Source: an uncultured beta proteobacterium
GTDB taxonomy: Bacteria > Pseudomonadota > Gammaproteobacteria > Burkholderiales > Burkholderiaceae_C
DNA: 64,000 nucleotides
Direction of reading: 5' to 3'
NCBI GenBank assembly: GCA_903828665.1
Contig: CAIKMZ010000078.1
Coordinates: 56,672 to 120,671, forward strand
Part shown: piece by piece, positions 1 through 64,000 of the stretch
Layout: every line of letters starts with the position of its first letter
How positions within the stretch are numbered: position 1 is the stretch's first letter
Notes under the pieces: generated by a model
Told to the model about the DNA's origin: nothing
Databases searched by the model: none
Seen by the model: the letters and a program-made list of their open reading frames with translations, nothing else
Translations under genes and position numbers: made by a program

Positions 1-450
1 GGAGCGCTCGGCCTGTGATTTCATGCCGACGAGATCGAGCACCGCCAGGGCGTCGTCGCGCCGGTAATCGGTGGCGCGGCGCCACATCGAAAACAGCTTG
101 CCGTCCTGCGACAGCAGCGCCATCTGCACGTTCTCCACCACGGTCAGCGAGGCAAAGGTCTCGGCGATCTGGAAGGTGCGGCCAACGCCGCGGCGCCAGA
201 TCTCGCGCGGCTTGCGTCCCACCAGTTCCTGGCCATCGAGCTGGATCGAGCCGCTGTCGGCGCGCAACTGCCCGTTGACCATGTTGAAGGTGGTCGATTT
301 GCCAGCGCCATTGGGCCCGATCAGCGCCAGCAACTCGCCGGCGGCGAGGTCGAAATGAATGCCATCGACCGCGCGCACGCCGCCGAAGGATTTGCCCAGA
401 CCGGCAACGCGCAACAGCGGCACCGAGGCAGTCGCTGCAAGCGCGCTCAT
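1..450 (-). CDS. Branched-chain amino-acid-type ABC transporter ATP-binding protein (LivG-like), 3' end outside window
   Basis: Minus-strand translation from ATG at 450 reads MSALAATASVPLLRVAGLGKSFGGVRAVDGIHF..GPNGAGKSTTFNMVNGQL; Walker A present; start overlaps the stop of the LivHM ORF. Confidence 0.85.
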   Translation of the reverse strand, partial: MSALAATASVPLLRVAGLGKSFGGVRAVDGIHFDLAAGELLALIGPNGAGKSTTFNMVNGQLRADSGSIQLDGQELVGRKPREIWRRGVGRTFQIAETFASLTVVENVQMALLSQDGKLFSMWRRATDYRRDDALAVLDLVGMKSQAERS

Positions 451-2345
451 AAGCCGGCCTCCTGCTTGTCACGGCGCCGGTCGGCAAACTGCTTGACGAA
501 ACCGGCAATGCCCTGCGGAAACAACAGCACCAGGATGATGATGATGGCGCCCAGCATGGCGCGCCAGTAATCGGTGTTGCGCGCAACCGTGTCGTGCAGC
601 CAGGTGAAGGTCACGGCGCCGACCACCGGGCCGGCCAGCGTCTGGATGCCGCCGAGCAGCACCATGACCAGGCCGTCGACCGACTTGCCCACCGACAGCG
701 TCTCGGGCGAGATGCTGCCCTTGGAAAAGGCGTAGAGCGCGCCGGCCAATCCGGCAAAGGTGCCGGCAATGGTGAAGGCCAGCCACTGCATGCGCTTGAC
801 ATCGATGCCGATCGCATCGGCGCGCAGAACCGAATCGCGTCCGGCGCGCAGGGTGTAGCCAAAGGGCGAGAACAGGATGCGGCGCAGGATCAGAACACCG
901 GCAGCGACCATGAACAGGGTGAGGTAGTAGTAGTTCTGCTTGTCGGACAGCCACTGCGCCGGCCAGACGCCGGTCAGGCCGTTGCTGCCGCCGGTGAAGC
1001 TGTCCCACTGGTAGGTGATGGCCCAGGTGATCTGCGCAAACGCCAGCGTCAGCATCGCCAGGTAAGTGCCCGACAGGCGCACGGCGAACCAGCCGAAGAT
1101 CAGCGCGCCCAGCGCCGCCACGAACGGCGCCACGAGCAAGGATGCCTCCATCGGCATGCCCGTGCTGCGCACCAGCAGCGCCGCGCCATAGGCGCCCAGG
1201 CCGAAGTAGGCAGCGTGGCCGAATGAATGCATGCCGGCCGGCCCCATGATGAAACTTAGGCTGGCGGCAAACAGCGCCGCCACCAGCAGGTCAATCGCCA
1301 GCACGACGGTGTAGGGCGAACCGGCGGTCGCGATCGGCAACGCGACCAGCGCCAGTCCAAGCAGCGCGGCAGCGATCAGGCCGGTCTTGCCGGCGCGGCG
1401 CAGCGGCTCTTCCGGGATGCCGACATAGCGGCTCGGTGCCTGCGCGCGGCCCATCAGGCCCCAGGGGCGCGCCACCAGCACGGTGGCCATCACGAGAAAT
1501 TCGACGACCAGCGTGAGCTTGGAGAATGACAGGCTAATGCCGGCGATCTCGACCACGCCGAGCCAGATGCAGACCGCCTTGATCTCGGCAATCAGGAGCG
1601 CTGCCACATAGGCGCCGGGGATCGAGCCCATGCCGCCCACCACCACCACCACGAACGCGGCGCCGATGGTGTTGAGGTCCATCTCCAGGCTCGCGGGTTC
1701 GCGCGGCAGTTGCAGCGCACCGCCTAGGCCGGCGAGCAGCGCGCCGAGCGCAAACACGGCCGTGAACAACCAGGCCTGGTTTACACCGAGGGCGCTGACC
1801 ATTTCACGGTCCTGCGTCGCGGCGCGCACCAGCGTGCCCCAGCGCGTGCGCGTCAGCAGCAGCCACAGCAGTCCCAGCACGACGGGGCCGACCACGATCA
1901 GGAACAGGTCATAGGAAGGAAAGGCTCGCCCCAGGATCTGCACCGCGCCGGACAGGCCGGGCGCCCTGGGGCCGAGCAATTCGTCCGGCCCCCAGAACCA
2001 GAGCACGCCATCCTTGATCACCAGCACCAGCGCAAACGTGGCCAGCAACTGGAACAGTTCGGGCGCCTTGTAAATGCGCCGCAGCAGCAGCATTTCAATC
2101 AGGGCGCCGAGCACGCCGACCACCACAGCGGCCAGCAGCAGTGCCGGCCAGAATCCGAGGCCGGTGCCCAGATGATTGACCAGGGTGTAGGCGACGTAGA
2201 TGCCGACCATGAAGAACGAGCCATGCGCGAAATTCACGATGCGCGTCACGCCGAAGATCAGCGAGAGGCCGGCCGCCACCAGGAACAGCGACGAGGCACC
2301 GGCGAGACCGTTGAGCAATTGGGCCAGGAAGCCTGAAAAATTCAT
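447..2345 (-). CDS. Fused LivH-LivM branched-chain amino-acid-type ABC transporter permease (632 aa)
   Basis: N-terminal half LivH-like (IFGVTRIVNFAHGSFFMVG), C-terminal half LivM-like (GPAGMHSFGHAAYFGLGAYGAALL) in one ORF. Confidence 0.9.
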   Translation of the reverse strand: MNFSGFLAQLLNGLAGASSLFLVAAGLSLIFGVTRIVNFAHGSFFMVGIYVAYTLVNHLGTGLGFWPALLLAAVVVGVLGALIEMLLLRRIYKAPELFQLLATFALVLVIKDGVLWFWGPDELLGPRAPGLSGAVQILGRAFPSYDLFLIVVGPVVLGLLWLLLTRTRWGTLVRAATQDREMVSALGVNQAWLFTAVFALGALLAGLGGALQLPREPASLEMDLNTIGAAFVVVVVGGMGSIPGAYVAALLIAEIKAVCIWLGVVEIAGISLSFSKLTLVVEFLVMATVLVARPWGLMGRAQAPSRYVGIPEEPLRRAGKTGLIAAALLGLALVALPIATAGSPYTVVLAIDLLVAALFAASLSFIMGPAGMHSFGHAAYFGLGAYGAALLVRSTGMPMEASLLVAPFVAALGALIFGWFAVRLSGTYLAMLTLAFAQITWAITYQWDSFTGGSNGLTGVWPAQWLSDKQNYYYLTLFMVAAGVLILRRILFSPFGYTLRAGRDSVLRADAIGIDVKRMQWLAFTIAGTFAGLAGALYAFSKGSISPETLSVGKSVDGLVMVLLGGIQTLAGPVVGAVTFTWLHDTVARNTDYWRAMLGAIIIILVLLFPQGIAGFVKQFADRRRDKQEAGL

Positions 2346-2442
2346 TCCACCCCTTTAGAACTTTGAGCTTGGGCTTTGCGCGTCTGGCCCGGACCGGATG
2401 CGGTCCAGACGCGTCAAAGCCATGTCGGACGAATCAGCCCGA

Positions 2443-3648
2443 TTAGTCGGGTGCGCGCAGCTTGGCGACTTCGGCGTCGGACGGCAGGTACTTGGCGCCG
2501 TCGAAATAGCTGTAATTCACCATCACGCCCTTGCCGCCGTCGTTCTTGGTCTTGCCGACGTAGGCGCCCATGGTGGACTGGTTGTCCTGCGCACGGTAGG
2601 TGATCTTGCCAAACGGGCTGTCAACCTGCAGACCCTTGAACGCCGCCACAAGCTTTTCCGTGTCACTGCTTCCGGCTTTCTTCAGACCGGCCGCGATCGA
2701 CTTGACTGCGGTGTAGCCCACCACCGAACCCAGGCGCGGGTAATCCTTGAACTTGGCCTGATAGGCTGCCAGAAAGGCCTTGTGCTCCGGTGTCGCAATG
2801 CCGTACCAGGGGTAGCCGGTGACGACCCAGCCATTGGGCGCTTCTTCCTTGAGCGGATCCATGTACTCAGGCTCGCCGGTCAACACACTGACCACTTCGC
2901 GGCCCTGGAACAGGCCGCGCGTATTGCCTTCGCGCACGAACTTCGACAGATCGGCGCCGAACAGCACGTTGAAGATCGCGTCCGGCTTGGCGTCGGCCAG
3001 GGCCTGCACCACGCTGCCGGCGTCAAGCTTGCCCAGCGGCGGCGCCTGCTCGACGACAAATTCCACATCCGGCTGCGCTGCCTTGAGCAGCTGCTTGAAC
3101 GCGGCCACGGCCGACTGCCCGTACTCGTAATTGGGGTACACGAGAGCCCAGCGCTTCTTCTTCAGTTTGACGGCCTCCGGCACCAGCATCGCGGCCTGCA
3201 TGTAGGTGCCCGGGCGCAGACGGTAGGTGTACTTGTTGCCGCTGCCCCAGATGATCTTGTCGGTCAGCGGTTCGCCGGCGAGGAAGAAGAATTTCTTCTG
3301 CTTGGCGAAATCGGCCACCGCCAGCCCGGTGTTGGACAGGAAGGTGCCCATCAGCACATCGACCTTCTCGCGCGAGATCAGCTCCTCGGCGACGCGCACG
3401 GCATCGCCGGGGTTGGCGTTGTCGTCACGCGTGATCAGCTCGAGCTGCTTGCCGTTGACGCCGCCTGCTGCGTTGACCTCGTCGATGGCGAGCTCCATGC
3501 CCTTCTTGTAGGGTTCAAGAAAGGCCGGTTGCGCCTTGTAGCTGTTGACCTCGCCGATCTTCATGACACCTTGGGCTTGCGCCGATGTCAGAAAGGCCAA
3601 GGTGGCGGCAAAGCTGGCAGTGTGCAGCATCGTTCTCAGCATCTTCAT
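2443..3648 (-). CDS. ABC transporter substrate-binding protein, LivK type
   Basis: Signal peptide and periplasmic-binding fold sequence (MKIGEVNSYKAQPAFLEPYKKGMELAIDEVNAAGGVNG), operon with LivHM/LivG. Confidence 0.88.
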   Translation of the reverse strand: MKMLRTMLHTASFAATLAFLTSAQAQGVMKIGEVNSYKAQPAFLEPYKKGMELAIDEVNAAGGVNGKQLELITRDDNANPGDAVRVAEELISREKVDVLMGTFLSNTGLAVADFAKQKKFFFLAGEPLTDKIIWGSGNKYTYRLRPGTYMQAAMLVPEAVKLKKKRWALVYPNYEYGQSAVAAFKQLLKAAQPDVEFVVEQAPPLGKLDAGSVVQALADAKPDAIFNVLFGADLSKFVREGNTRGLFQGREVVSVLTGEPEYMDPLKEEAPNGWVVTGYPWYGIATPEHKAFLAAYQAKFKDYPRLGSVVGYTAVKSIAAGLKKAGSSDTEKLVAAFKGLQVDSPFGKITYRAQDNQSTMGAYVGKTKNDGGKGVMVNYSYFDGAKYLPSDAEVAKLRAPD

Positions 3649-3690
3649 AGCAAAAAGCTCCTCAAATTAAAAAAACAAAAACATCCCGCC

Positions 3691-4275
3691 TCAACGCAGA
3701 CCATCCTGGCCCACGATCTCACTCACCTGCAAACCGCCAATGCGCGCCAGGGGCCGCCCACTGGACGTGACCGCCACCGCGACCACGATCTCGTTGGCGC
3801 GCGGTGCGTCGCTGACACGCGCCTCGATAGCATCGAAGTGGCTGCGCACAAAGGCCGCATCCTTGTGCCCCAGGGGCACGTCGAGCGCCGTGCCGAGCCC
3901 GCCCATCTTCTTGGCCGAGGGCACCAGCGCCGCGCCTTTTTCAACCGCCTTGCGCAGCGGCGCGCCGAGCTTGGGGTGCAGGATGGCGGCCGCATGTTCG
4001 AGTTCGCCGGCCTCGCCGACAATCGCGCCCTTGCCGTAGCTTTGCGCCTGGCCCGGCGCTATGCCCAGAGCCTCCACGCATTTCTGCCCAAGCAGCGCGC
4101 CGAGCTCCTCGCCGATGGCGATCAACTCGTCGAGGTTTTCCGAATAACGCCCGGCAAACGGGTTCTCGATCACCGCCATGGCCAGAGCGCGGCGTGTCGG
4201 CGGATCAATGGGCCGGCCCATCTCGATGCGTGTTTCATCGACTTGCACGATGATCTTGCGAATTTTGGCGCTCAT
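3691..4275 (-). CDS. DUF1185 / 'amino acid synthesis' family protein (copy 1)
   Basis: MSAKIRKIIVQVDETRIEMGRPIDPPTRRALAMAVIENPFAGRY..; ATG at 4275; homologous to the next ORF. Confidence 0.75.
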   Translation of the reverse strand: MSAKIRKIIVQVDETRIEMGRPIDPPTRRALAMAVIENPFAGRYSENLDELIAIGEELGALLGQKCVEALGIAPGQAQSYGKGAIVGEAGELEHAAAILHPKLGAPLRKAVEKGAALVPSAKKMGGLGTALDVPLGHKDAAFVRSHFDAIEARVSDAPRANEIVVAVAVTSSGRPLARIGGLQVSEIVGQDGLR

Positions 4276-4310
4276 GGCTTGTTCCTTTCGTGTTGCTGGG
4301 TGCAGAGGGT

Positions 4311-4952
4311 TCAGCGCAGGCCGTCCCACTGGCTGATGGCGCTGGCGGCCAGGCCGCCGACGCGCGCATGAATGCGCGCTCCCGAGCTCATCGCGAGTAT
4401 GTAGACAATTTCATCCGACGCCGGCGCACCCGGAACACGCACTTCGATGGCGTCGAAATGGCTGCGCACATAGCTGGCGTTGATGTGCGTCAACGGCACA
4501 TCGAGCGCCGTGCCCGGAGCGCCGACTTTTTTGGTCGAGGGCACGATCGCCAGCGCATTGCCCGGCTGGCCGGTCTTGGCTTCGCCCTGCCCCTTGGCGT
4601 AGGCGCTGCGGTCACCCTTCCAGCCCAACAACTCGCGCATCGCGTAGCCGCCCGGCACATGCCAGAGCGCGCCGTGCTCGAGCTCGCCTGCGGCACCGAC
4701 GATGGCGCCTTTGCCGTAGCCTTCGATGCGCTCGGGCGGCAGTTGCATGGCGGCCAGCAGACGCCGGGCCATGTCGACGCCCACCGGTTGCAAGGCGTCC
4801 ATCATCGGCAGGATGTCGCTCTCATAGCGACCGGCGAACGGATTGGTCAGCACCACGCCGATCGCACCGCGCAGCAGCGGCGTCGCGGCCACCGGTCCAA
4901 ACTCATGGTGGATCTGCTCCACGTGGGTAAAGATGCGTCGTATTTCAATCAT
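4311..4952 (-). CDS. DUF1185 / 'amino acid synthesis' family protein (copy 2)
   Basis: MIEIRRIFTHVEQIHHEFGPVAATPLLRGAIGVVLTNPFAGRYE..; shared NPFAGRY, GKGAIVG.AGELEH and HFDAIEVRV motifs with copy 1; ATG at 4952. Confidence 0.75.
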   Translation of the reverse strand: MIEIRRIFTHVEQIHHEFGPVAATPLLRGAIGVVLTNPFAGRYESDILPMMDALQPVGVDMARRLLAAMQLPPERIEGYGKGAIVGAAGELEHGALWHVPGGYAMRELLGWKGDRSAYAKGQGEAKTGQPGNALAIVPSTKKVGAPGTALDVPLTHINASYVRSHFDAIEVRVPGAPASDEIVYILAMSSGARIHARVGGLAASAISQWDGLR

Positions 4953-4975
4953 CGCTTTGCGTCCATCCTGTTTCT

Positions 4976-5893
4976 TCAAGCAAATTGCAAGCCAGTTCGC
5001 GCCTCTTCCTGCCGTGTCGGCGCGGCGCGCAGCCTGACAGTATCGACGGTTCCGGTGCTGACGAACTGATCCTGGCAAACCAGTGCGGCTGACCAGATCA
5101 GGCCGGCCGCGCGCAAAGCCTGCGCACGAATCAGCCCGACCTGCAAGGCCTGCGCGACCAATTCCGGTTCCAGCGCCGGAACATCGACCGTCACCGGGAT
5201 GACCCCGAGGTCGCTGTCGTCCTTCAGGTCGCAAGCCGGCCGGCGAGTGATGCGCGGGTCGGCCACATTGACGGCGTTGGCGATGACGGTGGCCGCGGCG
5301 TCGGCAGCCGCCGCGCTGCGCGCCAGCACCGTCACGCTGTCGGCAATGCCCAGCGAAAAACTGCGGCCGCGCCAGCCACTGGTGGCGACACCGCGCACCG
5401 GCAGTTCGCTCGACACCTCGAACTGACCGTCGATGCTGATACCGTCGCGCAGCTGCGCCGGATCGAAGCGCGCCAGATCGGCATACAGCCCGATGCGCAG
5501 CGACTGACCGGGCGCGAGGTGCAGGGCGATATCGCCGCCGTTGTTGACCCAGGCGCGCGTGACACCGCCGCGCTCGTAGCAGGCGATCAGCTCCTGCGCC
5601 ACAGCGCCCGCCACCGCCGCCATCGGCGTGATGAAGCTTTCTGCGTAGGGCAGACAGGCATGCCACATGCTGCGCGCTACCACGCCTTGCAACCGACATT
5701 CGCCGGCGACGGGCGCGCGCAGCAGCGCCAGCTCGTCCACCAGTTCATCGAGAACGGTGGCGAAGCGGCGCCATGCATCGTCATGCGCTGCTGCCAGCGC
5801 CGAGGCACTGCCGCTGGCGCCGATGACGATATCCATCGGACCATGCTGGAAATGCCAGCGGCCATCCGGGAGTTGCGAGCGCTGCGCGGCCAT
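4976..5893 (-). CDS. UPF0280 family protein (ApbE-like)
   Basis: 305 aa; MDIVIGASGSASALAAAHDDAWRRF..YAESFITPMAAVAGAVAQELI typical of UPF0280. Confidence 0.7.
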   Translation of the reverse strand: MAAQRSQLPDGRWHFQHGPMDIVIGASGSASALAAAHDDAWRRFATVLDELVDELALLRAPVAGECRLQGVVARSMWHACLPYAESFITPMAAVAGAVAQELIACYERGGVTRAWVNNGGDIALHLAPGQSLRIGLYADLARFDPAQLRDGISIDGQFEVSSELPVRGVATSGWRGRSFSLGIADSVTVLARSAAAADAAATVIANAVNVADPRITRRPACDLKDDSDLGVIPVTVDVPALEPELVAQALQVGLIRAQALRAAGLIWSAALVCQDQFVSTGTVDTVRLRAAPTRQEEARTGLQFA

Positions 5894-5905
5894 GGTCGAT
5901 GCGGA

Positions 5906-7528
5906 TCAGCCGAGCATGGGCGCTTGCCCGAGCGGCCACGGATTGGCGCTCTGGATTTGCTCCCATTTGCGCGCCAGCGGCGCACCTTCGTTGTGCCAGG
6001 CTCCCCGGCGCAGTGCATCTTCGAGCGTACGCACGTAGTCCATGTGGCCGCCCAGGGCACGGTAATCGTCGAGCTTCATGCAAAACTCGATGGGCGCGAT
6101 GATGGCCGGCGTCGGCACGGTGCCAAAACTGTTGTCCGGCATGCGCATGACATCGACCATCACGGTAATGCCGCCACCCGGCCAGACATACGCCGGTGCG
6201 CCGCCGAGCGTGACGTTGACCAAAGCGTTCTTGATGGCGCGTGTCAGCAGCACCGGGTTTTCTGTGACGCCGGCACGCAGGCTGCCACCCGCGCCGGCCA
6301 GGAACAGCACGGTGGTCATTGAGGGCTCGCAGTTCTCGCCAATGCGCTCCACGATGCGGCGCACCTCCGGCGGCATCTCCTGCTCCACCGGCTGCAACGC
6401 GTCGTCGAGCACGTACCAGCTCGCGTGCTCGCCGGTAGTCGACGTCATGAGCAGGCGCAAGCCCGGCCAGGCCGTTTGCGCATCCCAACCCTCGATGATC
6501 GACAGGGGCTCGACGATGTCCGTGCCGCCCCAGCCGGTGCCCGGATTGGCCACCTGAAAGTAGCGCCCGGGCGTGGATTTGCGGCCACGCAGCTTGATGC
6601 CAGATGGGCGCATATCAAGACAACGCCCCGACTGGTGTTCGGTCAGCACGCCGGTGATGTGGTCATCGACCACGACCACCTCGTCGGCCTTGCCAAACCA
6701 CTGCTCCGCGAAAATTCCGACGGTGGCCGAGCCGCAACCCAGGCGCATGCGCTTTTCCTCGACGCCGTTGACGATCGGGGCGCGGCCAGCCTGCACCAGC
6801 ATCTGCGCGCCGCCATCGATCGTGAGGTCGACAGCGCGCTTGTTGCACAGCGCCTCCATCATCTCGACCGTCACGCGGCCTTCCTTCTTGCTGCCGCCCG
6901 TGAGGTGATGGACACCGCCGAGCGACAGCATCTGCGAGCCGTATTCGGCCGTCGTCACATGGCCGACCACCTCGCCCTTGCAGCGCACGTTGGCCTGCTC
7001 GGCGCCCAGGAAACGGTCGGTGTCGATCTTCACCTTGAGGCTGCAGTAGCTGAAGATGCCTTCGGTCACCACCGTCACCAGATCCACGCCCGCGGCCTGC
7101 GATGAGACGATGAACGGCGCCGGCTTGTAATCGGGATAGGTCGACGAGGCGCCAACGCCGGTGATGAAGACCTGGTCGGCCAGCAGCAGATCGCCGTTCC
7201 ATGGCGGCGCATCAGCGTCGGCCGCTGCCGCATCCGGCGCGCTGCGCGGGAGAAAAGGCACGAGCACGCTCTCGTTGTCATCGAGTGCGCGGCGCAGCAT
7301 CACCACCGGATCGCAGCGCACCAGCGTGCCATCGCGGTTGGCATAACGGTCACAGGCGCCGGTGCGGCCGTTCGAGATCTGGCACAGCACGGGGCAGGCG
7401 TTGCACTCGATCTTCTCGCTGTTCATGCGCTCGTTGCGGGGACGCGCTTTTTCCCAGAGCTGGGAGTTCGCTCCAGTGTCCATCTCCGGCATGCCATCGG
7501 TCTTCGTGTGTTCGGTCATCGTGTTCAC
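5906..7528 (-). CDS. 6-hydroxynicotinate reductase-like Fe-S flavoprotein
   Basis: 540 aa; N-terminal cysteine cluster IECNACPVLCQISNGRTGACDRY; resembles proteins annotated as 6-hydroxynicotinate reductase; next to molybdenum hydroxylase and enamidase-like genes. Confidence 0.75.
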   Translation of the reverse strand: MNTMTEHTKTDGMPEMDTGANSQLWEKARPRNERMNSEKIECNACPVLCQISNGRTGACDRYANRDGTLVRCDPVVMLRRALDDNESVLVPFLPRSAPDAAAADADAPPWNGDLLLADQVFITGVGASSTYPDYKPAPFIVSSQAAGVDLVTVVTEGIFSYCSLKVKIDTDRFLGAEQANVRCKGEVVGHVTTAEYGSQMLSLGGVHHLTGGSKKEGRVTVEMMEALCNKRAVDLTIDGGAQMLVQAGRAPIVNGVEEKRMRLGCGSATVGIFAEQWFGKADEVVVVDDHITGVLTEHQSGRCLDMRPSGIKLRGRKSTPGRYFQVANPGTGWGGTDIVEPLSIIEGWDAQTAWPGLRLLMTSTTGEHASWYVLDDALQPVEQEMPPEVRRIVERIGENCEPSMTTVLFLAGAGGSLRAGVTENPVLLTRAIKNALVNVTLGGAPAYVWPGGGITVMVDVMRMPDNSFGTVPTPAIIAPIEFCMKLDDYRALGGHMDYVRTLEDALRRGAWHNEGAPLARKWEQIQSANPWPLGQAPMLG

Positions 7529-7634
7529 CCGGCTGCGGGCCGTTTGCCTTTTGAAGTCATGGTTGCAAGCGCAATGCCAGGCTGAAGAATATGTTGCGTT
7601 TGCTACATTTCATGCCAATGTAGCGCATAGCAAT

Positions 7635-10439
7635 TCAGACGGCATGGGTGTTTACCCCTCGTTCCGGCGCGGCCCTGCGCTGCAGGATGGCCAGCCGCAC
7701 GCGGTCCGGTGTGGCTGGTATCTGCCGCACGCGCACACCGGCGGCATCGTGGACCGCATTGAGAATCGCTGGCGCCGTCGCCACCAGCGCCGGCTCGCCC
7801 ACGCCTTTGGCGCCATAAGGCCCGAGCGGCTCGGTGTCCTCGATGATGTGGACCGTGATCGGCGGCACATCGCCAAAGGTCGGGATCATGTAGTCGTGCA
7901 GGTTGTCGGTGCGTCCGCTGACGTATTCCTCCATCAGGGCCAGGCCCAGGCCCTGCGCCACGCCACCGTGGATCTGGCCTTCGACCTGGGTCGGGTTGAT
8001 GGCGCGGCCCACATCGTGCGCGGCGTGGATGTGCAGCACCTTGACGGTGCCGAGCTCGAGATCGACTTCGACCTCGGCCACCTGTGCCGCAAAGCCGTAG
8101 CTCGCATACGGCACGCCCTGGCCGTTGGCGTCGAGCGGCACCGTCGGCGGATTGAAGTAGCCGCTGCCCGACAGCACATCACCCGACTCGCTGGCCGGCA
8201 GTGCGGCCAGATCGACCTGCTTGTGGACACCGGTATCGACGCCGCCGAGCAGCGTGCCCGCGATGCTCAGGCTGGCGTTCGGCCCCAGGCCAAGCAGCTG
8301 CAGCACGGCGCGCCGGATCTCTTCGCCCGCCAGCCGCGCCGCATTGCCGGAGACGAAGGTCTGGCGCGAGGCCGAGGTCTTGCCCGCGTCTTGCGTCAAA
8401 TCGGTATCGCCCATCACCTGGTCCACCAGCGCCACCGGCAGACCGACGGCATCGGCAAAGATCTGCGGCATCACCGTCGCGCTGCCCTGGCCGATTTCCT
8501 GCGCGCCGTTGTAGAGGAACAGTCGCCCGTTGCTGCGCACGGCGCCGGTCATCGTCGACGGGTTGGCGATCACCGTGTTGCCGATGCCGTACCACATGCT
8601 GGCGATGCCGGCGCCACGCCGCAAGGAACTGCCGGTGGCAACGGCCTGCTGGTTGAAGGCCAGCACGTTTGCGCGCGCCGCCTGCCAGGCCGGGCGCAGA
8701 ACTTCCAGGCACTGCACCATGCCAACGCTGCTGGAGAGCACCTGGCCGGTGGCCGTTGCCTGACCGGCGCGGATCGCGTTCTTCAGGCGGAACTCGAGCG
8801 GGTCGATGCCGACCTTTTTTGCCAGCTCGTCGAGCAGGGCTTCGGTCACGATGTGCGCCTGCGGCACGCCGAAGCCGCGGAAGGCGCCAGCGATCGCGTT
8901 GTGGGTGTAGACAGCGCGCGTCAACGCGCGCAGGTGCGGCACGAAGTAGGGTCCGGTCGAATGCACCGGCACGCGATTGGCCACCGTGCTGCCCCAGCTT
9001 GCGTAGGCGCCGGTGTTGAAGTCGCCATGGAAATCGAGCGCCGTGAGCATGCCATCGGCGTCGCATGCGTAGCGGGCGCGGATGCGCGAGGGATGGCGCT
9101 TGGTGGTCGAGGCCATCGACTCGGCGCGCGTGTAGACGGCGCGCACCGGGCGCTTCAAATGCCAGGCCGCCACCGCCAGCAGCGGCTGGATCGCGACGTC
9201 GAGCTTGCCGCCAAAACCGCCACCGACGGCCGAGGGCACGATGTGCACCGCGTGTTTGGGCAGCTTGAGCACGCGCGCCACTTCATCGCGGTCCATCACC
9301 GGCGTCTGCGTGCAGGCGAAGATGCGGATGCGCTGCTCGCCGTGGTCGTCGAACACTTCGGCGTAACCGGCTTCCGGCTCGATGTACGCGTGCTCGACAT
9401 AGCTGGTGCGGTATTCGTCTTGCGCCACGAAAGCGGACTTTAGGATATGGCCGGCGGCATCGCCCTTGACGACACGGCCGCGGCACAGCACGTTCTCCGG
9501 CGCGAAGTCGTGCAGCAGATCGCCGGGCGCCGTCAGTGCCTTCTCCACGGTATCGAGCGGCGCCTGCACCTGCCAGCTGATGGGAACATCCGCCTCGGGG
9601 ATCGCCCTGACCGCGTCCATCGGACCGACGATCAGCAGCACGGCCTCGCCGCGCATGCGCACATGGCCATCGGCCAGCACCGGCTGATCCTTGGGCTCCG
9701 GGAACACCGCAAAGCTGTTTTCCGGAACGTCCCTGGCGGTGAAGACGGCGACCACCTCGGGGTAGCGGCGCTTGAAGGCGTCGAGGTCGCCCACGATGAA
9801 GGTAGCGCGTGCATGCGGCGATCGCACCGTGCGCAGCCACAGGCAGTCGCTCGGGTACTGATCGGCGCCAAATTTTTCGGCGCCGGTGATCTTGGCCTTG
9901 CCGTCGAGCCGTGCCAGACGCGCGCCCACGGCCTGCCCGGCCTCGGGCTGCGGCAAATCAAAGCGGCCATCGGCCACCGCCAGCACCGCTTCAACGATCT
10001 TGCGGTAGCCGGTGCAGCGGCACAGCACGCCGCCGAGCCCGTCGAGCACATGCTGTTCGGTCGGCGCGGGATGGCGCCGCAGCACATCGCTGGCCGCCAT
10101 CAACATCCCCGGCGTGCAAATGCCGCACTGCGTCGCCCCGTGTGCGAGGAAGGCCTGCTGCAGACGGTTGAGCTGACCGTCCTGCGCCAGCCCTTCGACC
10201 GTGGTGACGGTCTTGCCCTCGCATTGGGCCACCGCCGTCATGCACGAACACACTTGCTCGCCGTCGACCAGTACCGTGCAGGCGCCGCAGTCGCCGCTGT
10301 TGCAGCCGACCTTGGTCCCTGTCAAGCCCAGGTCATCGCGCAGCACGTCCGACAAGCGCTTGGTCGGCGCCACCGCCACATCGAGCGTCTTGCCGTTCAG
10401 ATGGAGGCGGATCGCCGGTTGCTGCTGCAGTTCATTCAT
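7635..10439 (-). CDS. Xanthine dehydrogenase-family molybdenum hydroxylase, fused [2Fe-2S] plus molybdopterin-binding subunit
   Basis: N-terminal GCNSGDCGACTVLVDG and QCGICTPGM 2Fe-2S motifs; C-terminal GGGFGGK, AFRGFGVPQ and catalytic GAKGVGEP; ATG at 10439 (MNELQQQ). Confidence 0.9.
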   Translation of the reverse strand: MNELQQQPAIRLHLNGKTLDVAVAPTKRLSDVLRDDLGLTGTKVGCNSGDCGACTVLVDGEQVCSCMTAVAQCEGKTVTTVEGLAQDGQLNRLQQAFLAHGATQCGICTPGMLMAASDVLRRHPAPTEQHVLDGLGGVLCRCTGYRKIVEAVLAVADGRFDLPQPEAGQAVGARLARLDGKAKITGAEKFGADQYPSDCLWLRTVRSPHARATFIVGDLDAFKRRYPEVVAVFTARDVPENSFAVFPEPKDQPVLADGHVRMRGEAVLLIVGPMDAVRAIPEADVPISWQVQAPLDTVEKALTAPGDLLHDFAPENVLCRGRVVKGDAAGHILKSAFVAQDEYRTSYVEHAYIEPEAGYAEVFDDHGEQRIRIFACTQTPVMDRDEVARVLKLPKHAVHIVPSAVGGGFGGKLDVAIQPLLAVAAWHLKRPVRAVYTRAESMASTTKRHPSRIRARYACDADGMLTALDFHGDFNTGAYASWGSTVANRVPVHSTGPYFVPHLRALTRAVYTHNAIAGAFRGFGVPQAHIVTEALLDELAKKVGIDPLEFRLKNAIRAGQATATGQVLSSSVGMVQCLEVLRPAWQAARANVLAFNQQAVATGSSLRRGAGIASMWYGIGNTVIANPSTMTGAVRSNGRLFLYNGAQEIGQGSATVMPQIFADAVGLPVALVDQVMGDTDLTQDAGKTSASRQTFVSGNAARLAGEEIRRAVLQLLGLGPNASLSIAGTLLGGVDTGVHKQVDLAALPASESGDVLSGSGYFNPPTVPLDANGQGVPYASYGFAAQVAEVEVDLELGTVKVLHIHAAHDVGRAINPTQVEGQIHGGVAQGLGLALMEEYVSGRTDNLHDYMIPTFGDVPPITVHIIEDTEPLGPYGAKGVGEPALVATAPAILNAVHDAAGVRVRQIPATPDRVRLAILQRRAAPERGVNTHAV

Positions 10440-11280
10440 GGATCGCCTCTTCAATGGCTCGTTTCACCAGCGTCAAAGCCGCATCGCGCCGATAGGCGAG
10501 CGTGCCACGCATGTCGTCAATCGGTGTGAGGGCAGCCAGATCGCCGGCCTCGGCCAGTTCCGACAGGCCCTTCAACGCCGGCCGGCCGATCAGCTTTTGC
10601 TCCAGTGCAGACAAGCGCTGCGCCACAGCCGAACAGGCGCCGACGGCAATGCCGGCATGGCGGATCACGTTGCCGGCATCGATATCCAGCACCACTGAGA
10701 CCATGGCGATCGAGATCACCAGATAGCGGCGATTGCCAAGCTTGAGAAAACTCGACCGCGCGGCCCGGCGTTTGGGAATCAGCAAGGCGCTGACCAGTTC
10801 GTTGGCGCGGCGCGCCGTCTTGCGGCTGCCCAGGACAAATTCGGTCAGCGCCAGGGTGCGCAGGCCCGCGCTCGATGCCAGCTCGACCTGCGCGTCGAGC
10901 GCCATCAGGGCGGGGATGCCATCGGCCGCCGGCGAGGCGTTGCAGATGTTGCCGGCCACGGTGCCGCTGTTCTGCACCTGAACGCCGCCCACCTGCGCCG
11001 CGGCCGCCTGCAGGCCGCGCAACTGGGCCGGCAGATTCGCGCGAACGAGATCGGTCCAGGTTGCGGTGGCGCCGATGCGCCACTGCGCACCCTCGTCACG
11101 GATGCCGCGCAGTGCCGCGATGGCCGTGATGTCGAGCACCGGTTCGGTGATCGCCTGCCCGTTGCGCACGGCATAGAAGTCCGTGCCGCCGGCCAATACC
11201 GTGTACGGCATCGAATCCAATGCGCCCAAGGCTTCGGCCAGCGTCTGCGGCCGCAGGTAAACGCCCATGCTGTTACTCAA
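10432..11280 (-). CDS. Molybdenum hydroxylase FAD-binding subunit (CoxM/NdhF type)
   Basis: YTVLAGGTDFYAVRNG and AGNICNASPAADGIPALMALDA FAD-binding motifs; overlaps the MoH large-chain start. TTG at 11280 or ATG at 11268. Confidence 0.9.
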   Translation of the reverse strand: MSNSMGVYLRPQTLAEALGALDSMPYTVLAGGTDFYAVRNGQAITEPVLDITAIAALRGIRDEGAQWRIGATATWTDLVRANLPAQLRGLQAAAAQVGGVQVQNSGTVAGNICNASPAADGIPALMALDAQVELASSAGLRTLALTEFVLGSRKTARRANELVSALLIPKRRAARSSFLKLGNRRYLVISIAMVSVVLDIDAGNVIRHAGIAVGACSAVAQRLSALEQKLIGRPALKGLSELAEAGDLAALTPIDDMRGTLAYRRDAALTLVKRAIEEAIHE

Positions 11281-11310
11281 TTGACTTGCCTCCCATGCTG
11301 CTCGATGGCC

Positions 11311-12510
11311 TCAGATTGCTGCGCCCAGCACCTCGGGAATGGCCGCTGCCGGCGGCGTGTTGCGGCTGCGCCCGCAGCGCACGATGCCATCGATCATGAC
11401 CATGCCCACGCCCGGAATGTCACCGAGCGCAACACTGTCGAGCAGCTGGCGCGCGGCGGAATGTTGGGCCGTGTCCATGAAGACAAAGTCGGCCGCGCGA
11501 CCGACCTCGATCAGGCCGCAATTGAGATTGCGGATGCGCGCCGTGTTGCCGGTGGCAAAACAGAACACCAGTTCGGCGGGAATGCCGGCCAGGCTGGAGA
11601 GCAGCGCCACCATGCGCAGCATGCCCAGTGGCTGCACGCCGGAGCCGGCAGGCCCGTCCGTGCCTAGGATTATGCGGTGCGGGCACTTGAGCTGCAACGC
11701 GGCCTGCGCCGCGGCGATCGCGACCTTCTCGTTGCCGTTGTGCACAATCTCAATCGCGCGCGAGGACTTCTCGCACAGCTCGCAGACGTGGGCTTCGGAC
11801 AAGGCGGTGTGCCCGCCGTTGATGTGGCCGATGACGTCGGCATCGGCTTCGAGCACCACGTCCTTGTCGATCAGTCCCGAGCCGGGGATCGAGGGGCCGC
11901 CGGTATGGATGGTGCTCTGGATGCCGTACTTGCGGGCCCACTGAACCATCTCGCGCGCCTCGTAGCCGGCCTTGACGGACCCCAGCCCCACCTCGCCCAG
12001 CAGCGTGACACCGGCAGCGGCGAGGTCCTTGAAATCCTGCTCGATCATGCCTTTTTCAATGATCGGCGCACCCGCGATCACCTTGACGCCGCCGGGGCGG
12101 AAATTGTCGAACGCCCGCTGCGCCGTGATGGCCAGGGCTTTCAGGCCGACGATGTCCTTCGGCCGTCCGGGCAGGTGCACTTCGCCCGCCGAGATCATGC
12201 TGGTAACGCCGCCGTGCATGGTGGAATCGATCCAGCCGGTCTGGTTCTGGCGCGGCGTCCAGTCGCCAAACACCGGGTGCACGTGGCTGTCGATCAGGCC
12301 CGGGCAGACGCAGGTCTGGTGCGCGTCGATCACGGTGCGCGCATGCGCCACGTCGCAATCCTTAAGCTTGCCGACAGCCACGATCAGGCCGTCGTTGATG
12401 ACGATGGTGTCCGCATCCAGGATCGGCTGGTCGATGTCGCCCGACAGCAGCAGGCCGATATTGCGGATGACGACTTTGCCCGATTTTTCGCTAGGTGCCG
12501 CAGTTGCCAT
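11311..12510 (-). CDS. Amidohydrolase-family protein, enamidase-like
   Basis: RNIGLLLSGDIDQPILDADTIVINDGLIVAVG..GLIDSHVHPVFGDWTPRQNQTGWIDSTMHGGVTSMISAGEVHLPGRPKDIVGLKALAIT; resembles the recalled Eubacterium barkeri enamidase pattern; ATG at 12510. Confidence 0.75.
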   Translation of the reverse strand: MATAAPSEKSGKVVIRNIGLLLSGDIDQPILDADTIVINDGLIVAVGKLKDCDVAHARTVIDAHQTCVCPGLIDSHVHPVFGDWTPRQNQTGWIDSTMHGGVTSMISAGEVHLPGRPKDIVGLKALAITAQRAFDNFRPGGVKVIAGAPIIEKGMIEQDFKDLAAAGVTLLGEVGLGSVKAGYEAREMVQWARKYGIQSTIHTGGPSIPGSGLIDKDVVLEADADVIGHINGGHTALSEAHVCELCEKSSRAIEIVHNGNEKVAIAAAQAALQLKCPHRIILGTDGPAGSGVQPLGMLRMVALLSSLAGIPAELVFCFATGNTARIRNLNCGLIEVGRAADFVFMDTAQHSAARQLLDSVALGDIPGVGMVMIDGIVRCGRSRNTPPAAAIPEVLGAAI

Positions 12511-12563
12511 GGGTTGCCCTTTCGATAGGTGTTGAAGTGATGGTGTCGGTGCGCCCGCCGGCG

Positions 12564-13253
12564 TCACGGTTCCAGCATGACCGTGCGCAGCACGGTGCTG
12601 ACGATGAAGGACTGCCACTGCGCCAGTGCCTGCGGCGTGCGCAGGTCTTCGCCAAGAAAGGTCGACAGCGTGTGACCGTTGGAAAGGTAGAAATAGCCGA
12701 GCGCCGCGATCAGCAGGTAGACATTGCGCGCCGGCACATCGCTGCGGAACAACCCCTGGCGGGCACCGCTGTCGAGCAGCTGCGCGATGATCGCGATGGC
12801 CGATGACGAGTATTCCCGGGCGCGCGCCGATTTGGAGATATGTTTGCCGCGGTGCAGGTTTTCCACATTGATCAGCGTGATGAATTCCGGGTGCTTGTGG
12901 TAATAGGAAACCACAAAGCCGACCACCTCGGTGAGCGACGCGACCGGCTGCTCGAGATCGAGCTTGAGCTCCAGCTCGGCGTCGTTCATGCGCCGGTACA
13001 TGTCTTCCAGCACTTCGATGAACAGGCCTTCCTTGCTGCCGAAATAGTAGTAGATCATGCGGTCGAACGACTTCGCCGCGCTCGATATTTTTTCAACGCT
13101 GCCACCCTCGTAGCCATAGCGGGCAAAGACCTTGGTCGCGGCCTTCAGGATATTGTTGCGGGTGTTCTTGACTTGCGGGTCGCGCACCGCGGCGGCCTTG
13201 GCCGAGGCGCTGCGGACCGGCGCTGCGCGCGGTTTGCTGATCTTCGCAGTCAT
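12564..13253 (-). CDS. TetR/AcrR family transcriptional regulator
   Basis: NNILKAATKVFARYGYEGGSVEKISSAAKSFDRMIYYYFGSKEGLF HTH. Confidence 0.88.
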   Translation of the reverse strand: MTAKISKPRAAPVRSASAKAAAVRDPQVKNTRNNILKAATKVFARYGYEGGSVEKISSAAKSFDRMIYYYFGSKEGLFIEVLEDMYRRMNDAELELKLDLEQPVASLTEVVGFVVSYYHKHPEFITLINVENLHRGKHISKSARAREYSSSAIAIIAQLLDSGARQGLFRSDVPARNVYLLIAALGYFYLSNGHTLSTFLGEDLRTPQALAQWQSFIVSTVLRTVMLEP

Positions 13254-13277
13254 GGCGTCGTGGGCAGAGGATGGGGT

Positions 13278-13606
13278 TCAGCGGATCAGCAGCGGCAGCT
13301 TGCCGGCCTTGCCCAGCCACTCGTCGGCGTCGGGCAGCGGATCCTTGCGCTTGGTGATCCCCTTCCAGCTCGGCAGGCGCGCCAGCTCCGCGTTGAGCTT
13401 GGTCATGTGCTGCTGATCGGCCGGGACATCCTCCTCCGCAAAAATGGCGTTCGCCGGGCACTCGGGAATGCAGACCGCGCAATCGATGCACTCGTCCGGA
13501 TCGATGGTCAGGAAATTCGGGCCTTCACGGAAGCAGTCGACCGGGCAGACGTCCACGCAGTCGGTGTACTTGCACTTGATGCAGGCTTCGGTTACGACAT
13601 GGGTCA
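13278..13606 (-). CDS. 7Fe/8Fe-type ferredoxin (FdxA-like)
   Basis: [58 protein letters not shown] start at 13606 preceded by AAGGAGG. Confidence 0.88.
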
Positions 13607-13833
13607 CGAGTGCCTCCTTGTGGCGCCGGGCAGGGCCGCGGCGACGGGTTCGATGGCAGCAATCTGCCACGCCAGTGTAGCATCCACCACAATTAAATGT
13701 AGTGAATACAACATATTGGAGAATAGCACGGGAAATGCCGCCGCGCGTCTTGCACCGGAAAACGCCATGCGCTACATTTGGACTCCATACGTTGAGCGAA
13801 TCGGCGCGGGCCGATTCAAACCCTGATCTGACC

Positions 13834-15537
13834 ATGCGCAAATACCTGAACATCCATCTCGCCGACCGACAGGTCAAAACGGAAGAATTTCACGGCGAGG
13901 CCGTGGTGCGAGCCGGCCGCTATTTCATTGCGAAGACGCTGCTCGGGATGGGGGTGGCCGAGGTCGACCCGCTGTCGCCGCGCAATCCGCTGATCTTTTC
14001 GGCCGGCCCCTTCGCCGGAACGAATTTCTCCAACGCCAACCGGCTCAGCGTCGGCTGCAAGAGCCCGCTGACCGGCGGCATCAAGGAAGCCAATACCGGC
14101 GGCACCTTCGGCTTCGCGCTCGGGCAGCTCGAGATCTGCGGTTTCACGCTGCATGAAGCCGCTTCCGAATGGACCGTTCTGCGCATCACCAAGGACGGCC
14201 AGATCACGTTCGAGGGCGCGCAGGACTACATGGGCAAGGGCAACAATGAAGTGGCGCGCATGCTGTTCGAGAAGTACGGCAAGAAGATCAGCTTCGCGCT
14301 GTGCGGCCCGGTGGGCGAGTATCTGGGGCTGATGGCCGGTATTTCGTTTGCCGATACCGACGGCCGCCCGTCCCGGCTGGCGGCGCGCGGCGGCGTCGGC
14401 GCGGTGCTGGGCTCGAAGAAGATCAAGGCCATCGTCGTCGACACCCACAAGATGCCGCCGTTCCACGACCGGCAGAAGGTGATGGGCGCGGTTCGCGAAT
14501 ACGGCGCCAAGCTCGGCAAGGAACCGGCCATCGACAACTTCAAGCGCCTGGGCACGGCGATGGTGGCGGACATGACCAACTACGTCGGCGGCCTGCCGGT
14601 GCGCAACTTCAGCGCCGGGCGCATGGTCGAGGAAAAGGACGGCCCGTTCAAGCTCGGCGGCGCCTACATCCGCGAGCTCAATCTGAGCCGTGGCGGCAAG
14701 ACCGCGCACGATTGCATGCCCGGCTGCATGATCGAGTGCAGCAACGTCTACATGGACGACAAGGGCCAGGAACTGGTGTCGCCGCTCGAGTACGAGACGC
14801 TGGGACTGGTGGGCAGCAACTGCGGTCTGCAGGACCCGGACGATGTGGCGCGCCTGAACGCCGTGGCCAACGACCTTGGCATCGACACGATCGAGCTCGG
14901 CGCAACGCTGGGCGTGCTGATGGAGGCCGGACAGGGCGCCTTCGGCGATGCCGATTTCATGATGGCGGCGCTCGACGACATCCGCAGCGGCAACGCGCGC
15001 GGATGCCTGCTGGCGCAGGGCACGGCCAGGGTCGCGGCGCACTACCAGGTGGCCCGGGTGCCGGTCATCAAGCGCCAGGCCATCAGCGCCTATGATCCGC
15101 GCGTCATCGAAGTGACCGGCATCTCGATGATGCTCACCGCCCAGGGCGCCGATCACACGGCGGGCAACCTGCCGGCGTTCGACTGCAAGGGCAGAAGCAC
15201 TGAAGAACTGGTCGCTGTCAGCCTGGGCGCGCAGGTCGCTGCGGCGGCCGCCGATTCACTGGGTTTTTGCATCTTCGGCCGCTCCGTGACCGACACCAAT
15301 CCGCAGCTGATCGTGACCGCGCTCAATGATGCGCACGGCACGCAGCTCGACGAATCCTTTCCGAAGACCATCGGCCGCGAAGTGCTTGAGCTCGAGCGGC
15401 AGTTCAACCGGCTGGCCGGTTTCACCGACAGCGACGACGAACTGCCCGCTTTCTTCTATGCCGAGGCGCTGGCGCCGACCGGCAACACGGCGCGCCATCA
15501 CGCGGCGGAAGTGAACCACTGCCTGAGCCAGCTCTAG
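13834..15537 (+). CDS. Aldehyde:ferredoxin oxidoreductase (AOR, tungstopterin) family protein
   Basis: [73 protein letters not shown] typical AOR N-terminus; ATG at 13834. Confidence 0.85.
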
Positions 15538-15558
15538 GGGTCGGCACGCGCCGACCTG

Positions 15559-18504
15559 TCAGGCCGCCAGCAGCGCCGCGTTGCCGCCGGCGGCCGTGGT
15601 GTTGATGGTGATGGTCTGCTCGGCGCAGAAGCGGTACAGGTAGTGCGGGCCGCCCGCCTTCGGGCCGGTTCCCGACAGGCCTTCACCGCCAAAGGGCTGC
15701 ACGCCGACCACGGCACCGATCTGGTTGCGGTTGATGTAAACGTTGCCGACATGCGCGGCGTGCGCGAGGATTTGGGCGCGTGAATCGATGCGGGTCTGGA
15801 TGCCGATGGTCAGGCCGTAGCCCAGGGCGTTGATCTGCTCGATGACATCCACCGGATCGCCCGTCCAGCGCACGATGTGCAGCACCGGGCCGAAGATTTC
15901 CTGCTTCATGTCGGCGATCGATTGCACCTCGAAGGCCTGAGGCGCGATCAGGTTGGGTATGGCAGCCGTGGCCGCCAGCCCCAACAAAGGTCGCGCTTCG
16001 CTGTGCAGGCGCTTGACCTGCTGCGTGATGCCTTCAAAGGCCTCACGGTCGATCACTGGGCCGAGGTCGGTCGCCAGATCGGCCGGATCGCCGGCCACCA
16101 GTTCCTTGGCCGCGCCCTGGATCATCTCGATTACATGGTCGGCGATCTCGGCGTGCAGGCACAGCAGGCGCAGTGCCGAGCAGCGCTGGCCGGCGCTGCG
16201 GAAGGCCGACTGCATGACGGCGTCGCTGACCTGCTCCGGCAGCGCCGTGCTGTCGACCAGCATGGCGTTGATGCCACCGGTCTCGGCGATCAGGGGTACG
16301 ATGGCGCCGTCTTTCGCGGCCAGCGCGCGCTGGATGATCTTGGCAACCGCAGTCGATCCGGTGAACACGACACCGGCCACACCGCTCGCCGCCACCAGTG
16401 CCGCGCCAACCGTCTCGCCCGGGCCGTGCAACAGTTGCAAGGCATCTGCCGGCACGCCCGCCGCGTGCAAGAGGCGCACCGCCTCCAGCGCAACGCCGGG
16501 GGTTTGCTCGGCCGGTTTGGCCAGCACCGTGTTGCCGGTGGCCAGCGCGGCAGCAACCTGGCCGGCGAAGATCGCCAGTGGGAAATTCCACGGGCTGATG
16601 CAGACCCAGGGGCCGCGCGCGATCAGGCGCAACTCGTTGTTCTCGCCGGTCGGCCCCGGCATGGCGATCGGCGCCATCACGCGCTCGGCTTCATTGGCGT
16701 AGTAGTGCAGGAAGTCGACCGCCTCGCGCACTTCGGAGACCGCATCCACCCAGGTCTTGAAGGCTTCGCGCACCAGCAGCGCGCAAAAGCGCGGCAGTTC
16801 TGCTTCCAGCGCGTCCGCCGTGCGCCGCAGCATGGCAGCGCGATCAGCGACATCGGTGCGGCTCCACTGCCTGAAGCAGTCGGCGCTGCGCTTGAGTGCC
16901 TCACCAACCCGTTGCGTGTCGAACACCGGCACCAGCGGAACCTGCGTCGATTGATACGCGGCCAGCAGCGGCTCGCGCATGGACTGCACCGTGAGGTCCA
17001 GGCCCGCGCTGTTGCGACGCGCCGCGCCGAACAAATCCAAGGGCAGCGGCAGCGAGGACTCCGGTTCGAGCCGCAGCGGCGAGATCAGCAGTTCGTTGAT
17101 CGCAACCGATTCGTCGGCGAGCTGGTGCACGAAGGACGAGTTGGCACCGTTCTCCAGCAGGCGGCGCACAAGGTAGGCCAGCAGGTCCTTGTGCGCGCCG
17201 ACCGGGGCATAGACGCGGCAGGCGATCAGGGGATTCTTCAGCACCTCGCGGTAGATGCCTTCGGCCATGCCGTGCAGGCGCTGCAGTTCAAACGGCGCAC
17301 CGCTGCGCGCGGCCATCTGCAGGACGGCAGCGATGGTCGACGCGTTGTGGCTGGCGAACTGCGGGTAGATCGCGTCGGGCGCATCGAGCAGCACGCGGGC
17401 ACAGGCCAGGTAGGAAATATCGGTGTGGTGCTTGTGCGTGAAAACCGGGTAGGCCGGCAGGCCGTTCTCCTGCGCGCGCTTGATCTCGGCGTCCCAATAG
17501 GCGCCCTTGACCAGTCGGCACATCAGGCGGATCTTGTACTGGCGCGCCAGCGCGATGACGTGCTCGATCTGCTGCAGCGATCGCGTCTGGTAGGTCTGCA
17601 TCGCCAGGCCAAAGCCGCCCCATTGCGGGAAGTGCTGCGCCACACGGCTGACCAGCGCCTCGAACACTTCGAGCGAGAGCTCGAGACGGTCGACTTCTTC
17701 CGAGTCGATCGTGAGGTTGATGTTGGCCCTGGCCGCCTGCTCGCACAGTCCCCAGACACGCGGCACCAGCTCGGCGAGCACGCGCCCGGTGTGCGCATCC
17801 TCGTAGCGTGGATGCAGGGCGCTGAGCTTGATCGAAATGCCGTCGTTGACCTCGCAAACACCACTGGCAGCGGCATGGCTTGCAATGAAGGCAATCGCGT
17901 TCTGATAGCTCGCAAGGTATTGCAGTGCATCGGCATCGGTGCGCGCACCCTCGCCCAGCATGTCATAGCTGTATCGCAAGTTCTTTGCCTTGCGCCGCGC
18001 CGCATTGGCTTCGTCCATCGCCTCGGTGATGGTCTGGCCCAGTACGAACTGGCGCCCCAGCAATTGCACGGCGCGCAGCGTAGCGGCCACCACGGAGCGC
18101 GCGCCGAGCTTGGCAAAAAGGCCTGTTGGCGCTTCGCTGTCAGGCAGGAATTTCTTGCTCATCGCGATGGCCGTGCTGGACAGACGCGCCAGCGTCTTGT
18201 CGCCGGCGCTGTGGAAGTCGGCGCGGCCCAACTGGTCGGCGGTCAGCGCAATCGCGGTGGCGGCATCAGGCACGCGCAGCAGGGCCTCGGCCAGACGCAT
18301 CAGGGCCAGACCTTCGGCGCTGGAAATCGGGTATTCCTTGAGCAGGCTCTCCATCGCCCAGAACGGGGGCGGGTTCGCGCGCACCGCCTGCACCCAAGGT
18401 GTGGCGACCTTGGCGACGGCCGCCCAATCGAGCGCGCCACTGAGCGAGCCGAGGTGCTGGGAAACTATTTCGGCTTCGGGACGGTAAGGGAATGGCAGGC
18501 GCAC
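15559..18504 (-). CDS. putA: Bifunctional proline dehydrogenase / L-glutamate gamma-semialdehyde dehydrogenase (short PutA, no RHH domain)
   Basis: 981 aa; PRODH motifs (RLVKGAYWDAEIKRAQ, YAPVGAHKDLLAYLVRRLLENGANSSFV) and ALDH motifs (SAGQRCSALR, GGEGLSGTGPKAGGP); GTG start. Confidence 0.93.
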   Translation of the reverse strand: MRLPFPYRPEAEIVSQHLGSLSGALDWAAVAKVATPWVQAVRANPPPFWAMESLLKEYPISSAEGLALMRLAEALLRVPDAATAIALTADQLGRADFHSAGDKTLARLSSTAIAMSKKFLPDSEAPTGLFAKLGARSVVAATLRAVQLLGRQFVLGQTITEAMDEANAARRKAKNLRYSYDMLGEGARTDADALQYLASYQNAIAFIASHAAASGVCEVNDGISIKLSALHPRYEDAHTGRVLAELVPRVWGLCEQAARANINLTIDSEEVDRLELSLEVFEALVSRVAQHFPQWGGFGLAMQTYQTRSLQQIEHVIALARQYKIRLMCRLVKGAYWDAEIKRAQENGLPAYPVFTHKHHTDISYLACARVLLDAPDAIYPQFASHNASTIAAVLQMAARSGAPFELQRLHGMAEGIYREVLKNPLIACRVYAPVGAHKDLLAYLVRRLLENGANSSFVHQLADESVAINELLISPLRLEPESSLPLPLDLFGAARRNSAGLDLTVQSMREPLLAAYQSTQVPLVPVFDTQRVGEALKRSADCFRQWSRTDVADRAAMLRRTADALEAELPRFCALLVREAFKTWVDAVSEVREAVDFLHYYANEAERVMAPIAMPGPTGENNELRLIARGPWVCISPWNFPLAIFAGQVAAALATGNTVLAKPAEQTPGVALEAVRLLHAAGVPADALQLLHGPGETVGAALVAASGVAGVVFTGSTAVAKIIQRALAAKDGAIVPLIAETGGINAMLVDSTALPEQVSDAVMQSAFRSAGQRCSALRLLCLHAEIADHVIEMIQGAAKELVAGDPADLATDLGPVIDREAFEGITQQVKRLHSEARPLLGLAATAAIPNLIAPQAFEVQSIADMKQEIFGPVLHIVRWTGDPVDVIEQINALGYGLTIGIQTRIDSRAQILAHAAHVGNVYINRNQIGAVVGVQPFGGEGLSGTGPKAGGPHYLYRFCAEQTITINTTAAGGNAALLAA

Positions 18505-18520
18505 AGCTAGCTCCGATCGG

Positions 18521-18548
18521 ATGAGATGAGATGAGATGAGATGAGATG
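18521..18548. repeat. Pentanucleotide tandem repeat (ATGAG)n, 5 full units plus ATG
   Basis: Read directly: cggATGAGATGAGATGAGATGAGATGAGATGctc, 17-44 bp upstream of the putA start. Confidence 0.95.
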
Positions 18549-18683
18549 CTCGCTATGGTTACCGCGTTATCGGCAAATTACTCACCAATAAACGACTGAT
18601 AAATAGCGATAAATTCACTTCAACTGCGAATTTCCGGCCTGCCTGACTGAACAAGCGAAGTGTTTGACGCTTCGTACGCCGCG

Positions 18684-18947
18684 CTAATCCCCAAACAGGT
18701 CGTCGAACTTCTTTGCGCCATCCGTTGCAGGACCCGGGGTCGGCACGCCCTTCGGATACTCCTCGGCGATTCGGTCCTCCCAGTAGGTGGTCGGATTGGG
18801 CGCACTGCACAGCCGTCGATAGACTTCTTCCGGAACATGCTTGTAGGCCAGCACGGTCCGGTTGTCCCAATGCAAGTCGAGCTGGCGCGATGCGGGGTCG
18901 TAAACGGCCTTGCGGATGCGGCCGCTGGTGAAGGTCTTGCTGGGCAT
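18684..18947 (-). CDS. KTSC domain-containing protein
   Basis: MPSKTFTSGRIRKAVYDPASRQLDLHWDNRTVLAYKHVPEEVYRRLCSAPNPTTYWEDRIAEEYP. Confidence 0.75.
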   Translation of the reverse strand: MPSKTFTSGRIRKAVYDPASRQLDLHWDNRTVLAYKHVPEEVYRRLCSAPNPTTYWEDRIAEEYPKGVPTPGPATDGAKKFDDLFGD

Positions 18948-18969
18948 GGCTGCGGCCTCCTCGGACAAG

Positions 18970-19413
18970 TTACTCCGGTCGCTCCAGCTTGGTCGCGAGC
19001 AGGATTGTGGAAAAGGTTTCGATCACGCCCTTGACGGCGCGCATGCGGTCGATCACGGCGTCAAGTTCGTGCGTCGATTCGGTCGACAGCATCGCGCACA
19101 GGTCGTAGCGGCCGCTGACCGAATAGAGCTTGGTGATCTCATGACGTTTGGCCAGGGCGCGTACCACCTCGGGCTCATTCTTCGATTCGATCGAGATCAG
19201 CACCATGGCGCGGATGGTCGATGTGGCGCTGGGCTTGGCGACGCCGACCGTGTAGCCGGTGATGACGCCGCTTTCTTCGAGCGCTTTCAGGCGCAGCTGC
19301 ACGGTGCTGCGCGAACAGCCCAGCGCCTTGGCCAGGCGCACCACGGGCAGGCGCGCATTGACCTTGAGCAGGGCGATCAGATGATGGTCCAGGGCGTCGA
19401 GCGTGGCAGGCAT
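18970..19413 (-). CDS. Lrp/AsnC family transcriptional regulator
   Basis: LDALDHHLIALLKVNARLPVVRLAKALGCSRSTVQLRLKALEESGVITGYTV HTH; divergent from kamA. Confidence 0.92.
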   Translation of the reverse strand: MPATLDALDHHLIALLKVNARLPVVRLAKALGCSRSTVQLRLKALEESGVITGYTVGVAKPSATSTIRAMVLISIESKNEPEVVRALAKRHEITKLYSVSGRYDLCAMLSTESTHELDAVIDRMRAVKGVIETFSTILLATKLERPE

Positions 19414-19548
19414 GGGCTGATCCGGCAGTTTGTATGAAACCGGTGCATTGTGACTGATTTTGGCGCGTAATTTCAGGCAGCTTGCCGATTTCCTCTGGCG
19501 TCACTCGTCCCTAAACTTGGTTCAGCCAACTACCCGAGGGGAACCCCC

Positions 19549-20730
19549 ATGCTGCAACGAGTCAAATTCAATCCCGAGCGAAAACTGCTGACGCGCGCCG
19601 AACTCGACGCCTACGATCCGGAATCGGAATCGTGGCAAAAGCAGTTTGCCCGGCGCTACACGCACCACGGTGAGCTCGACGGCATCCTCAACAAGATGGA
19701 GAACGTCAACGAGACGGTCTACGACAAGTTCGCCATCGCCATCACGCCCTACATGGCCAAGCTGATGGACCGCGACGATCCGAACTGCCCGATCCGCCTG
19801 CAGTACCTGCCCTCGCACCACGAGGAAACCAAGCCCGGCTTTGCCACCTCGCTCGACCAGTTGGGCGAGGAGGGCGACACCATCCCCGGCACCAGCGTCG
19901 TGCACCGCTACCCGCGCCGCGTGCTGTTCCTGGTCTCCAACACCTGCGCCACGCTGTGCCGCTTCTGCACGCGCAAGCGCATGGTCTCGCAGCCCGACGG
20001 CTCGGTGGCCAAGGATCAGATCGCGGCCTCCATCGACTACATCGCGGGCAACAAGAACATCGAGGACGTGCTGCTCTCCGGCGGCGACCCGCTGACCTTC
20101 ACCGACGAACGGCTCGACGAGATCCTGGGCGAACTGCGCCGCCGCGCGCCGCACGTGCGTTTCCTGCGCATCGGCTCGCGCATGGTGGTGCAGATGCCGA
20201 CCCGCATCACGCCCGAACTGTGCGCGGTGCTGGAAAAGCACCGCGTGCAGATGCTCAACATCCACATCGACCACCCGAAGGAGATCACGCCGCTGCTGCG
20301 CGCGCGCCTCAAGATGATCCAGAAGGCCGGCATCATGATGGGCCTGCAGACGGTCTGCCTCAAGGGCATCAACGACAGCGTGGAAGTGATGCGCGAGCTG
20401 TTCATGCAGGCCGTCGAGATGGGCGTGCGCCCCTATTACGTCTATTCGACCGACATGGTCGAAGGCGCGCACCACTTCATCGTGCCGCACCGGCGCATGC
20501 TCGAACTCTACGAAGGCCTGCGCGGCTGGATCAGCGGCCCGGCCGTGCCGACCTTCATCGTCGACGGCATGGGCGGCCTGGGCAAGCTGCCCATCATCCC
20601 GAGCTACGTGCGCGAGGAAGCCCGCGCCGACGGCACCGGCACCACCATCAAGTGCCGCAACTACAAGGGCATGACGGTCGAGATGCCGGGGCTGGGGCAG
20701 GACTTCAGCCTGCCGACGCAAAGCAACTAA
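19549..20730 (+). CDS. kamA: Lysine 2,3-aminomutase
   Basis: Radical SAM motif CATLCRFCTRKRMV; KamA-like throughout; followed by kdd/kamDE. Confidence 0.93.
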   Translation: MLQRVKFNPERKLLTRAELDAYDPESESWQKQFARRYTHHGELDGILNKMENVNETVYDKFAIAITPYMAKLMDRDDPNCPIRLQYLPSHHEETKPGFATSLDQLGEEGDTIPGTSVVHRYPRRVLFLVSNTCATLCRFCTRKRMVSQPDGSVAKDQIAASIDYIAGNKNIEDVLLSGGDPLTFTDERLDEILGELRRRAPHVRFLRIGSRMVVQMPTRITPELCAVLEKHRVQMLNIHIDHPKEITPLLRARLKMIQKAGIMMGLQTVCLKGINDSVEVMRELFMQAVEMGVRPYYVYSTDMVEGAHHFIVPHRRMLELYEGLRGWISGPAVPTFIVDGMGGLGKLPIIPSYVREEARADGTGTTIKCRNYKGMTVEMPGLGQDFSLPTQSN

Positions 20731-20743
20731 CATCCATGCCACT

Positions 20744-21781
20744 ATGAAACATGGCTCCCCCTATGGCACGCACCGCGTGCTCGAACCGCTCGGCGTGCTG
20801 CCGCAGGGCGCCTGGAAGATCGACAACACGATGGCGATCTGGGACAACGAGGTCCTGATCGACGTCGCGGCGCTCAACATCGACGCCGCCAGCTTCACGC
20901 AGATCAAGACTGAGGCCGGTGGCGACGTCGAACGTGTGGCCGACATCGTGCGCTCCATCGTGGGCCGGCGCGGCAAGCACCACAACCCGGTGACGGGATC
21001 GGGCGGCATGCTGATCGGCAGCGTGCGCGCCATCGGTCCCGCGCTGGCGGGCAAGATCGACCTGCAGGTCGGCGACCGAATCGCAACCCTGGTGTCGCTG
21101 TCGCTGACGCCGCTGCGCATTGACGAGATCATCCAGATCCATCTGGAGCGCGACCAGATCGAGATCCGCGGCCAGGCCATCCTGTTCGAGACCGGCCTCT
21201 ACGCCAAGCTGCCTCGCGACATTCCGGAGAAAACGGCGCTAGCCATCCTCGACGTTGCCGGCGCTCCGGCTCAAACGGCGCGCCTGGTGCAGGCCGGCGA
21301 CACCGTGGTGGTGATCGGCGGCGGCGGCAAATCCGGCACGCTGTGTGTCTATGAAGCCAAGAAGCGCGCCGGGCCAGGCGGCTGCGTGATCGGCGTCTCG
21401 CCCTTCGAGGCCGATTGCCAGCGGATGCGGGAACTCGGCTGGGCCGACCACGCGCTGCAAGTCGACGCCACCAACGCGCTGGCGCTGATGGAGGCCGTCG
21501 CCGGGGTGACCGGCGGCAAACTGGCCGACGTGGTGATCAACTGCGTGAACCTGCCCAACACAGAGATGGGCAGCATCCTGTGCGCGCGTCAGCACGGCAA
21601 GATCTACTTCTTCTCGATGGCCACCAGTTTCACCGCCGCCGCGCTCGGCGCCGAAGGCGTCGGCAAGGACGTGGAGATGATCGTCGGCAACGGCTACGCC
21701 ACGGGACACGCCGAGTTCGCGCTGGGCCTGCTGCGCGAGAACGCCGAGCTGCGCCGCTTGTTCGAAGAGCGCTACGTTTGA
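20744..21781 (+). CDS. kdd: L-erythro-3,5-diaminohexanoate dehydrogenase
   Basis: GTHRVLEPLGVLPQGAWKIDN..; NAD-binding VVVIGGGGKSGTLCVYEAKKR; operon context. Confidence 0.88.
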   Translation: MKHGSPYGTHRVLEPLGVLPQGAWKIDNTMAIWDNEVLIDVAALNIDAASFTQIKTEAGGDVERVADIVRSIVGRRGKHHNPVTGSGGMLIGSVRAIGPALAGKIDLQVGDRIATLVSLSLTPLRIDEIIQIHLERDQIEIRGQAILFETGLYAKLPRDIPEKTALAILDVAGAPAQTARLVQAGDTVVVIGGGGKSGTLCVYEAKKRAGPGGCVIGVSPFEADCQRMRELGWADHALQVDATNALALMEAVAGVTGGKLADVVINCVNLPNTEMGSILCARQHGKIYFFSMATSFTAAALGAEGVGKDVEMIVGNGYATGHAEFALGLLRENAELRRLFEERYV

Positions 21782-22818
21782 TGGGCGCAGCAAGTCCATT
21801 CGCCATCGGCGCATTGCGCACCCTCGCGGTCATGGGCATGAGCAAGAACACCGGCAAGACGGTGGCGCTCAACCACCTGCTGGCGCAGGCGGCGCAGGAC
21901 GGCGTCTGTGTCGGCGTCACCTCGATCGGGCGCGACGGCGAGGAGCGCGACCAGGTCTTCTTCGTCCCGAAGCCGCCGGTCAAGGTCTGGCCCGGCACGT
22001 TGGTGGCCACGGCGCGCGCCACACTGCCGCGCGCCAAGGTGGCCTGCAAGCTGATCGCGGGCACCGGCATTGCCAGCCCGATGGGCGAGATCGTGATCGT
22101 CAAGGTGCTTGAACACGGCGACATGGAGATCGCCGGCGCCTCGCGCGGCCATGACCAGCGCCAGGTCATCGCCCGGCTGCAGCAGTGCGGCGCGGCACGC
22201 GTGATCCTGGACGGCGCGCTCGGGCGCAGCCAGCACGCTTCACCGGCCATCGCCGATGCGGTTCTGCTGGCCACCGGCGCTGCGCTGGGCGGCGGCATTG
22301 CCGACGTGCTGCGCAAGACGCGCGATCGTCTGGCCATCCTGGGCATCGCGCCGGTCGATGTCGACGCACAGGCGCTCGTCGCGCCCCTGTTCGCGCAAGG
22401 CGGCGTGGCGCTCTGGGACCGAGCCGGTCAGCCTGTTTTTCAGGCACAGATCGCCACCATCAATGCCGGCGCCGTGCTGCAACAGCACGCCGACGCCGAC
22501 CTGGGAACCCTTGCGCTCAGCGGCGCGGTCGGGCGCACGCTCTGGCGCTCGCTCACGGCACTGGCCACGCGCCATTCCGGTCTGACCGTGGTCGTGGCCG
22601 ACGGCACGCGGCTCTTCATCGAGGCCGGCGATTTGCTGGCGTTCGAGCGGCTTGGCGCGCGGCTGCTCACCTGGAAGGCGATCCAGGTCGCCGGTATCAC
22701 GCTCAATCCTTATTCGCCGCTGGGTGGCAGCTTCGCGGCCGGTGAATTTCTGTCGGCGGCGCGCGAGGCGTTTGCCGGCTATGTGGTCAGCGATGTCATA
22801 TTTGAGGAAATGAAATGA
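21781..22818 (+). CDS. P-loop NTPase-like protein in the lysine fermentation operon (unknown function)
   Basis: 345 aa; VMGMSKNTGKTVALNHLL P-loop with BioD-like spacing; overlaps kdd stop and kamD start (translational coupling). Confidence 0.7.
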   Translation: MGAASPFAIGALRTLAVMGMSKNTGKTVALNHLLAQAAQDGVCVGVTSIGRDGEERDQVFFVPKPPVKVWPGTLVATARATLPRAKVACKLIAGTGIASPMGEIVIVKVLEHGDMEIAGASRGHDQRQVIARLQQCGAARVILDGALGRSQHASPAIADAVLLATGAALGGGIADVLRKTRDRLAILGIAPVDVDAQALVAPLFAQGGVALWDRAGQPVFQAQIATINAGAVLQQHADADLGTLALSGAVGRTLWRSLTALATRHSGLTVVVADGTRLFIEAGDLLAFERLGARLLTWKAIQVAGITLNPYSPLGGSFAAGEFLSAAREAFAGYVVSDVIFEEMK

Positions 22819-24371
22819 GTCAGTTGCATTTGGACCCGGCGCAGATCGAGCGCGCGCGCGAATCAGCGCGGCGCATTGCGCGCCAGGTCTTCGATCAGAT
22901 GAGCCCCTACACCACCACCACGGTGGAACGGGCCACCTTGCGCCTGCTCGGCATCGATGGTGTCGACACCAATGATGTGCCGCTGCCGAACCGCGTCATC
23001 AGCCATCTGCAGGAGCAGGGCATCCTGCAGCACGGCGCAGCCACGATGGTTGCCGCCGCCATGAACGAGCGCGGCTGCAGCGCGCAGCAGGTGGCGCAGG
23101 CTGTTGCCGATGGCGCGTTGACGCTGGGCCGCGCCAAGGACGAAGCCGCGGCGCGACGCAGCGCACAAGCCTTGGCCGAGGCCGCTTGCCAAAGAATCGC
23201 AGCGCAACGCGCGCTGCGCGAGGAACGCATCAAGACACTCGGCGAGGGCCCCACGCCCTGGCTCTACCTGATCGTGGCCACCGGCAACATCCACGAGGAC
23301 GTGATCCAGGCGCGCGCCGCCGCCGAGCAGGGGGCCGACATCATCGCGGTGATCCGTTCCACCGGTCAGAGCCTGCTCGACTACGTGCCGTTTGGCGCCA
23401 CCACCGAGGGTTTCGGCGGCACTTATGCGACGCAGGAGAACTTCCGCCTGATGCGCGCCGCGCTCGACGAGGTCGGCGCGAAGGTGGGGCGCTACATCCG
23501 CCTGACCAATTACTGCTCGGGCCTGTGCATGCCCGAGATCGCCGCCATGGGCGCGATGGAACGCCTCGACGTGATGCTCAACGACTCGATGTACGGCATC
23601 ATCTTTCGCGACATCAACATGCAGCGCACCTTCATCGACCAGTTCTTCTCGCGCATGGTCAATGCCTTTGCCGGCGTCATCATCAACACCGGCGAGGACA
23701 ACTACCTGACCACGGCCGACGCCTATGAAGCGGCGCACACGGTGCTGGCCTCGCAGCTGATCAACGAGCAGTTCGCGGTCCTCTCCGGGCTGACGCCCGA
23801 TCAGATGGGTCTGGGCCACGCCTTCGAGATCCACCCCGAGCTGGAGAACGGCTTTCTGTGGGAGCTGGCGCACGCGCAACTGGCGCGCCAAGTGTTCCCG
23901 GATGCCACGCTCAAGTACATGCCGCCGACCAAGCACATGACGGGCAACATCTTCAAGGGCCAGGTGCAGAACACGCTGTTCAACGTGGTCAGCAGCGTCA
24001 CGCAGCAGAACATCCACCTGCTGGGCATGATGACCGAGGCCATCCACACGCCCTTCATCCAGGACCGCTTCCTGGCCATCCAGAATGCGCGCTACGTCTT
24101 CGGCACGATGAAGGACCTGCACTCTGAAATCGAGTTCAAGCGCGGCGGTCAGATCGAGCAGCGCGCGCAGGCCGTCCTCCTGGATGCCGAGCAGATGCTG
24201 GCGACCATCGAGGCCATCGGCCTGCCCGCAGCCATCAGTCAGGCCATGTTTGCCGAGATCGCGCGCACGCCCAGCGGCGGCAAGGGGCTGGATGGCGTGA
24301 TCGAGAAGTCTGACGATTACTACAACCCGTTTCTGTCGCTCATGCTTGCAGGAGGTGCTTCCCATGCTTGA
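22815..24371 (+). CDS. kamD: Lysine 5,6-aminomutase alpha subunit
   Basis: 518 aa; position and KamD-like sequence (RLLGIDGVDTNDVPLPNRVISHL..). Confidence 0.9.
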   Translation: MSQLHLDPAQIERARESARRIARQVFDQMSPYTTTTVERATLRLLGIDGVDTNDVPLPNRVISHLQEQGILQHGAATMVAAAMNERGCSAQQVAQAVADGALTLGRAKDEAAARRSAQALAEAACQRIAAQRALREERIKTLGEGPTPWLYLIVATGNIHEDVIQARAAAEQGADIIAVIRSTGQSLLDYVPFGATTEGFGGTYATQENFRLMRAALDEVGAKVGRYIRLTNYCSGLCMPEIAAMGAMERLDVMLNDSMYGIIFRDINMQRTFIDQFFSRMVNAFAGVIINTGEDNYLTTADAYEAAHTVLASQLINEQFAVLSGLTPDQMGLGHAFEIHPELENGFLWELAHAQLARQVFPDATLKYMPPTKHMTGNIFKGQVQNTLFNVVSSVTQQNIHLLGMMTEAIHTPFIQDRFLAIQNARYVFGTMKDLHSEIEFKRGGQIEQRAQAVLLDAEQMLATIEAIGLPAAISQAMFAEIARTPSGGKGLDGVIEKSDDYYNPFLSLMLAGGASHA

Positions 24372-25119
24372 TACCCGACTGCCCGAACAATGGGTAAAAC
24401 CCTACGGCGACACGCTCGACGACGGCCGCATGCAGGTCTCGTTCACGCTGCCGGTCGCGCTCGACGAGACGAGCAAGGAAGGCGCGAAACGCCTGGCCGC
24501 GCTGATGGGGCTGGAGGAGCCGGCTGTCGTGCACGCCGAGGACATGGGCCAAGGCTTCAGCTTCTACATTGTCTACGGCCAGTGCAAGCACCGCGTCGAT
24601 CTCTCCAGCCTGCAGGTTGCCAAGCCCGACTACGAGGTGCTCGACAAGACCGGCGTCGATGCGCTGATCCAGCGCGCCATGGGCCGGCGCATGGTGGTGA
24701 TCGGCGCCTGCATCGAGACCGACGCCCACACGGTCGGCATCGACGCGATCATGAACATGAAGGGCTTCAACGGGCACAAGGGCCTGGAGAGCTACCACCA
24801 GATCCGCGCCATCAATCTCGGCGCCCAGGTCGATTCCGAAGACCTGGTGGCGCGCGCCATCGAGGAGCAGGCCGACGTCATCCTGGTATCGCAGGTGGTG
24901 ACGCAAAAGAACATCCACCTCGACAACCTGACCAAGCTCGGCGACCTGCTGGAAGCTGAAGGCCTGCGCGACAAGGTGATCCTGGTCGTCGGCGGTCCGC
25001 GGATCAGCCATGAACTGGCAAAGGAACTGGGTTACGACGCCGGCTTTGGCAGCAAGACCTACGCCGAAGACGTGGCATCCTTTGCCATCCACGAATGGAT
25101 CCATCGAAAGGCCGCCTGA
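24364..25119 (+). CDS. kamE: Lysine 5,6-aminomutase beta subunit (cobalamin-binding)
   Basis: B12-binding region DAHTVGIDAIMNMKGFNGHKGLESY; ATG at 24364. Confidence 0.9.
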   Translation: MLDTRLPEQWVKPYGDTLDDGRMQVSFTLPVALDETSKEGAKRLAALMGLEEPAVVHAEDMGQGFSFYIVYGQCKHRVDLSSLQVAKPDYEVLDKTGVDALIQRAMGRRMVVIGACIETDAHTVGIDAIMNMKGFNGHKGLESYHQIRAINLGAQVDSEDLVARAIEEQADVILVSQVVTQKNIHLDNLTKLGDLLEAEGLRDKVILVVGGPRISHELAKELGYDAGFGSKTYAEDVASFAIHEWIHRKAA

Positions 25120-25527
25120 ATGAAAGACTACACCTCCCTGATCCGCCTGCGCATCAGCGCGCATGACGCCCACTACGCCGGCAATCTGGTCGACGGCGCG
25201 AAGATGCTGCACCTGTTCGGCGACGTCGCCACCGAGTTGCTGATCCGCAGCGATGGCGACGAAGGCCTGTTCGTGGCCTACGACAGCGTCGAGTTCCTGG
25301 CGCCGGTCCATGCCGGCGATTACATCGAGGCCAGCGGGCGCATCGTCAGCGCCGGCAAGAGCTCGCGCAAGATGGTGTTCGAGGCGCGCAAGGTCATCGC
25401 ATCGGCCGGTCTCGCCGGCCAGCCCTCGGCAGCTGATGTGCTGACTGAGCCCATCGTCGTCTGTCGGGCATCGGGTACCTGCGTCGTGCCCGCGGCTTAC
25501 CAGCGCAAGAATCCACTGCAGGCCTGA
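25120..25527 (+). CDS. kal: 3-aminobutyryl-CoA ammonia-lyase
   Basis: Hotdog-like 135 aa protein immediately after kamE ([40 protein letters not shown]). Confidence 0.85.
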
Positions 25528-25543
25528 TCCGGAATCTTCAACT

Positions 25544-26392
25544 ATGCAAAAACTCATCATCACCGCTGCCCTGACCGGCGCCGAAGTCACGCGCGACCAG
25601 CAGCCGGCGCTGCCCGTCACGCCGCAGGAAATCGCCATCGCGGCCGAGGAATGTGCGAAAGCGGGCGCTTCCATCGTGCATCTGCACGCGCGCAAGGACG
25701 ACGGCACGCCGACGCAGGACCGCGAGACCTACCGCCAAATCATCGCCGCCATCCACGAACGCTGCGACGTCATCGTGCAGGTCTCCACCGGCGGCGCCGT
25801 CGGCATGACGCCGGCCGAGCGCCTGGCGCCGGTCACGCTCTCGCCCGAGATGGCCACGCTCTCGATGGGCACGGTCAACTTCGGCGACGACGTCTTCATG
25901 AACCACCCGGCCGACATGGAGACGTTCTTGCACGCGATACAACAGCACGGCGTCAAGCCTGAATTCGAGATCTTCGATACCGGCATGATCACAACCGTGA
26001 ACCGCTGGCTCAAGAAGGGATTGCTGCAGGGCCCGCTGCATGTCGACTTTGTGCTCGGCATTCCCGGCGGCATGGCCGGCACGCCGCAGGCGCTGCTGTA
26101 CATGGTCGATCAACTGCCGGCCGGAGCGACCTGGACCGTCGCCGGCATCGGCAGCGCGCAGTTGCCGCTGGGCACGCTCGCGATCGTGCTGGGCGGCCAT
26201 GTGCGCGTCGGCTTCGAGGACAACGTCTACTACCGCAAAGGCCAGCTGGCCGCCAGCAACGCGCAGCTGGTCTCGCGCATTGTGCGCGTCAGCGAGGAAC
26301 TCAATCGCCCGGTCGCCACGCCGGCCGAGGCGCGCACGATCCTGGGCCTCGCGCCGCGTGATGCAAGGCATGCTCCAGGTAGGGGTACTTAG
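25544..26392 (+). CDS. kce: 3-keto-5-aminohexanoate cleavage enzyme (BKACE family)
   Basis: MQKLIITAALTGAEVTRDQQPALPVTPQEIAIAAEECAKAGASIVHLHARKDDGTPTQD. Confidence 0.9.
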   Translation: MQKLIITAALTGAEVTRDQQPALPVTPQEIAIAAEECAKAGASIVHLHARKDDGTPTQDRETYRQIIAAIHERCDVIVQVSTGGAVGMTPAERLAPVTLSPEMATLSMGTVNFGDDVFMNHPADMETFLHAIQQHGVKPEFEIFDTGMITTVNRWLKKGLLQGPLHVDFVLGIPGGMAGTPQALLYMVDQLPAGATWTVAGIGSAQLPLGTLAIVLGGHVRVGFEDNVYYRKGQLAASNAQLVSRIVRVSEELNRPVATPAEARTILGLAPRDARHAPGRGT

Positions 26393-26488
26393 CCGCGCAG
26401 GCCGGGACGCGGCGGCGTCACTTGTGTATAGTCCAAGAGACCTGATTTATTGGAAATCGGGCACACGCAATCAGGACGGGAACATCAG

Positions 26489-26776
26489 ATGTTGAATCAC
26501 GCAACCCAGCGCCGCCAGCTGTTGAAGATCGGAAGTGCCGCACTGGCAATGATTCCGGTCATCGCCTTTACCGATCGCGCATCGGCCGCTACCAATGCGG
26601 GCATGCGCGCGGCGCTCAAGTATCAGGACAAGCCGCTGGCCGAGAAAAGTTGCGCGGTTTGCATGCAATTCATCCCTGGGGCCTCCGCAAAGGCCCCGGG
26701 CGGCTGCAAGATCATGCCCGGTGACACGGAAATCGCATCCACCGGCTACTGCACGGCCTGGGTCAAGAAGCCCTGA
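26489..26776 (+). CDS. High-potential iron-sulfur protein (HiPIP), Tat-exported
   Basis: QRRQLLKIG Tat motif; four-Cys pattern SCAVCMQF..GGCKIM..GYCTAW. Confidence 0.88.
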   Translation: MLNHATQRRQLLKIGSAALAMIPVIAFTDRASAATNAGMRAALKYQDKPLAEKSCAVCMQFIPGASAKAPGGCKIMPGDTEIASTGYCTAWVKKP

Positions 26777-26872
26777 CCGACCGCTGCCTTGGGTGAGCGC
26801 TGGCGGCCCCTCTCGGGGCTGCCGGCGTCAGCCGCCTCGCAGGATGGGCAAGGGCCGGCCCCCCGGATTGCT

Positions 26873-27514
26873 TCACTGCGTGTTGGGAAACCCCTGCAGA
26901 TAGCCGGCCACCGCCTGCATTTCCGGATCGGTCAGCAGGTGGGTGATCTGCTTCATGGGCGTTCCGGGGCGCCCTTCAGTTTCCTGAAAGACATGAAGTT
27001 GCTTGACGAGGTAATCCATGTGCTGGCCAGCCAGTCTGGGAAAGCTGGCCAGACCCTGCGCCTGCGGTCCGTGACACGCCATGCATGGCGCCACGTCCTT
27101 TTCAGGCACGCCGCCTTCAAAAATCAACTTTCCTTTTGCCATTTCCTGCGCATCAACTGCTGCGTTGGACACAGGTGACTGCTTGGCAAAGTAATCCGCC
27201 AAACCCTTGATCTGATCATCGGTCAGATGGTGGCTGATGCCCCACATGTACTCGAAGCCCGGCGGATCGGAACGCTGGTGGCTTCGGAAATTTTGCAATT
27301 GGGCAACCAAGTAGTCCGGTCCCTGAGCAGCCAGGCGCGGGAAGTTGGGCGATACGGAGTTGCCATCAATGCCATGGCAAATCGAGCAGACCTGAACTGC
27401 CGTGACCGCCGCCGGCACGGCAGGGTTGGCAAGATCACGCGAACGTTCAATATTGGCGCAACCGCTCAGCGATGCGAGGATGGCAACAAGCGGCAGCAAC
27501 GAAATGTGGTTCAT
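26873..27514 (-). CDS. Diheme c4-type cytochrome c (lipoprotein signal)
   Basis: Two heme motifs, CSICH and CMACH, in duplicated c4-like domains; LSGCAN lipobox-like. Confidence 0.85.
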   Translation of the reverse strand: MNHISLLPLVAILASLSGCANIERSRDLANPAVPAAVTAVQVCSICHGIDGNSVSPNFPRLAAQGPDYLVAQLQNFRSHQRSDPPGFEYMWGISHHLTDDQIKGLADYFAKQSPVSNAAVDAQEMAKGKLIFEGGVPEKDVAPCMACHGPQAQGLASFPRLAGQHMDYLVKQLHVFQETEGRPGTPMKQITHLLTDPEMQAVAGYLQGFPNTQ

Positions 27515-27593
27515 CTAGCGTCTCCAGTGATGATCATTGAAAGCTGTGACCGTATGGGTGTCAAAGCGCCCGATTTTTTTCGGAGAAATACGT

Positions 27594-29084
27594 TCAATAA
27601 GCAAACCAGAGATAGGCAAACAACGTGTTGTTGTCCCTGGCGTTGCGGCCAAAGCCGTCATAGTTGTCGGCAGTACCGTTGAACTTGCTGTAGGCGGTGT
27701 ACTGGGCGCCAACCCGCACGTATTGAATTGGAAACCAGAACGCTTCTAACGTCAGGCCAGTGGTCGCCGGGTTACCCGACAGGTTCCCGTTCACTCGAAG
27801 CGACGACGCGTTGCAAACCGTGCCGCCACAGTTGGTCGCATCAAATCCCGATGTTTGATTCAAGGTGTTTGTGGTCCCGGTTTTGTTGAAGAACGCCAGA
27901 CTACCGCCGTATCGGGCTTGATAGACGTAGGTTACTTTGGCCCGAAACACATTGCTGGTATCCGATGGATTGGCAAGACTGACAGGCGTTACACCGTCTC
28001 CAAGAACATAGGTTGCCGAAGCACTTGCGTTGGCAACCGCGTTTGCCGAATAGGTTTGGACCTGCCGCATATAGGCGAACTGCGCTGTAACGGTGTGGGG
28101 GTCAAGCAGATACTGGTACTGGGCATCCAGCCCCGTGTTGCGATAAAGACCGAGATTGTCAGGGTCCGATGTATCAGTTCCAACATCGTAAACATGCGCG
28201 ATCATGCCGGAGGTACCCACCATCAGGTTATGCGGCCCCCATTCACGTGTCAGGGCCAATCGCCAATACGGGTTGTTGGCTCCGCTCAGTTTGGTCTTGC
28301 TTGCATCATCGATGCCGGCACTCATGAAAGACAGCCCCTGTTCAGCAGTCTTGTACGTGCCCAATTCCGCATAGAGGGTCTTGTTCCAGTAAAGATAGGC
28401 ATTGACACCAGCGATATTGCCACCTGCGCCGAACCCCGGAAACGGCGTGGCAGCGTCGGTGAACTGATGACTCGTCAGACTGGCTGCCGGGACGTATTGC
28501 ATCCATGCAGCAGCCGTATTCCAGGGATCGGTCACCGAGGGGTTGTTGTTGAGCGAGACACCGACAACCAAGTCGCGGTTGGCATCGACAAAGCGGTCGG
28601 CATAACGCAAATCGATGTTGTCCGCCTGACTATGACCATAAAACTCTCCATTGGCGTTCTGACCCGCAAAATTGTCATAGGTGATCTGCGAAAACAGGCC
28701 GATGTTGTCGGTGATCTTCCCAGCCACAAAGAGGCTACCCGATGAAAAAACCGGCGTGCCGTTCTTTTGAAAATCCGCTGCGGGATCATCGCTCTTGCTG
28801 GTATTGGATACCTTGGCGGCATTGAGCACGCCCATCACCGAGAGTGGGAGTGCGCGCGATCCCGCGGTGTAGCCGGTCAGTTTGAACATGCGGCCGTAGG
28901 GCGTGAGTTCAGGAAATTGGCCACCGGCATGGCAGGCGACACAGTTCTGACCGGTCTGTCGGGCGAACGCCGGTAAAGCACTGGATTCCCGCGGCGCCAG
29001 GCCGGCCAGAACCACCATCAAAGCCAAGCCCATGGGCGCCAACTGACGCAGCGGCCGCTGTAATTGAATTGTTGTCGCGGACAT
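27594..29084 (-). CDS. Cyc2-like fused monoheme cytochrome c / outer-membrane beta-barrel
   Basis: Mature N-terminus ALPAFARQTGQNCVACHAGGQFPELTPYGRMFKLTGY; single CXXCH; about 430 aa of alternating aromatic barrel-like sequence ending in ..LFAYLWFAY; AAGGAGGT upstream of ATG 29084. Confidence 0.7.
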   Translation of the reverse strand: MSATTIQLQRPLRQLAPMGLALMVVLAGLAPRESSALPAFARQTGQNCVACHAGGQFPELTPYGRMFKLTGYTAGSRALPLSVMGVLNAAKVSNTSKSDDPAADFQKNGTPVFSSGSLFVAGKITDNIGLFSQITYDNFAGQNANGEFYGHSQADNIDLRYADRFVDANRDLVVGVSLNNNPSVTDPWNTAAAWMQYVPAASLTSHQFTDAATPFPGFGAGGNIAGVNAYLYWNKTLYAELGTYKTAEQGLSFMSAGIDDASKTKLSGANNPYWRLALTREWGPHNLMVGTSGMIAHVYDVGTDTSDPDNLGLYRNTGLDAQYQYLLDPHTVTAQFAYMRQVQTYSANAVANASASATYVLGDGVTPVSLANPSDTSNVFRAKVTYVYQARYGGSLAFFNKTGTTNTLNQTSGFDATNCGGTVCNASSLRVNGNLSGNPATTGLTLEAFWFPIQYVRVGAQYTAYSKFNGTADNYDGFGRNARDNNTLFAYLWFAY

Positions 29085-29229
29085 CAAGACATACCTCCTT
29101 GAAGACGTTGGAATGTGTGTGTTTCCAGTTTGCACCCAAGGGCGCCGGTTTGTCCCGGTGTCTTTGTAAAGCGTTAATGAACTGTTGGATTTTTGCTAAC
29201 CCACGATTCGATCAAGCCCAGCAAAATAC

Positions 29230-29263
29230 AAAGCCCCGCAAGGACACGCGCCTGCGGGGCTTT
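29230..29263 (-). terminator. Intrinsic terminator-like hairpin downstream of the porin
   Basis: Minus strand: AAAGCCCCGCAggcgcgtgtccTTGCGGGGCTTTgtatttt. Confidence 0.8.
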
Positions 29264-29305
29264 CAGTGCATGCATCCGCAGCCTGACGGCTGCGGATTGT
29301 TGCGC

Positions 29306-30586
29306 TTAGTTGAAGCTGTAGCGACCGAGCAGGTTCAGACGGCTCAGGTCGCCGACATCACCACCGTAGGTCGTGCGCTTGCCGCCAATGTACTCAGCGC
29401 CAAGGTCCACATTCTTGATCGGGGTGTAGAAGAAGTTCAGATGCCACTGCTTCAGGCTCTGGTTGCCGGGCCAGCCCAGGCCGGCATAGACCTCATTGGC
29501 ATTGATCTGTGACTCCACCGAGCCATAGGCCAGCGTACTGCGCCACTGCGAGTTGAAAACATTGGTCAGACCCAGCACATAACCGCGCGACTTGTCCAGC
29601 AGCATGGCGCCCGTGCTCCAATCCGGGTAGTTCGCACCCATCATCAAGGCGTTGTCGTTGTCGCCGTCCACCGCCGCGTACTGGCCCATGACGGTCAGGC
29701 TGTCGGTGAGCTTATAGGAGCCGCCGATACCCCAGCCGCTGCCATTCTTGCTCACGTCACCGTTGCGCTGCTCATGCGAAATGAAGCGCACATTGAAGGC
29801 CGCGCCCCAGTCGTAGCTCTTGCTGGCTGACAGAACCAGGTTCGGACGCTTGGCGCCATCCGACGGATTTTCCAGTGCGATCTTGAAGCTCGCGCCGGTC
29901 GGCGTGTTGTAGGTGTAGCGGATCTGGACCGGGCGCGAGAACGGTTGGCCAACCGGGCCGTTGAAGTCGACCGTTTCGGGGCCGTCGTCCAGGTCCATGA
30001 AAGTGGACCAGGTCTTGCCGATCAACCAGCCGGCATATTCACCGTAGGCATGACGCACACGCAGACGGTCGCGGTTGCATTCTGCTCCGCAGTAGGCGTA
30101 GAAGTCTGCTTCGAGCTGGGTATGAACCGGTCCCAAAGCCGTCGGGGTCGAGGTCTCAAAGCCGAAGCGCGAGGTCTGCGCCGTCATGGCGGACTTGCCC
30201 GTGCTCGGGTTGGTCTTATTGAGCGGCTGCTCCATCACGTTGGTGAACATGTCGCCGGGCGCCGTGCCCTTGAAGTCCTTGATCAGATCGCCTTCAACGA
30301 AACCATAAACGCGCACCGACGTTTCGCTGCCCGGCATGCGGAAGGAGTTGGGCATGTCGCCCAGCACCACGGCTTCCTTGCCCTGCAGTTCGACCTGATC
30401 CGTGAGGTCTGAGACTTCCTTTTTCGTCGGCATCGTGCTCTTGAGCTCGGCGATGGCCTTTTGCAGGATCTGCAGTTGATCTTCCAGCGCCTTGATACGG
30501 GCCGCATCGTCAGCGTGCGCGCTTGTCAGAACACCGGCGCTCAGTCCGGCGGCCAGCAGGGCCAAAACCAGTTTATTCATTTTCAT
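29306..30586 (-). CDS. DcaP-like outer-membrane porin
   Basis: MKMNKLVLALLAAGLSAGVLTSAHADDAARIKALEDQLQ coiled-coil N-terminus plus barrel ending ..LLGRYSFN. Confidence 0.75.
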   Translation of the reverse strand: MKMNKLVLALLAAGLSAGVLTSAHADDAARIKALEDQLQILQKAIAELKSTMPTKKEVSDLTDQVELQGKEAVVLGDMPNSFRMPGSETSVRVYGFVEGDLIKDFKGTAPGDMFTNVMEQPLNKTNPSTGKSAMTAQTSRFGFETSTPTALGPVHTQLEADFYAYCGAECNRDRLRVRHAYGEYAGWLIGKTWSTFMDLDDGPETVDFNGPVGQPFSRPVQIRYTYNTPTGASFKIALENPSDGAKRPNLVLSASKSYDWGAAFNVRFISHEQRNGDVSKNGSGWGIGGSYKLTDSLTVMGQYAAVDGDNDNALMMGANYPDWSTGAMLLDKSRGYVLGLTNVFNSQWRSTLAYGSVESQINANEVYAGLGWPGNQSLKQWHLNFFYTPIKNVDLGAEYIGGKRTTYGGDVGDLSRLNLLGRYSFN

Positions 30587-30650
30587 GATGTTTCCTATGT
30601 GTATGTAATCAATTTCAAAAAGTCGATTGCTTGCGTTTGGCTTTGAGCCT

Positions 30651-31409
30651 TCAACCGGCTCGCACCTGAGACAGGAACGCCTTGGCGCGCGCATGGTCCG
30701 GATTCGAGAAGAACGCTTGCGGCGTGGTGTCCTCGAGGATGACGCCCAGATCAAAGAAGATCAGGCGGTCCGCCACTTCACGGGCAAAGCCCATTTCGTG
30801 GGTCACCACCAGCATGGTGATGCCGGTGTGCGCCAGTTCGCGCATGACCGCCAGCACTTCGTTGACCATTTCCGGATCGAGCGCAGAGGTCGGCTCGTCG
30901 AACAGCAGCACCTTGGGGTCCATGGCCAAGGCGCGTGCAATCGCAACGCGTTGCTGCTGCCCACCTGACAATTGAACCGGGTACTTGTGCGCCTGATCTT
31001 TCAGGCCGACGCGTTCCAGCAGCGCCAGCGCCTTAGTTTCGGCGTCGGCCTTGGACATCTTGCGCACACGCATCGGGGCCAGCGCGACGTTTCGCAGAAT
31101 GGTCAGGTGCGAGAACAGATTGAAGTTCTGGAACACCATGCCGACCTCGCGCCGGATGGCGTCGAGGTTCTTCATGTCGTCGTTGAGCTCGATGCCGTCG
31201 ATCCGGATGCTGCCGCCATCGTGCGACTCCAGCCGGTTCAGGGTGCGCAGGAACGTGGACTTGCCCGAACCCGATGGCCCGATGATGGCGGTCACCTGAC
31301 CTTCGTAGAAGGTCGCCGTCGCGCCCTTCAAGGCGCGGAACGTCCCGAAGTGCTTGTCGACGTTGCGTGCCTCGATGATCGGCTTGAGTGTGGCTTGTAT
31401 GCTCATCAA
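30651..31409 (-). CDS. Polar amino-acid ABC transporter ATP-binding protein (GlnQ type)
   Basis: Walker [10 protein letters not shown], signature [17 protein letters not shown]. Confidence 0.92.
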
Positions 31410-31415
31410 GGTCTC

Positions 31416-32174
31416 CTAGCGCTTTCTGCCCACATCGAGCTTGATCTCCAGCGCCGACGTCAGCGAGGTGAACGCCGTCGTCAGGATCAGATAGATGCTT
31501 GCCGTTGTCAAAAACACCGGGATCGGCTGGTAGCTCGAAGCCTGCACGCGGTAGCCGATCATGGTCAGTTCCACAACACTGATGGCATAGGCCAGCGACG
31601 AGTCCTTGACCAGCGAGGCCAGGTTGTTCGCCAGCGCCGGCAGCGCCACCCGCATGCTTTGTGGAAACACGATGTCCATGAAGGTCTGGAACGGCGACAG
31701 GCCCAAAGCCTTGGCGGCTTCAACCTGTCCATGCGGCACGGCCAGAATCCCGGCGCGCACGCATTCCGTGTTGTAGGCGCCGATGTTGATCGCCAGGGCA
31801 ATCGCGGCGCAGGCAAAGTCCGACGGCTGCATCGAATCCGGCAGCAACTGCGGTGAGGCGAGCCACACGAACAGGATTTGCAGCAGCAGCGGCGTGCCAC
31901 GGATCAGCCAGACGTAGAAGTCGCACAACCAGCGCAGGGGCAGAAACGAAGACAGCTTGCCAAGCCCGGCCACAACACCGATCACCATACCCGAGAGCCC
32001 GGAGACGAGCGTCAGCAGCACGGTCATGCGCGCGCCTTCCGTGAACTCCTTGGCCGCCGGTCCGATAGGCGCTGGCGCCATCGACAACGGCATGGCCATA
32101 CCCCACAAGACCAGCAGGAGTCCGATCATGGCCGCGAACATGGCGAGGCCGGGGTGTTGTTTGCTCCAGTTCAT
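31416..32174 (-). CDS. Polar amino-acid ABC transporter permease
   Basis: LIRGTPLLLQILFVWLA and EAAKALGLSPFQTFMDIVFPQSMRVALPALANN (HisM/GlnP type). Confidence 0.92.
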   Translation of the reverse strand: MNWSKQHPGLAMFAAMIGLLLVLWGMAMPLSMAPAPIGPAAKEFTEGARMTVLLTLVSGLSGMVIGVVAGLGKLSSFLPLRWLCDFYVWLIRGTPLLLQILFVWLASPQLLPDSMQPSDFACAAIALAINIGAYNTECVRAGILAVPHGQVEAAKALGLSPFQTFMDIVFPQSMRVALPALANNLASLVKDSSLAYAISVVELTMIGYRVQASSYQPIPVFLTTASIYLILTTAFTSLTSALEIKLDVGRKR

Positions 32175-32185
32175 GGCGTCAAACT

Positions 32186-32956
32186 TCAGTGGCAGGAAAT
32201 GTCAGCCTGGAAGTATTTGGTCGACAAGGCCTGGTAGGTTCCGTTCTTCATGACTTCGGCCAAAGCCTTGTTCATCTGGTCCATCAGTTCCTTGTTGTTC
32301 TTGCGCGTGATCATCGAGATGCGCTCGACAAAGACCATGTCGCCGGGGATCGCGCCGGTGCCGGGGTTCTTGTCCAGCGTGGCTTTCACCAGGTACTTGT
32401 CGGAAATCCAGGCGTCGTATTTTTTGGCCTTGAGCGCGGCAAAGTTGGCGGCCTCGTCCTTGTAGGTCTTGATCTCGCCAATGCCGTCGATCTTCTTGGC
32501 GGCGTCAAAGTAGGTGGTGGCGATCTGCACGCCGACCGACTTGCCCTTCAGCCCGGCCACCGTCAACGGGCCGCCCGGCAGGGAAACGATCTGGCCACCC
32601 GAGCAGTAGTGCGGGTTGGCGAAGTCAACGGCCTTGGCGCGCTCTTCCGTGTAACCGTGCGAGGCGATGGCAAAGTCAAAGCGGTCCTGGCGGATCGAAG
32701 CGAGCTGCGCATCGAACGAGACCACGCGCCAGTCGAGCTTGAGACCCATCTGCTTGACGATCGCTTCGGCCAGTTCGACCTCGAAGCCGGTCAGCTTGGG
32801 GCCGTCGAAATAGTTGAACGGGTAGTACTGGCCTTCGGTGGCGACCACGATCGTGCCCGCATCCTTGATGACCTTCCAGTCGCGTGCCTGAACATTGCCT
32901 GTCAAAAGCATGCCTACGCAGCATGCCGCTCCGAAGAGCTTCGTGAGTAATCGCAT
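32186..32956 (-). CDS. Amino-acid ABC transporter substrate-binding protein
   Basis: VIKDAGTIVVATEGQYYPFNYFDGPKLTGFEVELAEAIVKQMGLKLDWRVVSFD SBP_bac_3 type; ATG at 32956. Confidence 0.92.
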   Translation of the reverse strand: MRLLTKLFGAACCVGMLLTGNVQARDWKVIKDAGTIVVATEGQYYPFNYFDGPKLTGFEVELAEAIVKQMGLKLDWRVVSFDAQLASIRQDRFDFAIASHGYTEERAKAVDFANPHYCSGGQIVSLPGGPLTVAGLKGKSVGVQIATTYFDAAKKIDGIGEIKTYKDEAANFAALKAKKYDAWISDKYLVKATLDKNPGTGAIPGDMVFVERISMITRKNNKELMDQMNKALAEVMKNGTYQALSTKYFQADISCH

Positions 32957-32972
32957 TACATCTCCTGTGAAC

Positions 32973-33008
32973 AAAAAAAACGTTGATTGCGAAGATCTCG
33001 CAATCAAC
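32973..33008 (-). terminator. Perfect intrinsic terminator in the 5' UTR of the amino-acid ABC operon
   Basis: Minus strand GTTGATTGCGA-gatct-TCGCAATCAAC-G-TTTTTTTT, 6 nt before the SBP Shine-Dalgarno AGGAGA. Confidence 0.85.
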
Positions 33009-33136
33009 ACCCTTGCTTCGGGACCACCTGACCAGCGCCGGCCCCGCCTACTCTGTTGATATTTATTGACGCGTCGAACCCGTCGAACAGGCTCTGCACC
33101 TCAAAAAAAACACCGCCAAAGTTTATCCCCCTCTAG

Positions 33137-33148
33137 TTGTACATACAA
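33137..33148. promoter_or_regulatory. Palindromic operator-like site TTGTACATACAA (HutC/GntR-like)
   Basis: 12-bp imperfect palindrome with 5-bp arms; minus strand TTGTATGTACAA, about 180 bp upstream of the SBP start. Confidence 0.45.
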
Positions 33149-33226
33149 GTCGTACAAACGCCCATTCGCTCATGGTTTCCCCTTGCTTCTTCTTTTTCCT
33201 CATCGGTTGCCAGCCCGATCGCAGCC

Positions 33227-34183
33227 TCAGGCCCGCCTGACTTCTGCAATGGCTGCGGCAAGCGGCCCTTCGCCGGCGACGCCGGTCTTGTCCGTACCTG
33301 CTGTTGCTGACAGCATGGGCAGCAGTTGCACGGCGATCATGCTTGCAAAAATCAGGCCGCAACCGGCCAGGCCGGCAAAGTCGAGCCGGTCGCCCATCAG
33401 GACAAAACCAAACAGGGCGGCGAACAGGGTTTCGGAAGACAACAGAATCGCGGCATCGGCGGCGTGCGCCCAGCGCTGCGCCACCACCTGCGCGGTGAAC
33501 GCCACGCCAACCGACATGATTCCCGTGTAGGCGAGCGGCCACGCGGCGGCCTGCAAACCGCTCCAGGTGACGGGCTCAAAACCCGCGGTCCAGAGCAGCG
33601 CCAGCAAACCGCAGACGGCAAACTGGCCGCCGGCCACCAGAAACGGCGCGGCCATGCGATGCGCCACCCGCCCGACCAGCAACACATGAAGGGCCCAGGG
33701 AATGGCCGATGCCATGACCCACAGGTCGCCCCGGCTGATCGTGAGGCTTTGCGCCCCGGACAGCAGATAGGCACCGACGATGCTGGCCAGCGCGCCGAGC
33801 CAGACCGACCAGTGCGGCAAATGGCGCAACCAGAGCCAGCCGAGGATCGGCACCAGTGGCACATAGAGCGCAGTCAGGAATCCGGCATTGGTGGCCGTCG
33901 TGCTCATCAGGCCGATCTGCTGCATGGCCGAGCCGAGCAGCAACAGGCCGCCCAGGCCCGCAATCTTGAAGCCGTCGACGCGCCGCAGCGGACGACCCTC
34001 GCGTTGCAGGCTACGCCACTCGATCCACATCAGGGGCGTCACAACCAGGGAACCGACCACGAAGCGCACGCCGGTGAAGGTCATGGGGCCGACATGGGCC
34101 ATGCCGTAGATCTGCGGCACGAAAGCCGAACCCCAGATCAATGCGACAAGAATCAACAGCAGGTTGGCACTGAAACGGGACAT
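33227..34183 (-). CDS. DMT superfamily (EamA) transporter
   Basis: Multi-TM EamA duplication; LLILVALIWGSAFVPQ. Confidence 0.88.
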   Translation of the reverse strand: MSRFSANLLLILVALIWGSAFVPQIYGMAHVGPMTFTGVRFVVGSLVVTPLMWIEWRSLQREGRPLRRVDGFKIAGLGGLLLLGSAMQQIGLMSTTATNAGFLTALYVPLVPILGWLWLRHLPHWSVWLGALASIVGAYLLSGAQSLTISRGDLWVMASAIPWALHVLLVGRVAHRMAAPFLVAGGQFAVCGLLALLWTAGFEPVTWSGLQAAAWPLAYTGIMSVGVAFTAQVVAQRWAHAADAAILLSSETLFAALFGFVLMGDRLDFAGLAGCGLIFASMIAVQLLPMLSATAGTDKTGVAGEGPLAAAIAEVRRA

Positions 34184-34233
34184 GGCGATGCATCTGGGTC
34201 AAAAGAGGACGTAACCGGCGATTATCCGGCGCG

Positions 34234-35187
34234 TCATGCACCGGACTTGCGCATCAGCGTGCTTTTTCCGAACAGACTTTCGATTAGATCAACGGCCAGT
34301 TCCGCGGTCTGATTGCGAACGTCGAGCGCCGGGTTGAGTTCGACCACGTCGAGTGAGGCCAGGCGAGCGGTATCGGCGATCATCTCCATGCAGAGCTGCG
34401 CTTCGCGGTAGGTGGGGCCGCCGCGCACGGTGGTGCCGACGCCCGGCGCAATGCTGGGGTCCAGGAAATCGACATCAAGACTGACGTGCAGATGTGTGTT
34501 GGCATCGAGTACGGCCAACGCAAGCTCCATGCCATGGCGCATGCCCATCTCGTCGATGTAGCGCATGTCGAAGACTTCAATGCCGATGTCATGCACCAGA
34601 CGCTTCTCGCCGGCATCGACGCTGCGAATGCCGATCTGGCGAATTTCCCTGGGGCGCAGCGCCGGACCGGGCACGCCGATGTCGATCAGTTCCCGCGGCC
34701 CGTGTCCGAGCAGGCAGGCCACCGGCATGCCATGGATGTTGCCGCTCGGTGTGAGCGTGGCGGTATTGAAATCGGCGTGCGCGTCAAACCACAGCACGCG
34801 CAGCTTCTTGCCCTGCTCGCGGCAATGCCGCGCCACCGCGCTGATGGAGCCGATCGCCAGGCAATGGTCGCCGCCGAGCATGATCGGCAGACGATTCGCC
34901 GCCAACTCGGCGTACGTCGCCGCATGCACCAGGCGGTTCCATTGCACGACCTCGCCAAGGTGCCGAAAACCGTTGACCGCCTCTTGCCACGGGTTAGCCG
35001 GCCCGACCAGATTGCCGCAGTCTTTGACGTCGCGGCCAAAGCGGGCAATCGCCTGCGCGATGCCCGCCACGCGCAAGGCCTCCGGCCCCATGCGCGCGCC
35101 CAGGGTGCCGGCGCCGATATCGGTGGGCACGCCGATCAGGCTGACGCCGCGAGGAAGCGGTGGGGGTGCGGCGTCGGTATTGATCAT
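34234..35187 (-). CDS. rocF: Arginase
   Basis: GGDHCLAIGSISA, WFDAHADFNTATLTPSGNIHGMPVACLLG and SLDVDFLDPSIAPGVGTTVRGGPTYREAQLCME motifs. Confidence 0.93.
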   Translation of the reverse strand: MINTDAAPPPLPRGVSLIGVPTDIGAGTLGARMGPEALRVAGIAQAIARFGRDVKDCGNLVGPANPWQEAVNGFRHLGEVVQWNRLVHAATYAELAANRLPIMLGGDHCLAIGSISAVARHCREQGKKLRVLWFDAHADFNTATLTPSGNIHGMPVACLLGHGPRELIDIGVPGPALRPREIRQIGIRSVDAGEKRLVHDIGIEVFDMRYIDEMGMRHGMELALAVLDANTHLHVSLDVDFLDPSIAPGVGTTVRGGPTYREAQLCMEMIADTARLASLDVVELNPALDVRNQTAELAVDLIESLFGKSTLMRKSGA

Positions 35188-36245
35188 GCCGCCAGCGCCA
35201 ATGTCTTGATACCGGGTCGGACCAGGCTGAAAAGGTCTTTCGGGTTCGCCAATTCCGGGATCAGGGACACCTGCTGCCCCATGCCCAGCGCCCGGGCGCT
35301 GTCGCGCATGAAGCGCAGCGCCGAGTAGTCTTCCAGCGCGAAGCCGACCGAGTCGAACAGCGTGACCTGGCGGTCGCTGCTGCGGCCAACGGCCTTGCCA
35401 CTGAGCACCTGCCAGAGTTCAGTCACTGCAAAGTCCGCCGGCATATGTTGCAGGTCGCCTTCGACGCGGGTCTGGGGTTCGTACTCGACGAAGACCGAGG
35501 CGCCGCGCAGCACGTCCGGGTGCAATTCGGTCTTGCCGGGGCAGTCGCCGCCGACGCCATTGATGTGCATGCCGGGCTCGATCAGAGCAGGCGTCAGAAT
35601 CGTGGCGTTGGTCTTGTCGGCAGTCACGGTGGTCACTATATCCGAGCCACGCACCGCTTCGGCGATGCTGGCGCAGGGAATCAGGCGCAGCGCCGTGTGC
35701 TGCAGGTTGCGCATCAGCTTGGTGGTGGCGGCACGGTCCGTGTCGTAAAGGCGGATTTCCTCGATGCCCAGCAGATGATGAAAGGCCAGCGCTTGGAACT
35801 CGCTTTGCGCGCCGTTGCCGATCAGCGCCATGCGCCGGCTGTCCGGGCGCGCCAGCGCCCGTGCGGCGACGACCGACATGGCCGCGGTGCGCAGCGCCGT
35901 GGTCAAGGTCAGCTCACTGAGCAAGGTCGGTATGCCCGTGGCCACATCGGCCAGCACACCGAAAGCCATCACGGTGGACAGCCCGATATGCGTGTTCTTC
36001 GGGTGCCCGTTGACGTACTTGAAGGCATAGGTCGTGGCGTCGGAGATCGGCATCAGTTCGATGACGCCATCCGTTGAGTGGTTGGCGACGCGCGCGCTCT
36101 TGTCGAAATCCTGCCAGCGCAGGAAATCGTCCGTGATGTAGTCGGCCACGCCGCGCAGGGCGGTGGCCAGGCCGAGTTCGGTGACGAGGGCTGCGACATC
36201 CTGGGCGCTGAGAAATTGGGTTTGGACGAGTGGCGTGGGCTTCAT
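35184..36245 (-). CDS. ocd: Ornithine cyclodeaminase
   Basis: GNGAQSEFQALAFHHLLGIEEIRLYD, HINGVGGDCPGKTELHPDVL; ATG at 36245. Confidence 0.92.
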   Translation of the reverse strand: MKPTPLVQTQFLSAQDVAALVTELGLATALRGVADYITDDFLRWQDFDKSARVANHSTDGVIELMPISDATTYAFKYVNGHPKNTHIGLSTVMAFGVLADVATGIPTLLSELTLTTALRTAAMSVVAARALARPDSRRMALIGNGAQSEFQALAFHHLLGIEEIRLYDTDRAATTKLMRNLQHTALRLIPCASIAEAVRGSDIVTTVTADKTNATILTPALIEPGMHINGVGGDCPGKTELHPDVLRGASVFVEYEPQTRVEGDLQHMPADFAVTELWQVLSGKAVGRSSDRQVTLFDSVGFALEDYSALRFMRDSARALGMGQQVSLIPELANPKDLFSLVRPGIKTLALAA

Positions 36246-36369
36246 GATGCTGCTTTCGGGTAAGTAGTAGGCAGTGTCCCAAGAAGGCAAGATAATGTAA
36301 ATTAGCAACTTTGCTAGCTTATTGCCAGAAATTTATCAAATAGTCAGACATTGATGTCATAATGCCAAC

Positions 36370-36795
36370 ATGGATGAAACAGATCAGCAACTGCTGTCGC
36401 TTCTGCGCAAGGACGCCCGCACCAGCGTCGCGACGCTGGCGCAAAAGCTCGGCGTCTCGCGCGGAACGGTCAGCAACCGTGTGACCAAGCTCGAAGACGC
36501 CGGTGTCATCGTCGGCTACACGGTGCGCCTCAAGCCCGACGCGCAGCCCGCCGAGATCGGCGCCTGGATGAGCGTGGCCGTGGAAGGCAACGAAACGCGC
36601 TCGGTGATTGCCAGCCTGCTCGGCGAGCCCGGCGTGGCCAGCCTGCATGACACCAATGGCCGCTGGGACCTGCTGGCGGAACTGCGCGCCTCCAATCTTG
36701 CCGAGTTGTCGCAGATACTGGAGCGCATCCGGCTCGTGCGCGGCATCAGCAGCACCGAGACCAGCATCCACCTGCAAACCTATCGCCTGTCATGA
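36370..36795 (+). CDS. Lrp/AsnC family regulator (tandem copy 1)
   Basis: DETDQQLLSLLRKDARTSVATLAQKLGVSRGTVSNRVTKLEDAGVIVGYTV. Confidence 0.92.
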   Translation: MDETDQQLLSLLRKDARTSVATLAQKLGVSRGTVSNRVTKLEDAGVIVGYTVRLKPDAQPAEIGAWMSVAVEGNETRSVIASLLGEPGVASLHDTNGRWDLLAELRASNLAELSQILERIRLVRGISSTETSIHLQTYRLS

Positions 36796-37268
36796 CCGAC
36801 ACTCTGCCTGAACTCGACCGCATCGACATCAAGATCCTGCGCTGCCTGCAGGAAGACGGCCGCCTATCCAACCTCAAGCTGGCCGAAAGCGTGGCGCTGT
36901 CACCGACGGCCGTGCTGGCGCGCGTGCAGCGCCTGACCAAGGACGGCTACATCCTCGGCTACGAGGCGCGCCTCAATCCGCTCAAGCTCGGTGCCGGCCT
37001 GATGGTGTTTGTGGAAGTGCTGCTCGACCGCACCACGCCCAATGTGTTCGAAGCCTTCAAGGCCGCCGTGCAGGTGCGCGCCGAAATCATGGAATGCCAC
37101 ATGGTGGCCGGCGGCTTCGACTACCTGCTCAAGACCCGCATGGCCGACATGAGCGCCTACCGTGAATTTGCCGGCACGGTCTTATGGCAGCTGCCGGGCG
37201 TGCGCGAAACCCGCACCTATGCCGTGATGGAAGAGGTCAAGAACTCGACGCATCTGGCGCTGCGCTGA
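36792..37268 (+). CDS. Lrp/AsnC family regulator (tandem copy 2)
   Basis: LDRIDIKILRCLQEDGRLSNLKLAESVALSPTAVLARVQRLTKDGYILGY; ATGA overlap with copy 1. Confidence 0.92.
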   Translation: MTDTLPELDRIDIKILRCLQEDGRLSNLKLAESVALSPTAVLARVQRLTKDGYILGYEARLNPLKLGAGLMVFVEVLLDRTTPNVFEAFKAAVQVRAEIMECHMVAGGFDYLLKTRMADMSAYREFAGTVLWQLPGVRETRTYAVMEEVKNSTHLALR

Positions 37269-37956
37269 TTGCCTTCGGTCGCCCGCCAAAGATCGCCGTC
37301 CCCACCCGCACCATCGTGCTGCCGGACTGGATGGCCGCTTCCAGATCGGCGCTCATGCCCATGGACAGGGTGTCGAGCCCCAGACCGGCGGCATTCAATT
37401 CGTCGAAGACGGCCTTGACCCGGGCAAACACGGCGCAGGCCGCCGTGAAATCGCTGACCGGCTCCGGGATGCTCATGACGCCACGCAGGCGCAGGTTCGG
37501 CAACGCGGCCACCTGCTGCGCCAGTGCCAGCGCCTCTTCCGGCGGCACGCCCGACTTGCTGGCACCGCCGTCGACGTTGACCTGGATGCAGACCTGCAGC
37601 GGCGCCAGCGGCGCCGGGCGCTGCTCGCTCAGGCGCTGCGCGATCTTGAATCGGTCCACGGTATGGACCCAGTCGAAATGCTCGGCCACCAGTCGCGTCT
37701 TGTTGCTCTGGATCGGACCGATGCAGTGCCACTGCAGCGGCAGGTGGCGCAGTTCGGTGATCTTCTGCACCGCTTCCTGGATGTAGTTTTCGCCAAACGC
37801 CTGCTGCCCGGCGGCGCAGGCCTGCGCAACGGCCTGCGCGTCAAAAGTCTTGGACACCGCAAGGACGGCGACCGTCCCGGCATCGCGTCCGGCGGCCCGG
37901 CAGGCGGCGTCAACGCGCTCGCGCACCCTGTGCAGGTTTTTCTCAATCGTGGTCAT
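37237..37956 (-). CDS. yggS: YggS family PLP homeostasis protein
   Basis: VAVLAVSKTFDAQAVAQACAAGQQAFGENYIQEAVQKI..WHCIGPIQSNKTRLVAEHFDWVHTVDR. Confidence 0.93.
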   Translation of the reverse strand: MTTIEKNLHRVRERVDAACRAAGRDAGTVAVLAVSKTFDAQAVAQACAAGQQAFGENYIQEAVQKITELRHLPLQWHCIGPIQSNKTRLVAEHFDWVHTVDRFKIAQRLSEQRPAPLAPLQVCIQVNVDGGASKSGVPPEEALALAQQVAALPNLRLRGVMSIPEPVSDFTAACAVFARVKAVFDELNAAGLGLDTLSMGMSADLEAAIQSGSTMVRVGTAIFGGRPKAISAAPDASSS

Positions 37957-37991
37957 AATTGCCCCTAGCGTAACAAACCACCAAGGACCCT

Positions 37992-39035
37992 GTGGACATT
38001 ACCCAATTACTGGCCTTCAGCGTCAAAAACAACGCATCCGATCTGCATCTGTCGGCCGGTCTGCCGCCAATGATCCGCGTGCACGGCGACGTGCGGCGCA
38101 TCAACGTTGAGCCGCTTGATCACAAGCAGGTGCACGCCATGGTGTATGACATCATGAACGACACGCAGCGCAAGCATTTCGAGGAGTTCCTTGAGATCGA
38201 CTTTTCGTTCGAGATCGAAGGCCTGGCGCGCTTTCGCGTCAACGCCTTCAACCAGCAGCGCGGCGCGGGCGCGGTGTTCCGCACCATTCCAAGCAAGATC
38301 CTGACGCTCGAGCAGCTCAACGCGCCCAAGATTTTCGGCGATCTAGCCTTGAAGCCGCGCGGCATGGTGCTGGTGACGGGACCGACCGGATCGGGCAAGT
38401 CGACCACGCTGGCCGCCATGGTGAACTACCTCAATGAGACCGAATTCGGCCACATCCTGACCGTGGAAGACCCGATCGAGTTCGTGCACGAATCCAAGAA
38501 GTGCCTGGTGAATCAGCGCGAGGTCGGCCCGCACACGCTGAGCTTTGCCGCCGCGCTGCGCTCGGCGCTGCGCGAAGACCCGGACGCCATCCTGGTGGGC
38601 GAAATGCGCGATCTGGAGACGATCCGTCTGGCCATGACCGCTGCCGAAACCGGCCACCTGGTGTTCGGCACCCTGCACACCTCGAGCGCGGCCAAGACCA
38701 TCGACCGCATCATCGACGTCTTTCCCGGTGAGGAAAAGGAAATGATCCGCGCCATGCTGTCCGAATCCCTGCAGGCCGTGATCTCGCAGACCCTGTGCAA
38801 GAAGAAGGACGGTCAGGGCCGCGTGGCGGCGCATGAAATCATGCTCGGCACCAGCGCCATACGCAACCTGATCCGTGAAGCCAAGGTGGCGCAGATGTAT
38901 TCGTCGATCCAGACCGGCAACAGCGTGGGCATGCAGACGCTCGACCAGAACCTGACGGATCTGGTCAAACGCAACGTCATCAGCGCTGCCGAAGCGCGCT
39001 CCAAGGCCAAGATTCCCGAGAATTTCCCCGGCTAA
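37992..39035 (+). CDS. pilT: Type IV pilus retraction ATPase PilT
   Basis: MDITQLLAFSVKNNASDLHLSAGLPPMIRVHG..GPTGSGKSTTLAAM; GTG start. Confidence 0.95.
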   Translation: MDITQLLAFSVKNNASDLHLSAGLPPMIRVHGDVRRINVEPLDHKQVHAMVYDIMNDTQRKHFEEFLEIDFSFEIEGLARFRVNAFNQQRGAGAVFRTIPSKILTLEQLNAPKIFGDLALKPRGMVLVTGPTGSGKSTTLAAMVNYLNETEFGHILTVEDPIEFVHESKKCLVNQREVGPHTLSFAAALRSALREDPDAILVGEMRDLETIRLAMTAAETGHLVFGTLHTSSAAKTIDRIIDVFPGEEKEMIRAMLSESLQAVISQTLCKKKDGQGRVAAHEIMLGTSAIRNLIREAKVAQMYSSIQTGNSVGMQTLDQNLTDLVKRNVISAAEARSKAKIPENFPG

Positions 39036-39057
39036 TCCAGTCTATTTAGGAGCCCTG

Positions 39058-40194
39058 ATGGAACGCGATCAAGCCACAAAATTCGTCAACGACCTGCTCA
39101 AGCTGATGGTCAGCCGCGGCGGCAGCGACTTGTTCATCACGGCCGAGTTTCCGCCGGCGATCAAGGTCGACGGCAAGGTCACCAAGGTCTCGCCGCAGCC
39201 GCTCAACGCGACGCACACGCTGGCCCTGGCGCGCTCGGTCATGAACGACAAGCAGGTAGCCGAGTTCGAGCGCACCAAGGAATGCAACTTCGCCATCGCG
39301 CCGCCCAACGTCGGGCGTTTTCGCGTCAACGCCTTCGTCCAGCAGGGCAAGGTCGGCATGGTGCTACGCGTGATTCCGCTGAGCGTGCCCACCATCGACG
39401 GTCTGGGCATGCCGGCCATCCTGAAGGAAGTCGCGATGACCAAACGCGGCCTGTGCATCTTGGTGGGCGCCACCGGCTCGGGCAAGTCGACCACGCTCGC
39501 CGCGATGGTGGACTGGCGCAACGACAACTCGTTCGGCCACATCATCACGGTCGAGGACCCGATCGAGTTCGTGCACACGCACAAGAACTGCGTAGTGACG
39601 CAGCGCGAGGTCGGCATCGATACCGACAGTTGGGAAGCGGCCCTGAAGAACACTCTGCGGCAGGCGCCCGACGTGATCCTGATGGGCGAAATCCGCGACC
39701 GCGAAACCATGGAGCATGCCGTCGCCTTTGCCGAGACCGGCCACCTGTGCCTGGCCACGCTGCATGCCAACAGCGCCAATCAGGCGCTCGACCGCATCAT
39801 CAATTTCTTCCCCGAGGAGCGGCGCGCGCAGTTGCTGATGGACCTCTCGCTCAACCTCAAAGGGATGATCTCGCAGCGGCTGATTCCCAAGCAGGACAGC
39901 AAGGGACGACTGGCCGTGGTCGAGGTCATGCTCAACTCGCCCCTGATCTCGGACCTGATCTTCAAGGGCGAGGTCAGCGAGATCAAGGAGATCATGAAGA
40001 AGAGCCGGGAGATGGGCATGCAGACCTTTGACCAGGCCCTGTTCGATGCTTACGAGGACAACCTGATCAGCTACGAAAACGCCTTGCGCAACGCCGATTC
40101 CGTCAACGACCTGCGCCTGCAGATCAAACTCAACAGCCAGCGCGGCAAGACCCAGGACCTGAGCGCCGGCACAGAAAACTTCTCCATCGTATGA
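39058..40194 (+). CDS. pilU: PilT/PilU family type IVa pilus ATPase
   Basis: PilT paralogue directly downstream; GATGSGKSTTLAAMVDWRN. Confidence 0.93.
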   Translation: MERDQATKFVNDLLKLMVSRGGSDLFITAEFPPAIKVDGKVTKVSPQPLNATHTLALARSVMNDKQVAEFERTKECNFAIAPPNVGRFRVNAFVQQGKVGMVLRVIPLSVPTIDGLGMPAILKEVAMTKRGLCILVGATGSGKSTTLAAMVDWRNDNSFGHIITVEDPIEFVHTHKNCVVTQREVGIDTDSWEAALKNTLRQAPDVILMGEIRDRETMEHAVAFAETGHLCLATLHANSANQALDRIINFFPEERRAQLLMDLSLNLKGMISQRLIPKQDSKGRLAVVEVMLNSPLISDLIFKGEVSEIKEIMKKSREMGMQTFDQALFDAYEDNLISYENALRNADSVNDLRLQIKLNSQRGKTQDLSAGTENFSIV

Positions 40195-41099
40195 GCAGCA
40201 TCAACCCAAAGACTTACGAAGCAAGCACCCCACGCCGCCTTGCCTTTCTCGGCCTGGGCGTGATGGGTTACCCGATGGCGGGTCACCTGGTGCGCGCCGG
40301 GCATCAGGTGACCGTGTACAACCGGACTCCCGCCAGGGCCATAGCCTGGTGCGCCGAGTTCGCGACCGCATCAAGCCACGCAGCCACGCCCAAACTGGCC
40401 GTGCAGCAGGCTGATATCGTCTTTTGCTGCGTCGGCAACGACGACGACCTGCGCAGCGTGACGCTCGGCGCGGACGGCGCCTTTGCCGGCATGAAGCCCA
40501 GTGCGCTGCTGGTCGATCACACCACGGCCTCGGCCAATGTGGCGCGCGAACTGTCGCTGGCCGCCAGCAAACTTGGACTGCAGTTCCTGGACGCGCCGGT
40601 ATCGGGTGGACAAGCCGGCGCGCAGAACGGCCTGCTGACCGTCATGTGCGGCGGCGCGCAGGTGGCCTTCGATGCGGCGCAGCCGGTGGCAATGGCGTTT
40701 TCGCGCGCCTTCACGCTGCTGGGCGACAGCGGCGCCGGGCAGCTGGCCAAGATGGTGAACCAGATCTGCATCGCCGGTCTCGTGCAAGGCCTGAGCGAGG
40801 CGATCGCCTTTGGCCAGCAAGCCGGGCTCGACATGAATCAGGTACTCGATGTCATCGGCAAGGGCGCGGCACAAAGCTGGCAGATGGACAACCGCGGCAA
40901 GACCATGGTCGAGGGCAAGTTCGACTTCGGCTTTGCCGTCGACTGGATGCGCAAGGACCTGGGGCTGGTGCTCGACGAGGCCAAGCGCAACGGTGCGCGG
41001 TTGCCGGTGACGGCCCTGGTGGACCAGTTTTATGCCGATGTGCAGCAGATGGGCGGACGGCGCTGGGATACCTCCAGCCTGATCAAGCGGTTGAAGTAA
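40191..41099 (+). CDS. NAD(P)-dependent oxidoreductase, 3-hydroxyisobutyrate dehydrogenase family
   Basis: FLGLGVMGYPMAGHLVRAGHQVTVYNRT and DAPVSGGQAGAQNGLLTVMCGG. Confidence 0.9.
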   Translation: MSSINPKTYEASTPRRLAFLGLGVMGYPMAGHLVRAGHQVTVYNRTPARAIAWCAEFATASSHAATPKLAVQQADIVFCCVGNDDDLRSVTLGADGAFAGMKPSALLVDHTTASANVARELSLAASKLGLQFLDAPVSGGQAGAQNGLLTVMCGGAQVAFDAAQPVAMAFSRAFTLLGDSGAGQLAKMVNQICIAGLVQGLSEAIAFGQQAGLDMNQVLDVIGKGAAQSWQMDNRGKTMVEGKFDFGFAVDWMRKDLGLVLDEAKRNGARLPVTALVDQFYADVQQMGGRRWDTSSLIKRLK

Positions 41100-41114
41100 C
41101 TCGCTTCAATTGAC

Positions 41115-41145
41115 GGCATGCATTGCGGGTCAAACCCGCAATGAC
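41115..41145. repeat. Dispersed palindromic intergenic repeat, copy A (half element)
   Basis: gCATTGCGGGTcaaACCCGCAATGac inverted repeat. Confidence 0.75.
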
Positions 41146-41155
41146 AAGACCCAAC

Positions 41156-42390
<1,235 letters not shown>

Positions 42391-42401
42391 TTAACCTGCG
42401 C

Positions 42402-42788
42402 TTAACAGGCCTCAAACGCCGCAGGCAACAACTCGATGCCCGATGGCTCGATCAGTACCACGTCGAAACGGCAGGCAGGCGGTGTGCGCAGCCGCATCAG
42501 GTAGTGCCGCGCGGCAAAGACGATGCGCTGCTGTTTGGTGGCGCTGATGCTGGCAGCGGCCCCGCCGTGGCTGGCGCCGCCGCGCTGGCGCACCTCGACG
42601 AACACCGTTGTGCCGTCGGGCGCGCGCATGATCAGGTCGATTTCGCCGCCGCCGCGCCCGGGCGTCCGATAATTGCGCTCCAGAAGACGCAAACCGTGCC
42701 GCTGCAGGAATTGCAGCGCTGCATCTTCAGCCGCGTCCCCGGCCTGTTTGGTGCTTGCGGCCCCGGTCTTGTTGTGAGGAAGAACCAT
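42402..42788 (-). CDS. YraN family (UPF0102) endonuclease-like protein
   Basis: AEDAALQFLQRHGLRLLERNYRTPGRGGGEIDLIMRAPDGTTVFVEVRQR. Confidence 0.9.
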   Translation of the reverse strand: MVLPHNKTGAASTKQAGDAAEDAALQFLQRHGLRLLERNYRTPGRGGGEIDLIMRAPDGTTVFVEVRQRGGASHGGAAASISATKQQRIVFAARHYLMRLRTPPACRFDVVLIEPSGIELLPAAFEAC

Positions 42789-43711
42789 TGATTGCCACCC
42801 ATGCTGTTGCCTATGCCCTGGCCCTGCGCGCCGCGTCCGAGGCGGCGGCCGGCCAGAATTATCCGCCCGGCGCGCTCTATATGGTGGCCACGCCGATCGG
42901 CAACCTGGCCGACATCACGCTGCGCGCGCTGCACGTGCTGCAACTGGCCGATGCCATCGCCTGCGAGGACACACGCCACACCCAGGCCATGCTGCGCGCG
43001 TACGGCATCGACAAGGGCAGTGCCCAGCTGCTCGCCGTGCACCAGCACAACGAAGCGCAGGCGGCGCAGGCGGTGATCGAGCGGCTGCGCCGGGGTGAGC
43101 GCGTGGCCTACGCCAGCGATGCCGGCACACCCGCCATCAGCGACCCCGGCGCGCGCCTTGTCGCAGCCGTGCGCGCCGCCGGTATGGCGGCCATTCCATT
43201 GCCGGGCGCCAGCAGCGTGACGGCCGCGCTCAGCGTGGCGGGCATGGCCGACGAGGACGTGCAAGCCGGCGCGTTTGTCTTTGCCGGCTTCCTGTCGAGC
43301 AAAGCGGGTGAGCGCGCCAGCGCAGTCGAGGCCTTGCGCCTGGAAGCGCGCAGCGTGGTCCTGCTCGAAGCACCGCACCGCATCGAAGCGCTGGCCGCGG
43401 CGCTGGCCGGTCTCGGATCCCGCTCTCTGACCATCGGGCGCGAGTTGACCAAGCAGTTTGAAGAGATCGCGACCATCAGCGCGGAGGGTTTTCCGGCCTG
43501 GCTGGCGCAGGACGCCAACCGGCTGCGCGGCGAGTTCGTGCTGGTGCTGCACCCCGCGCCCGCTGCGGCGCACAGCGGCCCCGACAGCCGCGTGCTGGAA
43601 CTGCTATTGCCTCATCTGCCGCTGAAAACCGCCGTCAAGCTGGCCGCCGACATCACCGGCGAGCCGCGCAACGCGCTGTACGAACTGGCGCTGAGTCTGA
43701 AGAAGGATTAG
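42788..43711 (+). CDS. rsmI: 16S rRNA (cytidine(1402)-2'-O)-methyltransferase
   Basis: LYMVATPIGNLADITLRALHVLQLADAIACEDTRHTQAMLRAYGI; divergent to yraN; start uncertain. Confidence 0.92.
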   Translation: MIATHAVAYALALRAASEAAAGQNYPPGALYMVATPIGNLADITLRALHVLQLADAIACEDTRHTQAMLRAYGIDKGSAQLLAVHQHNEAQAAQAVIERLRRGERVAYASDAGTPAISDPGARLVAAVRAAGMAAIPLPGASSVTAALSVAGMADEDVQAGAFVFAGFLSSKAGERASAVEALRLEARSVVLLEAPHRIEALAAALAGLGSRSLTIGRELTKQFEEIATISAEGFPAWLAQDANRLRGEFVLVLHPAPAAAHSGPDSRVLELLLPHLPLKTAVKLAADITGEPRNALYELALSLKKD

Positions 43712-43729
43712 CCGCAGCGCCCATGGCTT

Positions 43730-43799
43730 GTCATGCCGGACTCGATCCGGCATCCATGCCACACGAGCCAGGAATGGCGGGCAGGACCCGCGATGATGG
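43730..43799. repeat. Dispersed palindromic intergenic repeat, copy B
   Basis: TCATGCCGGACTCGATCCGGCATCCA .. GGAATGGCGGGCAGGACCCGCGATGA. Confidence 0.75.
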
Positions 43800-43801
43800 C
43801 A

Positions 43802-46219
43802 TCACGGAACCCAGCGGTCATACAGCCGCACGGCGACCGGCTCGCCCCACAGTTCGATCGTCGCGGGCGTGCCCTCATGCGGCTGGTTGGCGCCGGCGCC
43901 GCGCACATAGCCGAGCGCGACGCAGACACCGGCCTTCGGGCTCCAGCCGACCGACGCGATCTCGCCGACCGATTCGCCGTTCAAGATGATCGCCTCGCCA
44001 CCCCAGGCATAGGCATCGGGTGTCGCAAAGACCAGCGTCACGAGCTTCTTGCGCAGCGGCTGCCCGCGGCTCGCCAGCAGGGCGACCTTGCCGATGAAGT
44101 CGGCGCCCTTGTCGAGCTTGACCGCGTAGGACAGGCCTGCTTCCCACGGCGTTTCATCGGGACCGAGCTCGGCGCCCCAGGCGCGCCGGCCCTGCTCGAT
44201 GCGCAAGGCGTCCAGCGCGTAGTAACCGGCATCACGCAGGCCGAGGTCGGCGCCGGCCTCATGCAGCGCGAGGTAGACGTGGCGTGCCATCTCGACCGGC
44301 ACGTACAGCTCGAAGCCGGGTCCGCCGACGTAGCTCATGCGCGCGGCGCGCACGCAGGCTAGGCCGACCTCGATCGTCTTGGTCCAGGAGAACTTCAGAC
44401 CGTCGGGCGACAGGTCATCCGGACTGACGCGCGCCAGCAGTTCGCGCGCCTTCGGGCCCATGACCGACAGCACGCAATACAGGGCCGAGACGTCGGTCAG
44501 CAGCGCATGTTGCTGCGCGCCGATGTGGCGCGAGATCCAGTCGGAGTCGCGCACGGTTTGCGCCGAGCCGGTGATGATCAGGAAGCTGTCACCCATGCTG
44601 TTGGGCGACTGGCGGATGATGGTCAGGTCGCTCTCAAAGCCGCCGCGCTCATTGAGCAGCGCGGTGTAGACCATCTTGTTGACCGGCACATCGATGTCAT
44701 TGGCGCACAGGCGCTGCAGCACGGCCAGCGCATCGCGCCCCTGCAGCATCAGTTTGGAAAACGAGGTCTGGTCGTACAGCGCAACCGCTTCGCGCGTGGC
44801 GCGCTGCTCGTCGAGCATCCAAGCCAGCCAGCCAGGTTTGCCCAGGCCGTAGTCGGGTCTGGGCTGCTGGTTTTGCCGGAAATAGTTCACGCGTTCCCAA
44901 CCGTTCTTGGCGCCGAACTCGGCACCCTTGGCCGATAACAGGTCATAGAGCGGCGAAGTCCGCAGCGGCCGGGCCGTTTCCAGTTCCTGGCGCGGCCAGC
45001 GCATGGCGTAGTGCAGGCCCAGCGTCTCGCCGGTGCGCACCGACAAGGCCTTGCGGTTGCAGGTGAAGGCGCCAAAGCGCCGGATGTCCACGTCCCACAA
45101 GTCGCTGCCGGGTTCGCCGCCGATGATCCATTCGGCCATCAAGCGGCCCGCGCCGCCGCTGTTGGCGATGCCGGCCGAATTGAAGCCGGCGCAGACAAAG
45201 TAGTTGCGCAGTTCCGGCGCTTCGCCCAGGATGAAGTTGCCGTCGGGCGTGAAGCTTTCGGGGCCGTTGAGCAGCATCTTGATCTCGGCCGTCTCCAGGC
45301 ACGGCGTGCGGTGCAGGGCGTTGGTCATCAGCGGCTCGAACTGCTCCCAGTCCTCATCGAGCAGTTCGAACTGGAAGGTCGAGGGAATCGGGTCCATCTT
45401 CCAGGGCTTGGCCTTGGGCTCAAAGCCGCCCATCACCAGGCCGCCGACCTCTTCCTTGTAGTAGATGTAGCCGTCGGGGTCGCGCATCACCGGCAAATCG
45501 GGCAGCACGCCGTCGATCTTGCCGGTGACGATGTAGAAATGCTCGGCCGAAAACAGCGGCACGTTGACGCCGGCCAGGCGCCCGAACTGGCGCGCCCATT
45601 GGCCGGCGCAGTTGACCAGCACCTCGCAGCGCACGTCGCCCTGCGTCGTGCGCACGCCGACGGCCTTGCCGTGCTCGCTGATGACGTCGGTGACCTCGAT
45701 GCCCTCGGCCACCGTCACGCCGCGATTACGCGCCGCTTTCGCCAGCGACATGGTGAGGTCGGCCGGATTGACCTTGCCGTCGCCGGGCAGCCAGATTGCG
45801 CCCTGCAGATCGTCGGTGCGCATCACCGGGTACAGGGCGCCGGCCTCGGCTGGCGTGATCAGATGGCATTCCACGCCAAAGCTGTTGGCCATGGCGCTCT
45901 GCTTCTTCAGCACCTTCATGCGCTCGGGCGTGCGCGCCACGTTGACGCTGCCGCACTGCTTCCATCCCGTGGCCAGGCCGCTTTCGGCTTCGAGCGAGGC
46001 GTACAGCTCGATGCCGTACTTGCTCATCGTCGTCATGTTGCGGTTCGGGCGCATCTGCCCGACGAGGCCGGCAGCGTGCCAGGTCGTGCCGCTGGTGAGC
46101 TTGCCCTGCTCCAGCAGCAGCACGTCGGTGCGGCCCATCTTGGCCAGGTGGTAGGCGACGGAGCAGCCGACGATGCCGCCGCCGACGATGACGATCTGAG
46201 CTTGACGTGGAAGACTCAT
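43802..46219 (-). CDS. FAD-dependent oxidoreductase (DAO) fused to GcvT/aminomethyltransferase domains (sarcosine/dimethylglycine dehydrogenase-like)
   Basis: IVIVGGGIVGCSVAYHLAKMGRTDVLLLEQ FAD motif; C-terminal GcvT-like half; ATG at 46219 with AAGGAG. Confidence 0.88.
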   Translation of the reverse strand: MSLPRQAQIVIVGGGIVGCSVAYHLAKMGRTDVLLLEQGKLTSGTTWHAAGLVGQMRPNRNMTTMSKYGIELYASLEAESGLATGWKQCGSVNVARTPERMKVLKKQSAMANSFGVECHLITPAEAGALYPVMRTDDLQGAIWLPGDGKVNPADLTMSLAKAARNRGVTVAEGIEVTDVISEHGKAVGVRTTQGDVRCEVLVNCAGQWARQFGRLAGVNVPLFSAEHFYIVTGKIDGVLPDLPVMRDPDGYIYYKEEVGGLVMGGFEPKAKPWKMDPIPSTFQFELLDEDWEQFEPLMTNALHRTPCLETAEIKMLLNGPESFTPDGNFILGEAPELRNYFVCAGFNSAGIANSGGAGRLMAEWIIGGEPGSDLWDVDIRRFGAFTCNRKALSVRTGETLGLHYAMRWPRQELETARPLRTSPLYDLLSAKGAEFGAKNGWERVNYFRQNQQPRPDYGLGKPGWLAWMLDEQRATREAVALYDQTSFSKLMLQGRDALAVLQRLCANDIDVPVNKMVYTALLNERGGFESDLTIIRQSPNSMGDSFLIITGSAQTVRDSDWISRHIGAQQHALLTDVSALYCVLSVMGPKARELLARVSPDDLSPDGLKFSWTKTIEVGLACVRAARMSYVGGPGFELYVPVEMARHVYLALHEAGADLGLRDAGYYALDALRIEQGRRAWGAELGPDETPWEAGLSYAVKLDKGADFIGKVALLASRGQPLRKKLVTLVFATPDAYAWGGEAIILNGESVGEIASVGWSPKAGVCVALGYVRGAGANQPHEGTPATIELWGEPVAVRLYDRWVP

Positions 46220-46250
46220 TGACAACTCCTTGAATGAACGGAACTCGAAT

Positions 46251-47093
46251 TCAACCCAAGCGCAGCGCCATCACGCCGCCAACGATGGTGCAGGCACCGA
46301 TGACCCGCCTCGGGGTGAAACTCTCTTTCAGGAACCAGGCGCCCAGCAGCACGGCGAACAACACGGAGGTCTCGCGCAGCGCCGCCACCGTCGCCACCGG
46401 TGCGCGCGTCATGGCCCACAGGGCGATGCCATAGGAGCCGAGCGAAGCGCAGGCGCCGAGCGTGGCAACCGGCCAGCGATGGCGCGCATAGCGGCCCACC
46501 GCGTGGCCGCGCGTGGCGAACATCAGCAGGGCGAACGGCCAGCCGTCGAGCAGGAACAATGTAGCGACATATTGCAGCGCATTGCCCGAGGCTCGCACGC
46601 CCAGGCCGTCGACGACGGTGTAGATGGCGATGACGACCGCATTGGCCAGCGCGAAGCCAACGGCCTTGGGCACCGTCAGTGCATGGGCGTTGAGCCCGAG
46701 CACCAGCACGCCGCAGCTGATACCCAGCACGCCGGCCCAGGCCAGCGGCGACAGCGTCTCGCCCAGCGTGAAGGTGGCCGACAGGGCCACCAACAGCGGC
46801 GCCACACCGCGCATCAGCGGGTAGGTCAGGCCCAGTTCGCCGTGGCGGTAGGCGCCGGTCAGGGCGAGGTAGTAGCCGATGTGGATCACGACCGAGGCCG
46901 CGATGTAGGGCCACGCCTGCGGCGCGGGCCAGCCCGCTAGCGCCACCAGCGGAATGGCGAGGAAGGAGCCGATCAGGTGGATCACCGCCATGTCGAGGTC
47001 CTTGTCGCTGCTCGATTTGACGAGCGCGTTCCAGCTCGCATGCAGCAGCGCGCCGAACAGCACCGCCCCTACCACCGGCCAACTCAGTGTCAT
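46251..47093 (-). CDS. DMT superfamily (EamA-like) transporter
   Basis: Multi-TM; HASWNALVKSS; ATG at 47093. Confidence 0.82.
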   Translation of the reverse strand: MTLSWPVVGAVLFGALLHASWNALVKSSSDKDLDMAVIHLIGSFLAIPLVALAGWPAPQAWPYIAASVVIHIGYYLALTGAYRHGELGLTYPLMRGVAPLLVALSATFTLGETLSPLAWAGVLGISCGVLVLGLNAHALTVPKAVGFALANAVVIAIYTVVDGLGVRASGNALQYVATLFLLDGWPFALLMFATRGHAVGRYARHRWPVATLGACASLGSYGIALWAMTRAPVATVAALRETSVLFAVLLGAWFLKESFTPRRVIGACTIVGGVMALRLG

Positions 47094-47190
47094 GCGTCGA
47101 CTTCCCCGTGTTCGTTTGCCTGTGTCCGCGCGCACCGGTCTTGGCGCCGCGGACCCGATTGTTTCAGGCATTATCCATGCTCCCGACATC

Positions 47191-47209
47191 TTTGCAAATT
47201 GTTGACAAT
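47191..47209. promoter_or_regulatory. Operator-like site ATTGTTGACAAT with TTTGCAAATTGT, divergent promoter region
   Basis: Palindrome ATTGT-TG-ACAAT 47198-47209; shared 12-mer with the 53.6 kb intergenic region. Confidence 0.55.
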
Positions 47210-47278
47210 GTACAAATTACCGTAGACAATCAATGCGGCTTTGAATTAATGCAGCGCCACCGTCACAGGAGAACAAGC

Positions 47279-48202
47279 ATGACCGAATCAGCCGTTTCCA
47301 GGCTTTCCGCAGTGGGCCGTGTGCCCGAAGACGTCCGCCACGCGGCGGCCCAGCAAAAGAAATTCGACAACGAAAACACCGAGCGCAGCGTCGGCTACGT
47401 GATGCTGGACTGCTCCGGCACGACGATGGACCGCTACGTCGACGCGCCGGCCATCGTGTTCGTCGAGGTGTTCAAGAAGTACGGTCTGGAGATCTCCATG
47501 CCCGAGGCGCGCGAGCCCATGGGCCTGCGCAAGGACCTGCACATCAAGGCGATCACCGAGATCAAGTCGGTGCGCGAGCGCTTCAGCGCCAAGTTCGGCC
47601 GGGCACCGAACCAGTCGGACATCGACGCCATGTTCGCCGACTTCGTGCCGACGCAGCTCGCGCTCTTGCGCGCCGGCAGCTACCACGACCTTCTGCCGGG
47701 CGTGGCCGACGTCGTCAAGGGCCTGCGCCAGCAGGGCATCAAGCTCGGCGTCACCACCGGCTTCACGCGCGACATGCTGGACCTGCTGTTGGCTGGCGCC
47801 GCCGGCCAGGGCTTTGTGCCCGACACCGCCTGCGCCGGCGACGAAGTGGAGATGCCGCGCCCGACGCCCTACATGGTGATCAAGAACCTGGAGCGCATGG
47901 GCGTCTACAACCTGGAAAACGCCATGCGGCGCACGGTCAAGGTCGACGACACGGTATCCGGGGCCGGCGAAGGCGCGCCGCTGTGCTGGCGCGTCGGCGT
48001 CTCGAAGTGGAGCAACTACGTGGCCGACAGTTGGGACGCGGTGCGCAAGATGAGTCCGGCCGAGCTTGCGGCCAGGGAACTGGCGTCGAAGGAAAAACTG
48101 GTGCGCGAGAGCGGCGCCCACTACGTGATCGACGATCTGCGCGATCTGCCGGCCGTCATCGCCGACATCAACCAGCGCCTAGCGGCTGGCGAAAATCCCT
48201 GA
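47279..48202 (+). CDS. Phosphonoacetaldehyde hydrolase-like HAD protein (PhnX family)
   Basis: MLDCSGTTMDRYVDAPAIVFVEVFKKYGLEISMPEAREPMGLRKDLHIKAIT; TTGFTRDML; VDDTVSGAGEG. Confidence 0.8.
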   Translation: MTESAVSRLSAVGRVPEDVRHAAAQQKKFDNENTERSVGYVMLDCSGTTMDRYVDAPAIVFVEVFKKYGLEISMPEAREPMGLRKDLHIKAITEIKSVRERFSAKFGRAPNQSDIDAMFADFVPTQLALLRAGSYHDLLPGVADVVKGLRQQGIKLGVTTGFTRDMLDLLLAGAAGQGFVPDTACAGDEVEMPRPTPYMVIKNLERMGVYNLENAMRRTVKVDDTVSGAGEGAPLCWRVGVSKWSNYVADSWDAVRKMSPAELAARELASKEKLVRESGAHYVIDDLRDLPAVIADINQRLAAGENP

Positions 48203-48215
48203 ACCGGAAGTCGCG

Positions 48216-49712
48216 CTAGGCGGCGGCTTTGGCGCCGGCCTTGCGCTGGCGGGTGGTCTTGACCGAGCGCTTGAACGCGGGGCGGGGCTTGCCGCGCGTC
48301 GACGGCCGGGCCAGCGCTAGGTACTCCTGAAAACTGTCGCGCAGGCACTGTGCGAACACGTCCGGATCGGGGATCTGTTCGGCGCAGGCGGTGAAGGAAA
48401 TGACGATCGATTCGTTGTACCCGGTGACCGAGAACACCAGCCCCATGCCGTCCGAGATCGGCATGATCGCCGACACGTAGGTCAGTTGCGCGCCTTGCAG
48501 GTACATCGGCATGCGCGAGCCGGGCACGTTGGTGATCGCGCAATTGGCCAGCGGCGCCCAGTCGCCCAGTTGTGAGGCCGCCGAGCGCAGCATCCGGCTA
48601 CTGGCCGCGATGGCGACCGAGGGCGCGCTCTCGGCCAGTTCCGTGAGTTCGCGCACACTCAGGGCCTGCGCCATGGTCTTGGTGGACGAAATGGCGGTGT
48701 GGATCGCCCTGAGTCGCTTCACCGGATCTTCCAGATGCGTGCCCAATGCAACGCGGGCCCAGGAGAACTCGGCCCCGGTATCGTGTTCCTTGTCGGAATG
48801 CACGGCGATGGGGGAGGCGGCGACCAGACTCTCCACGGGCAGTTCATCCTGCAGCGCGAGATAGCGTCGCAAACCGCCGGCACACACCGCGAGCACCACG
48901 TCGTTCACGGTCGAGCGCGGCACCAGTTCGCGAATGTCCTTGAAATCGGCCAGCGCAAAGCGTCGCGTGTCAAACACCCGGTGTGCCGAAACCTCGGTAT
49001 TGAAGCGCGTCATCGGAAACGGGTAGGCGCGCCCCGTGAACTCTCCGACGAAGGTGCCCAGGGCCGATTTCAGGGCGGTCCAGCCCGTGCTGAGCGGCTG
49101 GCGCATGCGAAACGGAAACATCGCCAGATTGAGCCCGGCACGCGCCAGCAACTCCGCATTGCCGGGGGGCGGCTCGGGAAACCAGGGCGCTGCCGGCGCC
49201 GGTGCCGGCGAGTCGGGCGAGAGGTCGTGCAGCAGCGCCGTGATTTCATTGCCGTGGGCGATGTCAATGGCCGCGTGGTGCACCTTGAGCAGCACGGCAA
49301 AACTGCCCGCCGGCAGATCGAGAAAGCTGTCCAGCCCCTCGATGACGTACAGCTCCCACAACGGCCGCTGCAGATCCAGCGGGCGGGCGTGGATGCGTGA
49401 GGCCTGGATGCAGAATTGGCGCCAGTCGCCCGGCTTGGGCAGGGCGATGTGGCGCACGTGGTACTCGATATTGAAGTTCTCGTCCTCGATCCAGTAGGGG
49501 TAGTCCAGGTCCAGCGGCACGCGCAGGATGCGCTCGCGGAAATTGGGCAGGCGGTGCAAGCGGCTTTCCAGCTGCGCCAGGATGTGCTTGAAACGCACCA
49601 CACCGCGGGGTGCGGTCGACTGGTCGTAGATGTGCAGCAGGGTGACGTTGGAATTGGCGTGCGCGTTGTCCGAGTAGATGAACGCGGCGTCGTGTTCGCT
49701 GAGCTGTCTCAT
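48216..49712 (-). CDS. Wax ester synthase/diacylglycerol acyltransferase (WS/DGAT) family
   Basis: HHxxxD motif KVHHAAIDI; LPNFRERILRVPLDLDYPYWIEDENFNIEYHVRH. Confidence 0.9.
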   Translation of the reverse strand: MRQLSEHDAAFIYSDNAHANSNVTLLHIYDQSTAPRGVVRFKHILAQLESRLHRLPNFRERILRVPLDLDYPYWIEDENFNIEYHVRHIALPKPGDWRQFCIQASRIHARPLDLQRPLWELYVIEGLDSFLDLPAGSFAVLLKVHHAAIDIAHGNEITALLHDLSPDSPAPAPAAPWFPEPPPGNAELLARAGLNLAMFPFRMRQPLSTGWTALKSALGTFVGEFTGRAYPFPMTRFNTEVSAHRVFDTRRFALADFKDIRELVPRSTVNDVVLAVCAGGLRRYLALQDELPVESLVAASPIAVHSDKEHDTGAEFSWARVALGTHLEDPVKRLRAIHTAISSTKTMAQALSVRELTELAESAPSVAIAASSRMLRSAASQLGDWAPLANCAITNVPGSRMPMYLQGAQLTYVSAIMPISDGMGLVFSVTGYNESIVISFTACAEQIPDPDVFAQCLRDSFQEYLALARPSTRGKPRPAFKRSVKTTRQRKAGAKAAA

Positions 49713-49733
49713 GGTCTTCTTTCTTGGGTCGCT

Positions 49734-50573
49734 TCAAGTCGCGTGCAACTCTGCGCCTGGCGTGTCGCAGATGGTGGCGCGGTACACGCGCCTGAGCAGA
49801 CCCTGAGGGGCAAACGGCTTCCAGTCGCCCTCAGGCTGGGCCAGCCGGTCGGCGACGATGGCCATCACGATGCCATTGAAGCCCAGGCCGACGTGGCTGC
49901 CCGGCACCTGGATGTTTTCGTGCAGCGCCGGGTCGCCGTCAATCGTCGCCTCCTGCGGTGGCACCACCCCGTCGGAGAGCGAGTACAGGCAACTGGTGGG
50001 AATTGGCAGACGACGGTGCTCGCGCATGGCCTTGGCGCGTGGCTGCATCAGGTGGGCCGACGCGCCCAGCCGGTGCGACACGAGACGGTACATGGCCTTG
50101 AGAGCGGGGGGCGACTGGTTGCCCATCATGTCCACGCTCACCGGGCTGCCCAGCGTGATGATGGAGCGCACACAGTCCTGCGTCGTCTCGGCGCCATAAA
50201 AGGAAAACACACCGCCCAGGCTCCAGCCCACGAGGCTGACCTTGCGCCCGGTCGTGTGGTGCAGATAGCGGATCTTCTGCGGCAGGGCGTTGGCGTGCTT
50301 GCCCCGAAAACCCACGTTGCGCCCCAGGCCCCAGGTGTGCACGTCATAGCCTTTGTTCTGCAGAAACAGCTTGAGCGCCAGCAACGTCGATTCACCGGCC
50401 ATGAAGCCGGGCACCAGCACCACGGGGTGCCCGTCACCCTTCGGCGCCTCCATCAGCAGGGGCAGTGAAGCGGGCAGCAGCGCCATTTCCATGAAGAGGC
50501 GCGTCTCCAGCAGGGAGCTCACCAGGCTGGGTGAACCGACGTGGGGATGACGGACAACGGGACGACGCGACAT
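49734..50573 (-). CDS. Alpha/beta-fold hydrolase
   Basis: HPVVLVPGFMAGESTLLALK and nucleophile elbow GWSLGG. Confidence 0.82.
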   Translation of the reverse strand: MSRRPVVRHPHVGSPSLVSSLLETRLFMEMALLPASLPLLMEAPKGDGHPVVLVPGFMAGESTLLALKLFLQNKGYDVHTWGLGRNVGFRGKHANALPQKIRYLHHTTGRKVSLVGWSLGGVFSFYGAETTQDCVRSIITLGSPVSVDMMGNQSPPALKAMYRLVSHRLGASAHLMQPRAKAMREHRRLPIPTSCLYSLSDGVVPPQEATIDGDPALHENIQVPGSHVGLGFNGIVMAIVADRLAQPEGDWKPFAPQGLLRRVYRATICDTPGAELHAT

Positions 50574-50697
50574 GGAACAAACTCCTGCGAGACAGAGGCA
50601 CAGTGCTAACCCATACAGTCTAGAAGGGAATTGTTACCGGAAACTGAGGCCGCTACCTAAAGCAGGCCCCGCCGGGACAGCCCCGCGCTCACCCGGT

Positions 50698-51501
50698 TCA
50701 GTCCGCTTCGTCCTGGTAGAGCACATGCGGAATTTCGGGCCAGGACCAGCTTCGCGTCAGCAGTTCAGGAATCTCTGCCGCCGGCACCGGTTTGCTGAAA
50801 TAGTAGCCCTGCAGCTGGTCACACCCCATGTCCCTGAGCAGCATGGCCTGCCCAAGCCTCTCCACGCCTTCTGCCTTCACCTTCAGGCCCAAGCTCTTGG
50901 TCATCGCCAGAATGGCGTTGACGGTGGCGCAGCTCTTATGGTCATCCGGCAGGCCCAAGATGAAACTCCTGTCGATCTTGATCATGGTCAGCGGCCGGCG
51001 CTTGAGGTAGCTCAGCGACGAATAGCCGGTGCCGAAGTCGTCCATGGCAAGCTGGATGCCCGAGGCCCGCAAAGCCTTCAGGCTGGCAATCGTGCCGGCG
51101 GCGCTTTCAGTGAATTCGATTTCCAGCAGGCCGGCGCTCAGTCCGCTGTGCGCCAGCGCCTTGGCGACGCTGCCCGCCAGATCGGGGTCCCTGAACCGCA
51201 CCGCCGACAGGTTGACGGCAACGCAGATGGCTTGCCCGGCGCCCTGCCAGCGCATGGCATCAGCGCAGGCGGTCGCCATCACCCAGCGACCGATCGGCAG
51301 GATCAGCCCGCACTCCTCGGCCACCGCTATGAAATTCAGCGGTTCGACCAGGCCCTGCCCGGGCCGACTCCATCGCACCAAGGCCTCGACCGCGCGGACC
51401 GATCCGGTGGCAATGTCAAACTGGCGGCAGTGGCAACCGGCTGCACCGGGATCTGCGCGGCTCTGTTCAAGGCGCGCGTCCGACCTCGCCCAGGCATTCA
51501 T
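50698..51501 (-). pseudogene. EAL-domain protein, N-terminally truncated (probable remnant)
   Basis: AVEALVRW, DDFGTGYSSLSYLKR, KIDRSFI and AEGVE motifs; homology starts only at ..QFDIATG, no upstream domain; 5' end overlaps the aminotransferase 3' end. Confidence 0.7.
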
Positions 51502-52870
51502 CGAGAATGTCCAAGGCCTGCCCCATCTGCTCGCGCGTGGTGATGAGCGGAGGGGTGAGCGTCAGCACATTGCCCATGGTGGTCTTGAAGGACAGGCCGC
51601 GCGACAGGGCGGCGTAGAGCACCTGCTCGGCGGCGTCAGCGGCGGGCGTCTTAGCCGTTCGATCACGCACCAGTTCCAGGCCCAGCAGCAGGCCGCGTCC
51701 GCGCACATCGCCGATCAGCGCGTGGCGCTGCTGCATCGCGTGCAGGCGCTCGAGCGCGTAGGCGCCGACGCGCGCTGCGTTCTCGACCAGGCCCTCGCGC
51801 TCGATGACTTCAAGCGTGGCCAGCGCGGCCGCTGCCGTCACCGGGTTCTTCTCGTGCGTGTAATGGCCAAAGGCGTAGTCGCCGGCAAGGTCGAGGTCGG
51901 CGCGCGCGATGCATGCGGCGATCGGCAGGATGCCACCGCCCAACGCCTTGCCCAGCACGACGATGTCGGGCGCGGCGCCATCGTGTTCGGCGGCAAAGAA
52001 GCGCCCGGTCTTGCCCAGGCCGGTCGGGATCTCGTCGAAGATCAAGAGCGTGCCGTGCGCGTGGCAGGCCTCGCGCACCGCCTGCCAGTAGCCGGGCGGC
52101 GGGATGAAGGGCACGGCGCGCGCCGGCTCGGCGATCACGGCGGCGACATCGCCCTCGCGCTCGAGCACGTAGCGAACCATGGCGGCGCAAGCCAGGCGGC
52201 AGGTCGCCAGATCGGGCTGGCCGTTGGCGTCAACCGCATGGCCATAGGGACAGCGGTAACAGCCAAAGGGCGCGACATGCTCGGTGCCGCTGAGCAGCGG
52301 ACCGACAGCGCGCCCATTGCGAAACAGCGACTCGCCGCCGACGCTGGCGGCGCCAAATCCGGCGCCGTGGAACGAATCCCAGAAGCTCAGCGTCTTGAAG
52401 CGCCCGGTGGCCACGCGCGCGAGCTTGATCGCCACTTCGACCGCGTCGGAGCCGCCGGTCGTGAACAGCACCTTGCCGGCATGGCCAGTCAGCGACTGGA
52501 AGCGCGCACCGAGCGCTTCGGCCAGTTCGACGGCCCGCGCGCTGGCAAAACGGCGCGGCGCAAAGCTCAGGGCGTCGAGTTGTTGTTTGATGGCGACAAG
52601 CACATGCGGGTGTGCGTAGCCCACGTGGTGCACATTGTTGCCATGAAAATCCATGTAGCGCCGGCCCACCGTGTCCTCGATCCAGATGCCTTCGGCCTTG
52701 GCGATGGCACTCAAACAAGGCGTGGAGACCGACTGGTGCAAAAAGACGGCGCTGTCGCGTGCCAGCAAGGTGCGCGTGGGGTCATCCAGGTTGTGCGCCT
52801 GCCACTGGCTGCGCCGTGGCGAGCGGTTGACGTCGCCCTCGCTCTGTGATGGCCCGGTCTTTGCGTTCAT
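51467..52870 (-). CDS. Class-III PLP aminotransferase-fold protein; candidate (R)-1-hydroxy-2-aminoethylphosphonate ammonia-lyase (PbfA-like)
   Basis: YMDFHGNNVHHVGYAHPHV, LIFDEIPTGLGKTGRFFA, GKALGGGILPIAA; located between PhnX-like and AEP transporter/PhnW. Confidence 0.7.
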   Translation of the reverse strand: MNAKTGPSQSEGDVNRSPRRSQWQAHNLDDPTRTLLARDSAVFLHQSVSTPCLSAIAKAEGIWIEDTVGRRYMDFHGNNVHHVGYAHPHVLVAIKQQLDALSFAPRRFASARAVELAEALGARFQSLTGHAGKVLFTTGGSDAVEVAIKLARVATGRFKTLSFWDSFHGAGFGAASVGGESLFRNGRAVGPLLSGTEHVAPFGCYRCPYGHAVDANGQPDLATCRLACAAMVRYVLEREGDVAAVIAEPARAVPFIPPPGYWQAVREACHAHGTLLIFDEIPTGLGKTGRFFAAEHDGAAPDIVVLGKALGGGILPIAACIARADLDLAGDYAFGHYTHEKNPVTAAAALATLEVIEREGLVENAARVGAYALERLHAMQQRHALIGDVRGRGLLLGLELVRDRTAKTPAADAAEQVLYAALSRGLSFKTTMGNVLTLTPPLITTREQMGQALDILDECLGEVGRAP

Positions 52871-52888
52871 GCCGGCCTGGCGCCTGGT

Positions 52889-53602
52889 TCAGTTGCCCGC
52901 CGCTGCCGCTGCGGACTGGCTCAGCGCGCGCTGGCGCAGATCGTTCTCGATCGTGCGCTGCTTGCTCTGCATCACGTGGTCGAACATGGCCTGGCCGGCG
53001 GCCTGCGCGTCGCGCGAGGCAATGGCCTTGACGATCTGCTTGTGCTCATTGAGGAAGGTGCGCATCAGCACCACATCGGCCAGATTCTGGCGCCGAAACA
53101 GCGAGAGCTCCTTGATGAGACGGCGGTAGGTATCGGTGAGCTTGCGGTTGCCCACCATCTCGACCATGCGGTCGTGAAACCTGAGGTTGAGCACGTGGTA
53201 CTGGCGCGCGTCCTGCGCCTTCACGGCCTTCTCCATCTCCGCCACCAGCGCCTTGATCTCCTTGATCTGCTCGTCCGTGATGCAGGCCGCCAGCCGCTTG
53301 CCGACCCAGTCGTCCATGGCGGCGCGCAGGTCGAAAATCTCCAGCGCCTCGTCAACCGGGATCGCGCGCACGAAAACGCCGCGGTTCTTCTCGGTGCGAA
53401 CCAGGCCGGCTTCGTCGAGCATGCGAAAGGCCTCGCGCACCGGCCCGCGCGAGACGCCCATCTTTTCCGCCAGCGCCGCCTCGTTGAGCTTCGAGCCCGG
53501 CGCATAGTCGCCCACCAAAATGGCGCGCTCGATTTCCTGTTGCACCACGGTGGTGAGTGAGCTGCTTTGCAGCAAGGCGATGGTGGGGTGGAGCGCGGTC
53601 AT
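52889..53602 (-). CDS. GntR family (FCD) transcriptional regulator
   Basis: IERAILVGDYAPGSKLNEAALAEKMGVSRGPVREAFRMLDEAGLV; ATG at 53602. Confidence 0.9.
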   Translation of the reverse strand: MTALHPTIALLQSSSLTTVVQQEIERAILVGDYAPGSKLNEAALAEKMGVSRGPVREAFRMLDEAGLVRTEKNRGVFVRAIPVDEALEIFDLRAAMDDWVGKRLAACITDEQIKEIKALVAEMEKAVKAQDARQYHVLNLRFHDRMVEMVGNRKLTDTYRRLIKELSLFRRQNLADVVLMRTFLNEHKQIVKAIASRDAQAAGQAMFDHVMQSKQRTIENDLRQRALSQSAAAAAGN

Positions 53603-53626
53603 GTTTTTATTACAGCATAAAAGGCT

Positions 53627-53645
53627 TTTGTTGACAATTTGCAAA
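53627..53645. promoter_or_regulatory. Operator-like site TTTGTTGACAATTTGCAAA in the GntR/ABC divergent promoter
   Basis: ACAATTTGCAAA is the exact reverse complement of TTTGCAAATTGT at 47191; TTTGTTGACAAT near-palindrome. Confidence 0.55.
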
Positions 53646-53763
53646 ACACAATTGACAAAAGGAAAAAGTCAGCGTCAAATAAATCCGAGTGCACGGGGGC
53701 ATTTGTCATCACAATGTCATCGTCAGGTCACAGCATTGCAACTTTTACTCGAAGGAGCTTCAC

Positions 53764-54801
53764 GTGCGTTTGTCCACCTTGTCCAAGTCCCTTGTACTGA
53801 CCGGCCTGCTGGCGCTCGCCAGCGTCGCGTCCGCTCAGAAAACCCAGTTGCTGGTCTACACCGCGCTGGAAACCGACCAGCTGAAAGCCTATCAAGAGGG
53901 CTTCAACAAGTCCTACCCTGACATCGAAATTAAGTGGGTGCGCGACTCCACCGGCGTCATCACCGCCAAGCTGCTGGCTGAAAAGGCCAACCCGCAGGCC
54001 GACGCCGTAATGGGCGTGGCCGCCTCCAGCCTGGCGCTGCTCGACAAGCAGGGCATGCTGATCCCCTACGCGCCGCTGAACCTCGACGCCATCATGAGCC
54101 AGTACCGCGACAAGAAGACGCCGCCGGCCTGGTTCGGCATGGACGTATGGGGTGCCACCGTGTGCTTCAACACGGTCGAGGCGCAGAAGAAGAACATCCC
54201 GAAACCGGAGTCCTGGCAGGACCTGACCAAGCCGGTCTACAAGGGCCAGATCGTGATGCCCAATCCTGCCTCCAGCGGCACCGGCTACTTTGACGTCGTG
54301 GCCTGGCTCACGCTGTTCGGCGACAAGGACGGCAAGGGCGGCGGCTGGAAGTACATGGACGGCCTGCACAACAACATCGCGCAGTACACGCACTCGGGCT
54401 CCAAGCCCTGCAACATGGCGGCCAGCGGCGAATTCGTGATGGGCATTTCGTTTGAATACCGCGGCAACACGAACAAGGCCAAGGGCGCGCCGATCGACCT
54501 GATCTTCCCGAAGGAAGGCCTGGGTTGGGACCTGGAGGCCTTTGCCATCCACAAGGGTACGAAGAAACTCGAGGCCGCCAAGAAGTTGGCTGACTGGGCT
54601 TCGAGCAAGGACGCCATGCTGCTGTACGGCAAGAACTTCGCCATCACCGCGCAGCCGGGCGTTGCCGCGCCGCTGGCCAATGTGCCCAAGGACTACGAAG
54701 CGCGCCTGGTCAAGCTTGACTTCAACTACGCCGCCGAACAGCGCGAGCGCATCCTCAAGGAATGGACCACCCGCTACGACGGCAAGACCGAAAAACGCTG
54801 A
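53764..54801 (+). CDS. 2-aminoethylphosphonate-type ABC transporter substrate-binding protein (PhnS-like)
   Basis: QLLVYTALETDQLKAYQEGFNKSYPDIEIKWVRDSTGVITAKLLAEKANPQADAVMG; GTG start at 53764 after GAAGGAG; downstream PhnW. Confidence 0.82.
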   Translation: MRLSTLSKSLVLTGLLALASVASAQKTQLLVYTALETDQLKAYQEGFNKSYPDIEIKWVRDSTGVITAKLLAEKANPQADAVMGVAASSLALLDKQGMLIPYAPLNLDAIMSQYRDKKTPPAWFGMDVWGATVCFNTVEAQKKNIPKPESWQDLTKPVYKGQIVMPNPASSGTGYFDVVAWLTLFGDKDGKGGGWKYMDGLHNNIAQYTHSGSKPCNMAASGEFVMGISFEYRGNTNKAKGAPIDLIFPKEGLGWDLEAFAIHKGTKKLEAAKKLADWASSKDAMLLYGKNFAITAQPGVAAPLANVPKDYEARLVKLDFNYAAEQRERILKEWTTRYDGKTEKR

Positions 54802-54860
54802 TCGCCGTCACAACCCCTGGGCCGCCTGCCTGAAACACGCGGCCCTTTTCATTGCTGCGC

Positions 54861-55916
54861 ATGAGTCAAGACTCCTTCCTCGATCTGCGCCATATCCGCA
54901 AGGAATTTGGCAACTTCACGGCACTGCAAGACATCGACCTGGCGATCCGCAAAGGCGAGTTCGTCTGTTTCCTGGGCCCCTCGGGTTGCGGCAAGACAAC
55001 GCTGCTGCGCATCATTGCCGGCCTGGAGACGCAGACCGCGGGCAGCATCACGCAGGCCGGGCGCGACATCTCGCTGCTGCCGCCGGCGCTGCGCGACTAC
55101 GGCATCGTGTTCCAGAGCTACGCCCTGTTTCCGAATCTGAGCGTGGCCGACAACGTCGCCTACGGCCTGGTCAACCGCAAGACACCGCGCAGCGAGATCA
55201 AGCAGCGCGTGACCGAGCTGCTCAAGCTGGTCGGCCTGCCCAACAGCGACGCCAAGTATCCGGGCCAGCTCTCGGGCGGGCAGCAGCAGCGCATTGCGCT
55301 GGCGCGCGCGCTCGCCACCGCGCCGAGCCTGCTGCTGCTCGACGAGCCGCTCTCCGCGCTCGATGCGCTCGAGCGCATCCGCTTGCGCCAGGAGATCCGC
55401 ACGCTGCAGCAAAAACTCGGCGTCACCACCATCATGGTGACGCACGACCAGGAAGAAGCGCTGAGCGTGGCCGACCGCATCGTGGTGATGAACCATGGCG
55501 TGATCGAGCAGGTCGGCACGCCGATGGACATCTACCGCGAGCCGGCCTCGCCCTTCGTGGCCGACTTCGTCGGCAAGATCAACGTGCTGCCGGCGCGGCT
55601 GGCGCAGGGTGAGCTGATCTTCGGCAGCATGCGCCTGCCCTGCGCCGGCGAAGACCGCGAGGTGGCGCGCGTCTACCTGCGGCCCGAAGACGTGCTGGCG
55701 CGCCCGATCGCGCCCGGTGACGCGCATGTGTTTGACGCACAGATCGACAAGATCGAATTTCTCGGCTCCTACTGCCACGTCCACGTGCTGTCGCCGGCGC
55801 TGGGGGCGCAGAAATTGATGGTCTACCTTTCGCTCAACTTCCTGTCCGAGCAATCGCTGCAGGTCGGCTCGACCATCACGCTCAAGCTGCTGCCTGAACG
55901 CATCAAGGTGTTCTGA
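54861..55916 (+). CDS. 2-aminoethylphosphonate-type ABC transporter ATP-binding protein
   Basis: [34 protein letters not shown]. Confidence 0.88.
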
Positions 55917-57637
55917 TGAGCGCCGTTCTGTCCACGCCCCTGACCACGCGTGCCGTCAAGCTCAGGCAGCACTGGACCGATCGCCTGGCGCAACTGATCC
56001 TGGCCTTGATTGCGCTGGCGCTGCTGGCCTTTCTCGCCGCGCCGCTGCTGGCGATCCTGATGCAGGCGCTGCAGGGACGCCACGAAGAGTTTGTCTGGTT
56101 CGACAACTTCATCTCCTACGCCCAGACGCCGGCGCTGCTCGGCAGTGTCTGGAACAGCATGTGGGTCTCGTCCCTGGTGACGCTGATCGTGCTGCCGCTG
56201 GCCTTCACCTTTGCCTATGCGCTGACGCGCTCCTGCATGCCGTTCAAGCCGCTGTTTCGCGGCATCACGCTGATCCCGCTGCTGGCGCCGTCGCTGCTGT
56301 CGGCCATCTCCCTGATCTACTGGTTCGGCAACCAGGGCCTGCTCAAGGGCTGGATGCAGGGCATCGGCTTCGACCAGATCTACGGCGCGCCGGGCATCGT
56401 GCTGGCCGAGTGCCTGTCGGTGTTTCCGCACACGCTGATGATCCTCGTGACGGCGCTGAGCCTGTCGGACGCGCGCCTGTATGAAGCCGCCGACGCCATG
56501 GGCACGACAGCGATGCGCAAGTTCTTCACCATCACCCTGCCCGGCGCCAAGTACGGCCTGATCTCGGCCGCACTGGTGACCTTCACGCTGGTCATGACCG
56601 ACTTCGGCATCCCCAAGGTGATTGGCGGCAACTTCAATGTGCTGGCCACCGATGTCTTCAAGCTGGTGATCGGCCAGCAGGACTTCTCCAAGGGCGCGGT
56701 CGTGGCCATCCTGCTGCTCGCACCCGCCGTGCTGAGCTTCGGTGTTGACAACTACGTGAGCCGACGCCAGACGGCCATGCTCACAGCGCGCGCCGTGCCG
56801 TATTCGCCACGGCCCGCTCCGACCTATGACCGGCTCATGACCCTGTACTGCATGGCGATCGCGGCGCTGATGCTGGCCATGCTGGGCATGGCGGTGTTCG
56901 CCTCCTTCGCCTCGTTCTGGCCCTACAACCTCAGCCCGAGCCTGCGCCACTACGCGATGGGCCTGCTCGACGCCGAAGTCGGCGAGGCCTTCTTCAACAG
57001 CCTGAAGATGGCCGCCGGCACTGCGCTGCTGGGCACGCTGCTGGTGTTCTGCGGCGCCTACCTGCTCGAAAAGACGAAGGGCATGGACGGCCTGCGCTCG
57101 CTGGTGCGCCTGCTGGCCGTGCTGCCGATGGCGGTGCCGGGCCTGGTGCTGGGCTTGGGCTACATATTCTTCTTCAACGATCCGGCCAACCCGCTGGGCG
57201 GCCTGTACCACACGCTGACCTTGCTCACGCTGTGCACCATCGTGCACTTCTACACCACCGGGCACCTGACAGCAATCACCGCCCTGAAGAGCCTGGACAG
57301 CGAATTCGAAGCGGTCAGCGCCTCGCTCAAGGTGCCGTTCTACAAGACCTTCTGGCGCGTCACGCTGCCGCTATGCGCGCCGGCGCTGATTGACATGTCG
57401 CGCTACTTCTTCATCAACGCGATGACGACGATCTCGGCCGTGGTCTTCCTCTATTCGCCCGAGACCAAGGTGGCCTCGATCGCCATCCTGAACCTCGACG
57501 AGGCCGGCGAAATCGGCGCAGCAGCGGCGATGGCGGTGCTGATCGCGCTGTCCTCCACCGTCGCCACCCTGCTGTTCATGGTGCTGGCGCGGTGGAGCAA
57601 CAAGCGCACGCAGGCGTGGAAGACCGGCGGGCGGTAG
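55916..57637 (+). CDS. 2-aminoethylphosphonate-type ABC transporter permease (fused double permease)
   Basis: 573 aa with two BPD_transp_1 halves; TGATG overlap with the ATPase gene. Confidence 0.87.
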
Positions 57638-57753
57638 AGACATGGATTGCCGCGCGCGTCACGCCAACCGACGTTGTCATGCAGCACCCGGATGTCATTG
57701 CGCTGACAACTGAACAAATAGTCCGAAAATCGAATCTGAACAAGGAGACCTTC

Positions 57754-58869
57754 ATGGACCGCGACAAGATCCTGCTGACCCCCGGACCGCTGACCACCAC
57801 CTTGCGCACCAAGCTCGCGATGCTGCGCGACTGGGGCTCGTGGGACGCCGACTTCAACGCCGTGACCGCCAGCGTGCGCAGCAGCCTGCTCGATGTCATT
57901 CACGGGCACGCCAGCCATGTCGTCGTGCCCTTGCAGGGCAGCGGCACCTTCAGCGTCGAGGCCGCGGTGGCAACCCTGGTGCCGCACGACGGCCATGTGC
58001 TGGTGCTCGACAACGGCGCGTACTGCAAGCGCGCGGCCAAGCTGACCGGCATGATGGGCCGGCGCTGCTCGGTGCTCGGTTTCGACGAGGCCACGCCGAT
58101 CGATCCGGCGGCGCTGGCGAGGAAACTCGGCGAAGACGCCTCGATCACCCACGTGATCCTGATCCACTGCGAAACCGGCGCCGGCGTGCTCAACCCGCTG
58201 CAGGCCGTCGCCGACGTCTGCGCCGCGCAGAACCGCGGCCTGATCGTCGATGCCATGAGCTCCTTCGGCGCGCTCGAGATCGACGCGCGCAAGACGCGCT
58301 TTGACGCCCTGATCGCAGCCAGCGGCAAGTGCCTCGAAGGCGTGCCCGGCATGGGCTTCGTCTTCATCCGCAAAGCCGTGCTCGATGGCTGTGCCGGGCG
58401 CAGCCAGTCGCTCGCGATGGACCTGCACGACCAGTACGTCTACATGGAGAAGACAACGCAGTGGCGCTTCACGCCGCCGACCCATGTGGTGGTGGCGCTG
58501 CACGAGGCGATCGCGCAGTTCGAGCTCGAAGGCGGCCAGAGCGCGCGCCTGGCCCGCTACACGCGCAACTACGAAACGCTGATCGCCGGCATGGCGCGCC
58601 TGGGCTTCAAGCCGTTCCTGGACCCGGCCGCGCAGGCGCCGATCATCGTGACCTTCCACGCGCCGGCGCATCCGGCCTACGACTTCAAGACCTTTTATGC
58701 CGCGGCGCGCGCGCGCGGCTTCATCCTGTACCCCGGTAAACTGACGCAGATCGAGACCTTCCGCGTCGGCTGCATCGGCGCCATCGGCCCCGATGAGATC
58801 GAACAGGCCGTGCACGCGATGGCGCTGGCCTTGCAGGACATGGACATCGCTTCGGCGGCACCAGCCTGA
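57754..58869 (+). CDS. phnW: 2-aminoethylphosphonate--pyruvate transaminase
   Basis: [59 protein letters not shown]. Confidence 0.9.
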
Positions 58870-58906
58870 GCAACCCGACGCAGCGAAACACAACGAGGAG
58901 AGCGAC

Positions 58907-60298
58907 GTGGCAAGCAAGACAGCAAAGACAGCACCCAGCCAGCATCCGGCTGTGACCGCAGTCCAGCGATCCATCGCGCCCAAGGTCAAGGTGGCGGTGA
59001 GCGACATCGACGGCATCCTGCGTGGCAAATACCTGCACCGCGACAAGTTCCTCGGGGCGGCCGAGCCCTACCCGGCGGGCGGCTTCGGCTTTTGCGACGT
59101 CGTGCTGGGCTGGGACATGATGGACGTCACCTACGACAACACAACTGCCACTGGTTGGCAACACGGCTTTCCGGACGCGCTGGCCCGCATCGACTTCAAC
59201 ACGGCGCGCCACGTGCCGTGGGACAACGATGTGCCCTTCTTCCTGGGCGAGTTCGTCAATGCCGACGGCACGCCGCACGCCCAATGCCCGCGCCAGACTT
59301 TGAAGCGTGTGCTCAAGCGCGCCGAGAAGATGGGCTTCAAGGTCATGACCGGCATGGAATTCGAGTGGTTCAACTTCCTGGAGACACCGCAGAGCTGGGC
59401 AGCGAAAAAGGGCGTGGAGCCGGAACAACTGACGCCGGGTATGTTCGGGTACTCGCTGCTGCGCATGAACCAAAACAGCGATTTCTTCAATGCCATCATG
59501 GACGAAATGCTGGCCTTTGGCGTGCCGATCGAAGGCCTGCACACCGAGACCGGGCCCGGCGTCTACGAGGCGGCGATCGGATTCAGCGAGGCGCTGGAGC
59601 AGGCCGACCGCGCCATCCTTTTCAAGACCGGCACAAAAGAGATCGGCGCCGGCTTTGGCATCATGCCCAGCTTCATGGCCAAGCCTAACCAGAAACTGCC
59701 GGGCTGCAGCGGCCACATCCATCAGAGCCTGTCGGACGGCAAGAGCAACCTGTTCTTCGACGCGAAGAGCCCGCGCAAGATGAGCAAGGTGTTCGAGAGC
59801 TACTTGGCCGGTCAGGTGGCCTGCATGATGGACTTCGCGCCCATGATTTGGCCCACCATCAACAGCTACAAGCGCCTGGTGGACGGCTTCTGGGCGCCGG
59901 TCAAACCGACCTGGGGCATGGACAACCGCACGGCGAGCTTTCGCGTCATCGCCGGCAGCCCGAAAGCCACGCGGCTGGAGACACGCTGCCCCGGCGCTGA
60001 CGTCAACCCCTATCTGGCGATGGCCGCGGTGATTGCCGCCGGCCTGAACGGCGTCGAGAAAGGTTTGAAACTCACGACACCTCCGATCACCGGCACCAAT
60101 GTCGGCGCCGAAAAGGTCGCGCGCGCGCCGCGCACGCTGATCGAGACCACGCGCATCTTCGAACAATCGGCGATCGCGCGCGACTGGCTCGGCGACGGTT
60201 TTGTCGACCACTTTGCCGCCACCCGCGACTGGGAATGGCGCCAGTGGCTTGACGGCGTGACCGACTGGGAACTCAAACGCTATTTCGAAATCATATAG
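58907..60298 (+). CDS. Glutamine synthetase family protein (gamma-glutamylamide synthetase-like)
   Basis: SDIDGILRGKYLHRDKF; MEFEWFNFLET; GCSGHIHQSLSDGKSNLF; GTG start at 58907. Confidence 0.85.
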   Translation: MASKTAKTAPSQHPAVTAVQRSIAPKVKVAVSDIDGILRGKYLHRDKFLGAAEPYPAGGFGFCDVVLGWDMMDVTYDNTTATGWQHGFPDALARIDFNTARHVPWDNDVPFFLGEFVNADGTPHAQCPRQTLKRVLKRAEKMGFKVMTGMEFEWFNFLETPQSWAAKKGVEPEQLTPGMFGYSLLRMNQNSDFFNAIMDEMLAFGVPIEGLHTETGPGVYEAAIGFSEALEQADRAILFKTGTKEIGAGFGIMPSFMAKPNQKLPGCSGHIHQSLSDGKSNLFFDAKSPRKMSKVFESYLAGQVACMMDFAPMIWPTINSYKRLVDGFWAPVKPTWGMDNRTASFRVIAGSPKATRLETRCPGADVNPYLAMAAVIAAGLNGVEKGLKLTTPPITGTNVGAEKVARAPRTLIETTRIFEQSAIARDWLGDGFVDHFAATRDWEWRQWLDGVTDWELKRYFEII

Positions 60299-60307
60299 AG
60301 AAACACC

Positions 60308-61441
60308 ATGACCATCACCAACTTCTCCTTTCCCACAGCGATCAAATTTGGCGCCGATGCGCGCAAGCTGGTCGCGGCGCACCTGCTCGAAGCCGGGTGC
60401 AAACGCCCCCTGATCGTGACCGACCGGGCGCTGGGCGCGCTGCCGGTGCTCGCCGAATTCAAGAGTCATCTGGGCGGGCTTGAGGTGGCCGTGTTCTCCG
60501 GTGTCTTCGGCAACCCGACCTGCAGCCAGGTGATGGACGGCGCAGCGGCCTACAAGGCGCATCGGGCCGACTGCATCATCGGCTTCGGCGGCGGTGCCGC
60601 GCTCGACGTGGCCAAGGTCGTTGGCGTGGCCGCCACGCATGAGGGCGACATCCTCGAATACGTGTGGGACCACCCGCAGGTGCGGCCCATCCAGAACGAA
60701 TTGCCATACTTCGTCGCGCTGCCGACCACCTCGGGCACCGGCTCCGAAGTCGGGCGCTCCAGCGTCGTGAGCGAGAACGATACGCACCTCAAGCGCGTCG
60801 TCTTCAGTCCGAAGATCCTGGCGCGCTGCGTCTTTGCCGACCCGATCCTGACACTCGGTTTGCCACCCGCCATGACGGCGGCCACCGGCATGGACGCGCT
60901 CACGCACAACATCGAGAGCTACCTGTCGCCGGCCTACCATCCGTTGTGCGACGGCATCGCGTTGGAGGGCACGCGCATCGCCGCCGCAGCGCTGCTGACG
61001 GCGGTCAAACAGTCGAGCCAGTTACAGGCGCGCTCCGACATGATGATGGCTTCGATGATGGGCGCGATCGCGTTCCAGAAGGACTTGGGCGCCGTGCACT
61101 CGTGCGCGCACGCGCTGGGCGCTGTTTGCGACATGCACCACGGCCTAGCCAATGCGCTGATGATCGACACCGTGCTGGAGTGGAACCAGCAAATGGTGCC
61201 GTCCAAGTTCGACGAACTGGCGCACGTCTGCCAGGTTGCCGGCGGTGGCACGGCCTTCGTGCCCTGGCTCAAGCAGCTCAAGGCCGGCATCGGCATCAGC
61301 GGCGGCCTGGCCGCGCACGGCGTCAAGCCCGAGCACCTGGCGCGCCTGGTGCAGGTGGCCACGGCCGATATCTGCCACCAGACCAATCCGCGGCCCTGCA
61401 CCTCGGCCGACTTTGAAGCCTTGTTCAAGGCGGCGATGTGA
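60308..61441 (+). CDS. Iron-containing alcohol dehydrogenase
   Basis: IGFGGGAALDVAKVVGVAATHEG; ALPTTSGTGSEVGRSSVVSE; SCAHALGAVCDMHHGLANA. Confidence 0.9.
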   Translation: MTITNFSFPTAIKFGADARKLVAAHLLEAGCKRPLIVTDRALGALPVLAEFKSHLGGLEVAVFSGVFGNPTCSQVMDGAAAYKAHRADCIIGFGGGAALDVAKVVGVAATHEGDILEYVWDHPQVRPIQNELPYFVALPTTSGTGSEVGRSSVVSENDTHLKRVVFSPKILARCVFADPILTLGLPPAMTAATGMDALTHNIESYLSPAYHPLCDGIALEGTRIAAAALLTAVKQSSQLQARSDMMMASMMGAIAFQKDLGAVHSCAHALGAVCDMHHGLANALMIDTVLEWNQQMVPSKFDELAHVCQVAGGGTAFVPWLKQLKAGIGISGGLAAHGVKPEHLARLVQVATADICHQTNPRPCTSADFEALFKAAM

Positions 61442-61448
61442 AGCCAGT

Positions 61449-61517
61449 TGTCATGCCGGACTTGATCCGGCATCCAGTGGTGCACCCACATGGATTGCGG
61501 GTCAGGCCCGCAATGAC
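61449..61517. repeat. Dispersed palindromic intergenic repeat, copy C (most complete)
   Basis: TGTCATGCCGGACTTGATCCGGCATCCA..ACATGGATTGCGGGTCAGGCCCGCAATGACG. Confidence 0.8.
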
Positions 61518-61562
61518 GAAACGAGTTGACTATTGCGATAGAAGGTTTACCGAGATTCTCAG

Positions 61563-62354
61563 ATGAAAGAACGCCTCAAGATCGGCATCAGCGCCTGCTT
61601 CCTGCACCCGGACCCGACCCGCACGGTGTTTGCCAAGAAGACGCTGCAGTACATCGAGCAGTCGATGGCGCACTGGGTCATGTCGACTGGCGCGCTGCCG
61701 GTCATGATCCCGTCACCGGCCGGCGACACAGCCGAAACCGAACCGCATTTCGGCGACTACGCGCAATGGCTCGACGGCCTGGTGCTGCACGGCGGGGCCG
61801 ACGTCTGGCCCGGCAGTTATGGCGAGACGCCGCTGGAGGAGCGCTGGAGCGGCGACCGCATCCGTGACGAATACGAGATCGCGCTGATCAAGGCCTTTGT
61901 CGCCGCCGGCAAGCCGGTGTTCGGCGTCTGCCGCGGCCTGCAGCTGATCAACGTCGCCTTTGGCGGCACGCTATTGCAGGACATCGGCACGCAGCGCCCC
62001 GGCGCGCTGGTGCACCGCGACGCCGACCGCTACGACCACAACTTTCATGATCTCGAGATCGTGCCCGACAGCCGCATGCAGGCGCTGCTGGAGGGCGCGC
62101 CAAGCTGCAAGATCAACAGCATCCACCACCAGGGCATCAAGGACCTGGCCGCCGGCTTCGTGGTAGAAGCGCGCTGCCCGGACGACGGCATGATCGAGGC
62201 CATCCGCTACACCGGGCCGGCCTACGTGGCAGCTGTGCAGTGGCACCCCGAGTTTCACCACGCCGACCTCGGCACACTCGACGACACGCCCTTGCTCAAC
62301 GATTTTCTCGATGCGGCGCAAGCCGCCAAAGCCAGAACGGAAACCAAAGCATGA
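61563..62354 (+). CDS. Class I glutamine amidotransferase-like gamma-glutamyl-amide hydrolase (PuuD-like)
   Basis: KPVFGVCRGLQLINVAFGGTLLQDI nucleophile; AVQWHPEFHHAD. Confidence 0.87.
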   Translation: MKERLKIGISACFLHPDPTRTVFAKKTLQYIEQSMAHWVMSTGALPVMIPSPAGDTAETEPHFGDYAQWLDGLVLHGGADVWPGSYGETPLEERWSGDRIRDEYEIALIKAFVAAGKPVFGVCRGLQLINVAFGGTLLQDIGTQRPGALVHRDADRYDHNFHDLEIVPDSRMQALLEGAPSCKINSIHHQGIKDLAAGFVVEARCPDDGMIEAIRYTGPAYVAAVQWHPEFHHADLGTLDDTPLLNDFLDAAQAAKARTETKA

Positions 62355-63721
62355 ACCAACTCGCCATTCACAATCCGGCCAACGGCGCCCTGATCACAAC
62401 CGTGCCGGCCGACGATGCCGCCTCGGTCGCGGCCAAGGCCACCCGCGCGCGTGCGGCACAACCCGGCTGGCTGGCCGTGCCGCTGGCGGAGCGCAAGGCC
62501 TGCATCACGCGCTTTCGCTCCGGCGTCGTGGCCGAGCTCGACGCGCTGGCCGCCATCATGACGAGCGAGACCGGCAAGCCGATCAAGATGTCGCGCAATG
62601 AGCTCAACGGTCTGCTCGGGCGCATTGACTTTTTCCTGAAAGAAGTCGATGCCCAGCTCGCGACCGAAACCGTGTTTGCCGATGGCGGCATGACCGAGCA
62701 GATCCAGCACACACCGCTCGGTCTGGTGGTCAACATCTCAGCCTGGAACTACCCCTGGTTTGTCGGCGGCAACGTCTACATTCCGGCGCTGCTCACTGGC
62801 AACGCCGTGCTCTACAAGGCGTCCGAGTTCGCGACGCTCACCGGCCTGGCGATGGCCCGGCTGCTTCATGGCGCGGGCATCCCGCAGGATGTCTTCATCG
62901 CCGTCGTCGGTGGCGGTGATGTCGGGCAGGCGCTGCTGGAGCAGAGAATCGACGGCCTGTTCTTTACCGGCTCCTACGCCACCGGCGCGCGCATCGCGCA
63001 GGCGCTCGGGCCGCGCATGGTCAAGCTGCAGCTCGAACTCGGCGGCAAGGACCCGACCTACGTCTGCGAGAACGCCGACCCGAGGGCCGCAGCCGAGTCG
63101 CTGGCCGACGGCGCCATGTACAACACCGGCCAGAGCTGCTGCTCGGTCGAGCGGATCTACGTGCACGAGAAGATCTACGACGCCTTCGTCGCCGCTTTTG
63201 TCGAGACCGTGCGCGGCTTCAAGGTCGGTGACCCGGCCAGCGAGGACACGTACATCGGCGCCATCACGCGAGCGCCGCAGCTCGCCGTGCTCGACACCCA
63301 GGTGGCCGACGCCAAGGCGAAAGGCGCCACGCTGCTGCTGGGCGGCACACGCCTGAGCGGCCCCGGAAACTGGTACGCACCGACGGTTTTCTCCAATGTC
63401 AACCACAGCATGGAGTTGATGCGCGAAGAGAGCTTCGGCCCGATCATCGGCATCCAGAGGGTGGCGGGTGATGCCGAAGCGGTCAAGCTGATGAACGACA
63501 CGCGCTACGGCCTGACCGCCGGCGTCTACACGCCCGACGAGGCGCGCGCCAAGACGTTGCTGACGCAGGTGAACGCCGGCAGCGTTTACTGGAACTGCTG
63601 CGACCGCGTCAGCCCGCGCCTGCCCTGGAGCGGCCACGGCGATTCCGGCGTCGGCCTGACGCTGTCGACCTACGGCATCCAGACCTTCACCCGGCCCAAG
63701 GCATGGCACTTGCGGGCCTGA
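62351..63721 (+). CDS. Aldehyde dehydrogenase family protein
   Basis: ISAWNYPWFVGGNVYIPALLTGNAVLYK; QLELGGKDPTYV; NTGQSCCSVERIYVHE; ATG overlaps the PuuD-like stop. Confidence 0.9.
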   Translation: MNQLAIHNPANGALITTVPADDAASVAAKATRARAAQPGWLAVPLAERKACITRFRSGVVAELDALAAIMTSETGKPIKMSRNELNGLLGRIDFFLKEVDAQLATETVFADGGMTEQIQHTPLGLVVNISAWNYPWFVGGNVYIPALLTGNAVLYKASEFATLTGLAMARLLHGAGIPQDVFIAVVGGGDVGQALLEQRIDGLFFTGSYATGARIAQALGPRMVKLQLELGGKDPTYVCENADPRAAAESLADGAMYNTGQSCCSVERIYVHEKIYDAFVAAFVETVRGFKVGDPASEDTYIGAITRAPQLAVLDTQVADAKAKGATLLLGGTRLSGPGNWYAPTVFSNVNHSMELMREESFGPIIGIQRVAGDAEAVKLMNDTRYGLTAGVYTPDEARAKTLLTQVNAGSVYWNCCDRVSPRLPWSGHGDSGVGLTLSTYGIQTFTRPKAWHLRA

Positions 63722-63957
63722 CACGGGATCCATGCACCATGGAAGCGGCACGCGCAGCATGGATTGCGGGTCGAGATGCTATGGATGCCTCCCTCCCCAC
63801 TGGGGATAAACAGGAGAGCGTTGAACGCCAGGAGCATGAACAGCCGTTGTTCAGGAAGACACTTCGAGCAATCGAGGTGGATCCTCTGATGGATACGGCA
63901 TCAGAGTGCCCATGCGTGATAAACAGCAGTTTTCACAAACACCATAGAGGATCCGCT

Positions 63958-64000
63958 ATGAATCTTAATACAGCAACCAAGGCAGGACAAATCATCGGCA
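63958..64000 (+). CDS. Start of an ORF truncated by the window edge (MNLNTATKAGQIIG...)
   Basis: ATG at 63958 preceded by AGAGGA; product not determinable. Confidence 0.4.
   Translation, partial: MNLNTATKAGQIIG

Follow-up and report, generated by a model that had tools for sequence, protein, structure and literature searches.

Gene content of the cluster

The window (the whole 64,000-nucleotide stretch that we analyzed) carries near its left end a minus-strand gene run that reads, from 13607 down to 447, ferredoxin, TetR-family regulator, enamidase, FAD subunit and fused iron-sulfur/molybdenum subunit of a hydroxylase, 6-hydroxynicotinate reductase (Hnr), UPF0280/ApbE-like protein, two AA_synth family proteins, substrate-binding protein, and permease. 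A preliminary description of positions 5906 to 15537 had named an Hnr, a molybdenum hydroxylase, an enamidase-like protein, a ferredoxin, and a divergent aldehyde:ferredoxin oxidoreductase (AOR), all of which we confirmed. The TetR, UPF0280/ApbE-like, AA_synth (two), and branched-chain-type ABC transporter genes of the cluster had been missed. We recognize a reductive-type nicotinate cluster by an hnr-UPF0280-AA_synth-AA_synth-ABC core together with an enamidase gene, and the window has both. Its predicted gene content marks the locus as a nicotinate-degradation cluster of this Hnr/enamidase type in a Burkholderiales host. The core Hnr/enamidase/ABC cluster was previously known (PMC3511419); the new part is our locus survey.

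The hnr gene (5906 to 7528, minus strand) encodes a protein 58 to 78% identical to the products of plasmid genes over 87 to 100% of its length, many of them annotated '6-hydroxynicotinate reductase', which places it among the Hnr homologs, as had been proposed. Its N-terminal CxxCxxxC...C motif for an Fe-S cluster (C42, C45, C49, and C59) is invariant in an alignment of 17 sequences. Searches of Pfam, NCBIfam, and the PDB returned no match for Hnr, an AlphaFold2 prediction from the 17-row alignment had a mean pLDDT of 48.7, and the tie to the Eubacterium barkeri Hnr is indirect, running only via the 42% given for strain SG-6C in PMC3511419. The amidohydrolase (11311 to 12618, minus strand, with the real start likely near 12510), expected to open the ring, is a true enamidase homolog: it matches the E. 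barkeri enamidase 2VUN end to end (370 bits, E = 2e-109, residues 47 to 429 aligned to 2 to 384), and the second-best PDB chain scores 24 bits.

The remaining minus-strand genes were assigned by domain search and locus comparison. The regulator (12564 to 13253) has TetR_N and TetR_C_29 domains, and a TetR 52 to 77% identical to it adjoins the enamidase gene or hnr in most of the hnr loci compared. The UPF0280/ApbE-like gene (4976 to 5893) adjoins hnr in nearly all loci. It is followed by the two AA_synth genes (4311 to 4940, and 3691 to 4260 within an open reading frame that runs to 4329) and by a branched-chain-type ABC transporter spanning 447 to 3648. The latter comprises a substrate-binding protein (2443 to 3648, identified from an annotated ortholog) and a fused LivHM-type permease (447 to 2345); an ATPase gene sits immediately beyond the window's left edge.

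Two known systems are close to this arrangement. The cluster described for Azorhizobium caulinodans, Bradyrhizobium, Rhodopseudomonas, and strain SG-6C (PMC3511419) has in common with the window the reductive Hnr route, a putative nicotinate ABC transporter, and two conserved unknown proteins, and glutarate is stated there as a later intermediate. Its text mentions neither a ferredoxin nor an AOR, whereas the window has both; in the Burkholderiales relatives that we examined, unlike in the window, a ferredoxin-NADP reductase (Fpr) faces hnr and the hydroxylase is of a non-FAD, NicB-like type. The nicotinate fermentation of E. barkeri (Hnr, enamidase 2VUN, and nicotinate dehydrogenase 3HRD) shares with the window an enamidase, an Hnr, and an FAD-type molybdenum hydroxylase. 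In contrast to E. barkeri, the window adds an AOR and has one fused FeS/Mo polypeptide in place of split subunits. Within the portion of the window that was annotated, none of the 2-methyleneglutarate branch of E. barkeri was recognized.

The AOR-family gene

On the plus strand, divergent from the ferredoxin gene, lies a single-subunit AOR-family gene (13834 to 15537) with AFOR_N and AFOR_C domains above cut-off. It encodes 567 amino acids from the ATG at 13834, a longer GTG frame opens at 13702, and its 3' end is tail to tail with PutA (15559 to 18504). The best PDB match is PfAOR (1AOR; 180 bits, E = 5e-52). Positions aligned to Glu313, His448, and the four Cys of PfAOR are invariant in all nine clade members aligned, with the first Cys spaced CxxxCxxxC rather than CxxCxxxC. 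The protein falls in a clade of its own, which includes Thermus plasmid homologs at 54%.

With neither a small-subunit nor an NAD-subunit gene alongside (its neighbors are the ferredoxin/TetR genes and PutA), the AOR has the arrangement of class I tungsten oxidoreductases (WORs), and ferredoxin is the acceptor expected from that type. We assume from the family that the metal would be tungsten. Tup-like ABC genes, the sole tungsten hint, were seen 3' of a member of the same clade in another genome (G891). Like PfAOR and BmWOR, the latter from an obligate aerobe, the AOR has a single large subunit and the cofactor and Fe-S residues; it differs from these class I enzymes in its modest score to PfAOR, its separate clade, and its link to a ring reductase. 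The NAD-linked AorABC enzyme of Aromatoleum is also a betaproteobacterial member of the AOR family. We rejected this type for the AOR, since the match to the Aromatoleum structure is weaker (8C0Z, 132 bits) and AorA/AorC-like partner genes are absent alongside. Ring reduction by the AOR itself, in the manner of BamB, was likewise rejected, because the match to benzoyl-CoA reductase (4Z3W) reached just 46 bits and covered the N-terminal part only.

Single-subunit WORs that are linked to ferredoxin and active in air are known (PMC9424855, PMC13328260). One was purified from an obligate aerobe (PMC9424855), and the enzyme type is therefore compatible with an oxygen-using host. According to a 2026 classification, a physiological role has been defined for any member in only 5 of 92 WOR clades (PMC13328260). 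Among the papers covered by our literature search, none linked nicotinate or enamidase with an AOR.

The usual electron partner of Hnr

We surveyed 80 Burkholderiales hnr loci with 10-kb flanks where contigs allowed. The hnr-UPF0280-AA_synth-SBP-permease order is near-constant among them, with the enamidase and TetR genes close by. The gene facing hnr encodes Fpr in 64 of the 80, a count that takes in a few partial genes at contig ends and one locus (L071) in which fpr is 8 kb off; plasmid CP099606 provides an annotated example. No fpr stands beside hnr in the window or in its sister locus, L027. Moreover, an Fpr search of the window's genome (98.5% complete) gave no match, and the same search matched at ≥80% in G171, G102, G179, and G317. 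The gene possibly lies within the missing 1 to 2% of the genome. Fpr is the usual rather than the universal partner, since some further hnr-positive genomes are also without a close Fpr.

Three FNR-domain proteins are encoded in the window's genome, which by sequence are of AscD type, BoxA, and an Nfn-like fusion (a GltD-like part plus an FNR domain). The Nfn-like fusion might reduce ferredoxin, so an alternative ferredoxin reductase is conceivable in this genome. In the window lineage, the AOR probably occupies the place of the usual Fpr.

The ferredoxin gene itself (13278 to 13607, minus strand) has a GTG start with AAGGAGG ahead of it and encodes, by sequence, an FdxA-type 7Fe ferredoxin. 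Homologs (63 to 71%) face hnr in about 15 of the 80 loci, where they accompany Fpr, and have the same orientation toward hnr in G729, G317, and G827. The preliminary description had called this ferredoxin dedicated; the gene is present as described, but it is not strictly tied to the cluster, as L027 has no ferredoxin at the corresponding place.

A dyad shared by AOR and the nicotinate operon

An 18-bp dyad, ATGTAGTGAATACAACAT (13697 to 13714), lies between the ferredoxin/TetR genes and AOR, within the 581 bases that separate TetR from AOR and 120 bp ahead of the AOR ATG. It is retained in L027 despite the missing ferredoxin. A second, weaker dyad with three mismatches (7591 to 7608) lies 63 bp ahead of the window's hnr. 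Across the survey, 60 of the 80 loci have a relaxed form of the dyad in the ~200 bp that precede hnr, and sites number 75 in 64 kb near hnr versus 7 in 1.4 Mb elsewhere. Given this enrichment, the dyad is probably the operator to which the cluster's TetR binds, and the nicotinate TetR proteins of other Burkholderiales likely use it too. On the sequence evidence, the membership of AOR in the nicotinate regulon is well supported. A promoter and terminator scan of the gap between AOR and the ferredoxin gene found none.

Linkage of AOR and hnr across genomes

The simple expectation that AOR always accompanies Hnr and enamidase is rejected by our counts. A close AOR was found in 1 of 24 hnr-positive genomes (the window's own) and at 1 of 80 hnr loci, indicating that Hnr functions without AOR. 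Apart from the window itself, L027 is the only locus of the survey in which AOR adjoins the cluster; the two Hnr proteins share 95% identity. Given this rarity and the presence of Fpr at 64 loci, AOR is an optional substitute or extra, outside the general pathway. Note that some comparison genomes are metagenome-assembled genomes and that the counts depend on the samples drawn.

Starting from AOR gives a different picture. Close members of its clade (≥70%) occur among Burkholderiales in G317, G322, G329, G416, G500, G729, G827, and, as a partial gene, G811. We found hnr in G317, G729, and G827 and did not find it by search in G416, G322, G329, G500, and G811. Thus, three of eight AOR-clade genomes (the window's own excluded) have hnr, compared with 23 of 299 in the Burkholderiales background (Fisher test, P = 0.02), a value of limited weight given that the samples and families are not alike. 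The physical linkage of the two genes is stronger evidence than this count. On one contig of G729, which belongs to a genus other than the window's, an unbroken same-strand run reads hnr-UPF0280-AA_synth-AA_synth-SBP-permease-ATPases-ndhS-NicB-EamA-AOR-MarR-fpr, with ferredoxin, TetR, and enamidase genes divergent from it. G500 has a truncated contig with the same AOR end of the nicotinate run as G729. AOR lies 11 kb from hnr in G317, a member of a third genus, after a TRAP permease gene, and in G827 the two genes are on different contigs.

A class-wide search added more distant clade members at 59 to 65%. Outside Burkholderiales, G1029 has an Hnr homolog (62%), a MarR gene, and AOR in a tight 3.7-kb run, with ~0.5 kb from hnr to AOR; neither an enamidase gene nor fpr was found in the 20 kb around it. 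Further clade members adjoin GlcDEF-like, TRAP-transporter, or heparinase-like genes. In a poorly resolved tree, the AORs of the window and of G729 fall on separate branches, which is consistent with repeated or ancient linkage to hnr. The co-occurrence anticipated in the preliminary description is therefore borne out as co-localization in independent genomes (G729, G317, and G1029) and fails as a general rule.

These data bear on whether AOR could be an unrelated divergent neighbor, with the dyad acting only on the opposite-strand operon. The restriction of the arrangement to the window and a close sister, and the solitary position of clade genes in several genomes, would fit that explanation. 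However, we consider it very unlikely, as AOR and hnr are linked independently in G729, G500, G317, and G1029, and the shared dyad near the AOR start is retained in L027.

In a different alternative, AOR belongs to the regulon but only clears leaked aldehyde, with Hnr fed by NADPH through, for example, the Nfn-like fusion and the ferredoxin reduced by AOR used elsewhere. WORs are often ascribed a role in aldehyde detoxification (PMC13328260), the window's genome does encode the Nfn-like FNR-domain protein, and G729 and G317 have kept both fpr and AOR, so that 'replacement' of fpr holds for the window lineage only. Against this, AOR fills the fpr place in that lineage, and the hnr-MarR-AOR run of G1029 has no fpr in the 20 kb around it. 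We regard aldehyde clearing as an unlikely sole role.

Exchange of the molybdenum hydroxylase

Between the enamidase gene and hnr, the window encodes a molybdenum hydroxylase, presumed to be a nicotinate 6-hydroxylase, as one polypeptide with fused 2Fe-2S and Mo domains (7635 to 10454, minus strand) and an FAD subunit identified by domain search (10432 to 11280, minus strand). In other Burkholderiales clusters, the 2Fe-2S protein is encoded separately from a large Mo enzyme, which in G729 bears cytochrome c domains (NicB type). Among hnr loci, the FAD subunit has matches only in L027 (87%) and on a Pseudosulfitobacter plasmid (51%), whose hnr cluster encodes an FAD-type relative of the enzyme (52%) along with an Fpr and hydantoinase-type genes. 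In the window and L027, the fused FAD-type enzyme thus replaces the NicB-type one.

Because of this exchange, a rival electron loop via the hydroxylase is conceivable: nicotinate hydroxylation would reduce NADP or ferredoxin, which would then supply Hnr, leaving AOR with another job. The position of the enzyme between the enamidase gene and hnr, and the ferredoxin-NADP reductase next to its Pseudosulfitobacter relative, agree with such a loop. That retained reductase also counts against it, since NADPH produced there requires one; furthermore, G729 and G1029 link AOR to hnr in stretches where no FAD-type hydroxylase was seen. We give the hydroxylase loop a low probability.

A proposed electron loop through ferredoxin

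We favor, by a slight balance of probability, a reading in which AOR, under the control of the cluster's TetR and in the place of Fpr, oxidizes the pathway aldehyde and passes electrons via ferredoxin to Hnr. Gene identities, the shared dyad, the failure to find Fpr in the genome, and the repeated AOR-hnr linkage support it at the level of sequence; the aldehyde substrate, the direction and carrier of the electrons, and the metal are what we infer. The FAD-type hydroxylase would yield 6-hydroxynicotinate, which Hnr would reduce with two ferredoxin electrons to 1,4,5,6-tetrahydro-6-oxonicotinate. Ring opening by the enamidase would give 2-formylglutarate and ammonia, and decarboxylation of 2-formylglutarate would give glutarate semialdehyde. 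AOR would then oxidize glutarate semialdehyde (or 2-formylglutarate itself) to the acid, passing two electrons to ferredoxin, which would feed Hnr again. Conversion of 6-hydroxynicotinate to glutarate, ammonia, and CO2 would therefore be redox-neutral, with two electrons in, two out, and no outside reductant. The potential of aldehyde oxidation lies well below that of NADPH, and AOR would thus also drive ring reduction.

Glutarate semialdehyde is the more likely AOR substrate, because work on Azorhizobium by Kitts et al. in 1992 reportedly placed ring opening first, then decarboxylation, then oxidation to glutarate. The preliminary description had AOR oxidize 2-formylglutarate before decarboxylation, an order that we rate as less likely; its overall interpretation is partly supported. 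The G317 cluster also has CoA-transferase III, acyl-CoA dehydrogenase, and ETF genes, which would fit conversion of glutarate to glutaryl-CoA and support this route. A search of the 80 hnr loci for ALDH-family genes, in which the query's own locus served as the sole positive control, found none; ordinary clusters therefore have no obvious enzyme dedicated to the aldehyde step.

If correct, our reading gives an uncharacterized WOR/AOR clade a physiological role, and the pathway, substrate, and electron acceptor that it assigns can be tested. A further implication would be that a pyridine ring can be reduced without NADPH, by an internal electron loop inside a catabolic pathway. The bare hnr-marR-AOR run of G1029 suggests a broader idea, to which we give slightly less than an even chance: Hnr and this AOR clade may be a recurring redox module of two enzymes, in which an aldehyde formed further down the pathway covers the cost of reducing the aromatic ring.

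Two alphaproteobacterial clusters containing the 6-hydroxynicotinate reductase gene hnr (L163 and L164) carry hydantoinase A/B-type genes, and neither stretch contains a match to enamidase, the ring-opening enzyme. This suggests that ring-opening chemistry in these clusters differs from the enamidase type. UPF0280/ApbE-like and AA_synth proteins (window 3691-5893) accompany hnr in nearly all hnr loci and are kept with it in alphaproteobacteria too. They possibly act in flavin attachment or in the step that follows ring opening.

Relatives of the window's aldehyde:ferredoxin oxidoreductase-family gene (AOR) have varied neighbours. A MarR gene directly adjoins the AOR both in another Burkholderiales genus (L166 913-1368) and in a genome from outside that order (L186 8644-9120). 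In two further loci, a GlcF-like Fe-S subunit gene directly precedes the AOR-clade gene (L184 5754-11495, where a GlcE-like FAD gene is also present, and L185 7841-11535), a further pairing for this clade. Elsewhere, a Tup-like ABC transporter follows the AOR-clade gene (L189 6300-10342), a possible link to tungstate uptake. On a Thermus thermophilus megaplasmid, type III-B CRISPR genes adjoin a relative with 54% identity to the window AOR (L139 9004-10716).

Downstream of PutA, the plus strand (window 19549-26392) encodes a lysine 2,3-aminomutase-like radical SAM protein, a Zn-dehydrogenase-like protein, lysine 5,6-aminomutase alpha, a B12-binding subunit and a beta-keto acid cleavage enzyme. 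These look like an anaerobic lysine-fermentation set. The B12 mutase of this set is distinct from the 2-methyleneglutarate mutase of Eubacterium barkeri.
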